This document shows, one piece after another, positions 1 through 64,000 of a stretch of DNA of 64,000 bases (position 1 is the first letter of the stretch; every line of letters begins with the position of its first letter). The notes beneath the pieces are model-generated. The model searched no databases. It had not been told where the DNA came from and saw only the letters and a list, made by a program, of their open reading frames with translations. The position numbers were made by a program, and so were the translations under genes. This DNA comes from Phytophthora colocasiae (Eukaryota > Oomycota > Peronosporomycetes > Peronosporales > Peronosporaceae): contig JAGKQI010000098.1 of assembly GCA_018806915.1 (NCBI GenBank), forward strand, positions 620,001 through 684,000, in the 5' to 3' direction.

Positions 1-2529
1 TTCGGCGTTACAACGGCATCATCGATTCCCAAGAGCTTTATAGTGAGAACATTTTCATCGACAGCAGGTTTGGATCTCCACCGTAATCTCTGCTGCGTTG
101 TTCGAGTCGTATCGAGGCGTTGCCCCAGCTTTCTACACCGACAACTTGTACATGTACCACAATTGACGCTCGTACTGGTGGGTGTTGATACCTCATAGAA
201 TTGAAAGGGATTCGATCCTGTAGGGTTGTTCTGAACACTGCAATGGTCCTCTGAAATTGAGCATGTCAACGACAGTCTACAGCTATCGTTTGAATTCAAG
301 CCAAAGCGGTCCAGCTGTCTCTTTAGGTCATCATCAAGTGGACTTTCGTCACTTGTATCAATAGCCACTGGGGACGACTTTAGTTTTTTCAGCGGCTGGC
401 ACAACAGAATGTTGTTGTCATCGAAAAAATACTTCAGTCCGGTGTTTTCAAAACCGTAAGCATGTTTCCTGTGATGCAATAACCCTGCATCCATGAACGC
501 ATTTCCCAGCCGCACTGCTTCACAAGGATTGTGAACGAACTTCAGATCTTGCAAACGAGCTACAATCACTTCACCCGTGCACTGTTTTGGTATGTACTGG
601 AAACAGAGTAGCTCGTGTCATTAACCAATTCTGGTACAAGTTCCATCGCAAAGACAGCTAGCAGTTCCTCTTGGACACTTTCGAGAACATTCACGATGTC
701 CTGGGATCTTGGACGTGCTCGAGCATTTGGCTGCCAGGCAGCTTCAATGATATTGTGTAGGTCTCCATGGAGCTTGCCATACTTCGTCTCCAATTCAATC
801 GCAGGTCTTCTACCTTCCACCACGCTGGCAAATACCTGGAAATGATTGTTCTTTAACTCGGGAAACTTTTCCATACCTGGATGTAATACGTCCCACATCG
901 TCATGGCTAGCGAGTAAACATCAGCAGCTTCTCCGTAAGCTGCAAGACCCGCCTTGCCGTTGATAATCTCAGGTGCCATGTAGCCTACTGTTCCTTTCAC
1001 GGGGAAGGAATTCATTGTCGATTCAACTCCAGCAGCCTTTGGAGTACTTCCAAAAGAAGCATAATCCGATAAGGTATCTGGAATTGTACTACCCTGAGAT
1101 CGATCAACTGAAAGAGGTTTGTCAGGCCGTGCCAAACAACGAGATTCGCCAAAATCAGTGAGCTTTACAGTCCCATGAACATCTACGAGGAAGTTATCTG
1201 GTTTGATATCTCGGTGGAGGAATGGTGGCGAGAAACTGTGCATATACGCAACGGCGCGCGCTGCATCCAGCATGTAGCACACGTTAAGCAACAGTTGCCG
1301 ACGAGTGTGATATCGTTGGCCGTCTTTTGGAAACCGAAGTTGAGCTGCGCATGTGATCTCACCAAGCGTACCTAGGCACAGTTCTGACACGAGGCAAATT
1401 GTCGGCGGATACACACACATGCCATGAAATTTGACGATATTTGGGTGTTTTAAGGCCCCGCAGAGAGCAGCTTCCTGCGAAAACTCAGTCACCGCGTTCT
1501 CATCGAAGAGCAACGGTGTGTACACTTTCACTGCCACAGGCGTAACTGCGTTTAAGTATCCACTGACAACCACAGCGCTAGATCCTGTCCCGATTTTCTT
1601 CTCCAGCTTTAAATGTGCAAAGTCGATGATGAGGTTTCGGTGCATTTCAATCAAAACATGGAGACCCTGTGAAGATATTCGTTCATCGATACTGTGCCGG
1701 TGTCGAAACACTGTGTGGAGCTCGACAGCTCGTTGGCCCAAGCCTCTCCAGAATTCAGTGTCAGCTTTTAACACACGCCAAATCACCACAGGAACGATAC
1801 CAGTCCACAACACTGTAGCGTACGTGAGAGCAAAGCCCACAGTATTAGACCCCAAAGAAAAGGAGAAATCACTGCCAAACTGCAAGAAAGAATGTAGGAA
1901 GATAAAAAGACAGAATTCTCGCAACGTTCGCTGGCTTGCTCGGGTTGGGAGCCGCACAAATACGAACACGAAGAACAGAAGCAGCAACGTGCGAGCAGCA
2001 GACATCACAACAAAGGAAACGCCTGGATTGCCTCCACGTACACACTCAGTAAAATCTCCACCGGTAGAGTATACAACGCCAAGATAAGCGATATCACTAC
2101 AGAGCGACGAAGTTCAGGAATCGATACATTTTTCTGCAGTAGGAACACCATGACAGGTACAAGAACGAATAACCGCATACTGTAGAAGACCTCCATCAGA
2201 ATGTTGGAGTAATTCCACTTAAGTGCCATGAGAACTATCATAACAATGGAATAGACGCCAACAGTACACCCAAGCAATAGCAAGAGTGGTTCGAACGCTG
2301 GCAAGAGAATGTTTCTTGTTGCTCTGGAATCCCCTGAAAGCGCGATATGCCGAATTCGTCGTAGATACAGCCCCAGCGCAAGACACATCCCGAACAGAAG
2401 CGTATACTCCACCAGAATCAAAATTTCCAGTATCTCAAACTTATCAACAGGCCATAGGCTATCATGTTCTTCTTGAACCGAGAGTTTCATCGGGTTCTTC
2501 TCAAACTCTTCGGATCTTTTCTCAAACAT
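1..2529 (-). pseudogene. 7TM-TKL receptor kinase, copy 1 (two frame breaks, cut by window edge)
   Basis: A membrane receptor fused to a TKL-type Ser/Thr kinase, paralogous to the copies at 4.5-15.6 kb. The N-terminal ORF (2529-2005; ATG preferred over upstream GTG codons) holds the first four membrane segments. The next ORF (2008-566) holds the remaining segments, the KADTEFWRGLG linker and a kinase with VAVK, HRDIKPDN, DFGESR and GYMAPE motifs, all intact. A frame change near 2010-2030 separates the two ORFs. A second, just upstream of the stop at 566, separates the kinase from a C-terminal tail (frame continuing to base 1) that reads EAVRLGNAFMDAG and ENVLTIKLL, matching the tails of copies 2-4. 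The tail runs off the window. Each break is a single-frame shift, so real decay, unannotated introns and sequencing indels are all possible. The family assignment is secure; whether the gene is functional is not. Confidence 0.8.
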
Positions 2530-2799
2530 CACCACAACTTAGTCAGGCCTGTTTTAAGCTCCAGAAAATTCAGTGTGACAGAGCTTCAGTGAGCATCAAC
2601 GGAGTTAACGAAGTTGGTCCGGCAACTGGAACTGCCTATGATTTCAGAGAAGTTGTGCATACGTGCATCCCTAGAAGATAACCTAACGAAAAGGCACATT
2701 TCGTTAGTAAAGAAACCGTCTTCATTTTTCCAACGACGCTCACCATTCAACTACTCTTTGGATTTTGATGACCCCCATCAATTACCCATATATGTTTAT

Positions 2800-4466
2800 T
2801 CAGCATCTTCCATCTCGATCTGTTGCTGCTTCTTCGAAGAAATTTGTGCCAAGAAGCTCATCAGGTAGATATGTCTGGTCCTTCAGCTCTTCGGCAGTGT
2901 AGTGAGGGTTGTATTTGTACTCCTTGCCATATCCCAACTCTTTCATGAGTTTTGTAGGAGCGTTACGAAGGTGCAGCGGAACGTCTGGCAGTGCACCGTT
3001 ATCCCACGCCTGAATCGATTGTTTCGCACGTTTGTAGGCGCCGTACACCTCAATGGACTTCGGCGCTCGAGCGAGCATCGTAGCAACATGCGCCAATATA
3101 ACATCACACTCAGGCATTCCGATAAAGTGAGCAGCTTGGTAAGCTGATACGGCCATTGGGAGTAGTTCTGGAGCCGCAAGACCGACATCTTCACTTGCAA
3201 TACGAATAAGCCGCCGAGCCACGTACAAGGGGTTTTCACCACCTTCCAACATCCGTGCTAACCAGTAAAGCGTTGCATTTTCATCACTGCCACGCACGGA
3301 CTTGTGCAACGCACTGATGCAGTCGTAATGCATGTCAGCGTTTCGATCATAGAAAAGTGTCTGACGATGGGCAAAGCAGTGCTGAACGTGAGTGGCAGAT
3401 ACCCTTAGTATGTGATTCTCAGAATCCATTGGGGCAGTTTGAACTGCCATTTCTAAGCAGTTCAAAGCAACACGGGCATCACCTGCACACTGAGTTGCCA
3501 GGTATTTTATCGCTTCATCGTCTGCTTCAATAGTGACGTCATTCGTATCTCCTTCCTGGATTGCAGCATCGCCATTCGACTGCGTCTCAGATTCCTGAGT
3601 CTGTGTTAGGGATCTGACACCTCCTGCAGCGTGATCCCGCAACGCTCGTCTGAGGATTTTCTCGATAGACTCAGCAGTGTGCTTCTTTAGCGTATACACT
3701 CGACAGCGACTCAGTAGAGCGTTGTTCACCTCGAACGACGGGTTCTCTGTCGTTGCACCAATCAACGTAATGGTGCCGTCTTCCACGGGTGGCAAGAAGA
3801 AATCCTGTTGACTCTTGTTAAAGCGATGGATCTCGTCAACGAAGACGATGGTCCGGCGACGGAACATCTTCCGTTCGCCTCTGGCTTTATCCACTGCATC
3901 CTTCATATCTCCAGCCTTGGACGTCGCCCCTGACAAGCTGATGAACTTGCATCCGGTCTTCTTGGAGATCACATGAGCCAACGTCGTTTTCCCACATCCA
4001 GGAGGTCTGCAAAGAATACAATTGTCAGTAAATGCACTAAATCAAAGTCCAGAATTTCATCGTACCCCCATAAAATCATATTGGGTACTCGGTCGGCCTG
4101 AATCAATGAGGACAGTAGACTTCCTGGGCCTAGAAGTTCTTCCTGGCCCACTAGATCGTTCAGATCTTTAGGTCTCATCCTCTCAGCCAAAGGAATAGCA
4201 GAAACATCGTCCGGTGTCGAGCGTTTGCGCTTCTTTAGCGCCGACGGTGAAGACGAAGGAATATTCTGCTTAGGAGGTTCACTTAATGGGCTTCGATTGG
4301 GCGTTCTAGAGCTCATCGGAGACTTGGACTTGCTTGACGGTGATGAAGAGCGGAACGGCGTCTTGCTTTCCTGCTTATTCAGACAGGCCTCCACGTGCAG
4401 CAGGAGGTTTTCATCACGCACATGTCTTGAACAGATCGGGCATGGGGCAGTCTTCACTGGCGCCAT
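2800..4466 (-). CDS. WRNIP1: WRNIP1/Mgs1-type AAA+ ATPase
   Basis: DNA-damage tolerance ATPase of the WRNIP1/Mgs1/RarA family, which acts at stalled replication forks. Exon 1 is 4466-4066 and exon 2 is 4006-2800. The 59-bp intron (4065-4007, GT...CTTTGCAG) joins ATLWG-type coding to a Walker A motif, GPPGCGKTT (about residues 134-142), that exists only after splicing. An N-terminal UBZ4-like finger (C9, C12, H24, C28; CPICSRHV then HVEAC) would bind ubiquitin, as in human WRNIP1. Walker B is FVDEIHRF (about 188-195), sensor 1 is GATTENPSF (about 217-225), and an arginine-finger candidate lies in LLSRCR. The product is 535 aa, near yeast Mgs1 length, with a Ser/Pro-rich linker between finger and ATPase. 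It sits between kinase copies 1 and 2 on the same strand, with no evident functional tie to them. Confidence 0.93.
4007..4065 (-). other. 59-bp spliceosomal intron of WRNIP1
   Basis: Donor GTACGA and acceptor CTTTGCAG on the minus strand. Removing it restores the P-loop reading frame across the two ORFs. Its size matches the other introns inferred in this window (63-68 bp). Confidence 0.88.
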
Positions 4467-4542
4467 GCTTTAAACGCAAAATACTCAAACCAGCCAATCA
4501 CAGATATTAAAGCTCTTTTTCAACCAATCATATGGTTTAGTC

Positions 4543-7341
4543 CTACTGAGGTCCTAGGCCAAGTAGGATAGCAGGACCAGCGTCGAACTCGTCCAATAAG
4601 TGTCGGTCCTGCGTTGATGTGAGGTCCTCCTCCTGCAATAGATTAGCGGTGAGGACATTATCCTCCGGTATGGCGCGGTATTTGCGGCGGAAGCGGTGAC
4701 GAGCTGCTTTTCGGACATTTGGTCGCTCCCCAAGCTTCCTGCAGCCACATTCCTCCGCCTCCGAGTTGCTTACTGCGTCTACAAATGCTACGTCATTGTC
4801 GTTTTGAGGCGAGTCGGACGTAGTGTTAGTATCCCAGTCATTTCTCGCTGAATCCTTGGCTGAGATTGAAACGGAATTGGAGGTCAATGGAACTGGATCG
4901 GACTGCTGGTGCTGACGTTGCAGACTCTTGAACCAGCCTGGGGACTGCACAAGCTGGGAAGGCAAAGGAGCGCCTAGTGTTGAGCCTGGACGACGGTTTG
5001 CACAGTTACTACCAGCACCACTCCTCGTTGTGTGGCCTTCAAGAACAACGAAAGGTTGGCAGAAGTTGATGTTGTCTTCGTCGAAGTAAAACATGTCATC
5101 GCTGCTCTTGAAAGGCAACGCATGCTTGAGGTGATGCATGAACCCAGCATTCATGAACATATTGCCGAGACGGATACCTTCGCCCACTGATGCTACAGCT
5201 TCAATATCCTGCATCTTTCGAGTGGCTTGTTCCCCGGAGAAGCTCTTGGCGTTACCACCAGGTCCGCCACTCTTCAGCATTGTCGATTCATGCTCCATTT
5301 CCTCGCACAATTCAAGCGCGAAGATGGAGCAAACCTCTTCTTGGATTCGCTCGAGTGCCAATACGATCTTTTGAGCTGATGGTCGAATACGAGCGTCGAC
5401 ATGCCAAGAGTTCGTGATGAGGTCGGCAAGACCAGAGTGGAGTTGACTGTCGAGTTCTGGTCTGGCGCCAGCGATAACGGACTCGAGAACGCGCAGGTGA
5501 TTGTTGTTAGTTCCTGGATACTTTTCAGCTCCCGGGTTCAGGATATCCCACATTGTGATAGCCAGCGAGTAGACATCAGCGGATTCACCATACGAGGCAA
5601 ACCCGGCCCGACCATTGATGATCTCTGGCGCCATGTAGTCGACAGTGCCCTTGACAGTCATTTCTGGAGTCATTTTGCGTGACACTGGGGCAGCAAGAAT
5701 TGGCGGAGTCCTAGCGCTCGCTTCCGGGGTTTGAGGCGGCGTCAACGAAATGTTTTTATGGACGCTGGTATCCGCGTTTGTAGTAGACTCCGGGTACTCT
5801 TGGTACTGCTCAGCTTCAGTCGAGGAGCTGCTCGTTGCTGTAGCCCCCACCACCGATGAGGTCACCATAGTACTTCCCTTGACATCGTTCAGACTGCTTA
5901 CTTCCCATGTGATGTTGGCTTTGGGCAGACTACGAGACTCGCCGAAGTCTGTGAGCTTGACGTTTCCTTCGACGTCGACGAGAAAGTTGCTTGGTTTGAT
6001 GTCGCGGTGCACGAATGCTGGAGAAAAGCTGTGCAGATAGGCCACCGCTCGCGCCGCGTCGATCATGTAACCGAGGTTCAGTAAAAACTGTTGACGTCGA
6101 GGCTGTTGCTGGCGTCGTGCTAAGGCCAACGCGACGACATCGAGACTACCCACGCACAGCTCCGACACCAAGCAGATAGTCGGGGGTGACACGCACATAC
6201 CGAAGAACTTAACGATGTTTGGATGGTTGAGAGCACCACACAGAGCAGCTTCGTGGGAGAATTCAGCTACAGTGTCTTCCGTCACGCTAGAAGGCGTATA
6301 CACTTTGATAGCAACTGGGGTTTTCGAGTGAAGGAGCCCATTGTAGACGACCGCAGTGGAACCCACACCAATCCGCTGTTTAATATCCAGAACGGAGAAG
6401 TCGATGATGTACTTGCGATGCATTTCGATGAGCACATGAAGACCTTGAGACGACACTCGCTCGTGGATATTCCCTTTGCGGAAAAGCGCTTGGAGACCAA
6501 CCGCTCGCTGTCCGAGACCACGCCAGTGTTCCGTGTCAGCTTTTAGCAATCGCCAGACGAAAAATGGGCAAAGGGATCCCCATAATACGTGAACGTAGAT
6601 CAAAGCAAAGCCAAGGTGGACATTCTTGTTGTTGAACGCCGTGTGGTACGCAAACTCAAGTGCCAGATATACAATTCCGAAGGCACAATACTCGCGTAAA
6701 GTGCGCTTGCTAGCACGTGCTGGCGGACGAACCATCACGTACACATACAGCGGGAAGATAAGGATGCGTGCGATAGCCACAACCCAATAGTTGGAGCTGC
6801 CGTCCTGCCCATTGATCGTAGTGAACCAGACAACGGGCAACGCGTACGATGCGAGGACAAACGTGATGACAATGGATCGCACCAGTGCTGGCATCGAGAC
6901 GCTCTTCTGTAGCATGAAGATCAACGCCAATTCCAAGACAAAGTGACGTCCAGCACTTTGTGCCTCTGTAGCGACGGTGCCAGTACTTGGGGCATAAAAT
7001 TTCGTGATCAACGCAACCATGAAGTACATGGCATAAGTTCCTGTTGCCGCGCACAAAATCCACAGTAGCGGCTCGAATGCAGGTAATAATGTTTTCCGGG
7101 AAGCTTCAGTATCTCCTTTGAGGGCGACGTGGCGGTTGTGACGCATGTAGACGATCAAAGCTGCTGAGAGTACAGCCATCGCACCATAGCTCACCAACAA
7201 GACAATCATCAGTACCACAACTTGGCGTTGGGCATAGTCCGACAGTTCTTCATCTTCCGAGTTGAGAACGGTACTAGTTTCAAGAACACGAGAGATTGCT
7301 ACCCGTAGACTCGGCGTTACTTGGTTTAAAAGTTCTTTCAT
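4543..7341 (-). CDS. 7TM-TKL receptor kinase, copy 2 (intact)
   Basis: The best preserved member of the local family. The start used here is the ATG at 7341, giving 932 aa and about 40 aa before TM1 as in copy 3; an in-frame ATG at 7467 would add 42 aa, but a polypyrimidine-AG just upstream of 7341 suggests 5' UTR or intron there. In the 974-aa numbering, seven hydrophobic segments lie near 83-107, 128-154, 174-190, 197-217, 228-246, 260-278 and 285-307. The KADTEHWRGLGQ linker follows, then a kinase: IGVGSTAVVYNG loop (366-377), Lys388 in VAIK, HRDIKPSN (Asp489), DFGE (507-510), and YMAPE after a long Ser/Thr-rich activation-loop insertion. The C-terminal tail carries the family motifs IRLGNMFM and DNVLTANLL. 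This is a receptor fused to a TKL kinase, as in oomycete GPCR-bigrams; the ligand is unknown. Confidence 0.88.
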   Translation of the reverse strand: MKELLNQVTPSLRVAISRVLETSTVLNSEDEELSDYAQRQVVVLMIVLLVSYGAMAVLSAALIVYMRHNRHVALKGDTEASRKTLLPAFEPLLWILCAATGTYAMYFMVALITKFYAPSTGTVATEAQSAGRHFVLELALIFMLQKSVSMPALVRSIVITFVLASYALPVVWFTTINGQDGSSNYWVVAIARILIFPLYVYVMVRPPARASKRTLREYCAFGIVYLALEFAYHTAFNNKNVHLGFALIYVHVLWGSLCPFFVWRLLKADTEHWRGLGQRAVGLQALFRKGNIHERVSSQGLHVLIEMHRKYIIDFSVLDIKQRIGVGSTAVVYNGLLHSKTPVAIKVYTPSSVTEDTVAEFSHEAALCGALNHPNIVKFFGMCVSPPTICLVSELCVGSLDVVALALARRQQQPRRQQFLLNLGYMIDAARAVAYLHSFSPAFVHRDIKPSNFLVDVEGNVKLTDFGESRSLPKANITWEVSSLNDVKGSTMVTSSVVGATATSSSSTEAEQYQEYPESTTNADTSVHKNISLTPPQTPEASARTPPILAAPVSRKMTPEMTVKGTVDYMAPEIINGRAGFASYGESADVYSLAITMWDILNPGAEKYPGTNNNHLRVLESVIAGARPELDSQLHSGLADLITNSWHVDARIRPSAQKIVLALERIQEEVCSIFALELCEEMEHESTMLKSGGPGGNAKSFSGEQATRKMQDIEAVASVGEGIRLGNMFMNAGFMHHLKHALPFKSSDDMFYFDEDNINFCQPFVVLEGHTTRSGAGSNCANRRPGSTLGAPLPSQLVQSPGWFKSLQRQHQQSDPVPLTSNSVSISAKDSARNDWDTNTTSDSPQNDNDVAFVDAVSNSEAEECGCRKLGERPNVRKAARHRFRRKYRAIPEDNVLTANLLQEEDLTSTQDRHLLDEFDAGPAILLGLGPQ

Positions 7342-7913
7342 CTTGGAATTCGTGCCGTCTTCTCTACCTGGAAAAAAGTATTGTGAAGGGTGAGCTCTAC
7401 AAACGGAAAAAACGGGGGAAACAGCTTCAAGGGGATGAAAAGTGACGGAACCAAGAGACGGTTGCATTACGCAGCAACGCCCCCTGTGTGCTAACGCAGA
7501 AGAAGAGAAGCAAGCAATGATAGAAAAGTGAGGTGTGTCTATACAAAACTATGGATTTCCATATTCGCGAAACCACACAATTCAAACTGAAAACGTAAAT
7601 GGCCCTTCCTGGCAGTTAGAACCTCTGAACTCTTTTGAAACGAAGGAAGCCGGTTCAGGTCAGTGTGTTTGACAATGTTTGGACGAAGTCTTCGCCGCCC
7701 TGCTGTTCAATTATTATAATGATGATAACCGGTTTCCTACGGGCTTTAGTGTTCTATTGTAGATTTTCCCATGACGAGAAAGCATAGTTGGTCAAACGGT
7801 GTCTGGAACTCTATTGCTCGTTTTACAATTACCTCAAGTATCGACCGAAAAGCCTTAATACCACATGAATACGTACACCCCTCCTCCATAACACATGATA
7901 CTCTTTGGCTTGC
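7342..7913. other. Intergenic region between kinase copies 2 and 3
   Basis: No convincing gene. It should hold the copy 2 promoter/5' UTR and the copy 3 3' flank. A polypyrimidine-AG on the minus strand near 7370-7380 (tttttccag) could be the acceptor of a 5' UTR intron of copy 2. Similarity between copies 3 and 4 stops just outside the copy 3 stop codon. Confidence 0.5.
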
Positions 7914-10444
7914 TTACGCCATGGTAGCAGCAGTTCCAGGAACCACATCTAGGTCGTTGTAGGCGTTCTGGGGTGATGCCTCTTCTTCCACCAACAGAGC
8001 GGTCGTGAGGATGTTACTATCGACTGTCGACTCTGGAGCAGCATGAAACTGCTTTGGACGGTGAAAGCGATTCGACTTCCTCCTGATAAGACGCTGGCCA
8101 AGCTGTCGACATCGACATGGAGGTTCACTTCGAGTTCGGACAAAACTGAACGACGAGTGAGGGTGAGCATCATTCGAACCAGCATTCAGCATGGGGATAC
8201 TGAACTCGTTCATACTCAACGAGCTGCTGCTGCGGGCGGATCTCTCAAGATGAGGATGAGTTGGTAGACTGAGTTGAGCTTCGTCCACATCAAAGTAGTA
8301 CCGAGACGTCGCGTTGTTCTCAAAGCTTCTGGAGTGATTAGCGTGATGCAGGACACTGGAATCCATCAGAGCATTGCCCAAGCGAATCGCTTCAGCTGGA
8401 CATCTGACAAACCGTCGGTCGATCATTCGATCAACAATGAAAGCTCCTGGGAACGTTCGAACACGGTAACCTTCAGTTGACCGGAAACTGGACCCGCTTG
8501 CTAGTGACTGACACTCGTAGAAATCGCTTACTAAATCGAGTACCAGTCGAGCACACAATTCGTCTTGGAAATCTTCGAGAGATTCTACGATTTGTTGTGC
8601 CGAAGGTCGACGTTCGGGGTCTCGTTGCCAGGCCCGCTCGATGATTCGGCGAAGTTTCAGCGGTAGATTACTGTTGATCCTAGGACGGAGGCCTTGCAGA
8701 ACACATTCAAATACGTGCGCTTGTGCGTAGTCATCATTAGCTTGCGGGAACTTGTCACCATTGGGGTGTAGAATATCCCACATCGTAATAGCAAGCGAGT
8801 AGACGTCCGCAGCTTCTCCATAACAAGATAGCTCAGAGCGTCCGTCAATTAGCTCGGGGAGATGTACTCTGCCGAGCTCTTCTCCATACGCGTACAAGGT
8901 GAGTCGATCTGTGTCATTGTCGTGCCAAGTGGGGAAGCGACTGCAGCATGTAACGCAAACGATTTGGCCTCAAGCACCGGCACCTTCGTCTTCGGTGTTA
9001 GTGCTCTATCATCTCGCCTTGTCAAGCTTCTTGACTCGCCAAAGTCCGACAATTGAACATTACACTCCGCATCAACCAGAAAGTTTGATGGTTTGATGTT
9101 GCGGTGGACGAATGAGGGCGAGAAACTGTGTAGATAAGTCACGGCCCGAGCAGCGTCCAGCATGTAACCAACACTGATGGCAAGTTGCTGTCTCGCAGGG
9201 TGACTTGGTCGACGAACCTGGTCATTCAAGGTTTCTGCTAAACTGCCTTGGCAAAGCTGGAAGATGAGGCAAATGGTGGGCGGTGCAACACACATTCCGT
9301 GAAATGTGACGATGTTGGGGTGGTTGAGTACGCTGCACATGGCCGCTTCGTGGGAAAAGGCCGCCACCACATCTTCCGAACAACTTGTAGGAGCATAAGC
9401 CTTGACGGCGACGTGCGTTTTAGTCTTGAGTGTTCCTTGGAAGACTGTGGAAGTGGAGCCCACTCCAATCTGTCGGACGAGTTCCAAATAAGCGAAATCG
9501 ATGATGCATTTCCGATTCATCTCGATGAGCACGTGTAAACCTTCGGCTGAAATGCGTTCACTGAGGCCATTTTTACGCTGAAACAGATCTCCCAGAGCCC
9601 CTGCTCGCTTTCCAATCCCTCGCCAGTATTCGGTGTCAGCTTTCAGGACGCGCCACACAATCAGCGGACAAAGAGCTACCCATGACAGAATCACGTACAG
9701 GACATAGTGGCTTTTTTGGACAGTCTTCGGATTCATTATAAGAACCATCAGGAGCACAGTGAGTAGGAAATTAACAATTGTGGCGAAACACAATTCACGG
9801 ATGGCACTTTTGGTTGCACGACTTGGCGGTTTGACGAAGGCGTAGACGAACGGAAGTATTACGAGGCCACGCACGAATTGAAGCCCAATAGCAACTTCCT
9901 TCTGCCAGTTCGGAGGTCTAAATTTCGTCACCAGCCACACATACACAACAGGATAATACGCCAGCACTATCGATATTCCTACAGCTCGCTTCACCGCTGC
10001 GAACGACAAACTCTTCTCGAACATCAGCACCAGTACGATAATGAACATGAACATGTTGCCAGCGTAAAAGGATTCCAGAATAATTGGAGAGATAAATACA
10101 TCGAAGTAGTCCGTTGCGAGAGTCACCACGAGGAAGACGATATAACCACCATTAATAATACTTAGCACGAACAGCACAGGCTCGTAGGCAGGCAGAATCA
10201 CTTTCCTTGCAGCAGTCGCGTCTCCTTTAAGAGCTCCTGCTCGATTCACCCTCATATGCCAAACCAACCCCACACAAAGCAGCCAAATCGTCACGAACCC
10301 GGCTAAAATAAAAACTAGCGTCACGCGCATACGTTGAGCTCCCCTTTCCAGAGATTCGTGATCTCCAGTCCCGCTAGTAGTCTGGTTCCCTGCTGACTCA
10401 TCCAGAAGACGCTCTGCAGAGTCCAATACCGCTGAAAATGGCAT
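7914..10444 (-). pseudogene. 7TM-TKL receptor kinase, copy 3 (HRN pseudokinase, 1-nt frameshift)
   Basis: About 843 aa if one frameshift is discounted. Start ATG at 10444 (MPFSAVLDSAERLL). Hydrophobic segments cover about residues 41-260, then KADTEYWRGIG and the kinase: IGVGSTSTVFQG, VAVK (Lys348), HRNIKPSN (447-454) and DFGE (467-470). The catalytic Asp of HRD is Asn449, so phosphotransfer should be weak or absent. The reading frame breaks near 8860: a run of four G stands where copy 4 has five, so the ORF stops after SAEYISPS and the remaining kinase lobe and tail continue in another frame to 7914. Because it is a homopolymer difference, a sequencing error is plausible and the gene may be intact. 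The tail keeps the family motifs AIRLGNALMDS and SNILTTALL. Confidence 0.82.
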
Positions 10445-11205
10445 ATTCTCAGTGGATTGTTGGATTCAGTGAATCGCGTTGAGTGCACTTGGTGATAACT
10501 TGAGGAATAGCAAACAGGACGATGGGGTGTGAGATTGGACAAGCTATTGCCGGAAAGTGGTGGGTGGGCGTTTCGCCAAGTTCTACCGGTCTATTGACTG
10601 CAAAGACATCTTACCAGTTTTAATACAGCATGGGAAGGTGCGTTTGGGTGGGCTGGCTTTTCGTGAACTCATTACTGCACGAGTGAATTTACGAAAGAGG
10701 ACAGGCCACAAGGAATTACCAGCTTCGATAGTACCTTTTGATCCTGGCTTCTTCTGACACATGAGCAAGGCAACGATACTAAATGTGCAGTGAAAGCAAA
10801 AGCGTACCCTCCACACAACAATGATCAGCGACTGTCCTCGAGAAGCCATATCAAGTAATAGATCCAATAAACGCACCGGGAACTCAAACACAACGCTCGG
10901 CGGACCGTTGGAACGTTGGGACCGACCCGAGTGATAAATACTTGATTAGCCAACCCATTTTATTTGCCTAACATCAAAATCTGCACGAGCAAAAGGAGCA
11001 CAGTTAATCGCAGTACTGGTTGATACTGCTGTGTGTGGATCTCATCACAAAGTCAAAGAGAAGCGCGGTGCACCACAAATATTTCCTCTAGCTGTTGCAA
11101 ACTTGATAAAAGCGACTCAGTTATACAACCAATGCTCAGAGCCACGAACAAAGCCAATAACTATATGACACCAGCTCCCCCCACTGATGGTACTCTTTGG
11201 CTTGC
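10445..11205. other. Intergenic region upstream of kinase copy 3
   Basis: No gene. On the minus strand this is the promoter region of copy 3 and the 3' flank of copy 4. It is recognisably homologous, but clearly diverged, to the upstream region of copy 4 (15600-15908 continuing at 30816), including a conserved block at 10892-10919. It therefore belongs to the old tandem duplication unit. Confidence 0.6.
10892..10919 (-). promoter_or_regulatory. Conserved upstream block shared by kinase copies 3 and 4
   Basis: A 28-bp block (AACGCTCGGCGGACCG then TTGGAACGTTGG) about 450 bp upstream of the copy 3 ATG recurs with two substitutions at 30943-30970. After removing gypsy A, the second copy is about 436 bp upstream of the copy 4 ATG. 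It stands out because the surrounding upstream sequence has diverged. A regulatory role is inference. Confidence 0.35.
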
Positions 11206-13013
11206 TCACGCCATGGTAGCAGCAGTTCCAGGAATCACATCTAGGTCGTTGTAGGCGTTCTGGGGTGATGCCTCTTCTTCCACCAACAGAGCGGTCGTGA
11301 GGATGTTACTATCGACTGTCGACTCTGGAGCAGCATGAAACTGCTTTGGACGGTGAAAGTGATTCGACTTCCTCCTGATAAGACGCTGGCCAAGCTGTCG
11401 ACATCGACATGGAGGTTCACTTCGAGTTCGGACAAAACTGAACGACGAGTGAGGGTGAGCATCATTCGAACCAGCATTCAGCATGGGGATACTGAACTCG
11501 TTCATACTCAACGAGCTGCTGCTGCGGGCGGATCTCTCAAGATGAGGATGAGTTGGTAGACTGAGCTGCGCTTCGTCCACATCGAAGTAGTACCGAGACG
11601 TCGCGTTGTTCTCAAAGCTTCTGGAGTGATTGGCGTGATGGAGGACGCTGGAATCCATCAGAGCATTGCCCAAGCGAATCGCTTCAGCTGGACATCTGAC
11701 AAACCGTCGGTCGATCATTCGATCAACAATGAAAGCTCCTGGGAACGTTCGAACACGGTAACCTTCAGTTGACCGGAAACTGGACCCGCTTGCTAGTGAC
11801 TGACACTCGTAGAAATCGCTTACTAAATCGAGTACCAGTCGAGCACACAATTCGTCTTGGAAATCTTCGAGAGATTCTACGATTTGTTGTGCCGAAGGTC
11901 GACGTTCGGGGTCTCGTTGCCAGGCCCGCTCGATGATTCGGCGAAGTTTCAGCGGTAGATTACTGTTGATCCTAGGACGGAGGCCTTGCAGAACACATTC
12001 AAATACGTGCGCTTGTGCGTAGTCATCATTAGCTTGCGGGAACTTGTCACCATTGGGGTGTAGAATATCCCACATCGTAATAGCAAGCGAGTAGACGTCC
12101 GCAGCTTCTCCATAACAAGATAGCTCAGAGCGTCCGTCAATTAGCTCGGGGGAGATGTACTCTGCCGAGCTCTTCTCCATACGCGTACAAGGTGAGTCGA
12201 TCTGTGTCATTGTCGTGCCAAGTGGGGAAGCGACTGCAGCATGTAACGCAAACGATTTGGCCTCAAGCACCGGCACCTTCGTCTTCGGTGTTAGTGCTCT
12301 ATCATCTCGCCTTGTCAAGCTTCTTGACTCGCCAAAGTCCGACAATTGAACATTACACTCCGCATCAACCAGAAAGTTTGATGGTTTGATGTTGCGGTGG
12401 ACGAATGAGGGCGAGAAACTGTGTAGATAAGTCACGGCCCGAGCAGCGTCCAGCATGTAACCAACACTGATGGCAAGTTGCTGTCTCGCAGGGTGACTTG
12501 GTCGACGAACCTGGTCATTCAAGGTTTCTGCTAAACTGCCTTGGCAAAGCTGGAAGATGAGGCAAATGGTGGGCGGTGCAACACACATTCCGTGAAATGT
12601 GACGATGTTGGGGTGGTTGAGTACGCTGCACATGGCCGCTTCGTGGGAAAAGGCCGCCACCACATCTTCCGAACAACTTGTAGGAGCATAAGCCTTGACG
12701 GCGACGTGCGTTTTAGTCTTGAGTGTTCCTTGGAAGACTGTGGAAGTGGAGCCCACTCCAATCTGTCGGACGAGTTCCAAATAAGCGAAATCGATGATGC
12801 ATTTCCGATTCATCTCGATGAGCACGTGTAAACCTTCGGCTGAAATGCGTTCACTGAGGCCATTTTCACGCTGAAACAGATCTCCCAGAGCACCTGCTCG
12901 CTTTCCAATTCCTCGCCAGTATTCGGTGTCAGCTTTCAGAACGTGCCACACCACTAAAGGACATAATGCTATATATGATAGGGCCGCTTTCGTTAGAGTG
13001 TAGCTTGCCTCAA

Positions 13014-13022
13014 TATTCTTCG
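13014..13022 (+). repeat. MULE target-site duplication, left copy
   Basis: TATTCTTCG, repeated exactly at 14877-14885. Nine bases is the usual duplication length for Mutator-like elements. Confidence 0.85.
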
Positions 13023-14876
13023 TAAAATGGTTCGTATACAGAACTGATCTGATCTAGGAACTGATTTTTGTGCTGGTGATGTTCAGATACAGGTTCAGAA
13101 ATTGAGTGGTGACCAAGCGTGCTCATATCGGAAGATGCAGCGCGAGACACAAGGGAGTGGGCAGGGACCGCCGTGCGGAGATAGAGGCCGTGGAGGGCTT
13201 ACTCCATGCCCCCCGAGATCCAGAGATGGCGGTGATACAGGCAGCGAAGAGGCGGGAGCTAAGACTAGTGGGGAAGGAGGCAACTGTCAGCTACCGATGT
13301 ACAACGGCAAAGCTGCCAGTGGAGGAGATGATCTGCCCCAGCCCGAGCGCACAACGTGTTACTTTAAAGGGTACAAGTACGCGAGGGCTTGGGCGTCTCA
13401 GCGCAAGATCGTGTACCGCTGTTCCAAATATCGCACAGGCTGTAAAGGAAAGATGGAGTACTCTATTGCTTCAATGGGCTACGCTAGTGTTAGAGGGCAC
13501 ACGTGTCGTGACAATCTCATAGAAGCAACCACAATTCGAGACGTCGAGGACGAGATGAAGGCAGCGGCGGACCATCTAGCGGTGGGGCATCGCGATTGGC
13601 GAGCTCGGTATGTCTGGGAGAAACTCCGCAAGCAGTTCTACGACGATGAAATTCCTGACGTAGTACGTGGCTTGTCCGAGAACCAAGTCATTAGTCGTGT
13701 GAACCATGCAAGAAATCAACACTATTCTGCTAACATACACGGTATGATTGAGACACCGCCGCTCTCGCTAGCGCTAGACGAGTCCATCCCGTTCTTTCAG
13801 TTTCACTTCGCAACCATGAACCCGAAAGACCTAACAAAACCCACGCGCCTCGTGGGGTGGGCACACCCGACTCTAGTGGCTCTGCTACGATACCATGGGA
13901 CGACGCTTTTTGTCGATGGCACGTTTCGCTGTGTGCCTCGGGGATACGAACAATGCGTCGTGTTCATGGTACACGATCGCGCCTCTGGTGTATACGTGCC
14001 CGTCTACTATATTCTTAGTACCTCGAAGACCGAGGAGGCGTATTGGGATATGGTACACTTTGTTGTCCAAGGCACTGATCAGCAGATTGAGCCTGCCGAA
14101 GTTATTTGCGACTTCGAAGCCACGCTCATGAACGCAATCCAAACTCAGTTCCCAAACACTCTCGTGATAGGATGCCTATTTTTCATATGAAACAAGCGCT
14201 ACGTCGAGCCATGAAACGTTACGCAATCCCAGAGATTGAGTGCTCGATTGCAATGAGTCGCGGTATCCTGGACACGCTGACAGTGATTGAACGCAGCCAT
14301 GTAGAGCGAGGCATCAAATGGGTGAAACGAGAGATCAAGACGCGTTGAGCACTAGCTCAGGTAGACTTCTCAAACTCAAAATGGGGAGAATTCTGGGGCT
14401 ACTTTAGACGTACATGGCTAGAGAAGTACACTATCGATGTGTGGAACGTGTGTGGTGTCGGCAACGAGTTGATCGCAAGAACGAACAATCCTCTCGAGCG
14501 CTTTAACAGGGAGCTCAATGGTAGGTTTCCTACTCCGCATCCTTCAATGGCCACATTTGTGACTGTGATAAAGACGATTTCTGCTGAGTATGTTCGTCGC
14601 ATCAGCGACGTTCCTCGTGGTCGTGCCAACCGAGCTCCTCGTGAGCGAATCGAGCTCCCTCATCCCGCCGATATACCCTCCGACATCGAGAGCGACGTGG
14701 ACGAGTCGATGGACCCTGCTCCTATCGCCGTCACCTCTGACTCGGTCTCTATCTAGATCACTGTAGGTCGCCCATAGGACTAAAGTGCCCAACAACATCT
14801 TCCGTTCATACTTCAGAACACAAGGCCTGAACCTCAGTCAGATCCGGTCTGTATACGAACCATTTTTATATCTACC
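13023..14876 (+). mobile_element. Mutator-like DNA transposon (MULE) inside kinase copy 4
   Basis: Element of 1,854 bp flanked by the 9-bp duplication TATTCTTCG. Imperfect terminal inverted repeats of about 27 bp begin AAAATGGTTCGTATACAGA; the left one starts at 13024. The right repeat is separated from the duplication by about 8 extra bases (ATATCTACC side), so the right end has drifted or been extended. It carries one decayed transposase gene in plus orientation, opposite to the host gene, and nothing else recognisable. Confidence 0.85.
13102..14756 (+). pseudogene. MULE transposase, degenerate
   Basis: The first ORF (13102-14190) has a FLYWCH/WRKY-GCM1-like zinc-binding segment (FKGYKYARAW, then KIVYRCSKYRTGCKG and RGHTC) and the start of the MULE DDE domain: FVDGTFRCVP (first Asp) and VICDFEATL (second Asp). 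It breaks at GCLF, where an extra base shifts the frame. The normal GCLFH-type continuation reads on from about 14178 (HMKQALRRAMKRY) to a stop at 14346. Downstream, NNPLERFNRELNGRF (14487 onward) holds the third acidic residue, and the ORF ends at 14756. At least one frameshift and one nonsense codon make it non-functional, so it was probably mobilised in trans or decayed after insertion. Confidence 0.85.
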
Positions 14877-14885
14877 TATTCTTCG
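14877..14885 (+). repeat. MULE target-site duplication, right copy
   Basis: TATTCTTCG, identical to 13014-13022. Keeping one copy rejoins the kinase reading frame exactly. Confidence 0.85.
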
Positions 14886-15903
14886 GGTCCATGATGAGAA
14901 TCATCAGCACTACCATGAGCAGGAAGAACATAATTGTCGCGGAACACAATTCACGGATAGCTCTTTTCGTAGCACGACTCGGAGGTTTAATGAAAGCGTA
15001 CGCGAATGGGAACATTACCAGGCTACGTACAAACTGGAGCCCATATTCAATTCCTTCTGGAGGTTCGGAGGTCCAAATTTCGTCACCAGCCACACATACA
15101 CAACAGGATAATACGCCAGCACTATCGATATTCCTACAGCTCGCTTCACTGCTGCGAACGACAAACTCTTCTCGAACATCAGCACCAGTACGATAATGAA
15201 CATGAACATGTTGCCAGCGTAAAAGGATTCCAGAATGATTGGAGAGATAAATACATCGAAGTAGTCCGTTGCGAGAGTCACCACGAGGAAGACGATATAA
15301 CCACCATTAATAATACTTAGCACGAACAGCACAGGCTCGTAGGCAGGCAGAATCACTTTCCTTGCAGCAGTCGCGTCTCCTTTAAGAGCTCCTGCTCGAT
15401 TCACCCTCATATGCCAAACCAACCCCACACAAAGCAGCCAAATCGTCACGAACCCGGCTAAAATAAAAACTAGCGTCACGCGCATACGTTGAGCTCCCCT
15501 TTCCAGAGATTCGTGATCTCCAGTCCCGCTAGTAGTCTGGTTCCCTGCTGACTCATCCAGAAGACGCTCTGCAGAGTCCAATACCGCTGAAAATGGCATG
15601 TTTCTAAGAGCGTTTGTTTTAAATGAAGAATTATGTTGAGTGCTTGATGACGACTTGATGAGTGGCAAACTGGGTGTGAGATTGTCGGGAAGTAGGCGTT
15701 TCGCCAAGTTCAACTGGTCTTTTGATTGCCTTACCACTTTTAGTTACAAATCCAGCAGCGCCCATGGGAAATGCGTGTTTGGGTGGTCAAGTCTGTCACC
15801 TTCTTTGTGAACTCGTAACCGTACGGGTGTATTAACGAAAGAGGACAGCCAAAGACAAAGATGACACTAACAAGTTAGCTTCGATTCTCGATTCTTCTGA
15901 CAC

Positions 15904-15908
15904 ACGAG
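15904..15908 (+). repeat. Gypsy A target-site duplication (ACGAG), left
   Basis: ACGAG immediately before the LTR, repeated at 30811-30815 after the distal LTR 14.9 kb away. This shows the two LTRs bound a single insertion event, located 310 bp upstream of the kinase copy 4 ATG. Confidence 0.9.
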
Positions 15909-16209
15909 TGTGGTGTATCGCGGAAACGAGAAACACACAAGATGGGGGAGCTGGCGGAGCTCCCAGGAAGGTTGCCTTGGTGTATTGCAAGTAAATAGCA
16001 AAGTGACAGGAATACTCTACTTCCTACAGTATTCTACGAGTGCGCCCTTGGTCCATTTGGTTGGACACGACGCGTGTCAACACGAATGTCGTTATGCAAT
16101 CACCATTGTCGAAATGCTAATCGATGTCAACACTATTCGCGTTATCATCTTCCTGCAAGTGTAGCTGGTGCTGGCTGTATGGATGCATGCATGCCTTGGC
16201 TGCACTACA
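15909..16209 (-). repeat. Gypsy A 3' LTR
   Basis: 301 bp, reads TGTAGTGCAGCC...CACCACA on the minus strand with TG...CA ends. Its twin is at 30510-30810. The single difference noticed (g/a near the outer end) implies recent insertion. Confidence 0.9.
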
Positions 16210-16522
16210 CTGCCCCTCCAAGCCTAGTCCAGTTATACTTGAGGTAAAGCACAACTACTGAAATTGTTGGATTTATGTACCCGGTTGTAGTGAGTGATGA
16301 TCATATGTATCCATGTGCCCGCCTATGTAACAAGTGTTACAGGTGCAACGTGTTGAAGTTGATTATACCGAATTGTTTTGGCTTCAATATGGCATGGATT
16401 GATCTCTAACTTTGGACATTATATTAAATCAATGTCTACTACATGGTAGTATGTGCGCTTTGGGCAATTAGAGAAAAAGTTGAATTTTGAAAAAACTACT
16501 GAAGCTTTTTATATTGGTTTTT
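16210..16522 (-). other. Gypsy A 3' untranslated region with polypurine tract
   Basis: Non-coding stretch between the integrase stop and the 3' LTR. The minus-strand run GGCTTGGAGGGGCAG (16224-16210) abuts the LTR and fits a plus-strand primer (PPT). Nothing else recognised. Confidence 0.7.
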
Positions 16523-18372
16523 TCACTGGAGGTCCTTCCAGTACTTGCGCAGCTTAGCATCTTGCTTAGCAACGTATCGCCCTAGTAGAACACCGACTTC
16601 TTTAGCTAGAGAAGTCAGAGGTTCCCACGAATCTTCTACAGACTCTAGGCCTTTCCAGCCAACTAGAACTTCGTAGTCTTTGATTGAGACGTTCCATCGA
16701 TGCTGTTTGAGCTCATCGATAGCCAATATGATCCCTTGGGAAGCCACATGCTCTAGGATTTCCTCAGTAACATCTAGCTGACTGTCAGCATAGAACTTTA
16801 AACGTGATCCATGTACGTCAAACTCGTCTCCTGTCACTAAGTGACGGATTCTAAAGGAGTGAGAGTCTGCCCTGACCACTTTGTAGGGACCTTGCCATGT
16901 GACGAGGAGCTTGTTGCCCTTTTTCTCATCTACACGTGAGCGTAGGACGTAGTCACCTACGTCAAAGTTGACTATGTTCTCCCCCCGTTCCTTTTTTTTG
17001 TTAAGGAGGCGTTGCTTGACACGTTGGTCCGCAATAGGCATGTGCATTGCACACAAACTCCTACGCAACTCAGCTAGGTGCTTGTCAATCGCTGCCGAGT
17101 TGGTCGGCAGCGTGACAAGTTTTTTGGTGTCGGGGTGGTAGAACTCTGCTAGAGGTGACGGACATGGTAGCCCCGTAAATAGTTCCACCGGTGCTCGGTT
17201 GCCGAGCGAGGGTAGCGCCGTGTGGTTCAAACTCGCTTGAACCAAAGGCACGAGGTAGCTCCAGTCTTTAGTAGACAGCTTGTACTCCAGTGTCATAACC
17301 CGCAACACTTGAAGGATGTCGCGGTTAACCCGTTCCACAGACCCGTTGATCCATGGGCTGTAGGCTAGCGTGAAGTTTTGCTGACTCTTGAGTCTTTTTG
17401 AGAGCTCTGAGACGACCTCGTTCTTAAAATGGCTGCCATTGTCACTTACCCACACTGGTGGGGCTCCAAATCGGCTGTGCCAGTCGAGTATGGCTGCGGT
17501 AGCAACGGCACTGTCCGCTGCGTCGCACACTACGAGCTCGCAGAAATGAGTTGCATGGTCTTTCAGCACCAGTAGGTACTTACTTTCACCAAAGGTCTCG
17601 CCTAGCGAAAGAAAATCCCAGTGTAGGGCCCCATTTCTCTCATTGCACTCAATTGTTTCGCTCCACGGCCGGCGGATCATCCTGCCACCTTTCACGTGAG
17701 GGCACAGCAGACAGGATGACACGAATGAATGGACAACGCCCCGGAGTTCGGGGATGTGGAAAACCCGTCGTAGGTGATTCACCATGGCCTGCTCGCCGCG
17801 GTGGCCTTGGGCCCCGCAATGGGCGATGATACAGAGCCTCTGGATCAGCGCTGCGCACGCACGGGGAATCCAGATGCGTTTGGCCACACGTAGTACGCCG
17901 TCGGAACCTTTGGTCGCTGTTTGTGGAGCGGTGAGATGTTGCTGCGCCGTAGCTATCTCCTCTAACGACGGCCAAAGAAAACCGTCTTCGTCTAAGGGTC
18001 GCAAAACTTTCTTCGGAGTGGCCTTGGTCGCAGTGGCTTTTTTCTTCCGTCGCTTTTGAGTAAATCGCTTCAATTTGACCGTAGTAACAGGCTGGCCAGC
18101 CCACCGCGACAGCATGTCTGCCCACACGTTGGATTCGCCGTCCACATGTTCGATCATGTATCGGTAGCTCATCAGTTTTAGGGCCCAACGTAGAAGTTTC
18201 CCCCGGATATGCTTCTTGATGGACACATCGGGCGCGAAGACGTGGATGAGATTCCTGTGATCACAGAATAGCCTGAAAGGACGTGCACGTAGCAACAGGT
18301 AATCCAGCTTTTCACAGGCCACCACGATGGGATAAGCCTCTTTCTCGATCACTGTCCAGTTCAGTTGAGCTC
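16523..18372 (-). CDS. Gypsy A RNase H, integrase and chromodomain
   Basis: 3' half of the gypsy A polyprotein. RNase H motifs are EKEAYPIVVACEKL, FCDHRNL and NVWADMLSRW. The integrase follows: zinc-binding AHCGAQGHRG and SSCLLCPHV (H-H-C-C); catalytic Asp in HWDFLSL, Asp in WVSDNGSHFKN and Glu in NGSVERVNRD. The C-terminal chromodomain (YEVLVGWKGLESVEDSWEPL) would target integration to marked chromatin, as in chromoviruses. The ORF continues a few codons past 18372 only because it reads into the inserted copia LTR; the true upstream codons lie beyond 27844. No internal stop is seen in the 1.85 kb. Confidence 0.9.
18368..18372 (+). repeat. Copia A target-site duplication (AGCTC), left
   Basis: AGCTC directly before the copia 5' LTR, repeated at 27840-27844 after the 3' LTR. 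It lies inside the gypsy A RNase H coding sequence; GAGCTC spans the join. Confidence 0.88.
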
Positions 18373-18799
18373 TGTTGAAGTAACCTCTCAACATACTGTT
18401 TACCTACCTTTGACATATGATAACTGGCTCTCATAGAGCCCGCTAAAGCCACTATAATGCTGCTTCACTATACTTATAGTGAACACCAGTTCACAATGAC
18501 TGGTAAGCAGCTAGTCAACTTCCTTAACCCCTCTAACCCGGTATTCTGTATCCTACAGAATAATATATTGTACAGGATTTAATATCCAGCAAACTCATCA
18601 GCGCTCCAAAACTCCGCATGAAGATTATTGTATGGTGTCTGGATCAGTCCACTTTCCTAACAGATCGGCGATGGGATGATAGACGGGTATTATTCAAGGA
18701 GGATAGAAAGACGCATATAAATCCCCAACAGGTTTGAAAATTCTGTCGAAAGCCCATCGGTTCACGTGTCAGAAGCTACCTCACATTGTCATTCGAAAA

Positions 18800-19458
18800 A
18801 TGAACGGCCCAGCAGAGAAGCCGTTCAAGCAACTATGGCGCGAGATCTGCGAGGAAGGCTGGAAGGCTCGTAAGCCGACAGGGATGACCTAGAATCAACG
18901 CTACGTGAAGCCGGGGTGAAGGGCCGTCTCGACGAAGCCAGACGTGGCATAAACTTCTTTGAAGGTTAGTGGCCTTATTTTTTGTGCCACCACAGTTGTC
19001 GACACAGAGGAGGTGGGCGCTACAGGTGAACTACCAGCAGCTATACCGGATGATACGGAGCAAGACGGCGCGACCAATGCCTTTTTCCGGATGATCCAGA
19101 ATTCGATTCAAGTGAGTGCATGGCTGCTGATGAAGAAGCAAAAGAGCGAGACCGATGAACCAAACGGAGCCGACGGCCTCATCGACTCGGACGTGTTTGG
19201 TAGCGACAATTTCATGGAGAGGCTCCGAAAGGAGCGACTGTTTGCTCTACAGCTATCGATGACGTGAATCTCGTGGAGACCGCTGATGTCAGCGATTCCG
19301 ATTCCAACGCCGACGAAGACATTATGGCAGACAACGGTGGTCCACTTGAGGAAAGTGTAGAAGAAGATGTAGAAGACCTGGAAATAAATGACAACGTTCC
19401 GGAAACTAGTAACTTTGACTTGACAGGTGATCTCTGCGATATCCCAGAGTATGGATAG
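18800..19458 (+). pseudogene. Remnant of a piggyBac-like transposase N-terminus
   Basis: From the ATG at 18800 the translation (KPFKQLWREICEEGWKARKP, then RYVKPG and GINFFEG in another frame) resembles the N-terminal helical region often seen in oomycete piggyBac-like proteins. It is broken by a TAG near 18890 and a TGA soon after. An acidic segment follows (VDTEEVGATGELPAAIPDD and DSDSNADED). No DDD catalytic domain is present. The family call rests mainly on the terminal repeats and TTAA site; the protein resemblance is from memory of the family and weak. Confidence 0.45.
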
Positions 19459-19480
19459 ATCACATACAATGAGGAGCACA

Positions 19481-19850
19481 GCCGTAAGCCGGGATGCTAC
19501 AGAATAACTCAAAGTGGTGCTTTACTAATTCTGGATGTTGCGTGTGCACACGGAATTTCCCATAGCCGTAAGTCAGGATGCTACAGAATAACTCGAGTGG
19601 TGCTTTACTAGTTCTGGATGTTGCGTGTGCACACGGAATTTCCTGTAGCCGTAAGTCAGGATGCTACAGAATAACTCGAGTGGTGCTTTACTAATTATGG
19701 ATGTTGCCCCGAATTGTGTGCACAGGGAATTTCCGTAGCCGTAAGTCAGGATGCTACAGAATAACTCGAGTGGTGCTTTACTAATTCTGGATGTTGCCCG
19801 CACAGGGGAATTTCACAGCCGTATGTCGGGATGCTACAGAATAATTCGAC
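19481..19850 (+). repeat. Tandem repeat, about 80-90 bp x 4.5, inside piggyBac-like element 1
   Basis: Units begin AGCCGTAAGTCAGGATGC, continue TACAGAATAACTCGAGTGG and end near GGAATTTCC. Five unit starts are seen near 19480, 19564, 19648, 19736 and 19818, with small length differences in the CACACGG part. Each unit contains CTACAGAATAA, the same word found at both subterminal ends of the element, so these may be iterated transposase-binding sites (inference). Confidence 0.85.
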
Positions 19851-20239
19851 ACATCCAGCTACTGGCGCTGCGCAGAATCAACTTTAGACTCATATCAACG
19901 CCGAGGACCTGGTGTTTGTCATATCACGCTAGAAGCACACGTTAGTGAACACATCGGATCACCAAGCAGAACAAACGCAGGCAGTACTTGTGTAAGGTGC
20001 GTTCCGCCTTTGAGCACCTTCTGTCAGCAATGGTTTAGGCGGTCGTGTACCGCTCTGCCACGTTCACGCTCACGTGCTATCAGAAATGGCACGATACCTC
20101 GGGTGACGGAAGAGCATTCCACTGAGCCTAAAAAAGATGATTAGATTCCGCAAACGTAAGAGAAAGTAAAGACGAGGAATAAGAAGGACAACTAGTTAGC
20201 ACCACGTACTTTGCAGTAGGTCTTGCTGGAGCCTGCAGA

Positions 20240-20298
20240 GAAGTATTTGCCCAGTTCCTCCTCACTACTCCGTTAGTTAGGAACTGGGCAAATTCTTC
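20240..20298. repeat. Inverted repeat, 19-bp arms, in piggyBac-like element 1
   Basis: GAAGTATTTGCCCAGTTCC (20240-20258) and GGAACTGGGCAAATTCTTC (20280-20298) are reverse complements with one mismatch, around a 21-nt loop. No coding function; possibly an internal end or hairpin. Confidence 0.8.
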
Positions 20299-20734
20299 CT
20301 CTTCGCGCGCTTTGCACTTCGCGCGCTTTTGGCGGATGGTTGGTTGGCGCCAAGAGTGCCGCACAGTACAGAGTCGTTTCAAATTTGACGGGGGTTGCCG
20401 AGTGAGAAGTTTTGAACATGTTTTGTCCGCCAGGGAGCCAATAGGAGATCGCCAGTTTCGCAGATGTTGGATACATTGTGCATGCTATAGCCGATGATGT
20501 ACACTTTATGTACAGAATATGCCTCGCCGAGCACGAAAGGGCTTCCAACGGCATACTTTTCGCAGGTTATCGTTCATACTTTAATCAAGATAATTGCTTA
20601 TTCTGTAGAATACAGAATAACGGCTCGGGTTAGAAGGGTTAAGCATATAATCTAACTCACTTCGTCTTTTGACGGTAACTACACACTACTTCTTCTTCTC
20701 ACCTTCTTCTTCACTACCTACGCTACTCGCCAGA

Positions 20735-20746
20735 GGTTATGAGCCC
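20735..20746 (+). other. Copia A primer-binding site
   Basis: GGTTATGAGCCC directly after the 5' LTR. It fits the half-tRNA priming sites (TTATGAGCCC core) known in copia elements. The gag ATG overlaps it (ATGAGCCC at 20739). The same arrangement recurs at 52880-52891 on the minus strand. Confidence 0.65.
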
Positions 20747-23459
20747 AAGACAAGCCTCAAGCGACGACTTCCCACGACTCATCGGTGCCGAGAACTTCGA
20801 CGTGTGGAAGGCTCGCGTGTGCGCAGCACTCGATGGCAAGCACCTGCTCGGCTACGTGAAGCAGCTCGACTACGATGGTGTGTCAGACGAAGAGAGTGAA
20901 GACAGCACTAACGACATGTCCGACGACGACGACCCTCCTGCCAAGGCCACCAAGGATGCTGAAGTCGACTCTGACGCTGTGGACTACGAGGAGAGCGATG
21001 ACGAGCTAAAGCCGCCCTCGGACTCTGATGATGACTCGGGAGCCAGCTCAGATGGGTCCATCAAGCGCAAGGATCTTCCAGCCGTCCGACCGTTCAACTC
21101 GCGTGAAGCTCGTCGAGCACGTAAGCACCTGAAGAAAGAGAAGCCTCAGCCTCTTACCCAGCGTGAGCGCCGTCGCCAAGAAGCCAAGACCAAAGCCTTC
21201 TTGATGAAGACGATGGACAACATGCACGTGCGGCTGGTCAAGAATCTCACGACTTCGTACGAGATTTTCAACTTCATCTGCCAGAAGTACGAGGGAGCAG
21301 CCTTTCACGGTGATCCGTACTTCATCCAACACTACTTGATGGAGATCAAGTATGAGGAAGGATCCGACTTGACTGAATTCTTTCTCAAACTTGAGAACGC
21401 GATGAAAGCCGCGTCAGAAGCCACCGAGTCGGTGATGACCGAGGGACAGAAGTCTATCTACCTGTTCCATTCGATGCCCAAGTCATGGAAGGATGATCTC
21501 CGCATTTGGAAGGGCCAACGGAAGTATATCCCGTATGAAGATCTCAAGCAGAGTATCGAAGGCAAGGTTCGCGACCTCCAAGCTCAGGAGCGCTACACCT
21601 TGGCCAAGGGTACCCCTGAGACTCCTGCAACCAAGGGTGAGCGAGCTCTTGTGGCAACTGGGCCTTCTGCATCGCATGCTCCAGAGCGCGACAATGCCAA
21701 TATCTGCTCGTACTGTGATCGCCCACGCCACAACATTCGTCAGTGCCGCGGTCTACAAAAGGACTTGCGTGATGGACGAGTGAAAGCTGGAACGGTACTC
21801 CCTGCTAATTTCGCTTTCAAGGGTAACTCGAAGCGCGATCATCCGTATCGGAACTCGAACAACGGGCGCAGCTACAAGGGAAATAACAACCGAGACTTCA
21901 AGGGCAACAACGGTGGCAACAACAAGAAACACGGGAACGGTGGCAAACAACGTGGCCAAGAGCGCTACAAGGACCGCCCTCTCGAGTCAGACAATGACGA
22001 CGACGATGACAACGACAATGAATCTGGCAACCGGAAGGTGTCTCGCCAAGGACGTCGTGATACCGGTCTCATTGCTGTCGCCACCACAGTCAATCCTCAG
22101 TTTAGCCTTACCGCTCAAGCCAAGGTTGAACCTGACCCCACCTGGACGATCGACTCTGGCTGCACACGCCATGTGTCCCATGAATCCCAGTGGTTTACTG
22201 ACATCACCACTAGTGGTGGATCGATCACGGTTGGCGGAAACAACAAGATCCCCATTGAAGGCATTGGACGGGTCGAGCTACAAGTCTCTGACTCCAAGGG
22301 CAACATGCAGAAGCTTATCCTCCATGGTGTCTTGTACGCTCCCCAGCTCCAATTCAGCCTGCTGTCTATTCCAGCAGCGGTGAAGCATGATTTTCGCTTA
22401 AGCTTTGACCGCAAACAGTGTGCTATGCAAACCGACCAGCGCTTCAAGATCAAGGCACTCATGGCTAACAACACGGACCTGTATCAGTTCCAAGCCAAGC
22501 CAGCGGCACCACCAGCGGCCCTTATTGCCTCAGGTAAGCAACGTTCCTTTCTGCTCTTACATAAACGCCTTGGACATCCTAACGTTCGTGTCTTGAATGA
22601 CCTATCTAGGAGCCAAGCCATAGATGGACTCGACGAATCTGTACCTCTAGGTTCTAAGTCAGATTTCTTCTGTGTTGCATGCACGTTAGCGAAGTCACAC
22701 CGCTCCCCCTTTTACTCTAATAGAGTTGTTAAACGTGCCACATCACCTTTGTCGAAAATCCATTCAGATATCTGTGGTCCACTACCTGTGCCTAGTCTTA
22801 CTGGTTGCCGTTACTTCTTGATCTTCATCGATGACTTTTCTCGATTCATGTTCACTTATGCAATTAAGAACCGTAGCGAGTTGTACGACTGCTACGAAGA
22901 CTTCAGGAAGAAAGCCCTGAACATCTTTAGACAAGATATCTCTGTCATTGAGTACACGTTCAGTCCTGAAGACGATAAGTCTCACGAAAATTTCGAGATT
23001 CAACGTCTCCAAGCAGACAATGCGAAAGAGTACGAGAAGCTGGGTCGAATCATCTTTAAAAAGTATGGGACTCATGCACAATTCACCAACGCGTATACTC
23101 CTCAGCAGAATGGAGTTGCTGAACGCCGCATGCGTACTATCATGGAGCGTGTCCGAGCCCTTCTACTTGACGGCAAACTCTCCAAGAGATTGTGGGCCGA
23201 GTGTGTCTGTCACGTGACAACTCTCATCAACATGACGCCTAGCTCTAAGACGGACGGTCGAACCCCGTACGAACTTTGGTACAACCGAATCCCCTCGATG
23301 CAATACATCAAAGTCTTTGGATGTAGTGGATATGTCCACATCACGGAGCAATACCGAGACAAACTCGACGCTAGAGCCCGTTTGTGCATGTATCTCGGCG
23401 TACCTGACCACAAGAAAGGATATCGTCTCATGGACATTAACACATGCCATTGTATATAG
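20739..23459 (+). CDS. Copia A gag, protease and integrase
   Basis: 906-aa ORF starting MSPRQASSDDFPRLIGAENF. A gag domain with an Asp/Glu-rich insertion is followed by a CCHC knuckle (CSYCDRPRHNIRQCRG), a protease (TWTIDSGCTRHVS), the pre-integrase HHCC (HKRLGHPNVRVL and FFCVACTLAKSHR) and an integrase core: Asp in IHSDICGPL, Asp in LQADNAKEY, Glu in PQQNGVAERRMRT. The ORF stops at 23459 after INTCHCI, where homologous elements would continue HAIVYSRDVVF. That continuation is present in the +1 frame from about 23447, so one indel separates this ORF from RT. Because the LTRs are identical, the indel is very recent, programmed, or a sequencing error. Confidence 0.9.
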   Translation: MSPRQASSDDFPRLIGAENFDVWKARVCAALDGKHLLGYVKQLDYDGVSDEESEDSTNDMSDDDDPPAKATKDAEVDSDAVDYEESDDELKPPSDSDDDSGASSDGSIKRKDLPAVRPFNSREARRARKHLKKEKPQPLTQRERRRQEAKTKAFLMKTMDNMHVRLVKNLTTSYEIFNFICQKYEGAAFHGDPYFIQHYLMEIKYEEGSDLTEFFLKLENAMKAASEATESVMTEGQKSIYLFHSMPKSWKDDLRIWKGQRKYIPYEDLKQSIEGKVRDLQAQERYTLAKGTPETPATKGERALVATGPSASHAPERDNANICSYCDRPRHNIRQCRGLQKDLRDGRVKAGTVLPANFAFKGNSKRDHPYRNSNNGRSYKGNNNRDFKGNNGGNNKKHGNGGKQRGQERYKDRPLESDNDDDDDNDNESGNRKVSRQGRRDTGLIAVATTVNPQFSLTAQAKVEPDPTWTIDSGCTRHVSHESQWFTDITTSGGSITVGGNNKIPIEGIGRVELQVSDSKGNMQKLILHGVLYAPQLQFSLLSIPAAVKHDFRLSFDRKQCAMQTDQRFKIKALMANNTDLYQFQAKPAAPPAALIASGKQRSFLLLHKRLGHPNVRVLNDLSRSQAIDGLDESVPLGSKSDFFCVACTLAKSHRSPFYSNRVVKRATSPLSKIHSDICGPLPVPSLTGCRYFLIFIDDFSRFMFTYAIKNRSELYDCYEDFRKKALNIFRQDISVIEYTFSPEDDKSHENFEIQRLQADNAKEYEKLGRIIFKKYGTHAQFTNAYTPQQNGVAERRMRTIMERVRALLLDGKLSKRLWAECVCHVTTLINMTPSSKTDGRTPYELWYNRIPSMQYIKVFGCSGYVHITEQYRDKLDARARLCMYLGVPDHKKGYRLMDINTCHCI

Positions 23460-25557
23460 TCGTGATGTAGTTTTTAAAGAGGACGAATTTCCCCCTCTCA
23501 ATGGCCTGACGTCTACACCAGAGCCCACACAACCCACCAACAGGCAGCAACCTGCTGAACCTGTACCTGTACCTGCGTCACCTGCACCTGCTGTTCTGCC
23601 ATCACAAGAGCATGAAACTGAGCCTGAATCAGAACCAGTGACGACACCATTACCCACTTCAGGTACTGCAACGGGAACCGTACCAGGTACAGCCAACAAA
23701 CGGGTACTACCCTCTTTGAGGGAGGCTATTGATCGAACAGCCATTCATTACTCATTTCGGACGGAGACGGACTCTGATCCTCCGCACACTACAGCTCCTA
23801 AGCGACCCCGCCTCACTGCGGAAGCCACTAACGCGCGACTCAACACTGAGGAAGCCTGTGACGTAACCCTCAACTCTGAGGAAGACATCCACGAACAGGA
23901 GCAACGTCAGCATTTACTGTACACATTACTAGCTATTCGGTATGTGTCAGAGCCCACTACGTATCGGGAAGCAATGAAGTCTTCCCACGCTAACCAGTGG
24001 CATTCAGCAGCTAAATCGGAATACAAGTCCCTCATGGACAATAACACTTGGGTGTTGGTAAACCCTCCTAAAAGGAGGAAGATCTTGAGTAGCCGATGGG
24101 TCTTCGTAGTGAAGTATACCGGCACTGGCGAAATTGACCGCTTTAAGGCGCGTCTGGTGATCAAAGGGTTCCTACAGGAATTTGGCATCGACTACAATGA
24201 GATTTTCTCCCCTGTCATCAGGATGGAGGTACTCAGACTACTGCTTACTATTGCAGCTCTTCTCGACCTTGAAGTCCACCAAATGGATGTCAAAACAGCA
24301 TTCCTTAATGGCTATTTGGAAGAAGAGATCTACATGGCTCAACCGGAAGGTTTCAAAATCCCGGGCAAGGAGCATCTAGTGTGCAAACTTCTTAAGAGCT
24401 TATACGGGTTAAAGCAAGCACCCCGTGCCTGGTACCAAACCTTGTCTACCTTTCTAGAGAGCCTTGGATTTCTGAAACTCACTAAAGATCGATGTGTCTT
24501 TCGACGCACTGTTGACAACGTCACTTGTTATATTGCAGTGTACGTTGACGACTTACTGATCATTGCGCCTACACCAGCACTCGTCAGTGAGCTGAAATCA
24601 GCCCTGAAAAAACGATTCTCCATGTCAGATTTAGGGGAGGTGAAGTACTTACTCGGCTGGTCTATTCAACGTGACCGAAAGAACCGAACGATGTTTATCC
24701 ACCAACACAAGTACGCTACGAAGGTCATTGACCGCTTCAGCGACTACATTCCGTACCCTATAGCAACACCAGCAGAACGGAACGTCAAACTCTCCGTAAG
24801 CAGCCAGCCTAGCAGTGAACAAGAGAAAGATGCGATGAAATCAATTCCGTATCGCCAAGCAGTAGGCAGTGTCATGTATCTAATGGTTGGGACACGACCC
24901 GACATGGCATTCTACATGCGTGAGGTCAGTCAATTCCTAGCCAATCCAGGCATGGAACACTGGAAAGCAGTCATTCGTGGGCTAAAGTATTTGTCAGGAA
25001 CGAAAGAATACGGTCTCCTTCTGGGAGGCTCGTCCGACGTTACCTCGGAGAACCTAGCCGACAAGCTACTTGCCTACAGTGACTCTGACTATGCTAACTG
25101 CCCCGACACGAGACGCTCCGTCGGTGGATATGTGACTATGCTCGCAAGCAGTCCAATCTCATGGCTCTCCCGGAAGCACCACACTGTGGTTCTCTCAACT
25201 ACAGAGGCAGAATATATCGCCCTGTGTCACTGCATGCAAGAGATGATTTTCCTCAAACTTCTCCTCAAAGAACTTGGCTTTGCTACAACGCAGGCTAACA
25301 TCATTTATGAGGACAACCAAAGCTGCATCAAAATCTGCTACAACCCCGAACTTCACGGACGATCAAAACATATACACGTACGATATTGTTTCGTACAAGA
25401 AAAGGTAGAGAGGCATGAATTCAACGTCACCTACTGCAATACGAAAGAGATGATAGCTGACATCTTCACTAAAGCTTTAGACAAGCACCAGTTCAGAGAA
25501 CTAAGGGCCAAGCTCAGGGTAGAATCCCTGAAAGCCGAATCCGGCCACTCAGCATAG
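23317..25557 (+). CDS. Copia A reverse transcriptase and RNase H
   Basis: Second pol ORF, +1 relative to gag-integrase; meaningful coding starts near 23447 (THAIVYSRDVVF). A Pro/Thr/Glu-rich linker precedes the RT: HQMDVKTAFLNGYLEEEIYM, SLYGLKQAPRAWY and the catalytic YVDDLLI. The RNase H domain follows: DSDYANCPDTRRSVGGY, STTEAEYIAL, EDNQSCIKI and the terminal DIFTKALDKHQF. All catalytic acids are present. The gene ends 236 bp before the stop of the convergent accessory ORF. Confidence 0.9.
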   Translation: MDVVDMSTSRSNTETNSTLEPVCACISAYLTTRKDIVSWTLTHAIVYSRDVVFKEDEFPPLNGLTSTPEPTQPTNRQQPAEPVPVPASPAPAVLPSQEHETEPESEPVTTPLPTSGTATGTVPGTANKRVLPSLREAIDRTAIHYSFRTETDSDPPHTTAPKRPRLTAEATNARLNTEEACDVTLNSEEDIHEQEQRQHLLYTLLAIRYVSEPTTYREAMKSSHANQWHSAAKSEYKSLMDNNTWVLVNPPKRRKILSSRWVFVVKYTGTGEIDRFKARLVIKGFLQEFGIDYNEIFSPVIRMEVLRLLLTIAALLDLEVHQMDVKTAFLNGYLEEEIYMAQPEGFKIPGKEHLVCKLLKSLYGLKQAPRAWYQTLSTFLESLGFLKLTKDRCVFRRTVDNVTCYIAVYVDDLLIIAPTPALVSELKSALKKRFSMSDLGEVKYLLGWSIQRDRKNRTMFIHQHKYATKVIDRFSDYIPYPIATPAERNVKLSVSSQPSSEQEKDAMKSIPYRQAVGSVMYLMVGTRPDMAFYMREVSQFLANPGMEHWKAVIRGLKYLSGTKEYGLLLGGSSDVTSENLADKLLAYSDSDYANCPDTRRSVGGYVTMLASSPISWLSRKHHTVVLSTTEAEYIALCHCMQEMIFLKLLLKELGFATTQANIIYEDNQSCIKICYNPELHGRSKHIHVRYCFVQEKVERHEFNVTYCNTKEMIADIFTKALDKHQFRELRAKLRVESLKAESGHSA

Positions 25558-25792
25558 ATGATACAACTGCATGAAGCGTGCCTATCTCCGGCGTCCTTTT
25601 AGATTTTTTTCCCACTGGGTTTTATCTTTTTGTTCGCTTAAGGTTTTCCCTCGTTGAGGTTTCCCTGGTCAAGTACCGAATTATCTAGGCACATGAGTTT
25701 ATATACAACAAACCATGCACAAGAGACAAATTTGCTGGGAAGGTCCATTATCGGTTAGGCAAACCCGCGAAAATCCTACCGACTCCTATCAT

Positions 25793-27398
25793 CTACTTAA
25801 AGATAATGAACGGACGAATGAATGCATAGAAGTTGATCCACCCCTTTGCGGACGTGATCGGCTTACCTTTTTCGTTCTTCTTGTCGTAGATGAGGCGTTT
25901 TCTCCCTTGGACAGAAAGCACTGCAGCATGGCCAATGTGACTGTGATTGTAGGCAGCAACGATGTAGACTCCATCCTTGAGCGGTTCCTCCATCATTACG
26001 CGAGCACCACGGCGACCTGGCTTCATGTAGTTGTTCTTGACAAAGGCGTTGTAGTTGATATCTCGACCTGCCTCTCGTAGCCGAATCATGAAGTCTCGCA
26101 CGTCAATCCACGTGGCCCCCGCTCGAAGATCTTGCTTGTAGAGAACGAGCCTGTCGTCGATAAACTGCTCGATGTCCTGCTCCGTGACGAGGTCCGGGCG
26201 GCCCAACAGCTTCGCTGCACGCTTCAACGCTTGGAAAACGCACAAATTGTCTTCATCTGCTCCAATCAGCCAGTAACCTTCCTCATCTTCCTTCCAGAAT
26301 GTCTCGAACAGCGGAACCGACGAAGCCTTCCAGCGATCAACAAGTGCCATCTCTGTCTCGAAGTCATCTTCTTCTAACTTGGACCGCGGTTCCCATGAGC
26401 GCATGTACAGCCTCTTGCAAGATCGGTCGTGGTGTACCCAAAGCACCTGGTACTCTACCCCCATAGGTGTCTCGCGGCGATCATTAATGAAGGCGACTTG
26501 CCAAGCCTCCACGGTGGTGGCGTACTTATCACCGACGATAACATCCTCACCCGTGTAATACTCCCCAGAAATCGGGTAGTACATTTTCTCGGGAACGGTA
26601 GACGGCTGGTCGGGCACAGTAGAATTCACTCTGTTGACGATGTTAAAATTTCCGTCATCTACGGTACTGTTTCTGTCACTCACAGTACTCAAGTGGCCAG
26701 CTGTGTCACACACGGTACTCGTTGCGTCACTCACGGTACCCACTTGACCACCCACGGTACTCGTTCCGTCAGTCACGGTACTTATTTGGCCAGTTGCATC
26801 CTCCACGGTACTCGTTCCGTCGTCCACGGTACTCGCTTGGTCAGTTACGTCGTCCACGGTACTCGTTTGGCTAGTTACGTCGTCCACGGTACTCGTTTGG
26901 CCAGTTACGTCGTCCACGGTACTCTCTTGGCCAGTTGCGTCGCCCTCGGTACTCGATTCGTCCACTATCTCGGTCCAGATGTCTCCGGGTCTACCGCACT
27001 TGCAATTGGGACACAGGGAGTACTTGATGGCGTTGGTCACCGTACAATATATACAAATCCATTCCTGGTTCGTTGTAATGTCGGCTGCAGACTGCTCAGG
27101 GGCCGTTTTGGGGTTGATTTAGGTCATGGTCAGACATGGCTACATTTTGAACGACCTCTGTGGCGAGCTTCGTGGCCTCCAGGATTTCCTCAGGTGGCTG
27201 GCTAGCCTCCAGCAGTTCCTCAGGTGGCTTACTAGACTCCAAGGCAGCAGCAGCGGCTGTATTAACAGTCCTTGGTATGGCTTGTGTGCTGGCTGCACGT
27301 GTAGCGGCACGCGCCCTCTTGCGAGCTCGAAGCTCGGCTGCAGACGCATTTCTCTTCCCCCTCTTGCGTAAGGCCCTACCTGCCGGCTTAGTACGCAT
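25793..27398 (-). CDS. Copia A antisense accessory ORF (RanBP2 finger, chromodomain-like, Cys-protease-like)
   Basis: On the strand opposite to pol, between pol and the 3' LTR. The upstream ORF (27398-27096) is Arg/Lys/Ala-rich (RKRARAATRAAS). One frame change near 27100 (indel or intron) leads into a long ORF ending at 25793. That ORF opens with a RanBP2-type zinc finger, EWICIYCTVTNAIKYSLCPN (27064 onward; W-x-C-x2-C-x3-N-x6-C-x2-C complete), then STVDDVTG repeats. A chromodomain-like segment follows (EYQVLWVHHDR and MRSWEPRSKL). The C-terminal region has GADEDNLCVFQALKRAA and AAYNHSHIGHAAVLSV, spaced like Cys and His of an OTU-type peptidase; this last call is tentative. The same protein, decayed, lies in copia B. 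Function unknown; a chromatin-targeting or deubiquitinase-like role is speculation. Confidence 0.72.
26620..26960 (-). repeat. Coding minisatellite in the copia A accessory ORF
   Basis: Repeated words of about 30-39 bp built on CACGGTACTCGTTTGG on the plus strand encode (S)TVDDVTGQ-type units on the minus strand. Around ten degenerate units are seen. The repeat lies between the zinc finger and the chromodomain-like segment and looks like a flexible linker. Confidence 0.8.
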
Positions 27399-27580
27399 AG
27401 TGTTGTCAGAATTCCTACCGGGGCGTGTCCTTGCGGTGTCTAACTTCCCTTAACGGGCAAAGTATCGACAGCAGCCGCTGGGCTTCCTCCGGCGGCGTTT
27501 CCAGACTGAGGAATTTTTTATTTTTAAAATTCCGACCTTTGATAGTTGCTATAACTGGCTGTATGAAATAGTATGTTATG

Positions 27581-27592
27581 AGGCAGGGAGGC
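27581..27592 (+). other. Copia A polypurine tract
   Basis: AGGCAGGGAGGC immediately before the 3' LTR (TGTTGAAG). The equivalent GATGCAGGGAGGC precedes the copia B LTR on the minus strand. Confidence 0.75.
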
Positions 27593-27839
27593 TGTTGAAG
27601 TAACCTCTCAACATACTGTTTACCTACCTTTGACATATGATAACTGGCTCTCATAGAGCCCGCTAAAGCCACTATAATGCTGCTTCACTATACTTATAGT
27701 GAACACCAGTTCACAATGACTGGTAAGCAGCTAGTCAACTTCCTTAAGCATATAATCTAACTCACTTCGTCTTTTGACGGTAACTACACACTACTTCTTC
27801 TTCTCACCTTCTTCTTCACTACCTACGCTACTCGCCAGA
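27593..27839 (+). repeat. Copia A 3' LTR
   Basis: 247 bp, TGTTGAAG...CGCCAGA, intact. Identical by eye to the joined halves of the 5' LTR. Followed by AGCTC (27840-27844), the target duplication. Confidence 0.92.
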
Positions 27840-27868
27840 AGCTCCACGGAATGTCCCGCTTACACAGG

Positions 27869-30472
27869 TCAACCTGTTACCTGGGTAATGATCACTGCAA
27901 ACCCAGTGTCGGATGCATCCGAGAAAACACACGTGAGGGCTGCATCGTCTGGAAGCGCTAAGGTGGCTGTAGTTGCTAGTAGGTTCTTGATGCCGTCGTA
28001 AACAGTCTTCTCTGTCTCGTTCAAGTCGATCGTAATGCCTGCTGCCACGCGCTTTGTGCGCTTGCTATTAGCGAGGGCAGTATCTAGTCGCTGCTGCAGT
28101 GCGTCTACAGCACGCGCGTAGTCCGGTATAGATTCGCGCATCCAATTCGCAGCACAAAGGAACTGCTGCAGTTCCCCAGCCGTCGTTGGATATGGCATTG
28201 ACCGTAAGACATCGATTCTCTCAGGGTCATGTGAAATTCCTTCACTGCTGATGATTCGGCCACACCATTTTACCGTTTGTTGGTAAAGACTGCTTTTTTT
28301 CGCACTCAATTTGAGCCCTGAGGCTGCCACTAGGTCGAAGAACTCCTCCAGTTTGGCTAGATAGGTCTGTATATCATCTGCAAATAAGAGGATGTCATCG
28401 ATCCAAATGACAATGAAACGGTACAAAAGCGAATCAAAGCATTTCTCCATCGTCTGCTGGAAGTGCACGGCAGCGTCACAGCATCCTTGTGGAACACGAC
28501 GAGGAGTGTAGATTTTAGCGTCCGTGATGTAGGACATTAGCTCCTGACTTAGCTCATCTAATGGCAATTGCCAGAAACCTTTGAGCAAGTCAAACAGCCC
28601 ATAGTGCTGTTTGCCTCGCGTATACTCAAGCAGAGACGCCATGTGTGGCATCATACTGATGAGGGCTTCAATTAGGTCGTTGACGAGACGATAGTCGCAA
28701 GTCTGCCTGTACTCATCGTCCGTCGTGTCATGCTTGCGCACCGGTAGTACGGGGCTTGCCCAACGGCTATTCGGGTTCTCAAACACCCAGCCGAGTCCAA
28801 CAAGCTTGGAGTTGAACTCATGCAGAAAACTGCACACGGCTGGTGGATAGCGCCGGGGCTTGCTCTTCACAGCACTAGCACCGTCCTTGAGGCGAATTTT
28901 TAAAGGAGGAACGTTCGCTGGAGGGTCATCGCCAAGGTTCAATCTCCAGATGTCGTGTTTGAACACGACGCCGCGGAGTTGAGACTCTAATTCGCGAGGG
29001 AACCCATGTTTGATCGCCGTGACTACCAATTTGTCGAGGGCTGACTTGAGCTCATCGCTAGTCGCTGGTATAGCAGGTCCAAACAGTTCGTCATCTGCAT
29101 CCTCAAATTCGCCCTCAAACTCTTCAGTACGCGCTGCTAGCTGTTCCAGCTGCCGGTCGATGTTAATTCCGAGGGTGTTTAGAACATCCTGCCCCAGAAT
29201 GAGATCTGGTTCATTGTTTTCCATCACTAGGCACTCGACAGGATCATGGATAGTCACTGGACCCGCTGCGGTATTTAGCATCAACTTTAATTGCACAGAA
29301 TCCGAGCAGGTGATTTTGTGCTCTCCAACGGCTTCGTTTACGACAGGGACCGCTAAAGTTGACACCACGACCGAACTATCAAGCTTCTTCAGCTCTTCGA
29401 CGTGATGCCTACTCAGAACGGTCCTATCGGCACCGGTATCTGCACAATAGGACACAGTCAACGCACCATTCAAAACAACAGTCTTGTCTTCGGCAGGCAT
29501 ACACTCACGCAGACGTTTGAGCCGCGCAGCTTGCTTTTTGCCTCCGTCGTTCCGTTGTGCACGCAGCTTTCGGCGAATGTCCGCCTTTTGCTCATCTGTT
29601 GCCTTCCCGCACTCGGAAAGCCAATGCATGCCCTCACAGTGGGGGCATGGTGATGGAGGAACCTTGGGTCGCTCTAAGGTAGCTTTCGTAGCGGGTTTTG
29701 GGACGGCCTTAGTAACTTCACTGACAACGCGCTGTTTCTTAGGCGCTGCAGGGTTAACCCCACGTCCAGGTTGACGCCCCGTATCGCCACCTCGGTCACG
29801 CTTAGACCTCTTCAGGCTTTGAAAAGCTTTCTCTTGATCTAGAGCCTTTTGTAGGATCAGATCATGGAGAACAACCTCGTCTTCCTTTGCTTTGCGCAAT
29901 TGGAAGCGGATTGTTCTCTCCACTTCATCGCGGAGCGCTTGAGGCTCCAAAGATGCGATCAAGATGCGGCACAACTGTTGTCGCCCATCTGAACCAGTGA
30001 AGAATTGGTGCCATCCATGTTCCTCAATGATGTCATGGCACTTCTTGAAGTACTGGATAACTCGTTCACTAACGTCAGTTTCTGACAAGTCCATGTGAAG
30101 TTGCTCCTGCATCTCCACATCGATGTCGGGGACGTCGTTGTTTTTCACGCTGGCAATGATTTTGTCAACTTCGGCCAAAATGTGGCTGTCAGTGACATCT
30201 TCAATGGACATTTTCCAGGGGAGCATGCACCACATGCGAAGAAGTCCTTGATCGAAAGTGCTTTTTACAGGCACAATCACATCGCCGGCGTTATCCTTGG
30301 CTCGGCTCCGTATAGTTTCTTCGTATTCACGACGATCACGACGCCACTTCACGAGTGCCGCATGCGAGGTGCTGGTTAGGCGAGGCGCGAGCGTCGGAGT
30401 GAAAATTGGGGTTGAAACGCGTTCATCATCGGCTTCTGGCGCGGATGTGTTGCTTGCTCGGGTCTTGGTCAT
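27869..30472 (-). CDS. Gypsy A gag, protease and reverse transcriptase
   Basis: 867-aa ORF starting MTKTRASNTSAPEADDE. Gag region, then a zinc-knuckle-like CPHCEGMHWLSEC, an aspartic protease (YCADTGADRTVLS and ILGQDVLNTLG) and an RT with KSKPRRYPPAVCSFLHEF, TCDYRLVNDLIEA, GLFDLLKGFWQLPL, VPQGCCDAAVHFQQTM and the catalytic box IWIDDILLF. The box reads W-I-D-D where Y-x-D-D is usual; both metal-binding Asp residues remain. The ORF ends at SDASDTGFAVIITQVTG, the start of RNase H, just before the copia insertion. The RNase H frame on the other side does not line up cleanly, so a stop or short deletion predates or accompanies the nest. Confidence 0.88.
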   Translation of the reverse strand: MTKTRASNTSAPEADDERVSTPIFTPTLAPRLTSTSHAALVKWRRDRREYEETIRSRAKDNAGDVIVPVKSTFDQGLLRMWCMLPWKMSIEDVTDSHILAEVDKIIASVKNNDVPDIDVEMQEQLHMDLSETDVSERVIQYFKKCHDIIEEHGWHQFFTGSDGRQQLCRILIASLEPQALRDEVERTIRFQLRKAKEDEVVLHDLILQKALDQEKAFQSLKRSKRDRGGDTGRQPGRGVNPAAPKKQRVVSEVTKAVPKPATKATLERPKVPPSPCPHCEGMHWLSECGKATDEQKADIRRKLRAQRNDGGKKQAARLKRLRECMPAEDKTVVLNGALTVSYCADTGADRTVLSRHHVEELKKLDSSVVVSTLAVPVVNEAVGEHKITCSDSVQLKLMLNTAAGPVTIHDPVECLVMENNEPDLILGQDVLNTLGINIDRQLEQLAARTEEFEGEFEDADDELFGPAIPATSDELKSALDKLVVTAIKHGFPRELESQLRGVVFKHDIWRLNLGDDPPANVPPLKIRLKDGASAVKSKPRRYPPAVCSFLHEFNSKLVGLGWVFENPNSRWASPVLPVRKHDTTDDEYRQTCDYRLVNDLIEALISMMPHMASLLEYTRGKQHYGLFDLLKGFWQLPLDELSQELMSYITDAKIYTPRRVPQGCCDAAVHFQQTMEKCFDSLLYRFIVIWIDDILLFADDIQTYLAKLEEFFDLVAASGLKLSAKKSSLYQQTVKWCGRIISSEGISHDPERIDVLRSMPYPTTAGELQQFLCAANWMRESIPDYARAVDALQQRLDTALANSKRTKRVAAGITIDLNETEKTVYDGIKNLLATTATLALPDDAALTCVFSDASDTGFAVIITQVTG

Positions 30473-30509
30473 GTTCGTGTCTCGGCGGTTAGACCGCTAA
30501 AGAATTCTT

Positions 30510-30810
30510 TGTGGTGTATCGCGGAAACGAAAAACACACAAGATGGGGGAGCTGGCGGAGCTCCCAGGAAGGTTGCCTTGGTGTATTGCAAGTAAATAGC
30601 AAAGTGACAGGAATACTCTACTTCCTACAGTATTCTACGAGTGCGCCCTTGGTCCATTTGGTTGGACACGACGCGTGTCAACACGAATGTCGTTATGCAA
30701 TCACCATTGTCGAAATGCTAATCGATGTCAACACTATTCGCGTTATCATCTTCCTGCAAGTGTAGCTGGTGCTGGCTGTATGGATGCATGCATGCCTTGG
30801 CTGCACTACA
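30510..30810 (-). repeat. Gypsy A 5' LTR
   Basis: 301 bp, twin of 15909-16209, followed by the ACGAG duplication at 30811-30815. In element orientation it precedes the gag ORF by about 37 bp. Confidence 0.9.
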
Positions 30811-31800
30811 ACGAGATAATTAAATAATGAGTGGAGCGAACGCAAGAGCGTGGTAACATCACTCCTGCCTTCCACATGAACAGTGTTCACATCGTAGTTG
30901 CCAAGTAAATGATCAGACATTCTAGTCAATGCACCAAAACGCAACGCTCAGCAGACCGTTGGAACGTTGGAGCTATGTTTCAATCACTAATAATAATAAA
31001 TGGTATACACTCAGAAAGCCTCGGGCCATTTTAAGTACTGGAGGCTTCCGTCGTTTGGATATTGTACTGATCACCAGGGTTTGGTAATTTTCCGTAACTA
31101 TTGCCGATATTGGCAATATCATATTGCCATAATTTATTGCTCCTCAACCCCAATAACATGCAATTTTTTACACAGGTCAATCTTGGCTATAGCCAAATGT
31201 CGTTGACATGTGTGGTTGTTTTGCCAATGGATGGTAGCGAGAACTATCGCCAAACGGGTGGTGTGGCCACGTTTGCACACAGGGCACACGGGTTATTACA
31301 GTTGCTTGTCATTTCCTAACTGAAATACTACTGTAGTATATTATATCAGTTGATTTGTGTGTTGTATGTATGATGTCGAGGAAATCGGACTATGACTTGT
31401 GCGTGTTGGTCGGAGAGGTTGGACGCGGTGGGAGGGTTCTCGAGGTAACCCCTCCTGAATCCAGGCGCATCGACAGCAACCAACTCGTTCAAAAACTCAT
31501 GAGAAAAGACGACATAGTGTCACATATTTCATGTGACCTACTGACTTGGTTGACATTGTCGAAAAAATTGGCAATAACTCAATTATTTATTGGCTTGGAT
31601 GAAGGCCTCCAATCCGTATGATATTGTATTTTTCCTATCCCTGCTGATCACCACCGGCCTGCTCCCAGTGAAAGAGGGATTGTCGTAGGAATTTCATAAA
31701 GGCTCGCAATTTCTATGATGTAGACTGAAAGTAATTCAAAAGAGTTTTTATGCGTTTAAAAAACGTTGTAAAGACGGTTTCTCCATTACATGGCACGGCT
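30811..31800. other. Intergenic region: distal promoter of kinase copy 4 and AT-rich spacer
   Basis: The first 160 bp continue the upstream region of kinase copy 4 beyond the gypsy A insertion, including the conserved block at 30943-30970. The rest is AT-rich and has no convincing gene. A short plus ORF (31355-31621) lacks recognisable features. The end is the 3' flank of the HhH gene. Confidence 0.55.
30943..30970 (-). promoter_or_regulatory. Conserved upstream block, kinase copy 4
   Basis: Counterpart of 10892-10919, now displaced about 15 kb from its gene by gypsy A. If it is an upstream control element, gypsy A has separated it from the gene. Confidence 0.35.
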
Positions 31801-32481
31801 TCAATACGGATGGTAGCCGTGGTAGCCAAATCCGTAGTTATTATTGCCGGCTTGGCCGCCATAAAAACCGCCTTGGTGATAACCTGGTGGAGGCTGTTGA
31901 TAGCCCGGTGGGGGTTGTTGATAGCCTGGTGGGGGCTGTTGAAATCCACCCCACCCCATTTCTTCTTTCTTGGGCCACCCAGCTTCTTCCTTCACCGTTT
32001 TGGTGGAGGGGCTCTTTCTAGCTACCATAGTGTTCTGCTTTGGCGCAACCTTCTTCACTGCGGTCGTCGCAGGCTTCTTAGTAGCTTTCTTTCCAGCGCC
32101 ATTCTTTGGGCTTGCAGTCGTCTTTGCAGGTTTGGCAGCAATAGTTTTCTTTTTGGTGCTGCTAGCCTTCTTGGAGTCGGTAATCTTTTTCGTGCTCCCG
32201 GTCTTCTTCGGGTTGGTAGACTTCTTGATGATAGTCGTCTTGACGACCACTTTCTCCTCGTAGTAAACACTATCGTCCTTCTTTTTTGTCTTGGGCTGGG
32301 ACGCGTAGACGTTTTCCTTAATCTTGTCGTATTTTTCCTTGGTAAAATACGGAAGCACCAACAGCGCGCGGGAGCTCTGGAACGGTCTCAACTGCACAAT
32401 CTTCTTGGCAGTCTCGGCGCGGATATTAAGCGCTCTGCATAGAGACTCCTCCGAGCAGGAATTCAAGTCAACCTTGGCCAT
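31801..32481 (-). CDS. Small HhH / Lys-rich / PPPGYQQ-repeat protein
   Basis: 226 aa from the ATG at 32481. The N-terminal 55 residues (VDLNSCSEESLCRALNIRAE, then AKKIVQLRPF and LLVLPYF) resemble a ComEA-type helix-hairpin-helix fold that binds DNA without sequence specificity. The middle is a Lys/Ala/Thr-rich basic stretch like a histone H1 tail (KKSTNPKKTGSTKK, KKATKKPATTAVKK). The C-terminus has three QQPPPGY units then a Gly/Tyr/Asn-rich end. A nucleic-acid-binding or condensate-forming protein fits, but the role is inferred. The 3' LTR of gypsy C begins 41 bp upstream of the ATG, so the native promoter has been displaced by about 10 kb. Confidence 0.75.
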   Translation of the reverse strand: MAKVDLNSCSEESLCRALNIRAETAKKIVQLRPFQSSRALLVLPYFTKEKYDKIKENVYASQPKTKKKDDSVYYEEKVVVKTTIIKKSTNPKKTGSTKKITDSKKASSTKKKTIAAKPAKTTASPKNGAGKKATKKPATTAVKKVAPKQNTMVARKSPSTKTVKEEAGWPKKEEMGWGGFQQPPPGYQQPPPGYQQPPPGYHQGGFYGGQAGNNNYGFGYHGYHPY

Positions 32482-32517
32482 TGTCTCGACAAGTCTGTTT
32501 CCCACACTTTACCTATC

Positions 32518-32521
32518 GTAG
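32518..32521 (+). repeat. Gypsy C target-site duplication (GTAG), left
   Basis: GTAG before the LTR and again at 42812-42815 after the distal LTR. Only four bases match; five is usual for gypsy elements, so the fifth may have mutated. Confidence 0.7.
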
Positions 32522-33453
32522 TGTAACAGGTTTATTCTCTCACTGCCAGTCAGTGGGTCGTCGCTCGTGTGCTGCGCTGGGTGGTGTGCCCAAGGATCGG
32601 GTGTCGAAGGACACTCTTCAACGTCAACTGGTCGTCTCCTGGCTCGGTTCACCGCGCCGGCTCGTTCGTCGTTCGTCAACGAAGAACTTGCCTACTTATA
32701 TTAACGTATGTGAATATACACTACGCTCGTCTCTTTCGTTCGTCTCTTTCGTTCGTCTCTTTCGTTCTTGCCTGCGCTTTCAGACGTAAACGTATACAGC
32801 TTCCCTGGTTGTCCCTCAGTCCCGTGACACCTGCTTCGGGCCGTACCAATCGAACCGTTGTCCGCTATTGGCTGCCACAGACGCCACCGCCTGAGAACCC
32901 AACTAGTTCTACTGATCCGCCTGGTTGCTCAGCTATGCAGCAGCTCGCTCGCTACTGACTTCGTTCGTCGTTTAGAGCGGGTCCTCGGACTCCACTCGTG
33001 GTTGTCTCCACTTCGTTCGTCGTTTAGAGCGGTCCCGTTGGACGCCACTCGTTGTTGTCTCAACCTTCAGTAGCTCTTAGCCACTGGCTTCGTTCGTCGT
33101 TTGTAAGCAGTTCCCTCAGGTTCCACTTGTGGTTGTCTCCACCTTCAGCTACACTTCACTGGTCGTTCGTCGTTTGGAGTGGGTCTCGCGACTCCTTCCT
33201 ACTTGGTCAATTCGCAACTGCTTCCCACCCGGTCGATTCGAGACTAACTGTCCAGTCCGCCATTGCGTTCGTCTGGCATCCCAGTCAGTCGTAGCTTCAA
33301 CGTAGGCCTGTCTGCCTGCATGTTCGCGAGCGTCTCTCTCATTGGTGCTCCAGCGAGCCACTTCGAAGTCACTGGTAGGATTCTTCCATGCCTTGGCTGC
33401 TGTGGGACGGTAGATCCCAGATCCGCGCCCTTCTGCAAGTCAGGCATATTACA
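32522..33453 (-). repeat. Gypsy C 3' LTR, with internal repeats
   Basis: 932 bp; minus strand reads TGTAATATGCC...CTGTTACA. It contains a 13-bp tandem (GTCTCTTTCGTTC, three units near 32731-32766). Four degenerate 60-90-bp modules at about 32955-33210 each carry CTTCGTTCGTCGTTT and a GGTTGTCTCCAC-like tail. Confidence 0.9.
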
Positions 33454-35000
33454 CGCCTCCATCCACTCCAAGGTCTTCCACGACCTTGCCGCGGTTAAAC
33501 AACTCTTCGTACTCAGCGACAGAATACCATCGTCCTCCACCGTCATTTGATTCGTGTCGGCCACTGCCGTGTCCAGTTCCGTGTTGCTGCTGCGTTCGTG
33601 TACCGGCGGGCCGTAACTGGTACTCCAACACGTATTGTCCAGCTCTGTTTCTTCTTCGTCGTCGGCAAACTTCCACCAAGAGTTCGTCGTTGGCGTTGGC
33701 CACGCTCTCGTTTGCCACTGCCGTCGCATTTCGTTTCTCACCTCGTCTCGGAATCGCTGTGTTAACAAGAGCCGTCGCTGCTCGTGCAGTCGGTTCTGTC
33801 GCCTCGTCATCGTTTTTCCGTGAGCACTCATCTTCATACTCAAGCTGCTCCTCCAGATCTCGAGCTGCTGCTTCCAAAAGCACCGTCGGTCGCCGATACG
33901 TCGCAAGAAACGACACGTGAGCTATAAATTGCTCGTGTTCTGGGCCGTCATCCTCCCGTTCAACCAAGAAATTCTCGTAACCGGCCGATTCTACTACTCG
34001 TAGAGGTCCTATCCATTGATGTACGAACTTGGAAGCTTTAGGGCCTCTCGGAGGTCGGAACATCCAAACTCGATCACCTGGCGAAAATTCTCGTTTCACG
34101 CGCACTTTCCTATCGTAGTAACGAGCTTGCCGTTGCTGCTCTCGTATTCTCGCTCGTTCTGCACATTCGTGAGCAACTTTCAACGTATCCAAGAGCTTCT
34201 GATGATGTTTAACCAGATCACCAGCCTCCGTAACTCGTGTAGCGCGTAGAAGTTCGTTGGGAGCTCGTAGCCGTCGTCCCATCATCAGTTCATTTGGCGA
34301 AAGTAACACAGTGGAGTGACGTCCCGAGTTATACGCGTACACGGCGTAGTCCACCCACGTGTCCCAGTCTCGTTGTCGTTCATCGCTCATGTAGGTTGCC
34401 ACACAGTCCTTCCACGTCCTGTGAAATCTCTCTACAAGTCCTATCATTTGTGGCCTGTAAGGAACCGGGTTGATCTGCTGTGCCTGTAGCAGTATCACCA
34501 ATTCTTCGATCACTTTCCCCCACTAACTCAGGTGCACCGTCTGTTAAAATCTCTCGAAATGGTCCAAACCGAAGCACTACCTGCTTCATCAGAAACTCGG
34601 CAATGTTTTCTGCTGCATGGTTTTCACTGCAATCGCAACTGCATAACGCGTCACATATTCCACTGCGGCGATCACGCGTATCGTTCTCCTCCGTCAGTAG
34701 CTGGTAGCGGGCCTGCTATCAAGTGCCCATCGGTCACCGACATCACCTCCTCGAATACTTCGTAATGGCGGCACTACTTCACGTGGGCGCCTTTCGGCTT
34801 CCGCATTCTAGCATCCGAGTACCCATCGTCGCACTTCGTTCTCCAACTTGACCACCAATACTGCTGCGCAATCCTCGCATACGTGTGAGCTGCACGGAGA
34901 TGTCCTGACCATACGCTGTCGTGGCACTCCTTGAACACCGTTGCCCCATAATGCTGGTGGAAGTACAATCCTTCGTTGATTCGGCGTCTCTATCACAACC
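33449..35000 (-). pseudogene. Gypsy C integrase, frameshifted
   Basis: Zinc-binding segment with ECHDSVWSGHLRAAHTYARI (34774-34968). Next comes the DDE core in pieces: an Asp-containing FREILTDGAPELVG in one frame (about 34500-34589) and the Glu in PQMIGLVERFHRTWKD at the start of the 354-aa ORF 34513-33449. That ORF continues with WMFRPPRGPKASKF and VHQWIGPLRVVE, a GPF/Y-type domain, and ends within the LTR. At least two frame breaks make it non-functional as read. Confidence 0.8.
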
Positions 35001-36230
35001 AGGCCAAACACCTTACTGATAGCCCGTCCGTGAAAAGTTCCAGCTCGTAACATTTGCTGTACCATCTTACTTTTCGACTGTTCATCCATGATCTCTGCAT
35101 CGGTTAGTTGTAGCGTTGGTTCCTTCATTCGTTGGCGTCGTACGGCTGCTACATCACGTTCTCGATGTGAATCTCCACTCGAAGGTCTTGCACGTGGCTG
35201 CAAGGTGTCATCCGTTTCGTCTTCAATGGGGTTCCGCCGTACTGCGTCGAGTTCGTAGCTTCTTGCATCATCATCCGTAGCTGGACGTGGTGAATCACTC
35301 ACACCTTCTCCCGATTCTCGTGTCATCCTCCCGTCATCACGGGCAATCCCGGAACGCGTCGCTTTCGTACTCGTCTTTGGGTCCGTTCGTACTTCGCCTG
35401 ACTTATCACCGCCACTTGACATGCCGTCGGCCCAAGTCACCGTCTTTCGTTGCTTCCGTTTCCTATTGGTGCTGTCACTCGTCGTTGCTGCTATCGCTCT
35501 ATTCGCCGTTGGTTCCGTGGCTGGAGTGGTTCCCGTCGTTGCTGATGGTGTTTCCGACGTTCTCGTAGTAGTCGCTGATCTCGACGTCACCGTTGATACT
35601 GCCAATGGTGCTGGTGCCGTCGTGTCCGTCGCTGCTGAACCCACCGTTGCACGTTCCGTCACTTCAGCCACTCCCGTCATTAATGCTCTCTTCGTTGCCG
35701 GTCTGACTGCTGGAAGTTACCATAGTCGTCGTCGGTCCCGGTGCTGGAATCATTGTGACGGCTACTTCATCTGTTCTTATGGTAGTTGCGTCATTACCGT
35801 CGCCGGGTTTTCTCGCGTCAGGCTCCCCTTCGTCCGACACCAACGATTCTTTGATCGCCGCCTGTTCTCTCCTACGTTTTTCACCTCTCGTCATCGGGCG
35901 TTTCAGCGTTGTTCGTTGCGGACTTCGCTGGTCGTTTGCCTTTTGGTCGCCCTGCTCGACGTCTCCTTTCCTCGTTACGCTTTGGCTCTGTTGAACCCGG
36001 AGGTTCCACAGTGGCATCCACGATCGTGCTGACTAATTGCTCGATTACCGCGCTTACTTCTTCGTCCGGCGTACTCGCTTCCTTGCTCTGGTCGTTCGTC
36101 ACCGGTTCTAGAGCACCCGTCGTGTGTTCGTCGTGCGTTGCAACTTCCATCCGCGTAACCTCGCCCGTGTTCATGACGGTTCGTTGGGTCGTTCGTGATG
36201 GCTTCTCTCGTCGCGCTCGTCGTTGCCTTC

Positions 36231-37660
36231 CTATCGCTGCTCGTACCGTAGCTGCTGCTGGCGCCCTCGATAATGCATCAGCGACCCATTCGTGGGGCCC
36301 GGTCGATAGTGCACTTCGAAATCAAATTCTCGCAAGGTAAGTGCCCATCGATGCAGTTTTCCAGTTAAGTGTGGACTCGTCATCAGCCATTTTAACGCAG
36401 CATGATCCGTGATGATCTCGAACTTGCGTCCATACAGGTAAGGCCTGAAGAGCTTAATGGCCACGACAGCAAAACATTCCAACTCCGTGATCCCGTACTT
36501 TCCTTCTGTCTCACTGTTCACTTTACTGGCGAACGCTACTGGTTGCCAACCTTCACCTTGATCCTGCATCAGACATGCACCCAATCCAACCTTACTCGCG
36601 CGTCTGTCACTACTCGAAATGGTAGCCGAAAGTCTGGGTAAATGAGCAGAGGCTTCGCAGTTAATATGTCCTTCACGCGTTCGAAAGCTGTCTTCTGTGC
36701 ATCTCCCCATTCCCAGGCAACGCTTTTCCGTAACAGCTTCGTGATAGGCGCCATGATCGTACCAAATCCACTAACGAATCGTCGATAATAACCAGCCAAG
36801 TGAGCAAACCTCTTCGCTTCTACAGCATCGCTAGGCGTCGGGAAGTCTCGTACCGCAGAAACTAACCGGTCCAATGGTCTAACTCCGTCGCTGCTGAGTT
36901 CGTGGCCCAAGTACTCCATTGTTTGGGTCATGCGAATTTGCACTTCTTCAGTTTGAGTGTAAGCCCCGCTCTCTCCAACCGTTCTAACACCGCAGCTAAT
37001 TCTACAATGTGTCGCTCGATGCCACCTCGCGTAAAAACTACGATGTCGTCTAGATACACCAAACAAGTAGACCAAGTGAGGCCCCTTAACACTCCATTCA
37101 TTAGTCGTTGAAATGTCGATGGTGCATTCGTTAATCCGAAGGGCATTCGTACAAACCGGTACAGCCCTCTCTTAGTGGTGAAAGCTGTCTTGTCACGATC
37201 TTCAGGTGCTACTAGGATCTACCAATACCCTGCTCGAAGATCAACGTTGTGAACAACAAGGCACCACCTAATGCCTCCAAAGTTTCGTCAATTCGCGGAA
37301 GAGGGTAAACATCCTTCTTAGTGATCTTGTTGAGAGCTCTGTAATCGACACAAAAACGCACTTCTCCGTCCTTCTTCCGTACCAGAACCACTGGGAATCC
37401 CCATCCGCCATTGCCTTCTTCAATTACGCCCAGCCTTCAGCATCTTTTCTACGTTGTCGTCAATGATACCGTCATCCGTTTGTGCCTGGCGTCTTCGTTT
37501 GAGCATAATTGGTGAAGCTGTCCCTGTGTCAATGTGATGGTGAACATCTAACGTCGTTGCAGGTGGGCACTCACTAGTGTTCGTCATCAATGATCAGTAA
37601 GCCCGTAATAACTTCAAAACCAACTCTTTCTGACTTCGGGTCATCGCTGCCAATATCCAC
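36231..37660 (-). pseudogene. Gypsy C reverse transcriptase and RNase H, frameshifted
   Basis: RT palm with MPFGLTNAPSTFQRLM and the catalytic CLVYLDDIVVFT (37146-36928). The connection is in another frame (MEYLGHELSSDGVRPLDR, FAHLAGYYRRFVSGFG; 37075-36569). RNase H is in a further ORF (ACLMQDQGEGWQPVAFASKV, ELECFAVV, IITDHAALKWL; 36710-36231). The RT N-terminal part (37150-37660) shows stops. 35000-36230 is a Ser/Thr/Arg-rich spacer leading into the integrase. Confidence 0.8.
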
Positions 37661-37671
37661 TTCGTTCTCAT

Positions 37672-39429
37672 TCAGGAGTGGCGTCTCACAGTCTCAAGTT
37701 CGCTCAGCCAGTTTTCTACTCGTTCCGTATCTAGTTGCCCATTCATCGTGAGGATCTCTACATCATCGTCAACGGGTATCCACGTTCCGAGCTGTTTCTT
37801 GTTTGGGATCTTCGCGGACTTGGCATTCGTATTGATAGCGGGTATCCACGCCCTTCCATTTCTCGCGGTTGTCACCGTCGCGGCTAACAGTACCGATCCA
37901 ATGAGCTTCGTCGGTAGACACACCTCGTTCACCATTCTCGGCAGGAACGGCTACCTCCACTGGCATCACCGTATTTCCAGCGATCTCCGTGCGACTAATC
38001 ATCCTTACTGTTGCAACTCTACCGGCTCCGTCGCCATCATGAGTTTTGAACGGAATTACCACTGTTCGTTCTCCTTCGGCATATCGTACTTCTTGTCGCT
38101 GGAAGTCCATAGTTGCTCCTCGTGCTTGCATGAAATCCACTCCCAGTAGGAATTCGTTTCCACAGCCAGCAATAATGCATGCATCGGTCGTTAATTCTTC
38201 GTCGAACACCGTTTTGAAGGTAAACCGCCACACACCAATAACATCGAGCAGAAATCCTCCAATGCCTTCTACGTAATCGACGGGAGCTTCTGGTTAGATA
38301 CTCGATCGCCGTACTTCATCCAGTCGGTGCCTGCCACGGTGTATCGCGCACCACTATCGAGCTTCACTTGCCGTATTTCGCCATCTACGTTCATTAAAGC
38401 CGTCGGCAGTCCATCGTCGGCTCCCACATATTCCACCAGGTCTTCACGCCGTTCACTAGTAGGTGCTTGTGCTGACTGTCGTTGTTTCACTAGGCTTACA
38501 CGTGCAGTGTCCCGAGCTCGCACGTTTCTTTCTGTGAGATATTCGCCTTCCAGTTGCCGTCGTTGTTTGCGTAATTCGAACGCTTCCCATGCTGCATTTG
38601 CTTCTTCACGCCTCTTACTGCTTAGTGCCGCTGCTGCAACTGTTCGTTCGGCTTCGGCTTCTTGTTTATCGCATCGTTGCCGAGCCAATCGTGCCTTCGC
38701 TTTCCGTCGTTTAGCGATCTTCCTTGCGGTTTTTCGTGCCTTCCGGAGACTAGCGACGTCCAGACCTTGCGCCGGATCATTCACTGCGCTAGTGACTTCC
38801 GTACTACCACTCGTCAACGACTGGCCACTCCTCATGTGTTCATTCTGTTCATCAGTACTGTTACTCGAGTTCACCTCCGTCGCCACGCCCGTATCTGGTG
38901 CCGTCACTACACCCGTGTTAGTCTTCTCGTCATTCGGGTCACTCGTAACTCCGTCGCCATCAGAACGCTCTTTCGCGCCCCTCCAGTTCTCCTTTGTGCT
39001 CGCCCCCTCCAGTTCCGTCTCACAAACGTTACTGTTGGCGGTGTTGGCACTCCATTCTCGTTCTTCATCTTCACGATTGGCACGTAGGTATCGCACAGCT
39101 ACCATTGTCGGGCGCGTAGTCGACACATATCGGGCAGATCGCTCGACATCCTCTTCCGTCGCGTCCTTCAGTAGTTCGTCCGTCACTTTCTTGACCGGTG
39201 TCTTGTCATTCCCATTCAGAGTCGACCAATTTCGTGTCGTCTGGCCGCCCGTCAATTCATTGTTCGTCATCGTGCCATCATTCATCTTGCACTTCTTCCG
39301 TTCATGCTCCTCGTCATTCTTCGTTCGCTCGTCCATACTCGACTCGGTGCTCGGTAGGCTTATGGTGTCCGTGATTGCTGTCGTCGTTGCTTTCCAGTTC
39401 ACGTCTGCCACTTGCTGGGATCCAGGCAT
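37672..39429 (-). pseudogene. Gypsy C protease region
   Basis: 386-aa ORF (39429-38269): low-complexity, Arg-rich coiled segment ([20 protein letters not shown]) then an aspartic protease start, [18 protein letters not shown] frame break at 38260 separates it from the rest of the protease (IIAGCGNEFLLGVDFMQARG, 38233-37769). The gene continues toward RT through a further break. Confidence 0.72.
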
Positions 39430-39449
39430 TTCTCGGACATCATGCTCCC

Positions 39450-41880
39450 CTACGACGTCCCGTTCCTGTTTTCCGCTGACTTTAGTGCCCCCTTCCGCTT
39501 AGCCATGTACTCGTCATTCCTGGCCTTGGCTTTGGGGTCTGGACAGTCTCGCGCCATGTGCCCATGCTTGCTACACGCATAACACTTTGGTCCGACGGTG
39601 CAGTATGCAGCCCAATGACCGCTCTGCCCACAGATCCGACAACTGGTCTCGCTCGGTGGCGACTTCTTCGAGGTTCGTTGTTTCTGGCCTTCTTCTGCTA
39701 ACACTTGCCGTACTGCCGCCTTCAACTTCTTCTGGGGCTTCGCATCTCCTTCTTCGTCACTAGAATGCACTGTACGCTTCCGGTTTTGCTTTCTTCCGGG
39801 ACTTCAGCTCGTACTCCTCTCGCTGGTGTCCGTCGTACGCCGTTGCTTGCTCGCTTTGCGAGACTGCGTGTCCGTTCCTCGTCGTCCGAAGATTCTACGT
39901 CTCGCCGCGCTCGCTGCTTCCGTTCGTCGCGCCGGTGGTCCGCCTTCCTCGCTTTCGTACGTTTCACTGAACCGTAGGCTCTGCCCAGTATCGCGAATTC
40001 CACTTCCTTCCTGCCGGCAACTCGTACTTCCCGGTTATGATGTTCCACGCCCCTTTCGGATTCGTATAGAGGACGAGGCCATCTGGATCCACAGCTGCGT
40101 AATTTTTGATTCCTTCTACGGTACCAGATACCGGGACATACACACTACCCACGCCTGGCAAAGTCACCGTCCTCGCCGCGATACCATCCGTGGCTGCCGT
40201 TTCAGTCGTCGCCGTCGTCGTCGTTTGTCCAGTTGGTGCCAGTTGCGAAAGGTTTTCCATCGGTTCATCGATTTCCGTTGCTTTGATCACCGCTTCTTCC
40301 AGATTTTCTGGTTCCTGCTGCTTCACCAACTGACGCGTAGTTTTGTCCATGCCGCGGTAGAATTGTGCCATCAATACGCGTTCACTTACACGGCTTCGTC
40401 CTGCTGCTTTCCGTAGAGCGGCTGCGTAATCAGCATGTGATTCCTTCGCACCTCTTGACCTGGTGTTCACTCGATATTCCGCTAGTGAGATATCCTCCTT
40501 CGGTCCATACCGCCGTAATAGAGCCTGCTTCAGATGTGTCCACGTGCGTTGATTGTCTGTCAGTCTGCGATTGAAGTCTACCCACCAACTTGCGGCTTCG
40601 CCCATGAGCTTGTTCCCCAGGATAAAGTAAAGCGCATGATCACTCCACTCTCCACGTCCTGATTCCTTAGCGCCCTGCAACGCCAAATCGATGCGGTCCG
40701 TCCAAGTGGATACCGTCGCTCCAGTCGTAGGGGTGAGCGTTGGCAGTTCCAGATCCGACATTACCTCTTCGTCGCCCCGTGCTTCATGACGCTCTCGGCG
40801 TCGCTCGCGTCGTGGTGATCCGCGTTGGTCTCGTCGTCTTCCCCCTCGCGGTTCTCGTTGCTCGTGACGTTCCCGGCGCTGTTCAATCCGTGCGTCTCTT
40901 TCTGATTCGTCAGTGGAACTGTCTTCAGAGCTGCTTCGTCGCCGTTGTCTTCGTCCGGCGTCGCGTCTTCCGTGATCATCGGAGTCGCTTTCACTGCTGG
41001 AGGAGGGTTGCCCGTCACCTCCCGGTTGTTCTCGTCGTTGTCGTTCCGGTTGTCGTCTTGGAGGCACCTCTCGCCGGCCTTGCGATCTCTCTCTCTTCGT
41101 TCCCGCCCTTGTGACCTACGTCGGTTCACTCGTCGTGCATCTTCGTCATAATCTCGCCGTACATTTTGCTGAAGGGGTCGATGCACCTGCCGATCACGAT
41201 CTTCGTTCTCTGCAGACTGCCTAGGTCCAGATTCACGCCTCAACCGTAGCTGCCGAACTTCTTCACGGAGCTCTTGAAGTGCTGTCGCTATGGTTTCCAT
41301 TTCTGAGGGTGGATGTACGGGAACATCGTCATCAGGGTCATCCTCGGCTGCATGTGGCGCATTTCCTCGTACTGGCTCATCGTCATCGTGTGCATCGGCC
41401 ACATCGTTAGCGGTTTCAGCGCCTGGAGCGGCATCCAGTCCAGCCACTCGTGACTGCTCGTCTCCCGGGTGCATCGGGAGTTCTCCCAGTACAGCGCTAA
41501 TGAGTTCTTGTCCACTGCTAAATGTTGTCTGTCCGTCTCCCGAGGCGGCAGCTGTAATAAGCGCTCTGCTTCCTCCACTCCTTTCGTGCTTGGCTCCTTG
41601 TCATGACGGCTGACTCTTCTTCTTCTTCTGCGGGTACAGCACGTTTGTCTTCGTACTCATCAGGACTGATCGTCGCTTCGTCACTACTGTTCCGGTCGCC
41701 TACGGCACCTTCATTAATAGCCTCATCACGGCGTCGAGACTGTCCTCTTCTCGAGCTTTGCGATCGCGTCGCTTTCTTCCTCGTGACTCGTGTCCGTGCT
41801 GTCTCTCGCGTTTTAGTTGGCATCCTCGTGCGTTTCGGCTGACGTGAGACAATAAGAAGGCCCTGTATGACCACCACCAT
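39450..41880 (-). pseudogene. Gypsy C gag with zinc knuckles, frameshifted
   Basis: Starts directly at the 5' LTR edge. Successive ORFs (41880-41518, 41474-40761, 41067-39964, 40048-39722, 39770-39450) carry Arg/Asp/Glu-rich low complexity, a retrotransposon gag domain (WSDHALYFILGNKLMGEAAS and WVDFNRRLTDNQRTWTHLKQ), and two CCHC-type knuckles (CRICGQSGHWAAYC and CYACSKHGHMARDC). Confidence 0.8.
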
Positions 41881-42811
41881 GTAACAGGTTTATTCTCTCA
41901 CTGCCAGTCAGTGGGTCGTCGCTCGTGTGCTGCGCTGGGTGGTGTGCCCAAGGATCGGGTGTCGAAGGACACTCTTCAACGTCAACTGGTCGTCTCCTGG
42001 CTCGGTTCACCGCGCCGGCTCGTTCGTCGTTCGTCAACGAAGAACTTGCCTACTTATATTAACGTATGTGAATATACACTACGCTCGTCTCTTTCGTTCG
42101 TCTCTTTCGTTCGTCTCTTTCGTTCGTGCCTGCGCTTTCAGACGTAAACGTATACAGCTTCCCTGGTTGTCCCTCAGTCCCGTGACACCTGCTTCGGGCC
42201 GTACCAATCGAACCGTTGTCCGCTATTGGCTGCCACAGACGCCACCGCCTGAGAACCCAACTCGTTCTACTGATCCGCCTGGTCGCTCAGCTATGCAGCA
42301 GCTCGCTCGCTACTGACTTCGTTCGTCGTTTAGAGCGGGTCCTCGGACTCCACTCGTGGTTGTCTCCACTTCGTTCGTCGTTTAGAGCGGTCCCGTTGGA
42401 CGCCACTCGTTGTTGTCTCAACCTTCAGTAGCTCTTAGCCACTGGCTTCGTTCGTCGTTTGTAAGCAGTTCCCTCAGGTTCCACTTGTGGTTGTCTCCAC
42501 CTTCAGCTACACTTCACTGGTCGTTCGTCGTTTGGAGTGGGTCTCGCGACTCCTTCCTACTTGGTCAATTCGCAACTGCTTCCCACCCGGTCGATTCGAG
42601 ACTAACTGTCCAGTCCGCCATTGCGTTCGTCTGGCATCCCAGTCAGTCGTAGCTTCAACGTAGGCCTGTCTGCCTGCATGTTCGCGAGCGTCTCTCTCAT
42701 TGGTGCTCCAGCGAGCCACTTCGAAGTCACTGGTAGGATTCTTCCATGCCTTGGCTGCTGTGGGACGGTAGATCCCAGATCCGCGCCCTTCTGCAAGTCA
42801 GGCATATTACA
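41880..42811 (-). repeat. Gypsy C 5' LTR
   Basis: 932 bp, twin of 32522-33453 with about three base differences noticed. Same internal 13-bp tandem and CGTTCGTCGTTT modules. Confidence 0.9.
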
Positions 42812-43024
42812 GTAGAGTTCACATCTTTTCAATGCCTAAAATATACTTAGTCCGTACCATGAAATGGGTACATTAAAAATTGACTTGGATTTTGTAATAG
42901 CAACTGCAACATTCAAATCCAACGTAAGTTAACATATATTTTGTGCAACACAACTTTAGTACACAGAACGGTCCGTTCTCCCGTTTAAGTGATGTTTTAA
43001 AACTTAGAGGATTTCTGTATTTAA
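42812..43024. other. Displaced upstream region of the HhH gene
   Basis: AT-rich, no gene. Before gypsy C inserted, this sequence lay directly upstream of the HhH gene, so it probably holds that gene's native promoter. Confidence 0.5.
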
Positions 43025-44006
43025 CCCTTCAACCCCCATATGTTGGAGCCACCAACATAATGGGTGTATAGCTCTTGAAAACCTAACCACAGCATCTATA
43101 CGCATGTTGGAGGCTCCAACATATTCAAATTTAGACTATATTTTTGTATTGGAAGCAGCTCAATACTAAAAACAAGTGGAAAAAAAGTGAGAGAGAAGTG
43201 GCGATGCACAGGGGTAGGTCGAATCGAAAGGAGAAAACCGACACAAATGGATAAAGACAGAACATTATCTGATCTGTAACGAAATACGGTGCTGTTTCCT
43301 TGCTATGTGCATCATTACTTTGCAAAGCCCTTTCTAATTCGTTAACAAAGAACATAAATTCCTGTCAATACATTTCCCATTAGATTGTACCCCCTCTAAG
43401 CGCATCACTGGCCTTGATTGTTCTCACAAGCAGGGCCCATTCTGTACATATCTTGATTTAGATTGATGGGAATAACACTACTAGTGCTGCTACTTTTGAG
43501 GAAATTATTTCAAGTGCATTATATTTTACTGTAATCTAGTGACCTTTGCATGACTGTCATATACGTCGTCTTCAGTTTGATCGTGCCAGTAAATCCAAGC
43601 ATGTCTAGCTACAGCCATATTTTTATAATAATACGTAAATACAAAGGTACATGCGTGAGGTGAGTAAGCAAGTGATGCGTTCCTTATACACTCTCTTTGT
43701 ACGACTGAGGCATGCATTTTATGAACTTGTGTTCGTGCAAAAACTTGATTTTTAATAAAAAGTGCATTTCTGAAGGTTGGATCCTCCATCATACTGGATC
43801 GTACTTGGCGATTTTGCCTACATATAGCGCAATATGTTAGAGGTCGCCCGTCTTTACACGAGAACAGAAACTGTAGTTTCCCTACCCCTCCCGCCAACAA
43901 AATCGTACTTAGAGTAGACATATACAAACATCAAGACTAATTATGTTGGTGGCTCCAACATAATGATCAAAATATACCCCTCGATTTTTTGACGGGGGTT
44001 GAAGGG
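43025..44006. mobile_element. PiggyBac-like element 2 (non-autonomous)
   Basis: 982 bp between TTAA sites at 43021-43024 and 44007-44010. Terminal inverted repeats begin CCCTTCAACCCCC at both ends. Three copies of a palindromic word lie near the ends: ATGTTGGAGCCACCAACAT (43040), ATGTTGGAGGCTCCAACAT (43104, perfect palindrome) and ATGTTGGTGGCTCCAACAT (43943). A minus ORF of 133 aa (43927-43526) has a few Cys (YCAICRQ) but no transposase signature. The element shares its end architecture, not its internal sequence, with piggyBac-like element 1. It ends 67 bp upstream of the hydrolase-fold gene start. Confidence 0.82.
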
Positions 44007-44073
44007 TTAACTTACCGCGATTCATTCCATCCTCATTATCTGACTGAACTTACGCCCTGCTCAAGGCTCAGTT

Positions 44074-45599
44074 ATGGAGATCTTCCAGGACGGAGAGCTC
44101 GAGGCAGAGGTGCGGCTACCGTCTCCTTTAGTCCCAATGTATATTACTATCTCTAACTGATTCTTCTATTCTGTCAGATGCACAAGCGGGAGCTGCACGC
44201 CAACAGCCTTGGAAGCTGGTGGAGTCTTTTTTCGGAGACGTACGAGGAGCTGGTGCAGTCCATTGCAAGTCCTGTACGTGCTGAGTACTCAGTGCAGGAA
44301 TTGGGTGATCAACAGTTCTCTATTGCAACTGTACGCAGCGAAAGTGAGGAGTTTGTACGCGAAGATTTCAATCTCCAGAACTCTCGTGGAGAACATTTGG
44401 CCTGCAGCTTTTGGCGCCGTAAAGGGGTACGAGATGCAGATCCAATCACGAAGCTTGCAAGTTCGTCTTCTTCTTCAGTGAACAGTGATGAGGAGAAAAT
44501 GTCGGCGGCTTGTTCCGCAGAGGAATCATATACTGAAAGTGTCAGCACCGACCGCAGCAGCAATTCCAGTTGGAGTAGTGAGCAGACAACACAGCAACTG
44601 AGTGTGGACCCTTGCATCATTTACTTACATGGCATGTCCAGCTCCCGCAAGGAATGTGTCTACTTGCATCGCAAAGTGTTGGCTGCGGGCTTCTCGTTGT
44701 TTGCATTGGATCTGTCGGGCTCAGGGCTTTCTGGTGGTGATCGGGTTTCATTTGGGTATTTCGAACATGACGATGTGCGGGTGGTTGTAGACTATCTTTA
44801 TGCTACGGGTCGAGCATCGGCGGTGGGGATTTGGGGTCGTGATATTGGATCAGCAGCGGCACTTTTGCATGTTAAGGAACGCATGCCTTATCGCTACGAA
44901 ACCATGACACTTTCTCGGAAGAATGCGAAGAAATTAAGTGTTGTGGAAGACAAAGAGTGTCGTCATATTATCTGCATTCCTCCATCGACAGGGCTGACGT
45001 TTCGATTCAGCAAGTATAGTGCAGTGAACGGCGACTTTGTGTTGCTTGCCATTGACAACGTCTCCATTCAGGGTCTAAACCCAGCAGCGTGCTATCGACT
45101 TATCCAACGGAGGTGTAAGGAAAACGGCGGTAAAGTACGCCTGCAAGGTTTTAAGCGATCATGTAGCAGCACTGCAAGTGATAAATTCATATTTGCGTTA
45201 ACGACCGATAGCGCCTACGGAGACATGGAGCAAGTTATCTGGGATATGCTACAGATGATCACGAAGAGTGCTGAGCGACGCAGTCTATTCTTCCCGTCGG
45301 CGATGGTCACTGCAGTGCAAAAGATTCTGGCGAATTCAATTGGCAAGGCCGGAAGATTCACCCTTCGTGACGTTCGGTTACTTGACACTGCGCCGTATTT
45401 CACACTCCCGTGTCTATTCATCAGTGCCGCAAAGAAAGATTTCTTCACACCTGAGCATGCCAGAGCACTTTTCGATAAATACGGAGGCTCGAAGAGTTAT
45501 ATTCAATCCACAGGTCAAATCGACGACAACCGACCAAATGAAGTGCTAGATACAGCAATTGCTCACTTCACCAAGAGGCTCAAACTGCTGAAGAAGTGA
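44074..45599 (+). CDS. Alpha/beta-hydrolase-fold protein without catalytic Ser
   Basis: Proposed exon 1 is 44074-44109 (MEIFQDGELEAE), with a 68-bp intron 44110-44177 (GTGCGG...CTGTCAG) and exon 2 44178-45599, giving 485 aa; a start at 44178 is the alternative. The fold is seen in IIYLHGMSSSRKE (oxyanion loop), LFALDLSGSGLSGG, and the nucleophile elbow GIWGRDIGSAAALL. The elbow has Asp where G-x-S-x-G is expected. The usual Asp-His end is also altered (FISAAKKDFF, then STGQIDDNRP, where a His is normal). A long insertion between the elbow and the C-terminal part includes FVLLAIDNVSIQGLNPAACY, PDZ-like in rhythm. A Ser-rich stretch (about 95-140) precedes the fold. It may be a non-catalytic or Asp-nucleophile member. 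Confidence 0.75.
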
Positions 45600-45732
45600 A
45601 TTTTACCACAGGTAATAACGTTAGGTGTGCATTGCAGTGAGTGTGTGATCCGTATGAAGTACATTGAGGATACATGTACTTTACCTTGTGGTATTTGTAA
45701 CCCTATTTGTATTTTGCTAATCAAACACTAAT

Positions 45733-46829
45733 ATGGCTGGAATCTTCGATCGCTACCGCTTCGGCGCCAAGCGAGAGCGTGAAGAAGACGCAGTGGTCGT
45801 CCCTCCTGCTGTAGACATTACTGTAGCTGTTAAGAAGGGCAAGAGCAAACACGAGTCTGAGAGCGAGAAAGAGGCGTTTGAGAACGGCAAATGGCAGGAA
45901 CGTTGGCATGGAATCTGCGACGACTGTTTTGAACGAGCTCAGCCTTGTGTACACTACCCAGAACATCGTCTCCGCCTTCTCATTGTCGGACATAACCCAT
46001 CCGATCATGCGTGGAAGACAGGGTACTCATATAGGTAAGTGGAGATGGTCATAGTCAATTGAATTGGGTAGTAAGCTAACAGTTTCTGGACATTCTAGCA
46101 ACCCAACGAATCGCATGTGGATGTTACTGACAGGAACGCTGTCTCCTCACTCATGGGAGGGGATTTTGCCTACCAGTGCAAGAATTCCTGAGCAGAATAT
46201 CTTGCCTCTCGTTCACGGCGTTGGCTTCACATCAATCGGCATGGAGGTGGGTACATTTTGATGTAATTGAAATTCTTTTCAAGCTAATGGTGTGTTAATA
46301 CTACTTGCAGCCTGGAAATGATGCATCAAAGTACGGCAAGAGAACAAGTATGTTGTCCTTCATGTTGTTGTCACGAGCATTAGCTGTACTGAACGACATT
46401 GTTGCATTGATAGTGGAGGCCTGGCGAGATAGTTTCTTTCAACGACTACGTCGCCACGCAGCTCAAGTCTGTCTGAACGACCACAATGAGGCCATGAAGC
46501 GTGAAAACAGCGAAGAAGCACACAAGACCAAGTGCGAGCTTCCTCACGCGCCGATACTGATCGCTTTTTCCGGCAAGCGGCAGTTCAGCTGGCTGTTCTC
46601 GCCTCCATTGTCCAAGATCGAGAACTATGGCAACCAAACACGTCTTCCACCTGGGTGGCCACACGAGCTTCGTGCAGATAGCGAGGTTTGGGTGCTCCCT
46701 AGCTCCAGTGGCCGAGCCGCCATGACAACGGCACAACGGACACTGCCCTATCAACACCTTGCAGAACGCCTTCATGAAATTCCTTGGCAACCCTCTTCAA
46801 ACGAACAATGTGTGGTGAAGCGAGAGTAG
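45733..46829 (+). CDS. TDG/Mug-type uracil/thymine-DNA glycosylase
   Basis: Base-excision repair glycosylase removing U or T opposite G. Three exons: 45733-46034, 46099-46246 and 46311-46829. Introns of 64 bp each (GTAAGT...TTCTAG and GTGGGT...TTGCAG) restore one frame of 322 aa. Family motif 1 is LIVGHNPSDHAWKTGYSY with the catalytic-loop Asn88 (GINPG in human TDG), followed after splicing by SNPTNRMWMLLTGTLSP. The middle has HGVGFTSIGMEPGNDASKYG and ILIAFSGKRQF. Motif 2 is WVLPSSSGRAAM (from residue 277), matching the VMPSSSAR loop that wedges the flipped base. Its 3' end faces the pseudokinase gene with only 14 bp between stop codons. Confidence 0.87.
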
Positions 46830-46843
46830 CATGTTGATATAGT

Positions 46844-48892
46844 TTACTTGGAAATCATGCTCAAGACCTCACTTATCGTCGGTCGCTCGGACGGCTCGTA
46901 CGCGAGACACCGCAGCGTCCATTCTCGGAAGTTAGCAGGTGCATCTTCTGCAGGTGAAGGCTTTAAACGCTGTGCAACTACCTCAGTGGCAATGAAAATA
47001 TCGGCCATAGTTTGTCCACGCTCCTCCGCTACTTGTTCGTACAACTTGCTGCGCGACGAAACCTCGCAGAAAATTACACCAAGCGCGTAAATCTCGGCAG
47101 CTGCTGTGATCTCCTCACCCTTGAGCAGCTCTGGAGCTCGGTTTGCGATATCTCCATTTCCAAACGACCGTACAGGCACTAAATCCTTCCGAAGGCTCAA
47201 TGCGTAGTCGAAAATGTCAAGCTTACAAGTGAGTTGCGCGTCAACAAGAACGCTCCTGGTCGTCAAATTCTGAGACAAAAAACTGCCTTGGATTGAGCGG
47301 ATGAAGTCCAGTCCCAAGCAAACTTCCTTGCTCATTTGAAGACGCTGAGACCACGGCAACTCGACCTTTTCATCTGCCAGCACCGCTTTTAGGCTGCCCT
47401 TGGCCATGTGCTCCACCACGATCAGCACTTCTTCGCGATCAGTCCAGCTGGATCCCAGGAAGGTCACAATGTTATCGTGTCGAAGCGGAGCGTAAGATAA
47501 CCGGACCGCATTCAGGCCCTCAATGTCCATGGCTAATTCGCGAGGCAAAAACTTCAGTGCAACAACTTTCATGTCCTGGTACTCGCCGAGCCACAGTCCC
47601 TGAATGCCTAGTTTCTTGTGCATTATCACTTGATCCTTTCCAAGGTCCATGTCCGCTAGGACCCTCTCATTCCCTGACGGTCGAAGCTCTGATTCCGTCT
47701 CGCTCCTGCGATCTTCAGTCGTGCGACCCTCACTCCTGCGACCTCCAAGCAGATCATCCTCGCGGTTGGTGAAAGTCAGCCGTTCGTCGACAAACTTGCT
47801 CGCCTTCCTCTTAAACTTACGGAAGATGGACAGGACCACTACAATAATCACAGTGCACGCACACGCGAGTACAATCGCAGTGATGGATAGAGCACCATGA
47901 GAACTGTTAGAGCTGCTGGCCGACTGCGTTTCAAGAGATCCAGTAGCTTGTGCGTTACTACTGGAGCTATCAGCGCTTCCACTTTGGACAGAGGTAGCCG
48001 AAGTATCATCGTTCACAATGCAAATTGACAGTTCGCCAAAGGTTTCTTCCTTCACACACGACGACGATCCACTTGCCGACGCATCCACTCCATTTCCAGT
48101 AGCTCGGAAGTCCGTAATGTTAGACAGTTGCGCAAATTCATCTGCCGTCAATTCAATAGGTCCTGAGATCGTATTGTGCTCCAAGATCCTACAAGGCAAA
48201 AAAAGCGTCAGATATAACCACATTAACCACTGCATCATCATCAAAACTTACAATGTCGTAACTACCGGAGTCAAACCCAGCACCGCAGTGGGGAACGATA
48301 AGTTACTGTTACGAATCACCACCTGTTGGATCGTTATCGTCTTCCCCAGTTCCAAAGTGTCCACCGTCGCCTTGTCAAAAATGAGTTGGTTTAGATCCAC
48401 CCCCGCAGGGAGCCACTGGTCCTGGAACGATGTCTTCATGCCGTCCACATGAACCTGTACCAGTCCACTGAGATCTGCTAGTGCGTCTGCTCCAAAGACC
48501 AGCGACAGATCTACACTGTCTAATGGCGTCGAGTCCGCCTGCACTAAAAGCTGCGAGACAGCAACATCCATCGCATCGAAAAGCTGTATGTCCACCTGCA
48601 CGGTCTGGTCGGTGGCACTAGTCCCTGACAGCATCTCCGACAGAGGTTTACTCCAGTTGTTGAGTGTCCACTCACCCCCAGTCACATACGAGTCTAAAGT
48701 GACAGGCGAGAGGTCTTGTGGCTTCGTCAACAAGTCAGTCAGAGCAGCGGACGAGAGCTCCAGAGGGACCAGCGTCTGACCAGAGGCGAGAACACTCGTG
48801 TTGCCTGTATGGGAGAGCACGAGGCGCTCAATAGCAGACGCTCCGAGCGCCTGGAGCAACAGAGCGACACACGCGAAGCAACGGCGTGTCAT
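46844..48892 (-). CDS. Receptor-like TKL pseudokinase
   Basis: Exon 1 48892-48252, intron 48251-48189 (63 bp, GTAAGT...TTGTAG), exon 2 48188-46844; 661 aa. The ATG at 48892 gives a signal peptide (MTRRCFACVALLLQALGASA). The ectodomain is leucine-rich-like (LSGLVQVHVDGMKTSF, LILEHNTISG) and Ser-rich near the membrane. The single TM is ITAIVLACACTVIIVVVLSI. The cytoplasmic domain is a TKL fold: VVALKFLPREL keeps the Lys and LVVEHMAKGSL-like hinge, but the HRD loop reads FLSQNLTTRSVLVD and DFG reads DIFDYALS, and the Gly-rich loop is absent. It should be catalytically dead and act as a scaffold or co-receptor. Confidence 0.82.
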
Positions 48893-49798
48893 GCCTTCTC
48901 TAGAATGGCGAAGCGTAGGGTACATGAGGTTATGAGATATACCGATGGGAAATGGTTTTACCGGTATGCTATACATGTTTTTTGTGGAAGTGGACAGGCG
49001 TCGTGCCTTTCGTGCTTGAGCATGGGCGGGGCTAGGAATCCTTTACATCGCAGGCACAAAAGTTTTGGCTGGTGCGACGCGAAAATGATGAGGGCGGAAT
49101 GATCGGTTGTTTGTCATGGAGTTGACAATGTTGTGCAGTGTCGGGGTCAGTACATGCGTAGTAATAGATAAAGTTGCCAGTAAGGGCGTGGTGCTTTTTT
49201 CCTTGGAAGTTGATGAGAAGAAAGATGGAGCATGCGACGTACTAGTTAAGATAAAGAAAGATACATGTGCATGTATGGAGCTACGTTTGACGCTGGAGAA
49301 GCTTCCTCAGGAAAGCACTGTGATCTGCAGACCCACATAACGGACCGGATACTCGTGCAGCGAAAGACCCTCAAAAAATTGTGATCTCCATCCTGGAGTC
49401 TCGCTCTCTCCGAGGTGTGGCGTCCAACAACATCGCTCTGCACATTCTGCAGCCACCCACCTTTTGCAGACGAGTCCTCTAGATCATATTCAACTCACAC
49501 CCAGCCTGGGTGAACCTAACGATATACTCAGATTAGAGATCAGACATTAGAGGACTGCGCAAGTCGACCTTGCGTTTAAATATTCATCGTTGTGGTAGAC
49601 CATAGCTGGCTGGTTCCTCGTCGACTTCTGTTGTTTGGTTTTGTGGCTCTACATGTAGCATTATGATAGCATTATGATTGCAGCTCGTCAGTAAAAATGA
49701 GTGCTGCGGTACTGTACCGGTACAAACCGCTAACCAGACCTATCGAGTGGAATACCTCTTCTTCATATGCCATTCAACAGTCTCAGTAGCACCTTAAC
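48893..49798. other. Intergenic region upstream of the pseudokinase
   Basis: No convincing gene. A plus ORF at 49107-49340 (77 aa) has no recognisable features. The left part should hold the pseudokinase promoter. Confidence 0.5.
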
Positions 49799-49800
49799 TA

Positions 49801-51478
49801 CAGACAACGACACAAAAACTCGTCGTACACAAAACTCGGGATCTCAAGATGTGCCCATACAAAAATCGAACCAATCAAATCACGGCATTGTCTTCGTTGT
49901 TTACCAATTAAAAAAAAAATATGGATGGACGCCAACAAAACGCTGGTTCAGGACCGCAAACTATAGCATTTCGAGAAGGTCGTAATGACACGCAAGCAGA
50001 GGACATACACCGTAAAAGAAAAACTTGCTTCCATTGCCCGTATCGAGGCGATCGGGTTGCCCGAGGCCATTGACGAACTTGGCTATCCACCCGCATCGGT
50101 GGACAGTTGGTGGCGAGCTCGCGAAAGGCTGCGCGCCTTCAAGGGGGACAAGCTGTCGAAGACGACAAAGGGGCAGGGACGAAAGGAGAGCTTTCCTTTC
50201 ACACCTGCCCTGGTGACTTTCATGAAGGACATTCGACGAGATGAAGAGGTATATTTAATTCTTTATTTTTTTTAAAACTTTGTTTGACAACCTGTTTGTG
50301 TGCTACCAGTGGCTTACGACTTCAATTATGATAGGTTTCATTGAAGAAAACTACAGTGATTGGCTTGAGAATTACCAGAAAGATAAAACATCTAAGCTTA
50401 GCTGCCGAAGGGCGCTTGAGCGCTTGTTGCAGCGCACTGCCAAACGGTAAATATTTTTGCGTATTTTTTTATAATATTTTTAAATTGCCCAATATTAATA
50501 TTTTCTTTTAGGTATGGGTTTTCAACTCAAAAAGCACAAGAAACTAAGCTGCCTTCTGCAGACTTACTTCAGATTAAAACAGACTTTTCGATAGCGTTTT
50601 GGGCAAGATACAATTCCACTCTCCATCCGAGATTTACAACGTTGACGAGACTGCAATAAATTTTGACATGCCACCAGCGAGGACTTGGGGCATCAAAGGA
50701 AGAAAGGGTTCGGCAAAAGTCAGAGACTTGTCCAAACATTCAGGGCGGATGACTGCTGTTCTCACTATTCGAGCTGACGGTTAGTTTTTATTTTTATTTT
50801 CTTTTAACAATTCTAAAGTTATATTTTTGTGTATTAGAAAAAAAAACCTTCCATTCTTTTCATTTTGCGAGGCTAACTAGGAGGTAGAGAGTTGAAGGAA
50901 CTACAGACCTTTCCAAAGGAGCACTACTACACGGTGCAGGAGGCAGGGTGGATGGACGCAGTAGGATGGAAGTTTTATGCTAAGGAGCTGCTAAAATATG
51001 CAGTAGATGGCCCAGCGCTGCTGCTGGTCGACAACTTCGACAGCCATGTGTCTGAGGAAGGAGTGCGCGTTGTGGCAGAAGAAGCATGTGCGACAGTAGT
51101 CCCATTGCCCCCCAAAAGCACTTCGGTGTGCCAACCGCTGGATGTAGGGGTGATGGGACCACTAAAAGCAAGGATTCGAGGTGCCTACACTCCTAAAAGA
51201 GGGCTTTCTGTCCCAGAAAAACGTCTTATTGCTGTTAAAGCCACAATTAAGGCGTGGGAGGCGTTTCCAGCAGACCAAGTAATTCGTAGCTTTACACACA
51301 GCAATTCCTAGGTTGGAGACTGCAATTGTTTAATCTACTAAAACAAGTCCATTTTTTGCACATATTGAAGTTTATGTTAACCAATCAAAATATAGATGTC
51401 AACGAGCCCGAGTTTTTGTGTCAAATTTTTTGAATGGAAAGCTGAACTGATTTCCCCGAGTTTTTGTGTCGTTGTCTG
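49801..51478 (+). mobile_element. Pogo-like (Tc1/mariner superfamily) DNA transposon
   Basis: 1,678 bp bounded by TA at 49799-49800 and 51479-51480, with perfect terminal inverted repeats of 22 bp starting CAGACAACGACACAAAAACT. The CAG start and TA target are typical of pogo elements. A second copy of the inner repeat (CCGAGTTTTTGTGTC) lies near 51408, so the right end is partly duplicated. It holds one multi-exon transposase in plus orientation. Confidence 0.88.
49985..51311 (+). pseudogene. Pogo-like transposase, intron-containing and broken
   Basis: Exon 1 (49985-50248) encodes an HTH region (YTVKEKLASIARIEAIGLPE). Exon 2 (50310-50446) and exon 3 (from 50512) follow after AT-rich introns with GT...AG ends (GTATAT...TACCAG; GTAAAT...TTTTAG). 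The DDE domain has IYNVDETAINFDMPPARTWG (first Asp), LLLVDNFDSHVSEEG (second) and PPKSTSVCQPLDVGVMGPLK (third). A third intron begins at 50779 (GTTAGT). Breaks: a frame change near 50600 just before IYNVDET and an in-frame TAA near 50877 in LRG*LGGREL. The catalytic acids survive, but the reading frame does not. Confidence 0.82.
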
Positions 51479-51480
51479 TA

Positions 51481-51588
51481 TCGCTATAGCTATCCTAGAT
51501 ACGCTTGGGCCTATTCCATCCACCAAATGCAGGACCGCTGGCGGACAGATCTCCCCGAAGGCTTCGCCGGAAAACGCATGGGGAAGCT
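51481..51588 (-). other. Downstream flank of the Fanzor-like gene (possible guide-RNA region)
   Basis: 108 bp between the Fanzor-like stop and the pogo insertion. It contains a self-complementary stretch (GGCGAAGCCTTCGGGG on the minus strand). In known Fanzor/TnpB loci the guide (omega) RNA derives from the 3' end of the gene and this flank. Assignment here is only positional. Confidence 0.25.
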
Positions 51589-52760
51589 CTACATGAGCAG
51601 TCCCATGTTCTTATGAAAGATGTTCATGGCTGCATTCACGTCTCTGTCGAAGACAGCAAGGCAACTCGCGCAGTAATACACCGCGCTGCCTTCCAGATGA
51701 TCTTTGACTGTTCCGCATCCCGAACAAGTATTGGAGTCCACTCCTCTTCGCTCACGTACAGCCGCTCACCTACACGCTCCATCTTGTCCGTTAACAGCGG
51801 GCTTGAGCCAGCATCGCTCTAGCTGTAGGGCTACGGATCTTCCTCTGTTGGTCGGTGCTACGTCAGGTGTAGCATCTGCTGCTACTTCCTGCGTGTACCG
51901 GACCACCATTTCCGAAGTTTGGAATGACGGGAGAAGAACACCTCGGTAGTGCGTAGCTAACCAACTCGAAACCTTGTGGTGCATGTCAGCAACACAACGG
52001 GTAACATTGCGGGCGCCGTAACGAATATGCCTGCGTAGCCGATATCGAAGACGATGATCGCAAGACTTCCGGGGTTTAGTCCCAGATTTTGGCTCCGAAT
52101 TATCTTGGGGTTCAACTCGTTCTTTAGCCACATTCGCCAGCTGAGCTAGGGTCGACTTCTTCTTGTTGATTGCCTAAAAAAACGGCTCCGCAAGAATCGG
52201 TGAGAATCTGTCTTCGACAATGTACGGCCGTTCGGGTCGTACATTACGACGAAGTTGCGCACCCCCGGGTCAATTGCGCATGCACGCTTGTTGAATGTCT
52301 GCAGGAGCTTTCGGACATGCGGAACGATCAATAGATCTCGCCTTCACGGATGTGCTGAAGACAAACCGACGCAGACAGCTCTGGTAGACGTTTGTGGATA
52401 GCTATCTCTTCATCCCTGGCCAGGCCGAAGAATGTGGGGTGGAAGCGAACTCGCCGCTCTCCTTCTACATCGACTGCCCTGATCGATCGGCTCCTGATCT
52501 CTATCGTGTTTGAAGGATCAAACTAATTAAATTTGGGGTACGTTGCCTTCTCGCATTGGGCTTTCGTGTTGAAAATTAGTGCACGCGATGCCTTTACGGC
52601 TTTTCTGAAGTCTTGGAATGCAGAATCCCGCACCTTGTCGTTCACCATTCGGAGGCAAGCTAAAGTACGCCTGTTGTTGCAGAAAAACTTTGCCATTTGC
52701 TTTATACGGGCGGAGCTTAAGCATCAGCTCGCTTGTTCTTCCTTGAGAGTGCTACCATCT
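51589..52760 (-). pseudogene. Fanzor/TnpB-like nuclease gene (OrfB-IS605 family), decayed
   Basis: Eukaryotic relative of TnpB, the RNA-guided nuclease of IS200/IS605. Pieces in order on the minus strand: KVRDSAFQDFRKAVKASRAL with SNTIEIRSRSIRAVDVEGER and FHPTFFGLARDEE (about 52665-52330; N-terminal domain, one TAG after YPKFN). Then CAIDPGVRNFVVMYDPNGR (52331-52146; RuvC-I Asp in the DPG motif). Then HHKVSSWLATHYRGVLLPSF, then QTSEMV (52131-51766), VGERLYVSEE, a zinc ribbon CSGCG...YYCASC, and the RuvC-III motif DRDVNAAMNIFHKNMGLLM ending at 51589. At least three frame breaks and two stops. The order and motifs are diagnostic; the copy is dead as read. Confidence 0.8.
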
Positions 52761-52782
52761 TGTTGTAAATTGCCAGGTTAGT

Positions 52783-52890
52783 AGCTTGCCATTGAGTGCT
52801 GCTCAAACGCGAGTCTTCCACACGTCAAAGTTTTCGGCGCCGATGAGTCGTGAGAATTCGTCGCTTGAGACTTGTCTTGGGCTCATGATC
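52783..52890 (-). pseudogene. Copia gag N-terminal fragment and primer-binding site
   Basis: Minus strand after an LTR end: primer-binding site (GATCATGAGCCC) and MSPRQVSSDEFSRLIGAENF-DVW, nearly the copia A gag start. The similarity stops at about 52783, where sequence leading to the Fanzor-like gene begins. A TGA interrupts codon 28 or so. Confidence 0.82.
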
Positions 52891-53122
52891 TCTGGCGAGT
52901 TGCGTAGGTAGTGTAGAAGGAAGGAGGAGAAGAAGTAGTGTTTAGTGGCCATCGAAAAACGAAGTGATAGATTTAGCAGTTAGAGTTCCTCGCGTGTGCA
53001 CCCCCTACTGGAAGAACGGTTGGTTCTGCCATGTCTGTACTAGTAAATACTATCACTATAGTGGAATTTATAATTATCTACTTGAAGAGGGTAGTACATA
53101 AAAAAGTATGCACACCGTAACA
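52891..53122 (-). repeat. Copia B LTR
   Basis: 232 bp on the minus strand from TGTTACGGTGTGC (53122) to CGCCAGA (52891). Preceded by the polypurine tract GATGCAGGGAGGC (53135-53123). The last part (CACTACTTCTTCTCC...CTCGCCAGA) matches the copia A LTR end, while the beginning differs, so it is a related family. It has copia 3' internal sequence on one side and a gag start on the other. Confidence 0.8.
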
Positions 53123-54427
53123 GCCTCCCTGCATCTTTGCATGTTATGTGATATTTCACAACACAGAGGTATATCAAGATTACACAGGTGACTGGTCACA
53201 AAAGTTTTGGAGTAAGGAAACGGAGGTTCGCTGATCGAACTTCGCCCCGACAGCTTGCTGTTCAGGGGAAGGGAGACACCTTCGTACGCCATGCCCCGAA
53301 GCTGTAAGACCGTAAAGGGCAGTGGAGGAGGCAAGCCGTCCCTCCCCGGGAAAAGGAAGCCTCCTTCCACTGCAGCCAAGGAGAGAGCCAAGAAGGCGAG
53401 GAGAAAAGCGCGGGCAGCTCGGACGGTAGAAGCAGCAGAGATCGATGCAGCAACTGTTCTCCTTAGCGTCGCTGTAGAAGGCTCAAGAGGCGTAGCTAGC
53501 AGATCCAGGCATCGCGAGGGTGTGGCTGTGCCACGGGCTGATCAAGACACCGCATCGGAGCCAGTTATGAGTTATGTCACTAACTCGAGGGAATATAGTG
53601 ATAGTTCTTGTGCCACCAATGCTAGAAGTGCTTTCACAGAACGTTGTGTAACCCAAGATCCTACCAGTGTCACAGTGCAGCTTGCGACGGCCAGCCATGA
53701 GACTACTGCAACCGACCAAGAGGCTGGAGCTACAGACCAAGACACTGTTGTGTTGTCTGAGCAAAACAACTGGTACATATATGACCAGAACTATAGTCGG
53801 CAGCGGCTCACGGTCGTCTGATTACGTATCGACCAAGCAAACGTGGAATTTTGCTCGGATTATTCAGCGAAAACCCTGTCGATCTGGCTTCATGTACCGA
53901 GTTCTGTGGTGTCGCAAGATGAGCGTGGGTGGGCGATACTATCAACGGACATGGGAGCCTAGACGAGTGCTTTTGGAAGACGGGTTTACGAATGAGCTAG
54001 ATCTCGTGGACCGGTGGAAAAACACGGAGATTGGCAGGTTTGACGACTTCTGCAGGGACGACGAATTCGGGAAGTTCACGATTGGTGCTGACGTGTCCAG
54101 TTTGTGCCTGTTCAATGCGTTCAAGCGTGCAGAGAGCTAGCAGGGCGTCCAGACATTGTGTCACAACAAGACATTGATGAATTTGTTGCTGAGGAGTTGG
54201 CTGAGCATGGGCTGGATCTTACAAAAGGAACTTCGTGGAGGTGTTTTGTGTGTTCCTGAAGCGTCTGCGAGATGCTGGTCGAGATTTTCTCTACAAGGCC
54301 ATGGTCAAGGTGAATTTCAGTATTGCGGGTCGATGTGGAGCTTGCATATTGGAAGAGATCGTCTTGGAGAATGGCTTGTATCTCGTGGCTGCTTATAACC
54401 ACGAATTTGTCGGTCACGCGTTTGTGC

Positions 54428-54432
54428 TCTCT
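54428..54432 (+). repeat. Gypsy D target-site duplication (TCTCT), left
   Basis: TCTCT before the 5' LTR, repeated at 62694-62698 after the 3' LTR. Merging them rejoins the copia B accessory ORF (GHAFVLS then VQG). Confidence 0.9.
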
Positions 54433-54878
54433 TGTAACGGGGTTACACGTACAAGTGGTAGTACCACTTGTAACTCTAACAGTTAGGATAACTGTTAGAG
54501 GTTGGAAATGGGCCTCAGACCTTGGTGTGCTGTACACACCAAAGGATACATGGGCGAACCACATTATTGGGTGGTTCGTGTGCATTTGAGAAAGTAACGG
54601 ATTTCTACCAATCAATGAGCAGAGTTTCTGCCAACCACACGTTGACAGACCCTTTAGAAATAGATAACAAACAGTTTTAGGAGGTCCATAATTGGCTTAT
54701 GCCAAATTCAATAACAGTTCTCATTTTACGGTATTTTGCAGTTTAATTTAGTTATATTTGATTTAATTATACTTATTTAAATAAGTATACTTAAATTAAG
54801 TCTATTCTAATTGCACGCTTCCTCATACACGTAAGCGCACGTGTACGCCACCTAATAGGTCTAGGTAGACCCATTACA
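54433..54878 (+). repeat. Gypsy D 5' LTR
   Basis: 446 bp, TGTAACGGGG...CCATTACA. Contains tight hairpins at 54451-54471 (ACAAGTGGT/ACCACTTGT) and 54474-54500 (CTCTAACAGTTA/TAACTGTTAGAG), and a palindrome, ACTTATTTAAATAAGT. The likely primer-binding site CTGGTAGCACTTTGTGG follows at about 54880. Confidence 0.92.
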
Positions 54879-54927
54879 CCTGGTAGCACTTTGTGGTCCG
54901 TCCCACGACCGACTGCAGTTCGTTCGT

Positions 54928-55893
54928 ATGGAGTCATACGAACGCGGGGTCGAGAACTCCCCAATGGATGAGGGATCCACTGGGACCCCTCACATGTCCG
55001 TGACGCGCACGGACTGTGCCCACCTGTCAGATCCAGAGTGGGAAGCTCTCCAAAGACTTTCACAAGTCATTGGAGAGGCAGCGGTAGCGACGATGCTTCG
55101 TACGCTATCGCCGACAGAGCAACACGGTGTTGCTCTGGGGTACATTGTTAAGGAGCAACGAGATGTTGCTGCCTCGGTGGCTTCCCCGAAGCCACGCGTG
55201 GAGTCGTTGAAACTCCACGTGAGTACCTACACGGGGAAGGAGGACGAGACCCTCCTTCGTTGGCTTGTCGAACTTGACACAGCCGTTGCGGCTCGACGTA
55301 TCGTCGATCCGATGTCGAAGGTCGCGTTCGCCATGTCATGTCTTGGCGGACGTGCGAGGAGTTGGGCCTATGGACGCCGACTCTCGGATCCTACGTGCTT
55401 CGGCACGTACGAGGTGTTCAAAGAGGAGCTCAAGCTTGCGTTTGAGCCCCCGAAGAACGAGTTCAGATCGAGAGCGGAGTTTCTCGATCTGCAGCAGGGC
55501 AAGGATGATGTTCACACCTTTGCCCAGCGTGCTCGATACTTGGTATCGAACATAGTGGCCAACCCGATCGACGAGGCGACCAAGGTCGTCACGTTCATGA
55601 AGGGACTAAGAGATGGTCCCGTCAAAACATATCTCTTCCGAGAGTATCCGAATACTCTCGAGGAGGCGATCAGCCTTGCGATGCAAGAGGAGTTTAGCCG
55701 GCGTCAAGCTAAACTCCATGCGAACGCGCCGAAGCCGGCGCGTCCTGTTGTGAAGACGGGAGGTCCGGAACCTATGGACCTCTCGAGTGCTACGACTGCT
55801 GGTCAACAGCAGCGTAGGAACAGCAAGGTTCGATGTTACAAGTGTAGTAACATCGGTCACTATGCACGCGAGTGCACAGCGGGCGGGCGTTAA
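54928..55893 (+). CDS. Gypsy D gag
   Basis: 321 aa, MESYERGVENSPMDEG. Central retrotransposon gag fold (RWLVELDTAVAARRIVDPMS, WAYGRRLSDPTCFGTYEVFK, FMKGLRDGPVKTYLFREYPN) and one CCHC knuckle, CYKCSNIGHYARECTAGGR, at the C-terminus. The stop at 55891-55893 lies in GGCGTTAAAAAAACGCC, itself a hairpin, and pol overlaps the end of gag by 22 nt in the -1 frame, so ribosomal -1 frameshifting could join them (inference). Confidence 0.87.
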   Translation: MESYERGVENSPMDEGSTGTPHMSVTRTDCAHLSDPEWEALQRLSQVIGEAAVATMLRTLSPTEQHGVALGYIVKEQRDVAASVASPKPRVESLKLHVSTYTGKEDETLLRWLVELDTAVAARRIVDPMSKVAFAMSCLGGRARSWAYGRRLSDPTCFGTYEVFKEELKLAFEPPKNEFRSRAEFLDLQQGKDDVHTFAQRARYLVSNIVANPIDEATKVVTFMKGLRDGPVKTYLFREYPNTLEEAISLAMQEEFSRRQAKLHANAPKPARPVVKTGGPEPMDLSSATTAGQQQRRNSKVRCYKCSNIGHYARECTAGGR

Positions 55894-58800
55894 AAAAACG
55901 CCAAGGACCAGTAGGCGCGGGGCGTCCTACTGGTGATGCAGTCTCGCGTGTCGAGCTTGGACACGCGACGATGAGGACTGCTGCCCCCAGCGAGAAAGTT
56001 TCTCGCTGTAAGCTGCAAGATGACAAGCCAAACCTTGTCATCCTGAACGTGATGTCGAAGAGAGTAAACTCTCTTCGTGCCCTTGTGGACTCGGGCGCGT
56101 CGAACAACTTTGTTCGACAGGGAAGTCTTCGAAGACTTGACTTCGAAGAGGCCGACACGCCTCGCAGTGTGTTGGAGGTGCGGTTGGCAACAGGTGCTAC
56201 CGTGAGGACTGAGAAGCGCGTAGTCCGTGTGCGCTTCTCTTACAAACGAAGGACGTTTGTAGAAGATCTTATCGTCTTGGATCTAGACGATAAGTTCGAC
56301 TTGGTATTAGGCATGCCGTGGCTTGCACGGCATGACCCGGTGATCAACTGGGAGAAGCGTACGCTCGTACGCTTCAACAACGCATGCGCGACAGAGAGCG
56401 ATGGCCCTGTCAGTGCTGCACATGCACCAGGCGGTGCATGTGATTCCCCAGTTGAGGCAGCAGCGTCCGCCGCTGCCTCCGATCGCCGCCGGCGACCGCC
56501 AGCGACTCAGGGAGTCGTTGGGAGAAAATGTGTGTCGACTCAGAAATCTGAGCCGAAGGGTCGCGGTCACATGAGTGATGGTCAGGTGAATGTGAATCAC
56601 CTGACGCGTAAACATCTGAATGATGTTTGTCACATGAGTGATGGTCAGGTGAATGCGATTCACCTGAGAGAAGGTAAAATACCGGTAATACCGGTATCCT
56701 TGGAGGTAGTTCAAGCCCCCAAGGGTCGCGCCGACGACGTCGCGTCAACTCTGGGAGTTGACGAAGCAAATAATATTCGGGGAACCGAAAGGCGTGCGTC
56801 AGCTCTGGGAGCTGACGCCACTGGCGCTTCGCTGCTAGTTCCGGGAACTAGCGATCGGTCATCAGCTCCGGGAGCTGATGAGACGTGTATAGGCGAACAG
56901 TCGCTGCTAGTTCCGGGAACTAGCGATCGTACATCCGCTCTGGGAACGGATGATATGTGTACAAGCGAACACTCGCTAGCGCAGGAAGCTAGCGAGAGCA
57001 CGTCGACTCCGGGAGTCGACGATGCGGTTGCTTCATCCGCTCCGGGAGCGGATGGAGGCGCAGCGGTTCAGGGAACCGACTGCGCGGCAGGAGGTGCTGG
57101 CGGTTGCAAACGCCCAGCACCCAAACAACCTGCGTGCTCACGTGCAGCAGCGCTGCACGCGATGAGCGGCACTCAAGCCGGGCTTGATAGTGCGAGTCAG
57201 CGGAAGGAATCCGCTGACGATTGCGATAACGTCCCGTCCAAGGTGCGATGCCTTGGACGTGGAGCACCTGGAGCCGGGCTCCATGGTAGACCTTCGCGGC
57301 GCAAGCTCAGGGAGCTGCGCGAGTCTCAGTCCGGGACTGAGACGGGTGTATCTGCAGTGCAGACACCGAGTGTCGAGACGTTGAACGTCTTGACACGTAC
57401 TGGTACTGGGTTACAGTACCAGAGGATGCGGTTGGAGAATCCGCCGACGTGTGCGTCGGCGTTGACCGCACTTCCAACGATGAGTTGGAAGCGCTTCGCG
57501 CGAGACTTGTACGATGGACGCATCGAACAAATTTGCATTCTCTCGGATATCGAGAGAGTGGATCGCGAAGCCGAAGAGCTGAAGCAGCTCGTCGTCGATG
57601 GCATCACTGAGGGCGATGACCCCCTCAGTGCGAAGACCAAGAAGCAACGCTTCGAGGAGCAGAGTTGGGACTCGTTGAAGTCGAGTCCCTATTACGAGAT
57701 TCTGCGGGAGTACAAGGATGTACTCCCGGACGAGATTCCTTCGGAGCTTCCGAAGGACAAGGGCGTACAGCACGAGATTGATCTCGTGCCGGGCACGAAG
57801 TACTGTGTTACACGGCAGTGGCCACTGCCGCGTGAACAAGTTCAAGCGATCGACGACTTCTTTGAAAGTCGTCGCCTTGCAGGTCAAGTGCGGGAATCAA
57901 AGTCCCCGCACAGTGCCCCAACGTTCTGTGTTAAGAAACCACAGGGCGGCTGGCGCATCGTTCATGCATACAACAAGTTGAACGATGCGACGATACCGGC
58001 GCAGACGCCGATACCGCGAAAAGATGTTATCATCGATTCGATGGCCTTGAGCACTATCTTCAGTGCTCTAGATCTGCGTGATGGATTCTATCAGATCCTC
58101 ATGCGTGAGAGGGACATCCCTCTCACAGCGGTAAGCACTCCAAGCGGTATGCTTTGGGAGTGGCTCGTAATGCCACAGGGGCTTAAGAATGCCCCTGCAA
58201 CGTTCAATAGATGCGTGACACATCTATTGCGCTCGGTGCGTGACTTCGCACCGAGTTACTTCGACGACGTGTTCGTCCACAGCCGGGCTGTGAACGGGAA
58301 GACGGACATTGAGATGCACAAGGTGCATCTCCGGAAGCTGCTAGAGCTTATGAGGAAACATAAGCTCTATGCGAACCTGAAGAAGTGTATCTTCGGGGCG
58401 AGCGAGATACCCGTGCTGGGGTGTCTCGTGGGGAAAGACGGCGTGCGCCCTGACCCAGAGAAGGTCAGAGTGATCAATGAATGGCCCACGCCATCCAATG
58501 TGAAGGAACTGAGGCAGTTCTTTGGGCTTGCCACGTACTTGTGCAAGTACGTGGAGAACTATGCGGGCAAGATTCGCCCGTTGTCACAGCTTCTTAAGAA
58601 AGAAGCTGAGTGGATTTGGACGACCGAGTGCGAGGAGGCATTCGGTGCAGTCAAGCAGGGCTTGACTGAAGCGCCGATCTTGGCCGTGGCGGACCAAGAT
58701 CGTCCATTCCACGTAGTGTGCGATGCATCCTACTTTGCAATCGGATGTGCATTGATGCAACACGATCACGAAGGGCGTGATCGTGTAGTCTACTATCAAT

Positions 58801-61092
58801 CGCGTCAGCTGAAGCCAGCTGAGCGTAACTATCCCGTACATGACAAGGAGCTCCTTGCCATGAAGTATGCACTCGCAAAGTTCCGAGTGTATCTACTTAG
58901 GAGTAGACCGTTCGTGGTCTATACAGACCACGCATCATTGCGTACGGCGATTAAGTCGCCGCACATCTCGCAACGTATGGCGAGATGGTTGTCCTTCTTC
59001 GCGGAGTACAACTTCCGGGTGGAGTACAAACCCGGAAGACTCAATGTAGTGGCCGACGCGTTATCGCGTCGACCTGACTATGCGGAGACGGTCGACGCTA
59101 ACGCTGTTGGCGTCGTGAGGACAAGTGTGCCGTCGTCAACGTTGATTGACGACGTGAAGAACGCGTATGCAAGGGATGCAGACGCGAAGGGGCTGCTGGA
59201 GTTCCTCGCAGCACCTTCCGACGTGGCACGTCGGAAGCTAACCCCTCATCTTCGAGCTCGTGTACACCGCTATCGTGTACACGAAGGCCTACTGTTGTAC
59301 AGTGCAGTAGACGACAATGCGGATCGCATTGTCGTTCCGAATGATCATGACCTCCGGTTGAGGATCATGTTCGAGTATCACGATGCCCCCACGGCAGGGC
59401 ATCCGAAGACATACACTCTTCTCACGCGTGACTTCTACTGGCACCACCAGTACAAGTGGGTGCGCAAGTACGTACGTGCTTGCGAGGTTTGTCAACGCGT
59501 GAAGCCTGCGCAGTCTCGCAGGCTCCTCTTCAATCACTACCGACTCCGTCGGAGTGTTGGCAGTCCATGTCCATGGACTTTGTCTTCAGTCTTCCGCCTG
59601 ACAGCAAGCGGAGGACGGGCATCGTTGTCTTTGTGGACCGATTCAGCAAGATGGTTCATCTTGCTGCCGTCCCGGCTACTGTTACAGCCGCGCAGACTGC
59701 GCGACTGTTTGTTGACATGGTGTTCAAACACCATGGCATGCCGCTCGACATTGTGTCGGACCGTGATCCACGCTTCACAGCGCGGTTCTGGCAAGAAATG
59801 TTTACACTTCTTGGTTAACAGTTATCAATGTCGACTGCGGATCATCCGCAGACGGACGGACAGACCGAACGTGTCAACCGTGTACTGGGTGACACGTTGA
59901 AGAGCTACGCTCACTCGTTCCCGCATTGGAGCGAGTGCTTGCCGATGGCAGAGTTTGCCATCAACAACTCGGTGCATGCCTCGACAGGGCATACACCGTT
60001 CTACGTGAACGCCATGAGGCATCCACGATTGCCGAGCATGCTCGGCGGAGTAGCTTCCTCCTTAAGTGGGGGAGGATCTACGGTTGCGTCCGAACAACCG
60101 CAGAATGCAACTGATAGCAGCACACTATCAGCTGCGGTGACGCGTGCGACGTCTCGTTCTAGCAGGAACGAGCGCGCGATGTCTGTGCCGGGCACAGACA
60201 TGAGAGATGATAGCGAGCAGGCAGGGCCTGCTGCTGACAAAGGCGACAAGCTGATAGGAGTCAGCTCGGGTGCGCTAGACTTTGTCCAGCGAAGACAAGC
60301 TGTCATACGGTTTGTCCAGGATGCTATCGCAGCTTCTGTCGATCGACAGAAGCTGAACGCTGATAATGTTGGTAGGGGCAACATAAATGAATTCAAAGTG
60401 GGTTCATTAGTTTTGTTAGCTACACAAAACCTGCCTAAACATGCAGTGTCTGACTTTGGAGCAAGCAAGCTTGCTCCAAGATTCATTGGGCCGTTCAAAG
60501 TACTTGAACGGCATGGTAACGCGTACCGGCTGGACATACCGTCCAGCATGAGGCTCCACCCGACCTTCTACGTCGGGCGGTTGAAGCCGTACGTGCAGCA
60601 CGGACTACCTAGGGTTGGTAGTCCGACTGAGGAGTGCGAGAGGCCTGGAAGGCCTTCTCGAGACCGTCGACACGGTCGATCAACCGGTTCACTCTCGTCC
60701 CAAGACCGGACGAGCAGTCTGAGCTGCCTCGCAGACCTCAGCACGGAGGACACGAACCTCCTGCTTCAGAGCAGCTATCTCAGCGCTCTGTGTCTGCTCC
60801 AGCGCAGCAACTCGATCGTGCAGGGCACGATCGTCATGGTCATAGCGTTGACCATGCGGAGGGAGTGTTCCCACCCCCTCCGCCGCCGTTGCGCGACGCG
60901 CGTGGAGCGATCCGCTGGATTGTGGAGCGGATTGTGGCTCATAAGAGAACGAACTCTCAAGGGGTTCGTTTTCGTATTCGTTGGAGAGGATTTCCTCCCC
61001 ATCGAGATACATGGGAGCCGCGGAACGTCCTGATGGAGGACGTTCCGGAAATGGTGAGGGCGTACGAAGCCCACCATAACTTGCAGGGGTAA
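55872..61092 (+). pseudogene. Gypsy D pol: protease, RT, RNase H, integrase, chromodomain (three breaks)
   Basis: ORF 55872-59900 has an aspartic protease (ALVDSGASNNFVRQG), a long linker with LVPGTSDRSSAPGADE-type repeats, and an RT (FSALDLRDGFYQILM, MPQGLKNAPATFNRC, catalytic SYFDDVFVHS). RNase H follows (VVCDASYFAIGCALM, DKELLAMKYAL, YTDHASLRTAI, NVVADALSRR), then the integrase zinc finger (AGHPKTYTLLTRDFYWH, CEVCQRVKP). A frame break near 59530 moves the core to another frame (SMDFVFSLPPDSKRRTG, IVSDRDPRFTARFW). A TAA at 59816 precedes STADHPQTDGQTERVNRVLG with the Glu. A further shift near 60690 leads to the chromodomain (FRIRWRGFPPHRDTWEPRNV) ending at 61092. Catalytic residues are all present. 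Confidence 0.85.
56740..57080 (+). repeat. Palindromic minisatellite in gypsy D pol
   Basis: A series of near-regular palindromic units, each an arm, a CTGGG or CCGGG-like loop and the complementary arm: GTCAACT-ctggg-AGTTGAC, CGTCAGCT-ctggg-AGCTGACG, GCTAGTTC-cgg-GAACTAGC (twice), CATCAGCT-ccggg-AGCTGATG, GTCGACT-ccggg-AGTCGAC and CATCCGCT-ccggg-AGCGGATG. Arms differ between units while the loop is kept. Confidence 0.88.
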
Positions 61093-62146
61093 ACCCTGCA
61101 CGAGAAGTGCTGCGGTCAGCCACAGCACTCGGAGTTTCGCGTGGCACAATACGACCACGGAGCTCCTTGATGTGATCAGGTACACGGACGACCGTGTACC
61201 CCAGGAGATCACTTTCGGTGAGACGTGTTGCCAAGGGTTGGCAACACGGGCAGGGTGTGCCAAAGGGAACGGCACATGGGATCCCCGCTTCCATGGACTA
61301 ATCATGGAGGCGTTCACACTTACCACGCGTAGTGTAAGTGTAGTAGCGATCGCGAGCCGCAGCAACGCGCTCGCGATACGCCTTCGGGTCTTTGTTGAAG
61401 TTATCAACAAAGGCATTCCACGACTGACAAAGTGCCTGCCACTCTGGCACTTTGCTCTTGCGCGAAGTCTTCTTCGCTGCATAGTATCGGAGCTCATGGA
61501 AGAGTCCGATATAGTAGTCGCGTCTTTGAGTCTCGGACTCAAAGACAACCTTAGCGGCGACGTCGTCGTCGTTGATACTGTTGCATGAGTACAACAGTAT
61601 CGGGTTCGGTGGTGAACTAGCACCGAACCGGTCATGGATCTCTGCCTCAGTAGGCATCCATGGTGTGCGCACTGGCGGATCAGTGCGCGGGGCAGTGAGC
61701 GCCCTCGACATGGGGGACGCTTCATCATCACTGCGCGGACGCTTCGAGCTTGAAGCGTCCGAGGCCTCATAACGAGGTCGTCGAGATCCCACGGGTGGGT
61801 CTGACGTGTCTTCAGACGAAGACACGGGAGCGGGAGCCTTGACATCAACCTCCCCCTCCTCGACATCCTCCTCGTAGTCGAGGATGTCTTCGTAGTCCTC
61901 TCCAAAGAGTTCTTTGAGAGGGACAGCAGGATTCTTAATCTCTGCTAGAGAAGAAGACTTCTTCTTCTTCTCATGCTTCTCCTTATGGAGAGCATGGTAC
62001 TTGGTGACAGAGAGCTTCTCTGTCGGACCGCTGGAAGCAGCAGTGCTAGTGAGCACTGCTGAGATCGTTGTTCCTGCTGCAGAGGCAGCAGGTGAGGCTT
62101 GCGCGTCCGCAGTAGCGGACGGAGACGTGGGCGTTGGCGAGTCCAT
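60689..62146 (-). CDS. Gypsy D antisense accessory ORF
   Basis: On the strand opposite to pol, from an ATG at 62146 (MDSPTPTSPSATADAQASPA) to a stop at 60689, interrupted by one TAG at 61298-61300 in the same frame; without it the product is about 485 aa. Features: Ala/Ser/Thr-rich start, a Lys cluster (KEKHEKKKKSSSLAEIKNP), an acidic stretch (DYEDILDYEEDVEEGEVD), a conserved-looking globular part (AEIHDRFGASSPPNPILLYS, ETQRRDYYIGLFHELRYYAA), a Cys cluster just after the stop (IPCAVPFGTPCPCCQP) and a C-terminal heptad-like coiled coil (RVAALEQTQSAEIAALKQEV). It overlaps the 3' end of pol by about 400 bp. Unrelated by sequence to the copia accessory ORF. Function unknown. Confidence 0.62.
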
Positions 62147-62247
62147 TGCGAAATGAACTCGGATTTCTCTTGGGAACTTGACGGTCTTGTCAAGTTCTGT
62201 TGATTGACGTATCGAGACCGATACGTCGAATCTTAACGGGGGGATGG

Positions 62248-62693
62248 TGTAACGGGGTTACACGTACAAGTGGTAGTACCACTTGTAACTCTAACAGTTA
62301 GGATAACTGTTAGAGGTTGGAAATGGGCCTCAGACCTTGGTGTGCTGTACACACCAAAGGATACATGGGCGAACCACATTATTGGGTGGTTCGTGTGCAT
62401 TTGAGAAAGTAACGGATTTCTACCAATCAATGAGCAGAGTTTCTGCCAACCACACGTTGGCAGACCCTTTAGAAATAGATAACAAACAGTTTTAGGAGGT
62501 CCATAATTGGCTTATGCCAAATTCAATAACAGTTCTCATTTTACGGTATTTTGCAGTTTAATTTAGTTATATTTGATTTAATTATACTTATTTAAATAAG
62601 TTTACTTAAATTAAGTCTATTCTAATTGCACGCTTCCTCATACACGTAAGCGCACGTGTACGCCACCTAATAGGTCTAGGTAGACCCATTACA
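62248..62693 (+). repeat. Gypsy D 3' LTR
   Basis: 446 bp, matches 54433-54878 with two substitutions noticed (GTTGGCAG/GTTGACAG and AAGTTTAC/AAGTATAC), so insertion is fairly recent. Followed by TCTCT. Confidence 0.92.
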
Positions 62694-62815
62694 TCTCTGT
62701 TCAAGGTCCCAATCGACTTAAATTTGATTTGGAAAGAGGTGAGCTAGTGTCATCAGCAGAAAACTGGATTAACTTCATTCGTTTGTTCGTCCGTTCATCA
62801 TCTTCGAGTAGATGA

Positions 62816-63059
62816 TAGTAGTCGGTAGGATTTTCGCTGGTTTGCCTAACCGATAATGGACCTTCCCAGCAAATTTGTCTTTTGTGCATGGATTGTTGTA
62901 AATAAATTCATGTGCCTAGATAATTCGGTACTTGACCAGGGAAACCTCAACGAGGGAAAACCTTAAGCGAACAAAAAAGATAAAACCCAGTGGGAAAAAT
63001 AAATCTAAAAGGACGCAGGAGGTAGGCACGCTTCATGCAGTTGTATTATCAGCGTATTT
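62816..63059 (-). other. Copia B spacer between RNase H and accessory ORF
   Basis: No gene. 62816-62890 matches copia A 25740-25815 (both contain TCGGTTAGGCAAACC or its complement), and the part around 62930-63000 matches 25560-25680. It is the convergent 3' region of pol and the accessory gene. Confidence 0.7.
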
Positions 63060-64000
63060 CTATACTGAATGGCCGGATTCGGCTTTCAGGGGTTTTATCC
63101 TGAGCTTGGCCCTTAGTTCTCTGAACTGGTGCTTGTCTAAAGCTTTAGTGAAGATGTCAGCTATCATCTCTTTCGTATTGCAGTAGGTGACGTTGAATTC
63201 ATGCCTCTCTACCTTTTCTTGCACAAAACAATATCGTACGTGTATATGCTTTGATCGTCCGTGAAGTTCGGGATTGTAGCGGATTTTGATGCAGCTTTGG
63301 TTGTCCTCATATATAGTATTAGCCTGCGTTGTAGCAAAGCCAAGTTCTTCGAGGAGAAGTTTGAGGAAAATCATCTCTTGCATGCAGTGACACAGGGCGA
63401 TATATTCTGCATCTGTAGGTGAGAGAACCACAGTGTGGTGCTTGCGGGAGAGCCATGAGATTGGACTGCTTGCGAGCATAGTCACATATCCACCGACGGG
63501 GCGTCTCGTGTCGGGGTATTTAGCATAGTCAGAGTCACTGTAGGCAAGTTGCTGGTCGGCTAGGCTCTCCGATGTAAGGTCGGACGAGCCTCCCAGAAGG
63601 AGACCGTATTCTTTCGTTCCTGACAGATATTTTAGTCCACGAATGACTGCTTTCCAGTGTTCCATGCCTGGATTGGCTTGGAATTGACTGACCTCACGCA
63701 TGTAGAATGCCATGTCGGGTCGTGTCCCAACCATTAGATACATGACACTGCCTACTGCTTGGCGATACGGAATTGATTTCATCGCATCTTTCTCTTGTTC
63801 ACTGCTAGGCTGGCGGCTTACGGAGAGGTTGGCATTCCGTTCTGCTGGTGTTGCTACAGGGTACGGAATGTAGTCGCTGAAGCGGTCAATGACCTTCGTA
63901 GCGTACTTGTGTTGGTGGATAAACATCGTTCGGTTCTTTCGGTCACGTTGAATAGACCAGCCGAGTAAGTACTTCACCTCCCCTAAATCTTACATGGAGA
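63060..64000 (-). CDS. Copia B RT (end) and RNase H, partial
   Basis: ORF of at least 305 aa from the window edge side (63977) to 63060, almost the same as the copia A C-terminus: KYLLGWSIQRDRKNRTMF, DSDYAKYPDTRRPVGGYV, SPTDAEYIALCHCMQ, EDNQSCIKIRYNPE and DIFTKALDKHQF. Thr-Glu-Ala of the RNase H motif reads Thr-Asp-Ala. The RT active site lies beyond the window. No break is seen within this part, although the right-most bases no longer follow the frame. Confidence 0.88.

What the first reader, a model, noticed from the sequence alone, without database searches (positions are those of the whole stretch)
54433..62693. A retrotransposon saturated with short perfect hairpins from LTR to LTR
Nearly every stretch of a few tens of bases in gypsy D contains a perfect inverted repeat with arms of about 6-12 bp and a loop of about 2-10 nt. 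Checked examples: ACAAGTGGT/ACCACTTGT (54451-54471), CTCTAACAGTTA/TAACTGTTAGAG (54474-54500), CATGCCGTG/CACGGCATG (56312-56334), GCTAGTTC/GAACTAGC (56834-56852), GTCTTTGAGTC/GACTCAAAGAC (61524-61548), GATACTGTTG/CAACAGTATC (61574-61601). They occur in LTRs, gag, protease, RT, integrase and the antisense ORF, around ordinary conserved protein motifs. They are not seen in the flanking copia or in gypsy A and C. Selection on protein cannot give this; the property is of the nucleic acid. Possible causes (inference): template-switch 'correction' of quasi-palindromes during reverse transcription, selection for a highly folded genomic RNA, or a role in escaping or feeding small-RNA silencing.
Basis: seen in the sequence. 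Interest (0 to 1): 0.95.

Follow-up and report, generated by a model that had tools for sequence, protein, structure and literature searches.

The report
Retrotransposon tiled with small hairpins
A jumping gene in what looks like a water-mould (oomycete) genome has had its whole sequence, protein-coding parts included, shaped so that a short, perfect, self-folding hairpin sits about every 45-55 bases; a sister family in the same genome lacks this, the pairing appears to be guarded by natural selection, and its purpose is unknown, perhaps hiding from small-RNA silencing.

Summary
Element D (54433-62693), a Ty3/gypsy chromovirus, has 108 perfect hairpins (arm >=8, loop 3-12) against 1.2 +/- 0.9 in 100 dinucleotide shuffles. 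Density is 13.7/kb, against 0.42/kb in window 1-54400 and 0-0.4/kb in 12 other RT loci; 18 of 20 fetched copies have 9.3-13.7/kb. One copy of a sister family, X, has about 1.2/kb, and X shows no trace of D's stems. Variants shared by two or more of 33 rows are rare inside stems (1.9%; third codon positions 1.4%) and commoner in loops (10.1%) and elsewhere (5.6%; 7.9%); single-copy variants are about equal everywhere. So pairing is protected while the element replicates, not after it lands. G-C-rich arms stop growing sooner: a stability set-point. Template-switch correction is disfavoured. Inside stems wobble is not tolerated, so a sense-RNA-only cause is doubtful. Best reading: selection for local hairpins in the element's nucleic acid, possibly shielding it from small-RNA silencing. 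Selection is well supported; purpose is inferred.

The parts
54433..62693 (+). element D, Ty3/gypsy chromovirus, hairpin-tiled from LTR to LTR
54428..54432 (.). left copy of the 5-bp target-site duplication TCTCT
62694..62698 (.). right copy of the 5-bp target-site duplication TCTCT
54433..54878 (+). 5' LTR (446 bp); 5 of its 8 listed hairpins (arm >=6) lie in the first 146 bp
62248..62693 (+). 3' LTR, 99.55% identical to the 5' LTR
54474..54500 (+). LTR hairpin, arm 12, loop 3
54865..55890 (+). gag ORF (Retrotrans_gag, Ty3 capsid, CCHC knuckle)
55893..55899 (+). A AAA AAC heptamer at the gag/pol junction; pol lies in the -1 frame (slippery-site reading is from established knowledge)
55907..55934 (+). 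hairpin 7 nt after the heptamer; a hairpin at the same place in family X differs by two compensated pairs
56070..56366 (+). aspartic protease domain (RVP_2)
57930..58424 (+). reverse transcriptase domain (RVT_1)
58692..59009 (+). RNase H domain (RT_RNaseH)
59343..59806 (+). integrase: H2C2 zinc-binding domain, then core in another frame in this copy
60401..60595 (+). integrase C-terminal SH3-like domain (SH3_Tf2-1)
60916..61071 (+). chromodomain
61301..62257 (-). antisense ORF, 319 codons, no Pfam family; as hairpin-rich as the rest; protein-like constraint
56829..56972 (+). two 72-bp tandem units (85% alike), each with two hairpins
60330..60355 (+). longest perfect arm in D: 13 bp, loop 0

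Best explanation
Element D is a Ty3/gypsy chromovirus, recently active to judge by its LTRs, whose whole sequence is held, by selection during its replicating phase, in a state tiled with local hairpins: mostly 7-11 perfect Watson-Crick pairs, loops up to about 10 nt, and a limited stability (mean -12.1 kcal/mol as RNA). SHOWN: hairpins far beyond chance, specific to this family among those sampled, untraceable in the sister family, protected among variants shared by copies but not among single-copy variants, protected at third codon positions, arm growth limited by G-C content. INFERRED: that shared and single-copy variants stand for replicating phase and life after insertion; that the cause is selection; and that the hairpins make the element's transcripts, and small RNAs cut from either strand of them, self-folded and so poor guides and targets for the host's Argonaute silencing, while the perfect arms (13 bp at most) stay shorter than the long dsRNA that Dicer-type enzymes use. 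I put the selection step at about 0.85 and the silencing purpose at about 0.3.
For: Density and controls. Protection of pairing in 33 rows (window, L009-L028, L041-L052): shared variants in stem interior 39/2030 (1.9%), terminal stem pair 32/593 (5.4%), loop 77/763 (10.1%), just outside 25/282 (8.9%), rest 253/4499 (5.6%), interior against rest Fisher p 8.5e-13; singletons 16.8/16.0/18.6/19.9/16.3%. Third codon positions 6/444 against 73/927, p 1.6e-7. Repeated with two other copies as reference: p 9e-15 and 5e-15. Stability set-point: an arm of >=8 extends in 85% of 27 steps with 3 G-C pairs, 39% of 59 with 6, 0 of 12 with 7; within arm-length classes 0 of 5000 permutations as extreme. No trace in X: at D's stem pairs X is complementary in 47.4% of 230 pairs, against 48.2% of 10195 background pairs. 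Both strands fold strongly (mean z -6.9 and -8.6, 10 windows, 30 shuffles each). In 20 copies 15 cells (6 events) change on both sides of a stem pair and stay Watson-Crick, 4 do not; partners slid by 1-8 columns give 2-6 and 2-18. The genome has Argonaute genes (12 Piwi-domain matches, some of them pieces of one gene). In Phytophthora infestans small RNAs of 21, 25/26 and also 31/32, 35 and 40 nt were found, mapping along two Gypsy elements in both senses, with 21 nt about twice as abundant as 25/26 for LTR retrotransposons (PMC3522703, passages); 118 of 150 D hairpins (arm >=7) span 19-27 nt.
Against: No small-RNA or structure-probing data for this organism were available, so the purpose is untested. 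Inside stems, wobble-forming changes are purged as strongly as full mismatches (shared: 10 G-U-forming, 16 A-C-forming, 13 transversions, against 75/100/78 outside), unusual for selection on one RNA strand; yet at terminal stem pairs G-U-forming changes are the commonest (15, 7, 10), and among singletons they are relatively commoner in stems (135:113) than in unpaired stretches (202:262, p 0.006), which fits one-strand RNA or a mutational effect better. Compensated double changes are few: 7 interior ones in single copies (one probably conversion from the neighbouring 72-bp repeat) against 4 uncompensated; three are shared by 2, 10 and 2 copies, all at terminal pairs, two of them beside a 1-nt loop. 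Arms get shorter, not longer, with larger loops, which a pure energy threshold does not predict. The 12 other RT loci and X do without hairpins in the same genome.
Confidence: 0.45

Rival explanations
1. Sense-strand genomic RNA structure: selection for a compact, stable or packageable genomic RNA, as in RNA viruses with genome-scale ordered RNA structure.
For: Strong folding energies. Loops are purine-rich on the + strand (58.3% against 52.7% in unpaired stretches). One hairpin (55907-55934) sits at a textbook frameshift position, and family X has one there with compensated changes. The antisense-ORF region, which is part of the genomic RNA, is equally tiled. At terminal stem pairs shared G-U-forming changes outnumber A-C-forming ones 15:7, against 75:100 outside.
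Against: No G-U enrichment: majority-state mismatches inside stems are G-T 9, A-C 19, other 30, and inside stems G-U-forming changes are purged as strongly as others. Folding is as strong on the minus strand. The pairing excess ends at a gap of about 18 nt; one RNA strand would allow longer range and wobble.
Confidence: 0.25
2. Mutational shielding: unpaired bases of the single-stranded RNA or cDNA mutate several times faster than paired ones, so sequences drift into hairpins, an absorbing state, without selection.
For: All change classes are depleted alike in stem interiors, terminal pairs are unprotected, and loops are hit most. G>A relative to C>T among singletons is lower in stems (74:92) than elsewhere (195:134 unpaired, 40:24 loops; about p 0.03 after correction for composition, by hand), as if minus-strand cDNA stems were shielded.
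Against: More stable (G-C-rich) arms should shield and extend better; they extend less. Sister family X, presumably with the same life cycle, has few hairpins.
Confidence: 0.15
3. Template-switch (quasi-palindrome) correction during reverse transcription copies one arm onto the other and so manufactures perfect hairpins.
For: Arms are perfectly Watson-Crick with no strand preference; a few single-copy double changes, including paired transversions, keep complementarity. Singletons beside the loop improve pairing slightly more than chance (14/30, 10.0 expected).
Against: Symmetric correction should turn about half of arm mutations into doubles (my reasoning); there are 0 interior compensated doubles shared by two copies against 39 interior shared single variants. 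No clear bias to repair mismatches next to stems: outer neighbour, singletons 23/58 improving (19.3 expected), shared 7/28 (9.3); second outer 10/34 (11.3) and 8/22 (7.3); inner, shared 6/26 (8.7). 28 of 32 A-C/G-T mismatches within window stems are the majority state in the copies. Divergence from X is similar in both arms (83/264 and 96/260), third-position dominated, with no excess of amino-acid change (45/130 stem codons, 95/294 unpaired). Copying cannot know G-C content.
Confidence: 0.07
4. DNA-level role: hairpins matter in single-stranded minus-strand cDNA or as extruded DNA, for example to pace reverse transcription or protect cDNA.
For: Wobble intolerance inside stems on either strand; A-C over G-T among majority-state mismatches, i.e. 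G-T on the minus strand (19:9; two-sided p about 0.09, by hand); DNA and RNA stacking energies explain arm length equally well.
Against: I know of no such requirement in LTR retrotransposons; the strand-bias test is not significant.
Confidence: 0.1
5. Chance, base composition or protein coding.
For: None found.
Against: 108 against 1.2 hairpins in dinucleotide shuffles and 54 against 1.4 in synonymous shuffles of pol.
Confidence: 0.01

Closest known systems
Ty3/gypsy chromoviruses (Metaviridae)
   Same: LTRs, 5-bp target duplication, gag with CCHC, PR-RT-RH-IN order, chromodomain
   Different: hairpin tiling of the whole element; an antisense ORF under protein-like constraint before the 3' LTR
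Genome-scale ordered RNA structure (GORS) of some RNA viruses (recalled; only a search listing seen)
   Same: pervasive folding over coding sequence, more than codon choice explains
   Different: here perfect, very short-range stems, no G-U tolerance inside stems, both strands alike, and a DNA-integrated retrotransposon
Family X, the sister gypsy in the same genome (L053-L058)
   Same: about 65% amino-acid identity in RT-integrase; a hairpin at the gag/pol junction
   Different: 10 hairpins of arm >=8 in 8.2 kb of one copy (one LTR hairpin counted twice) against 113 in 8.3 kb of D
Quasi-palindrome template-switch hotspots (PMC7202029, search listing and start of abstract only)
   Same: short inverted repeats made more perfect
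   Different: the tested signatures of such correction are absent or weak

Membership tests
Ty3/gypsy chromovirus | two near-identical LTRs and short target-site duplication | tested here: met
   446-bp LTRs 99.55% identical; TCTCT both sides
Ty3/gypsy chromovirus | RT-RNase H before integrase | tested here: met
   Pfam hits in that order
Ty3/gypsy chromovirus | chromodomain after integrase | tested here: met
   PF00385, 48.0 bits against cut-off 25.1
Genome-scale ordered RNA structure | folding energy well below shuffled controls over the whole genome | tested here: met
   mean z -6.9 (+) over 10 windows of 300 nt spaced along D
Genome-scale ordered RNA structure | single-strand RNA signature (G-U pairs tolerated, sense strand preferred) | tested here: not met
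   G-T 9 against A-C 19 among majority-state mismatches; minus strand z -8.6; G-U-forming changes purged inside stems, though not at terminal pairs
Template-switch / quasi-palindrome correction | concerted double changes and repair of mismatches toward perfect pairing | tested here: not met
Small-RNA silencing evasion | lower small-RNA production or effect on the element | not testable with these tools
   no small-RNA data held

The most novel reading that the evidence does not exclude
D has a 'small-RNA-proof' genome: hairpins are sized so that a 21-26-nt small RNA cut from either strand folds on itself, and so does its target. That would explain the short span, the indifference to strand, the intolerance of wobble inside stems (a G-U on one strand is an A-C mismatch on the other), the stability set-point and the cap on arm length, and would be escape from RNA silencing written along a whole coding genome.
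Probability: 0.2. Interest if true: 0.95.

Novelty: new variant of a known kind. Interest (0 to 1): 0.86.

Why it matters
It is an extreme case, with a hairpin-poor sister in the same genome as a natural control, of nucleic-acid structure shaping a whole coding genome. The high copy number (150 RT matches listed of 2686 candidates, 93-100% identical) makes it possible to separate the replicating phase from neutral decay, and the pairing constraint shows up clearly. If the hairpins serve to avoid small-RNA silencing, the question of how some retrotransposons stay active under RNA silencing becomes directly testable by comparing D and X.

Tried and rejected
Chance, composition and codon usage were rejected by shuffles. 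A single palindromic repeat family was rejected: arms differ from hairpin to hairpin; within D one 72-bp tandem pair and a 39-bp pair of repeats were found besides the LTRs. Template-switch correction was tested in several ways and disfavoured. Known RNA families: none over Rfam gathering scores in 54400-62750. Relatives in the viral-contig collection: none confirmed. Regular spacing: not supported; the spread of centre spacing looks like random placement (my reading). Protein degradation by hairpins: RT and RNase H fit Pfam equally in D and X (94.6/92.5 and 117.3/116 bits), but the integrase zinc-binding domain fits less well in D (53.9 bits) than in X (79.8), so not excluded there. The less similar D copies (L041-L052) proved to be the same family (largest aligned pieces 93.2-97.5% identical). 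Literature: searches listed no such element by title and start of abstract; the library lacks most subscription papers and preprints. Organism: 62 elicitin-domain matches point to an oomycete; that elicitins mark oomycetes is recalled, and the species was not identified.
Full report
WHAT IS THERE. Element D spans 54433-62693: LTRs of 446 bp at 99.55% identity with TCTCT on both sides. Pfam finds gag with a CCHC knuckle, protease, RT, RNase H, integrase zinc-binding domain and core, an SH3-like domain and a chromodomain, so it is a Ty3/gypsy chromovirus. In this copy the integrase core lies in a different frame from RT. An antisense ORF of 319 codons (61301-62257) has no Pfam match. The genome (92.5 Mb, 105 contigs) has 62 elicitin matches, which by recalled knowledge marks an oomycete. 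The search with D's RT listed 150 matches (93-100% identity), the cap, of 2686 candidates.

THE HAIRPINS. With loop 3-12 there are 194 perfect inverted repeats of arm >=6, 108 of arm >=8 and 31 of arm >=10; 100 dinucleotide shuffles give means of 17.7, 1.17 and 0.09. Synonymous shuffles (200 each, arm >=8) give 0.26 against 10 in gag, 1.40 against 54 in pol, 0.28 against 4 in the integrase C-part (shuffle maximum also 4, so weak on its own) and 0.64 against 19 in the antisense ORF. Complementary 6-mers are in excess only for gaps of 0 to about 18; mirror repeats are not, and direct repeats only at scattered gaps. With loop 0-14, D has 13.7 per kb of arm >=8, window 1-54400 has 0.42, and 12 loci chosen from the 150 RVT_1 rows (L029-L040) have 0-0.4. 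Twenty places from the 40 listed were fetched as 8.9-kb loci (L009-L028): 18 have 9.3-13.7 per kb; L013 (1.8) holds only about 0.8 kb of D and L025 (7.0) is about half D. L001-L008 are the window's own place and seven of the same places again. Twelve 4-kb pieces from the lower end of the list have 5.0-12.7 per kb; several are only partly D. Of the 115 window hairpins of arm >=8, 1714 of 2028 copy-by-hairpin cells in 20 copies are still perfect.

SHAPE. Arms of 6 to 13 bp number 48, 35, 27, 47, 21, 16, 2 and 1, with a peak at 9. Of 150 hairpins of arm >=7, 118 span 19-27 nt; centres are a median 45 nt apart. Arms that have reached 5-8 bp extend by one pair in 76-80% of cases, 9-10 bp in 45%, 11 bp in 2 of 17. 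Extension falls with the number of G-C pairs: 85% of 27 steps with 3, 39% of 59 with 6, 0 of 12 with 7; 0 of 5000 permutations within arm-length classes reach the observed association. Longer loops go with shorter arms (rho -0.33). All three codon phases are used about equally (21/19/18 for arm >=8 in pol; short hairpins of synonymous shuffles 229/167/247 in the same order). RNA folding z-scores (30 shuffles each) average -6.9 (+) and -8.6 (-) in 10 windows of D, against -0.2 and -1.4 in 8 windows elsewhere, one of which (17000) reaches -6.5 on the minus strand.

HOW COPIES VARY. The window, the 20 copies and the 12 pieces were compared (33 rows; columns with fewer than 15 letters, and columns where the window is not in the majority, were dropped). 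Singletons, which should be mostly post-insertion mutations (inference), hit stem interior, terminal pairs, loops, outer neighbours and the rest about alike: 341/2030, 95/593, 142/763, 56/282, 734/4499. Variants in two or more rows do not: 39/2030, 32/593, 77/763, 25/282, 253/4499. At third codon positions: 6/444 stem interior against 73/927 elsewhere. Using L016 or L019 instead of the window to define stems gives the same picture. So pairing, not protein, is protected, and only among variants that spread with the element. Inside stems G-U-forming, A-C-forming and transversion changes are depleted alike (10, 16, 13; elsewhere 75, 100, 78); at terminal pairs they are 15, 7 and 10, and among singletons G-U-forming changes are relatively commoner in stems (135:113) than in unpaired stretches (202:262, p 0.006). 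Majority-state mismatches inside stems are A-C 19, G-T 9, other 30. Compensated doubles are few: 7 interior ones in single copies; three shared by 2, 10 and 2 copies, all at terminal pairs and two of them beside a 1-nt loop; none interior and shared; 4 uncompensated interior doubles, one of them shared by two copies. In the 20-copy set 15 cells change on both sides and stay paired and 4 do not, against 2-6 and 2-18 with partners slid by 1-8 columns.

ORIGIN. A query from a decayed neighbour of one D copy (L025) found a sister family X: 64.5-66.6% amino-acid and 63.9% DNA identity over RT-integrase in four copies. One X copy has 3, 5 and 2 hairpins of arm >=8 in three adjoining pieces totalling 8.2 kb; the other three 2.2-kb pieces have 4 each. 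In L055 the count is 5, with a synonymous-shuffle mean of 0.75 and a maximum of 5 in 60, so X has at most a mild excess. At D's stem pairs X is complementary in 47.4% of 230 pairs, against 48.2% of 10195 non-stem pairs that are complementary in D, so D's stems leave no trace in X. Stem positions differ between D and X about as often as others (179/524 against 349/964), the arms alike (83/264, 96/260), mostly at third positions, with amino-acid differences in 45/130 stem codons and 95/294 unpaired codons. RT and RNase H fit Pfam equally in D and X; the integrase zinc-binding domain fits X better (79.8 against 53.9 bits). The hairpins therefore look built mostly by ordinary, largely synonymous substitutions, not by copying of one arm onto the other. 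Which lineage changed cannot be proven without an outgroup close enough at the DNA level; the scarcity in X and in the other loci sampled makes gain in D the simpler reading.

A POSITIVE CONTROL. At the gag/pol junction D has A AAA AAC (55893-55899), seven bases, then a hairpin (55907-55934); X has GGGAAAC, seven bases and a hairpin, two pairs of which are changed on both sides. This is the usual layout of a -1 frameshift signal (established knowledge, not tested here). It is the one hairpin I found with a recognisable job.

MECHANISM. Selection on hairpin stability with a ceiling explains protection, the set-point, third-position use and equal arms. Wobble intolerance inside stems says that the form selected is Watson-Crick in both senses, with the terminal-pair and singleton results above as a caution. 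Small-RNA silencing, which in Phytophthora infestans involves 21- and 25/26-nt and longer RNAs that map along Gypsy elements in both senses (PMC3522703, passages), is a process in which both strands and a span of that size would matter; the genome has Argonaute genes. That link is inference. Sense-RNA folding, mutational shielding and a cDNA role remain open, as set out under the rivals.

Noticed in passing
61301-62257 (-): Antisense ORF without Pfam family; shared variants fall 16/8/30 on codon positions 1/2/3 (319 sites each). Of 15 copies with over 300 codons compared, 12 have no in-frame stop; 6 of the 15 have gap bases, not judged. Probably a real protein gene. The X copy also has an open minus-strand stretch of 316 codons in its last 3 kb; their comparison failed.
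   Followed up: partly
55893-55934: Apparent -1 frameshift signal (A AAA AAC, 7-nt spacer, hairpin), with a hairpin at the same place in X showing compensated changes.
   Followed up: partly
54758-54799 and 62573-62614: AT-rich near-perfect palindrome of about 39 bp in both LTRs, longer than the other hairpins.
   Followed up: no
L053-L058 and L025:1-1525: Sister gypsy family X (150 matches listed, the cap), with a few hairpins of its own, three of which are unchanged between L055 and the decayed copy in L025.
   Followed up: partly
window 16523-24783: Highest hairpin density among 8.3-kb blocks not overlapping D (7 of arm >=8), and a minus-strand folding z of -6.5 at 17000.
   Followed up: no
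L009-L028, L041-L052: Among singletons, G>A exceeds C>T outside stems (195:134) but not in stems (74:92).
   Followed up: no
7895-9658/11187-12951; 32522-33453/41880-42811; 15909-16209/30510-30810; 24617-25840/62765-64000: Other repeat pairs in the window: 99.1%, 99.7% and 99.7% direct, 94.7% inverted.
   Followed up: no
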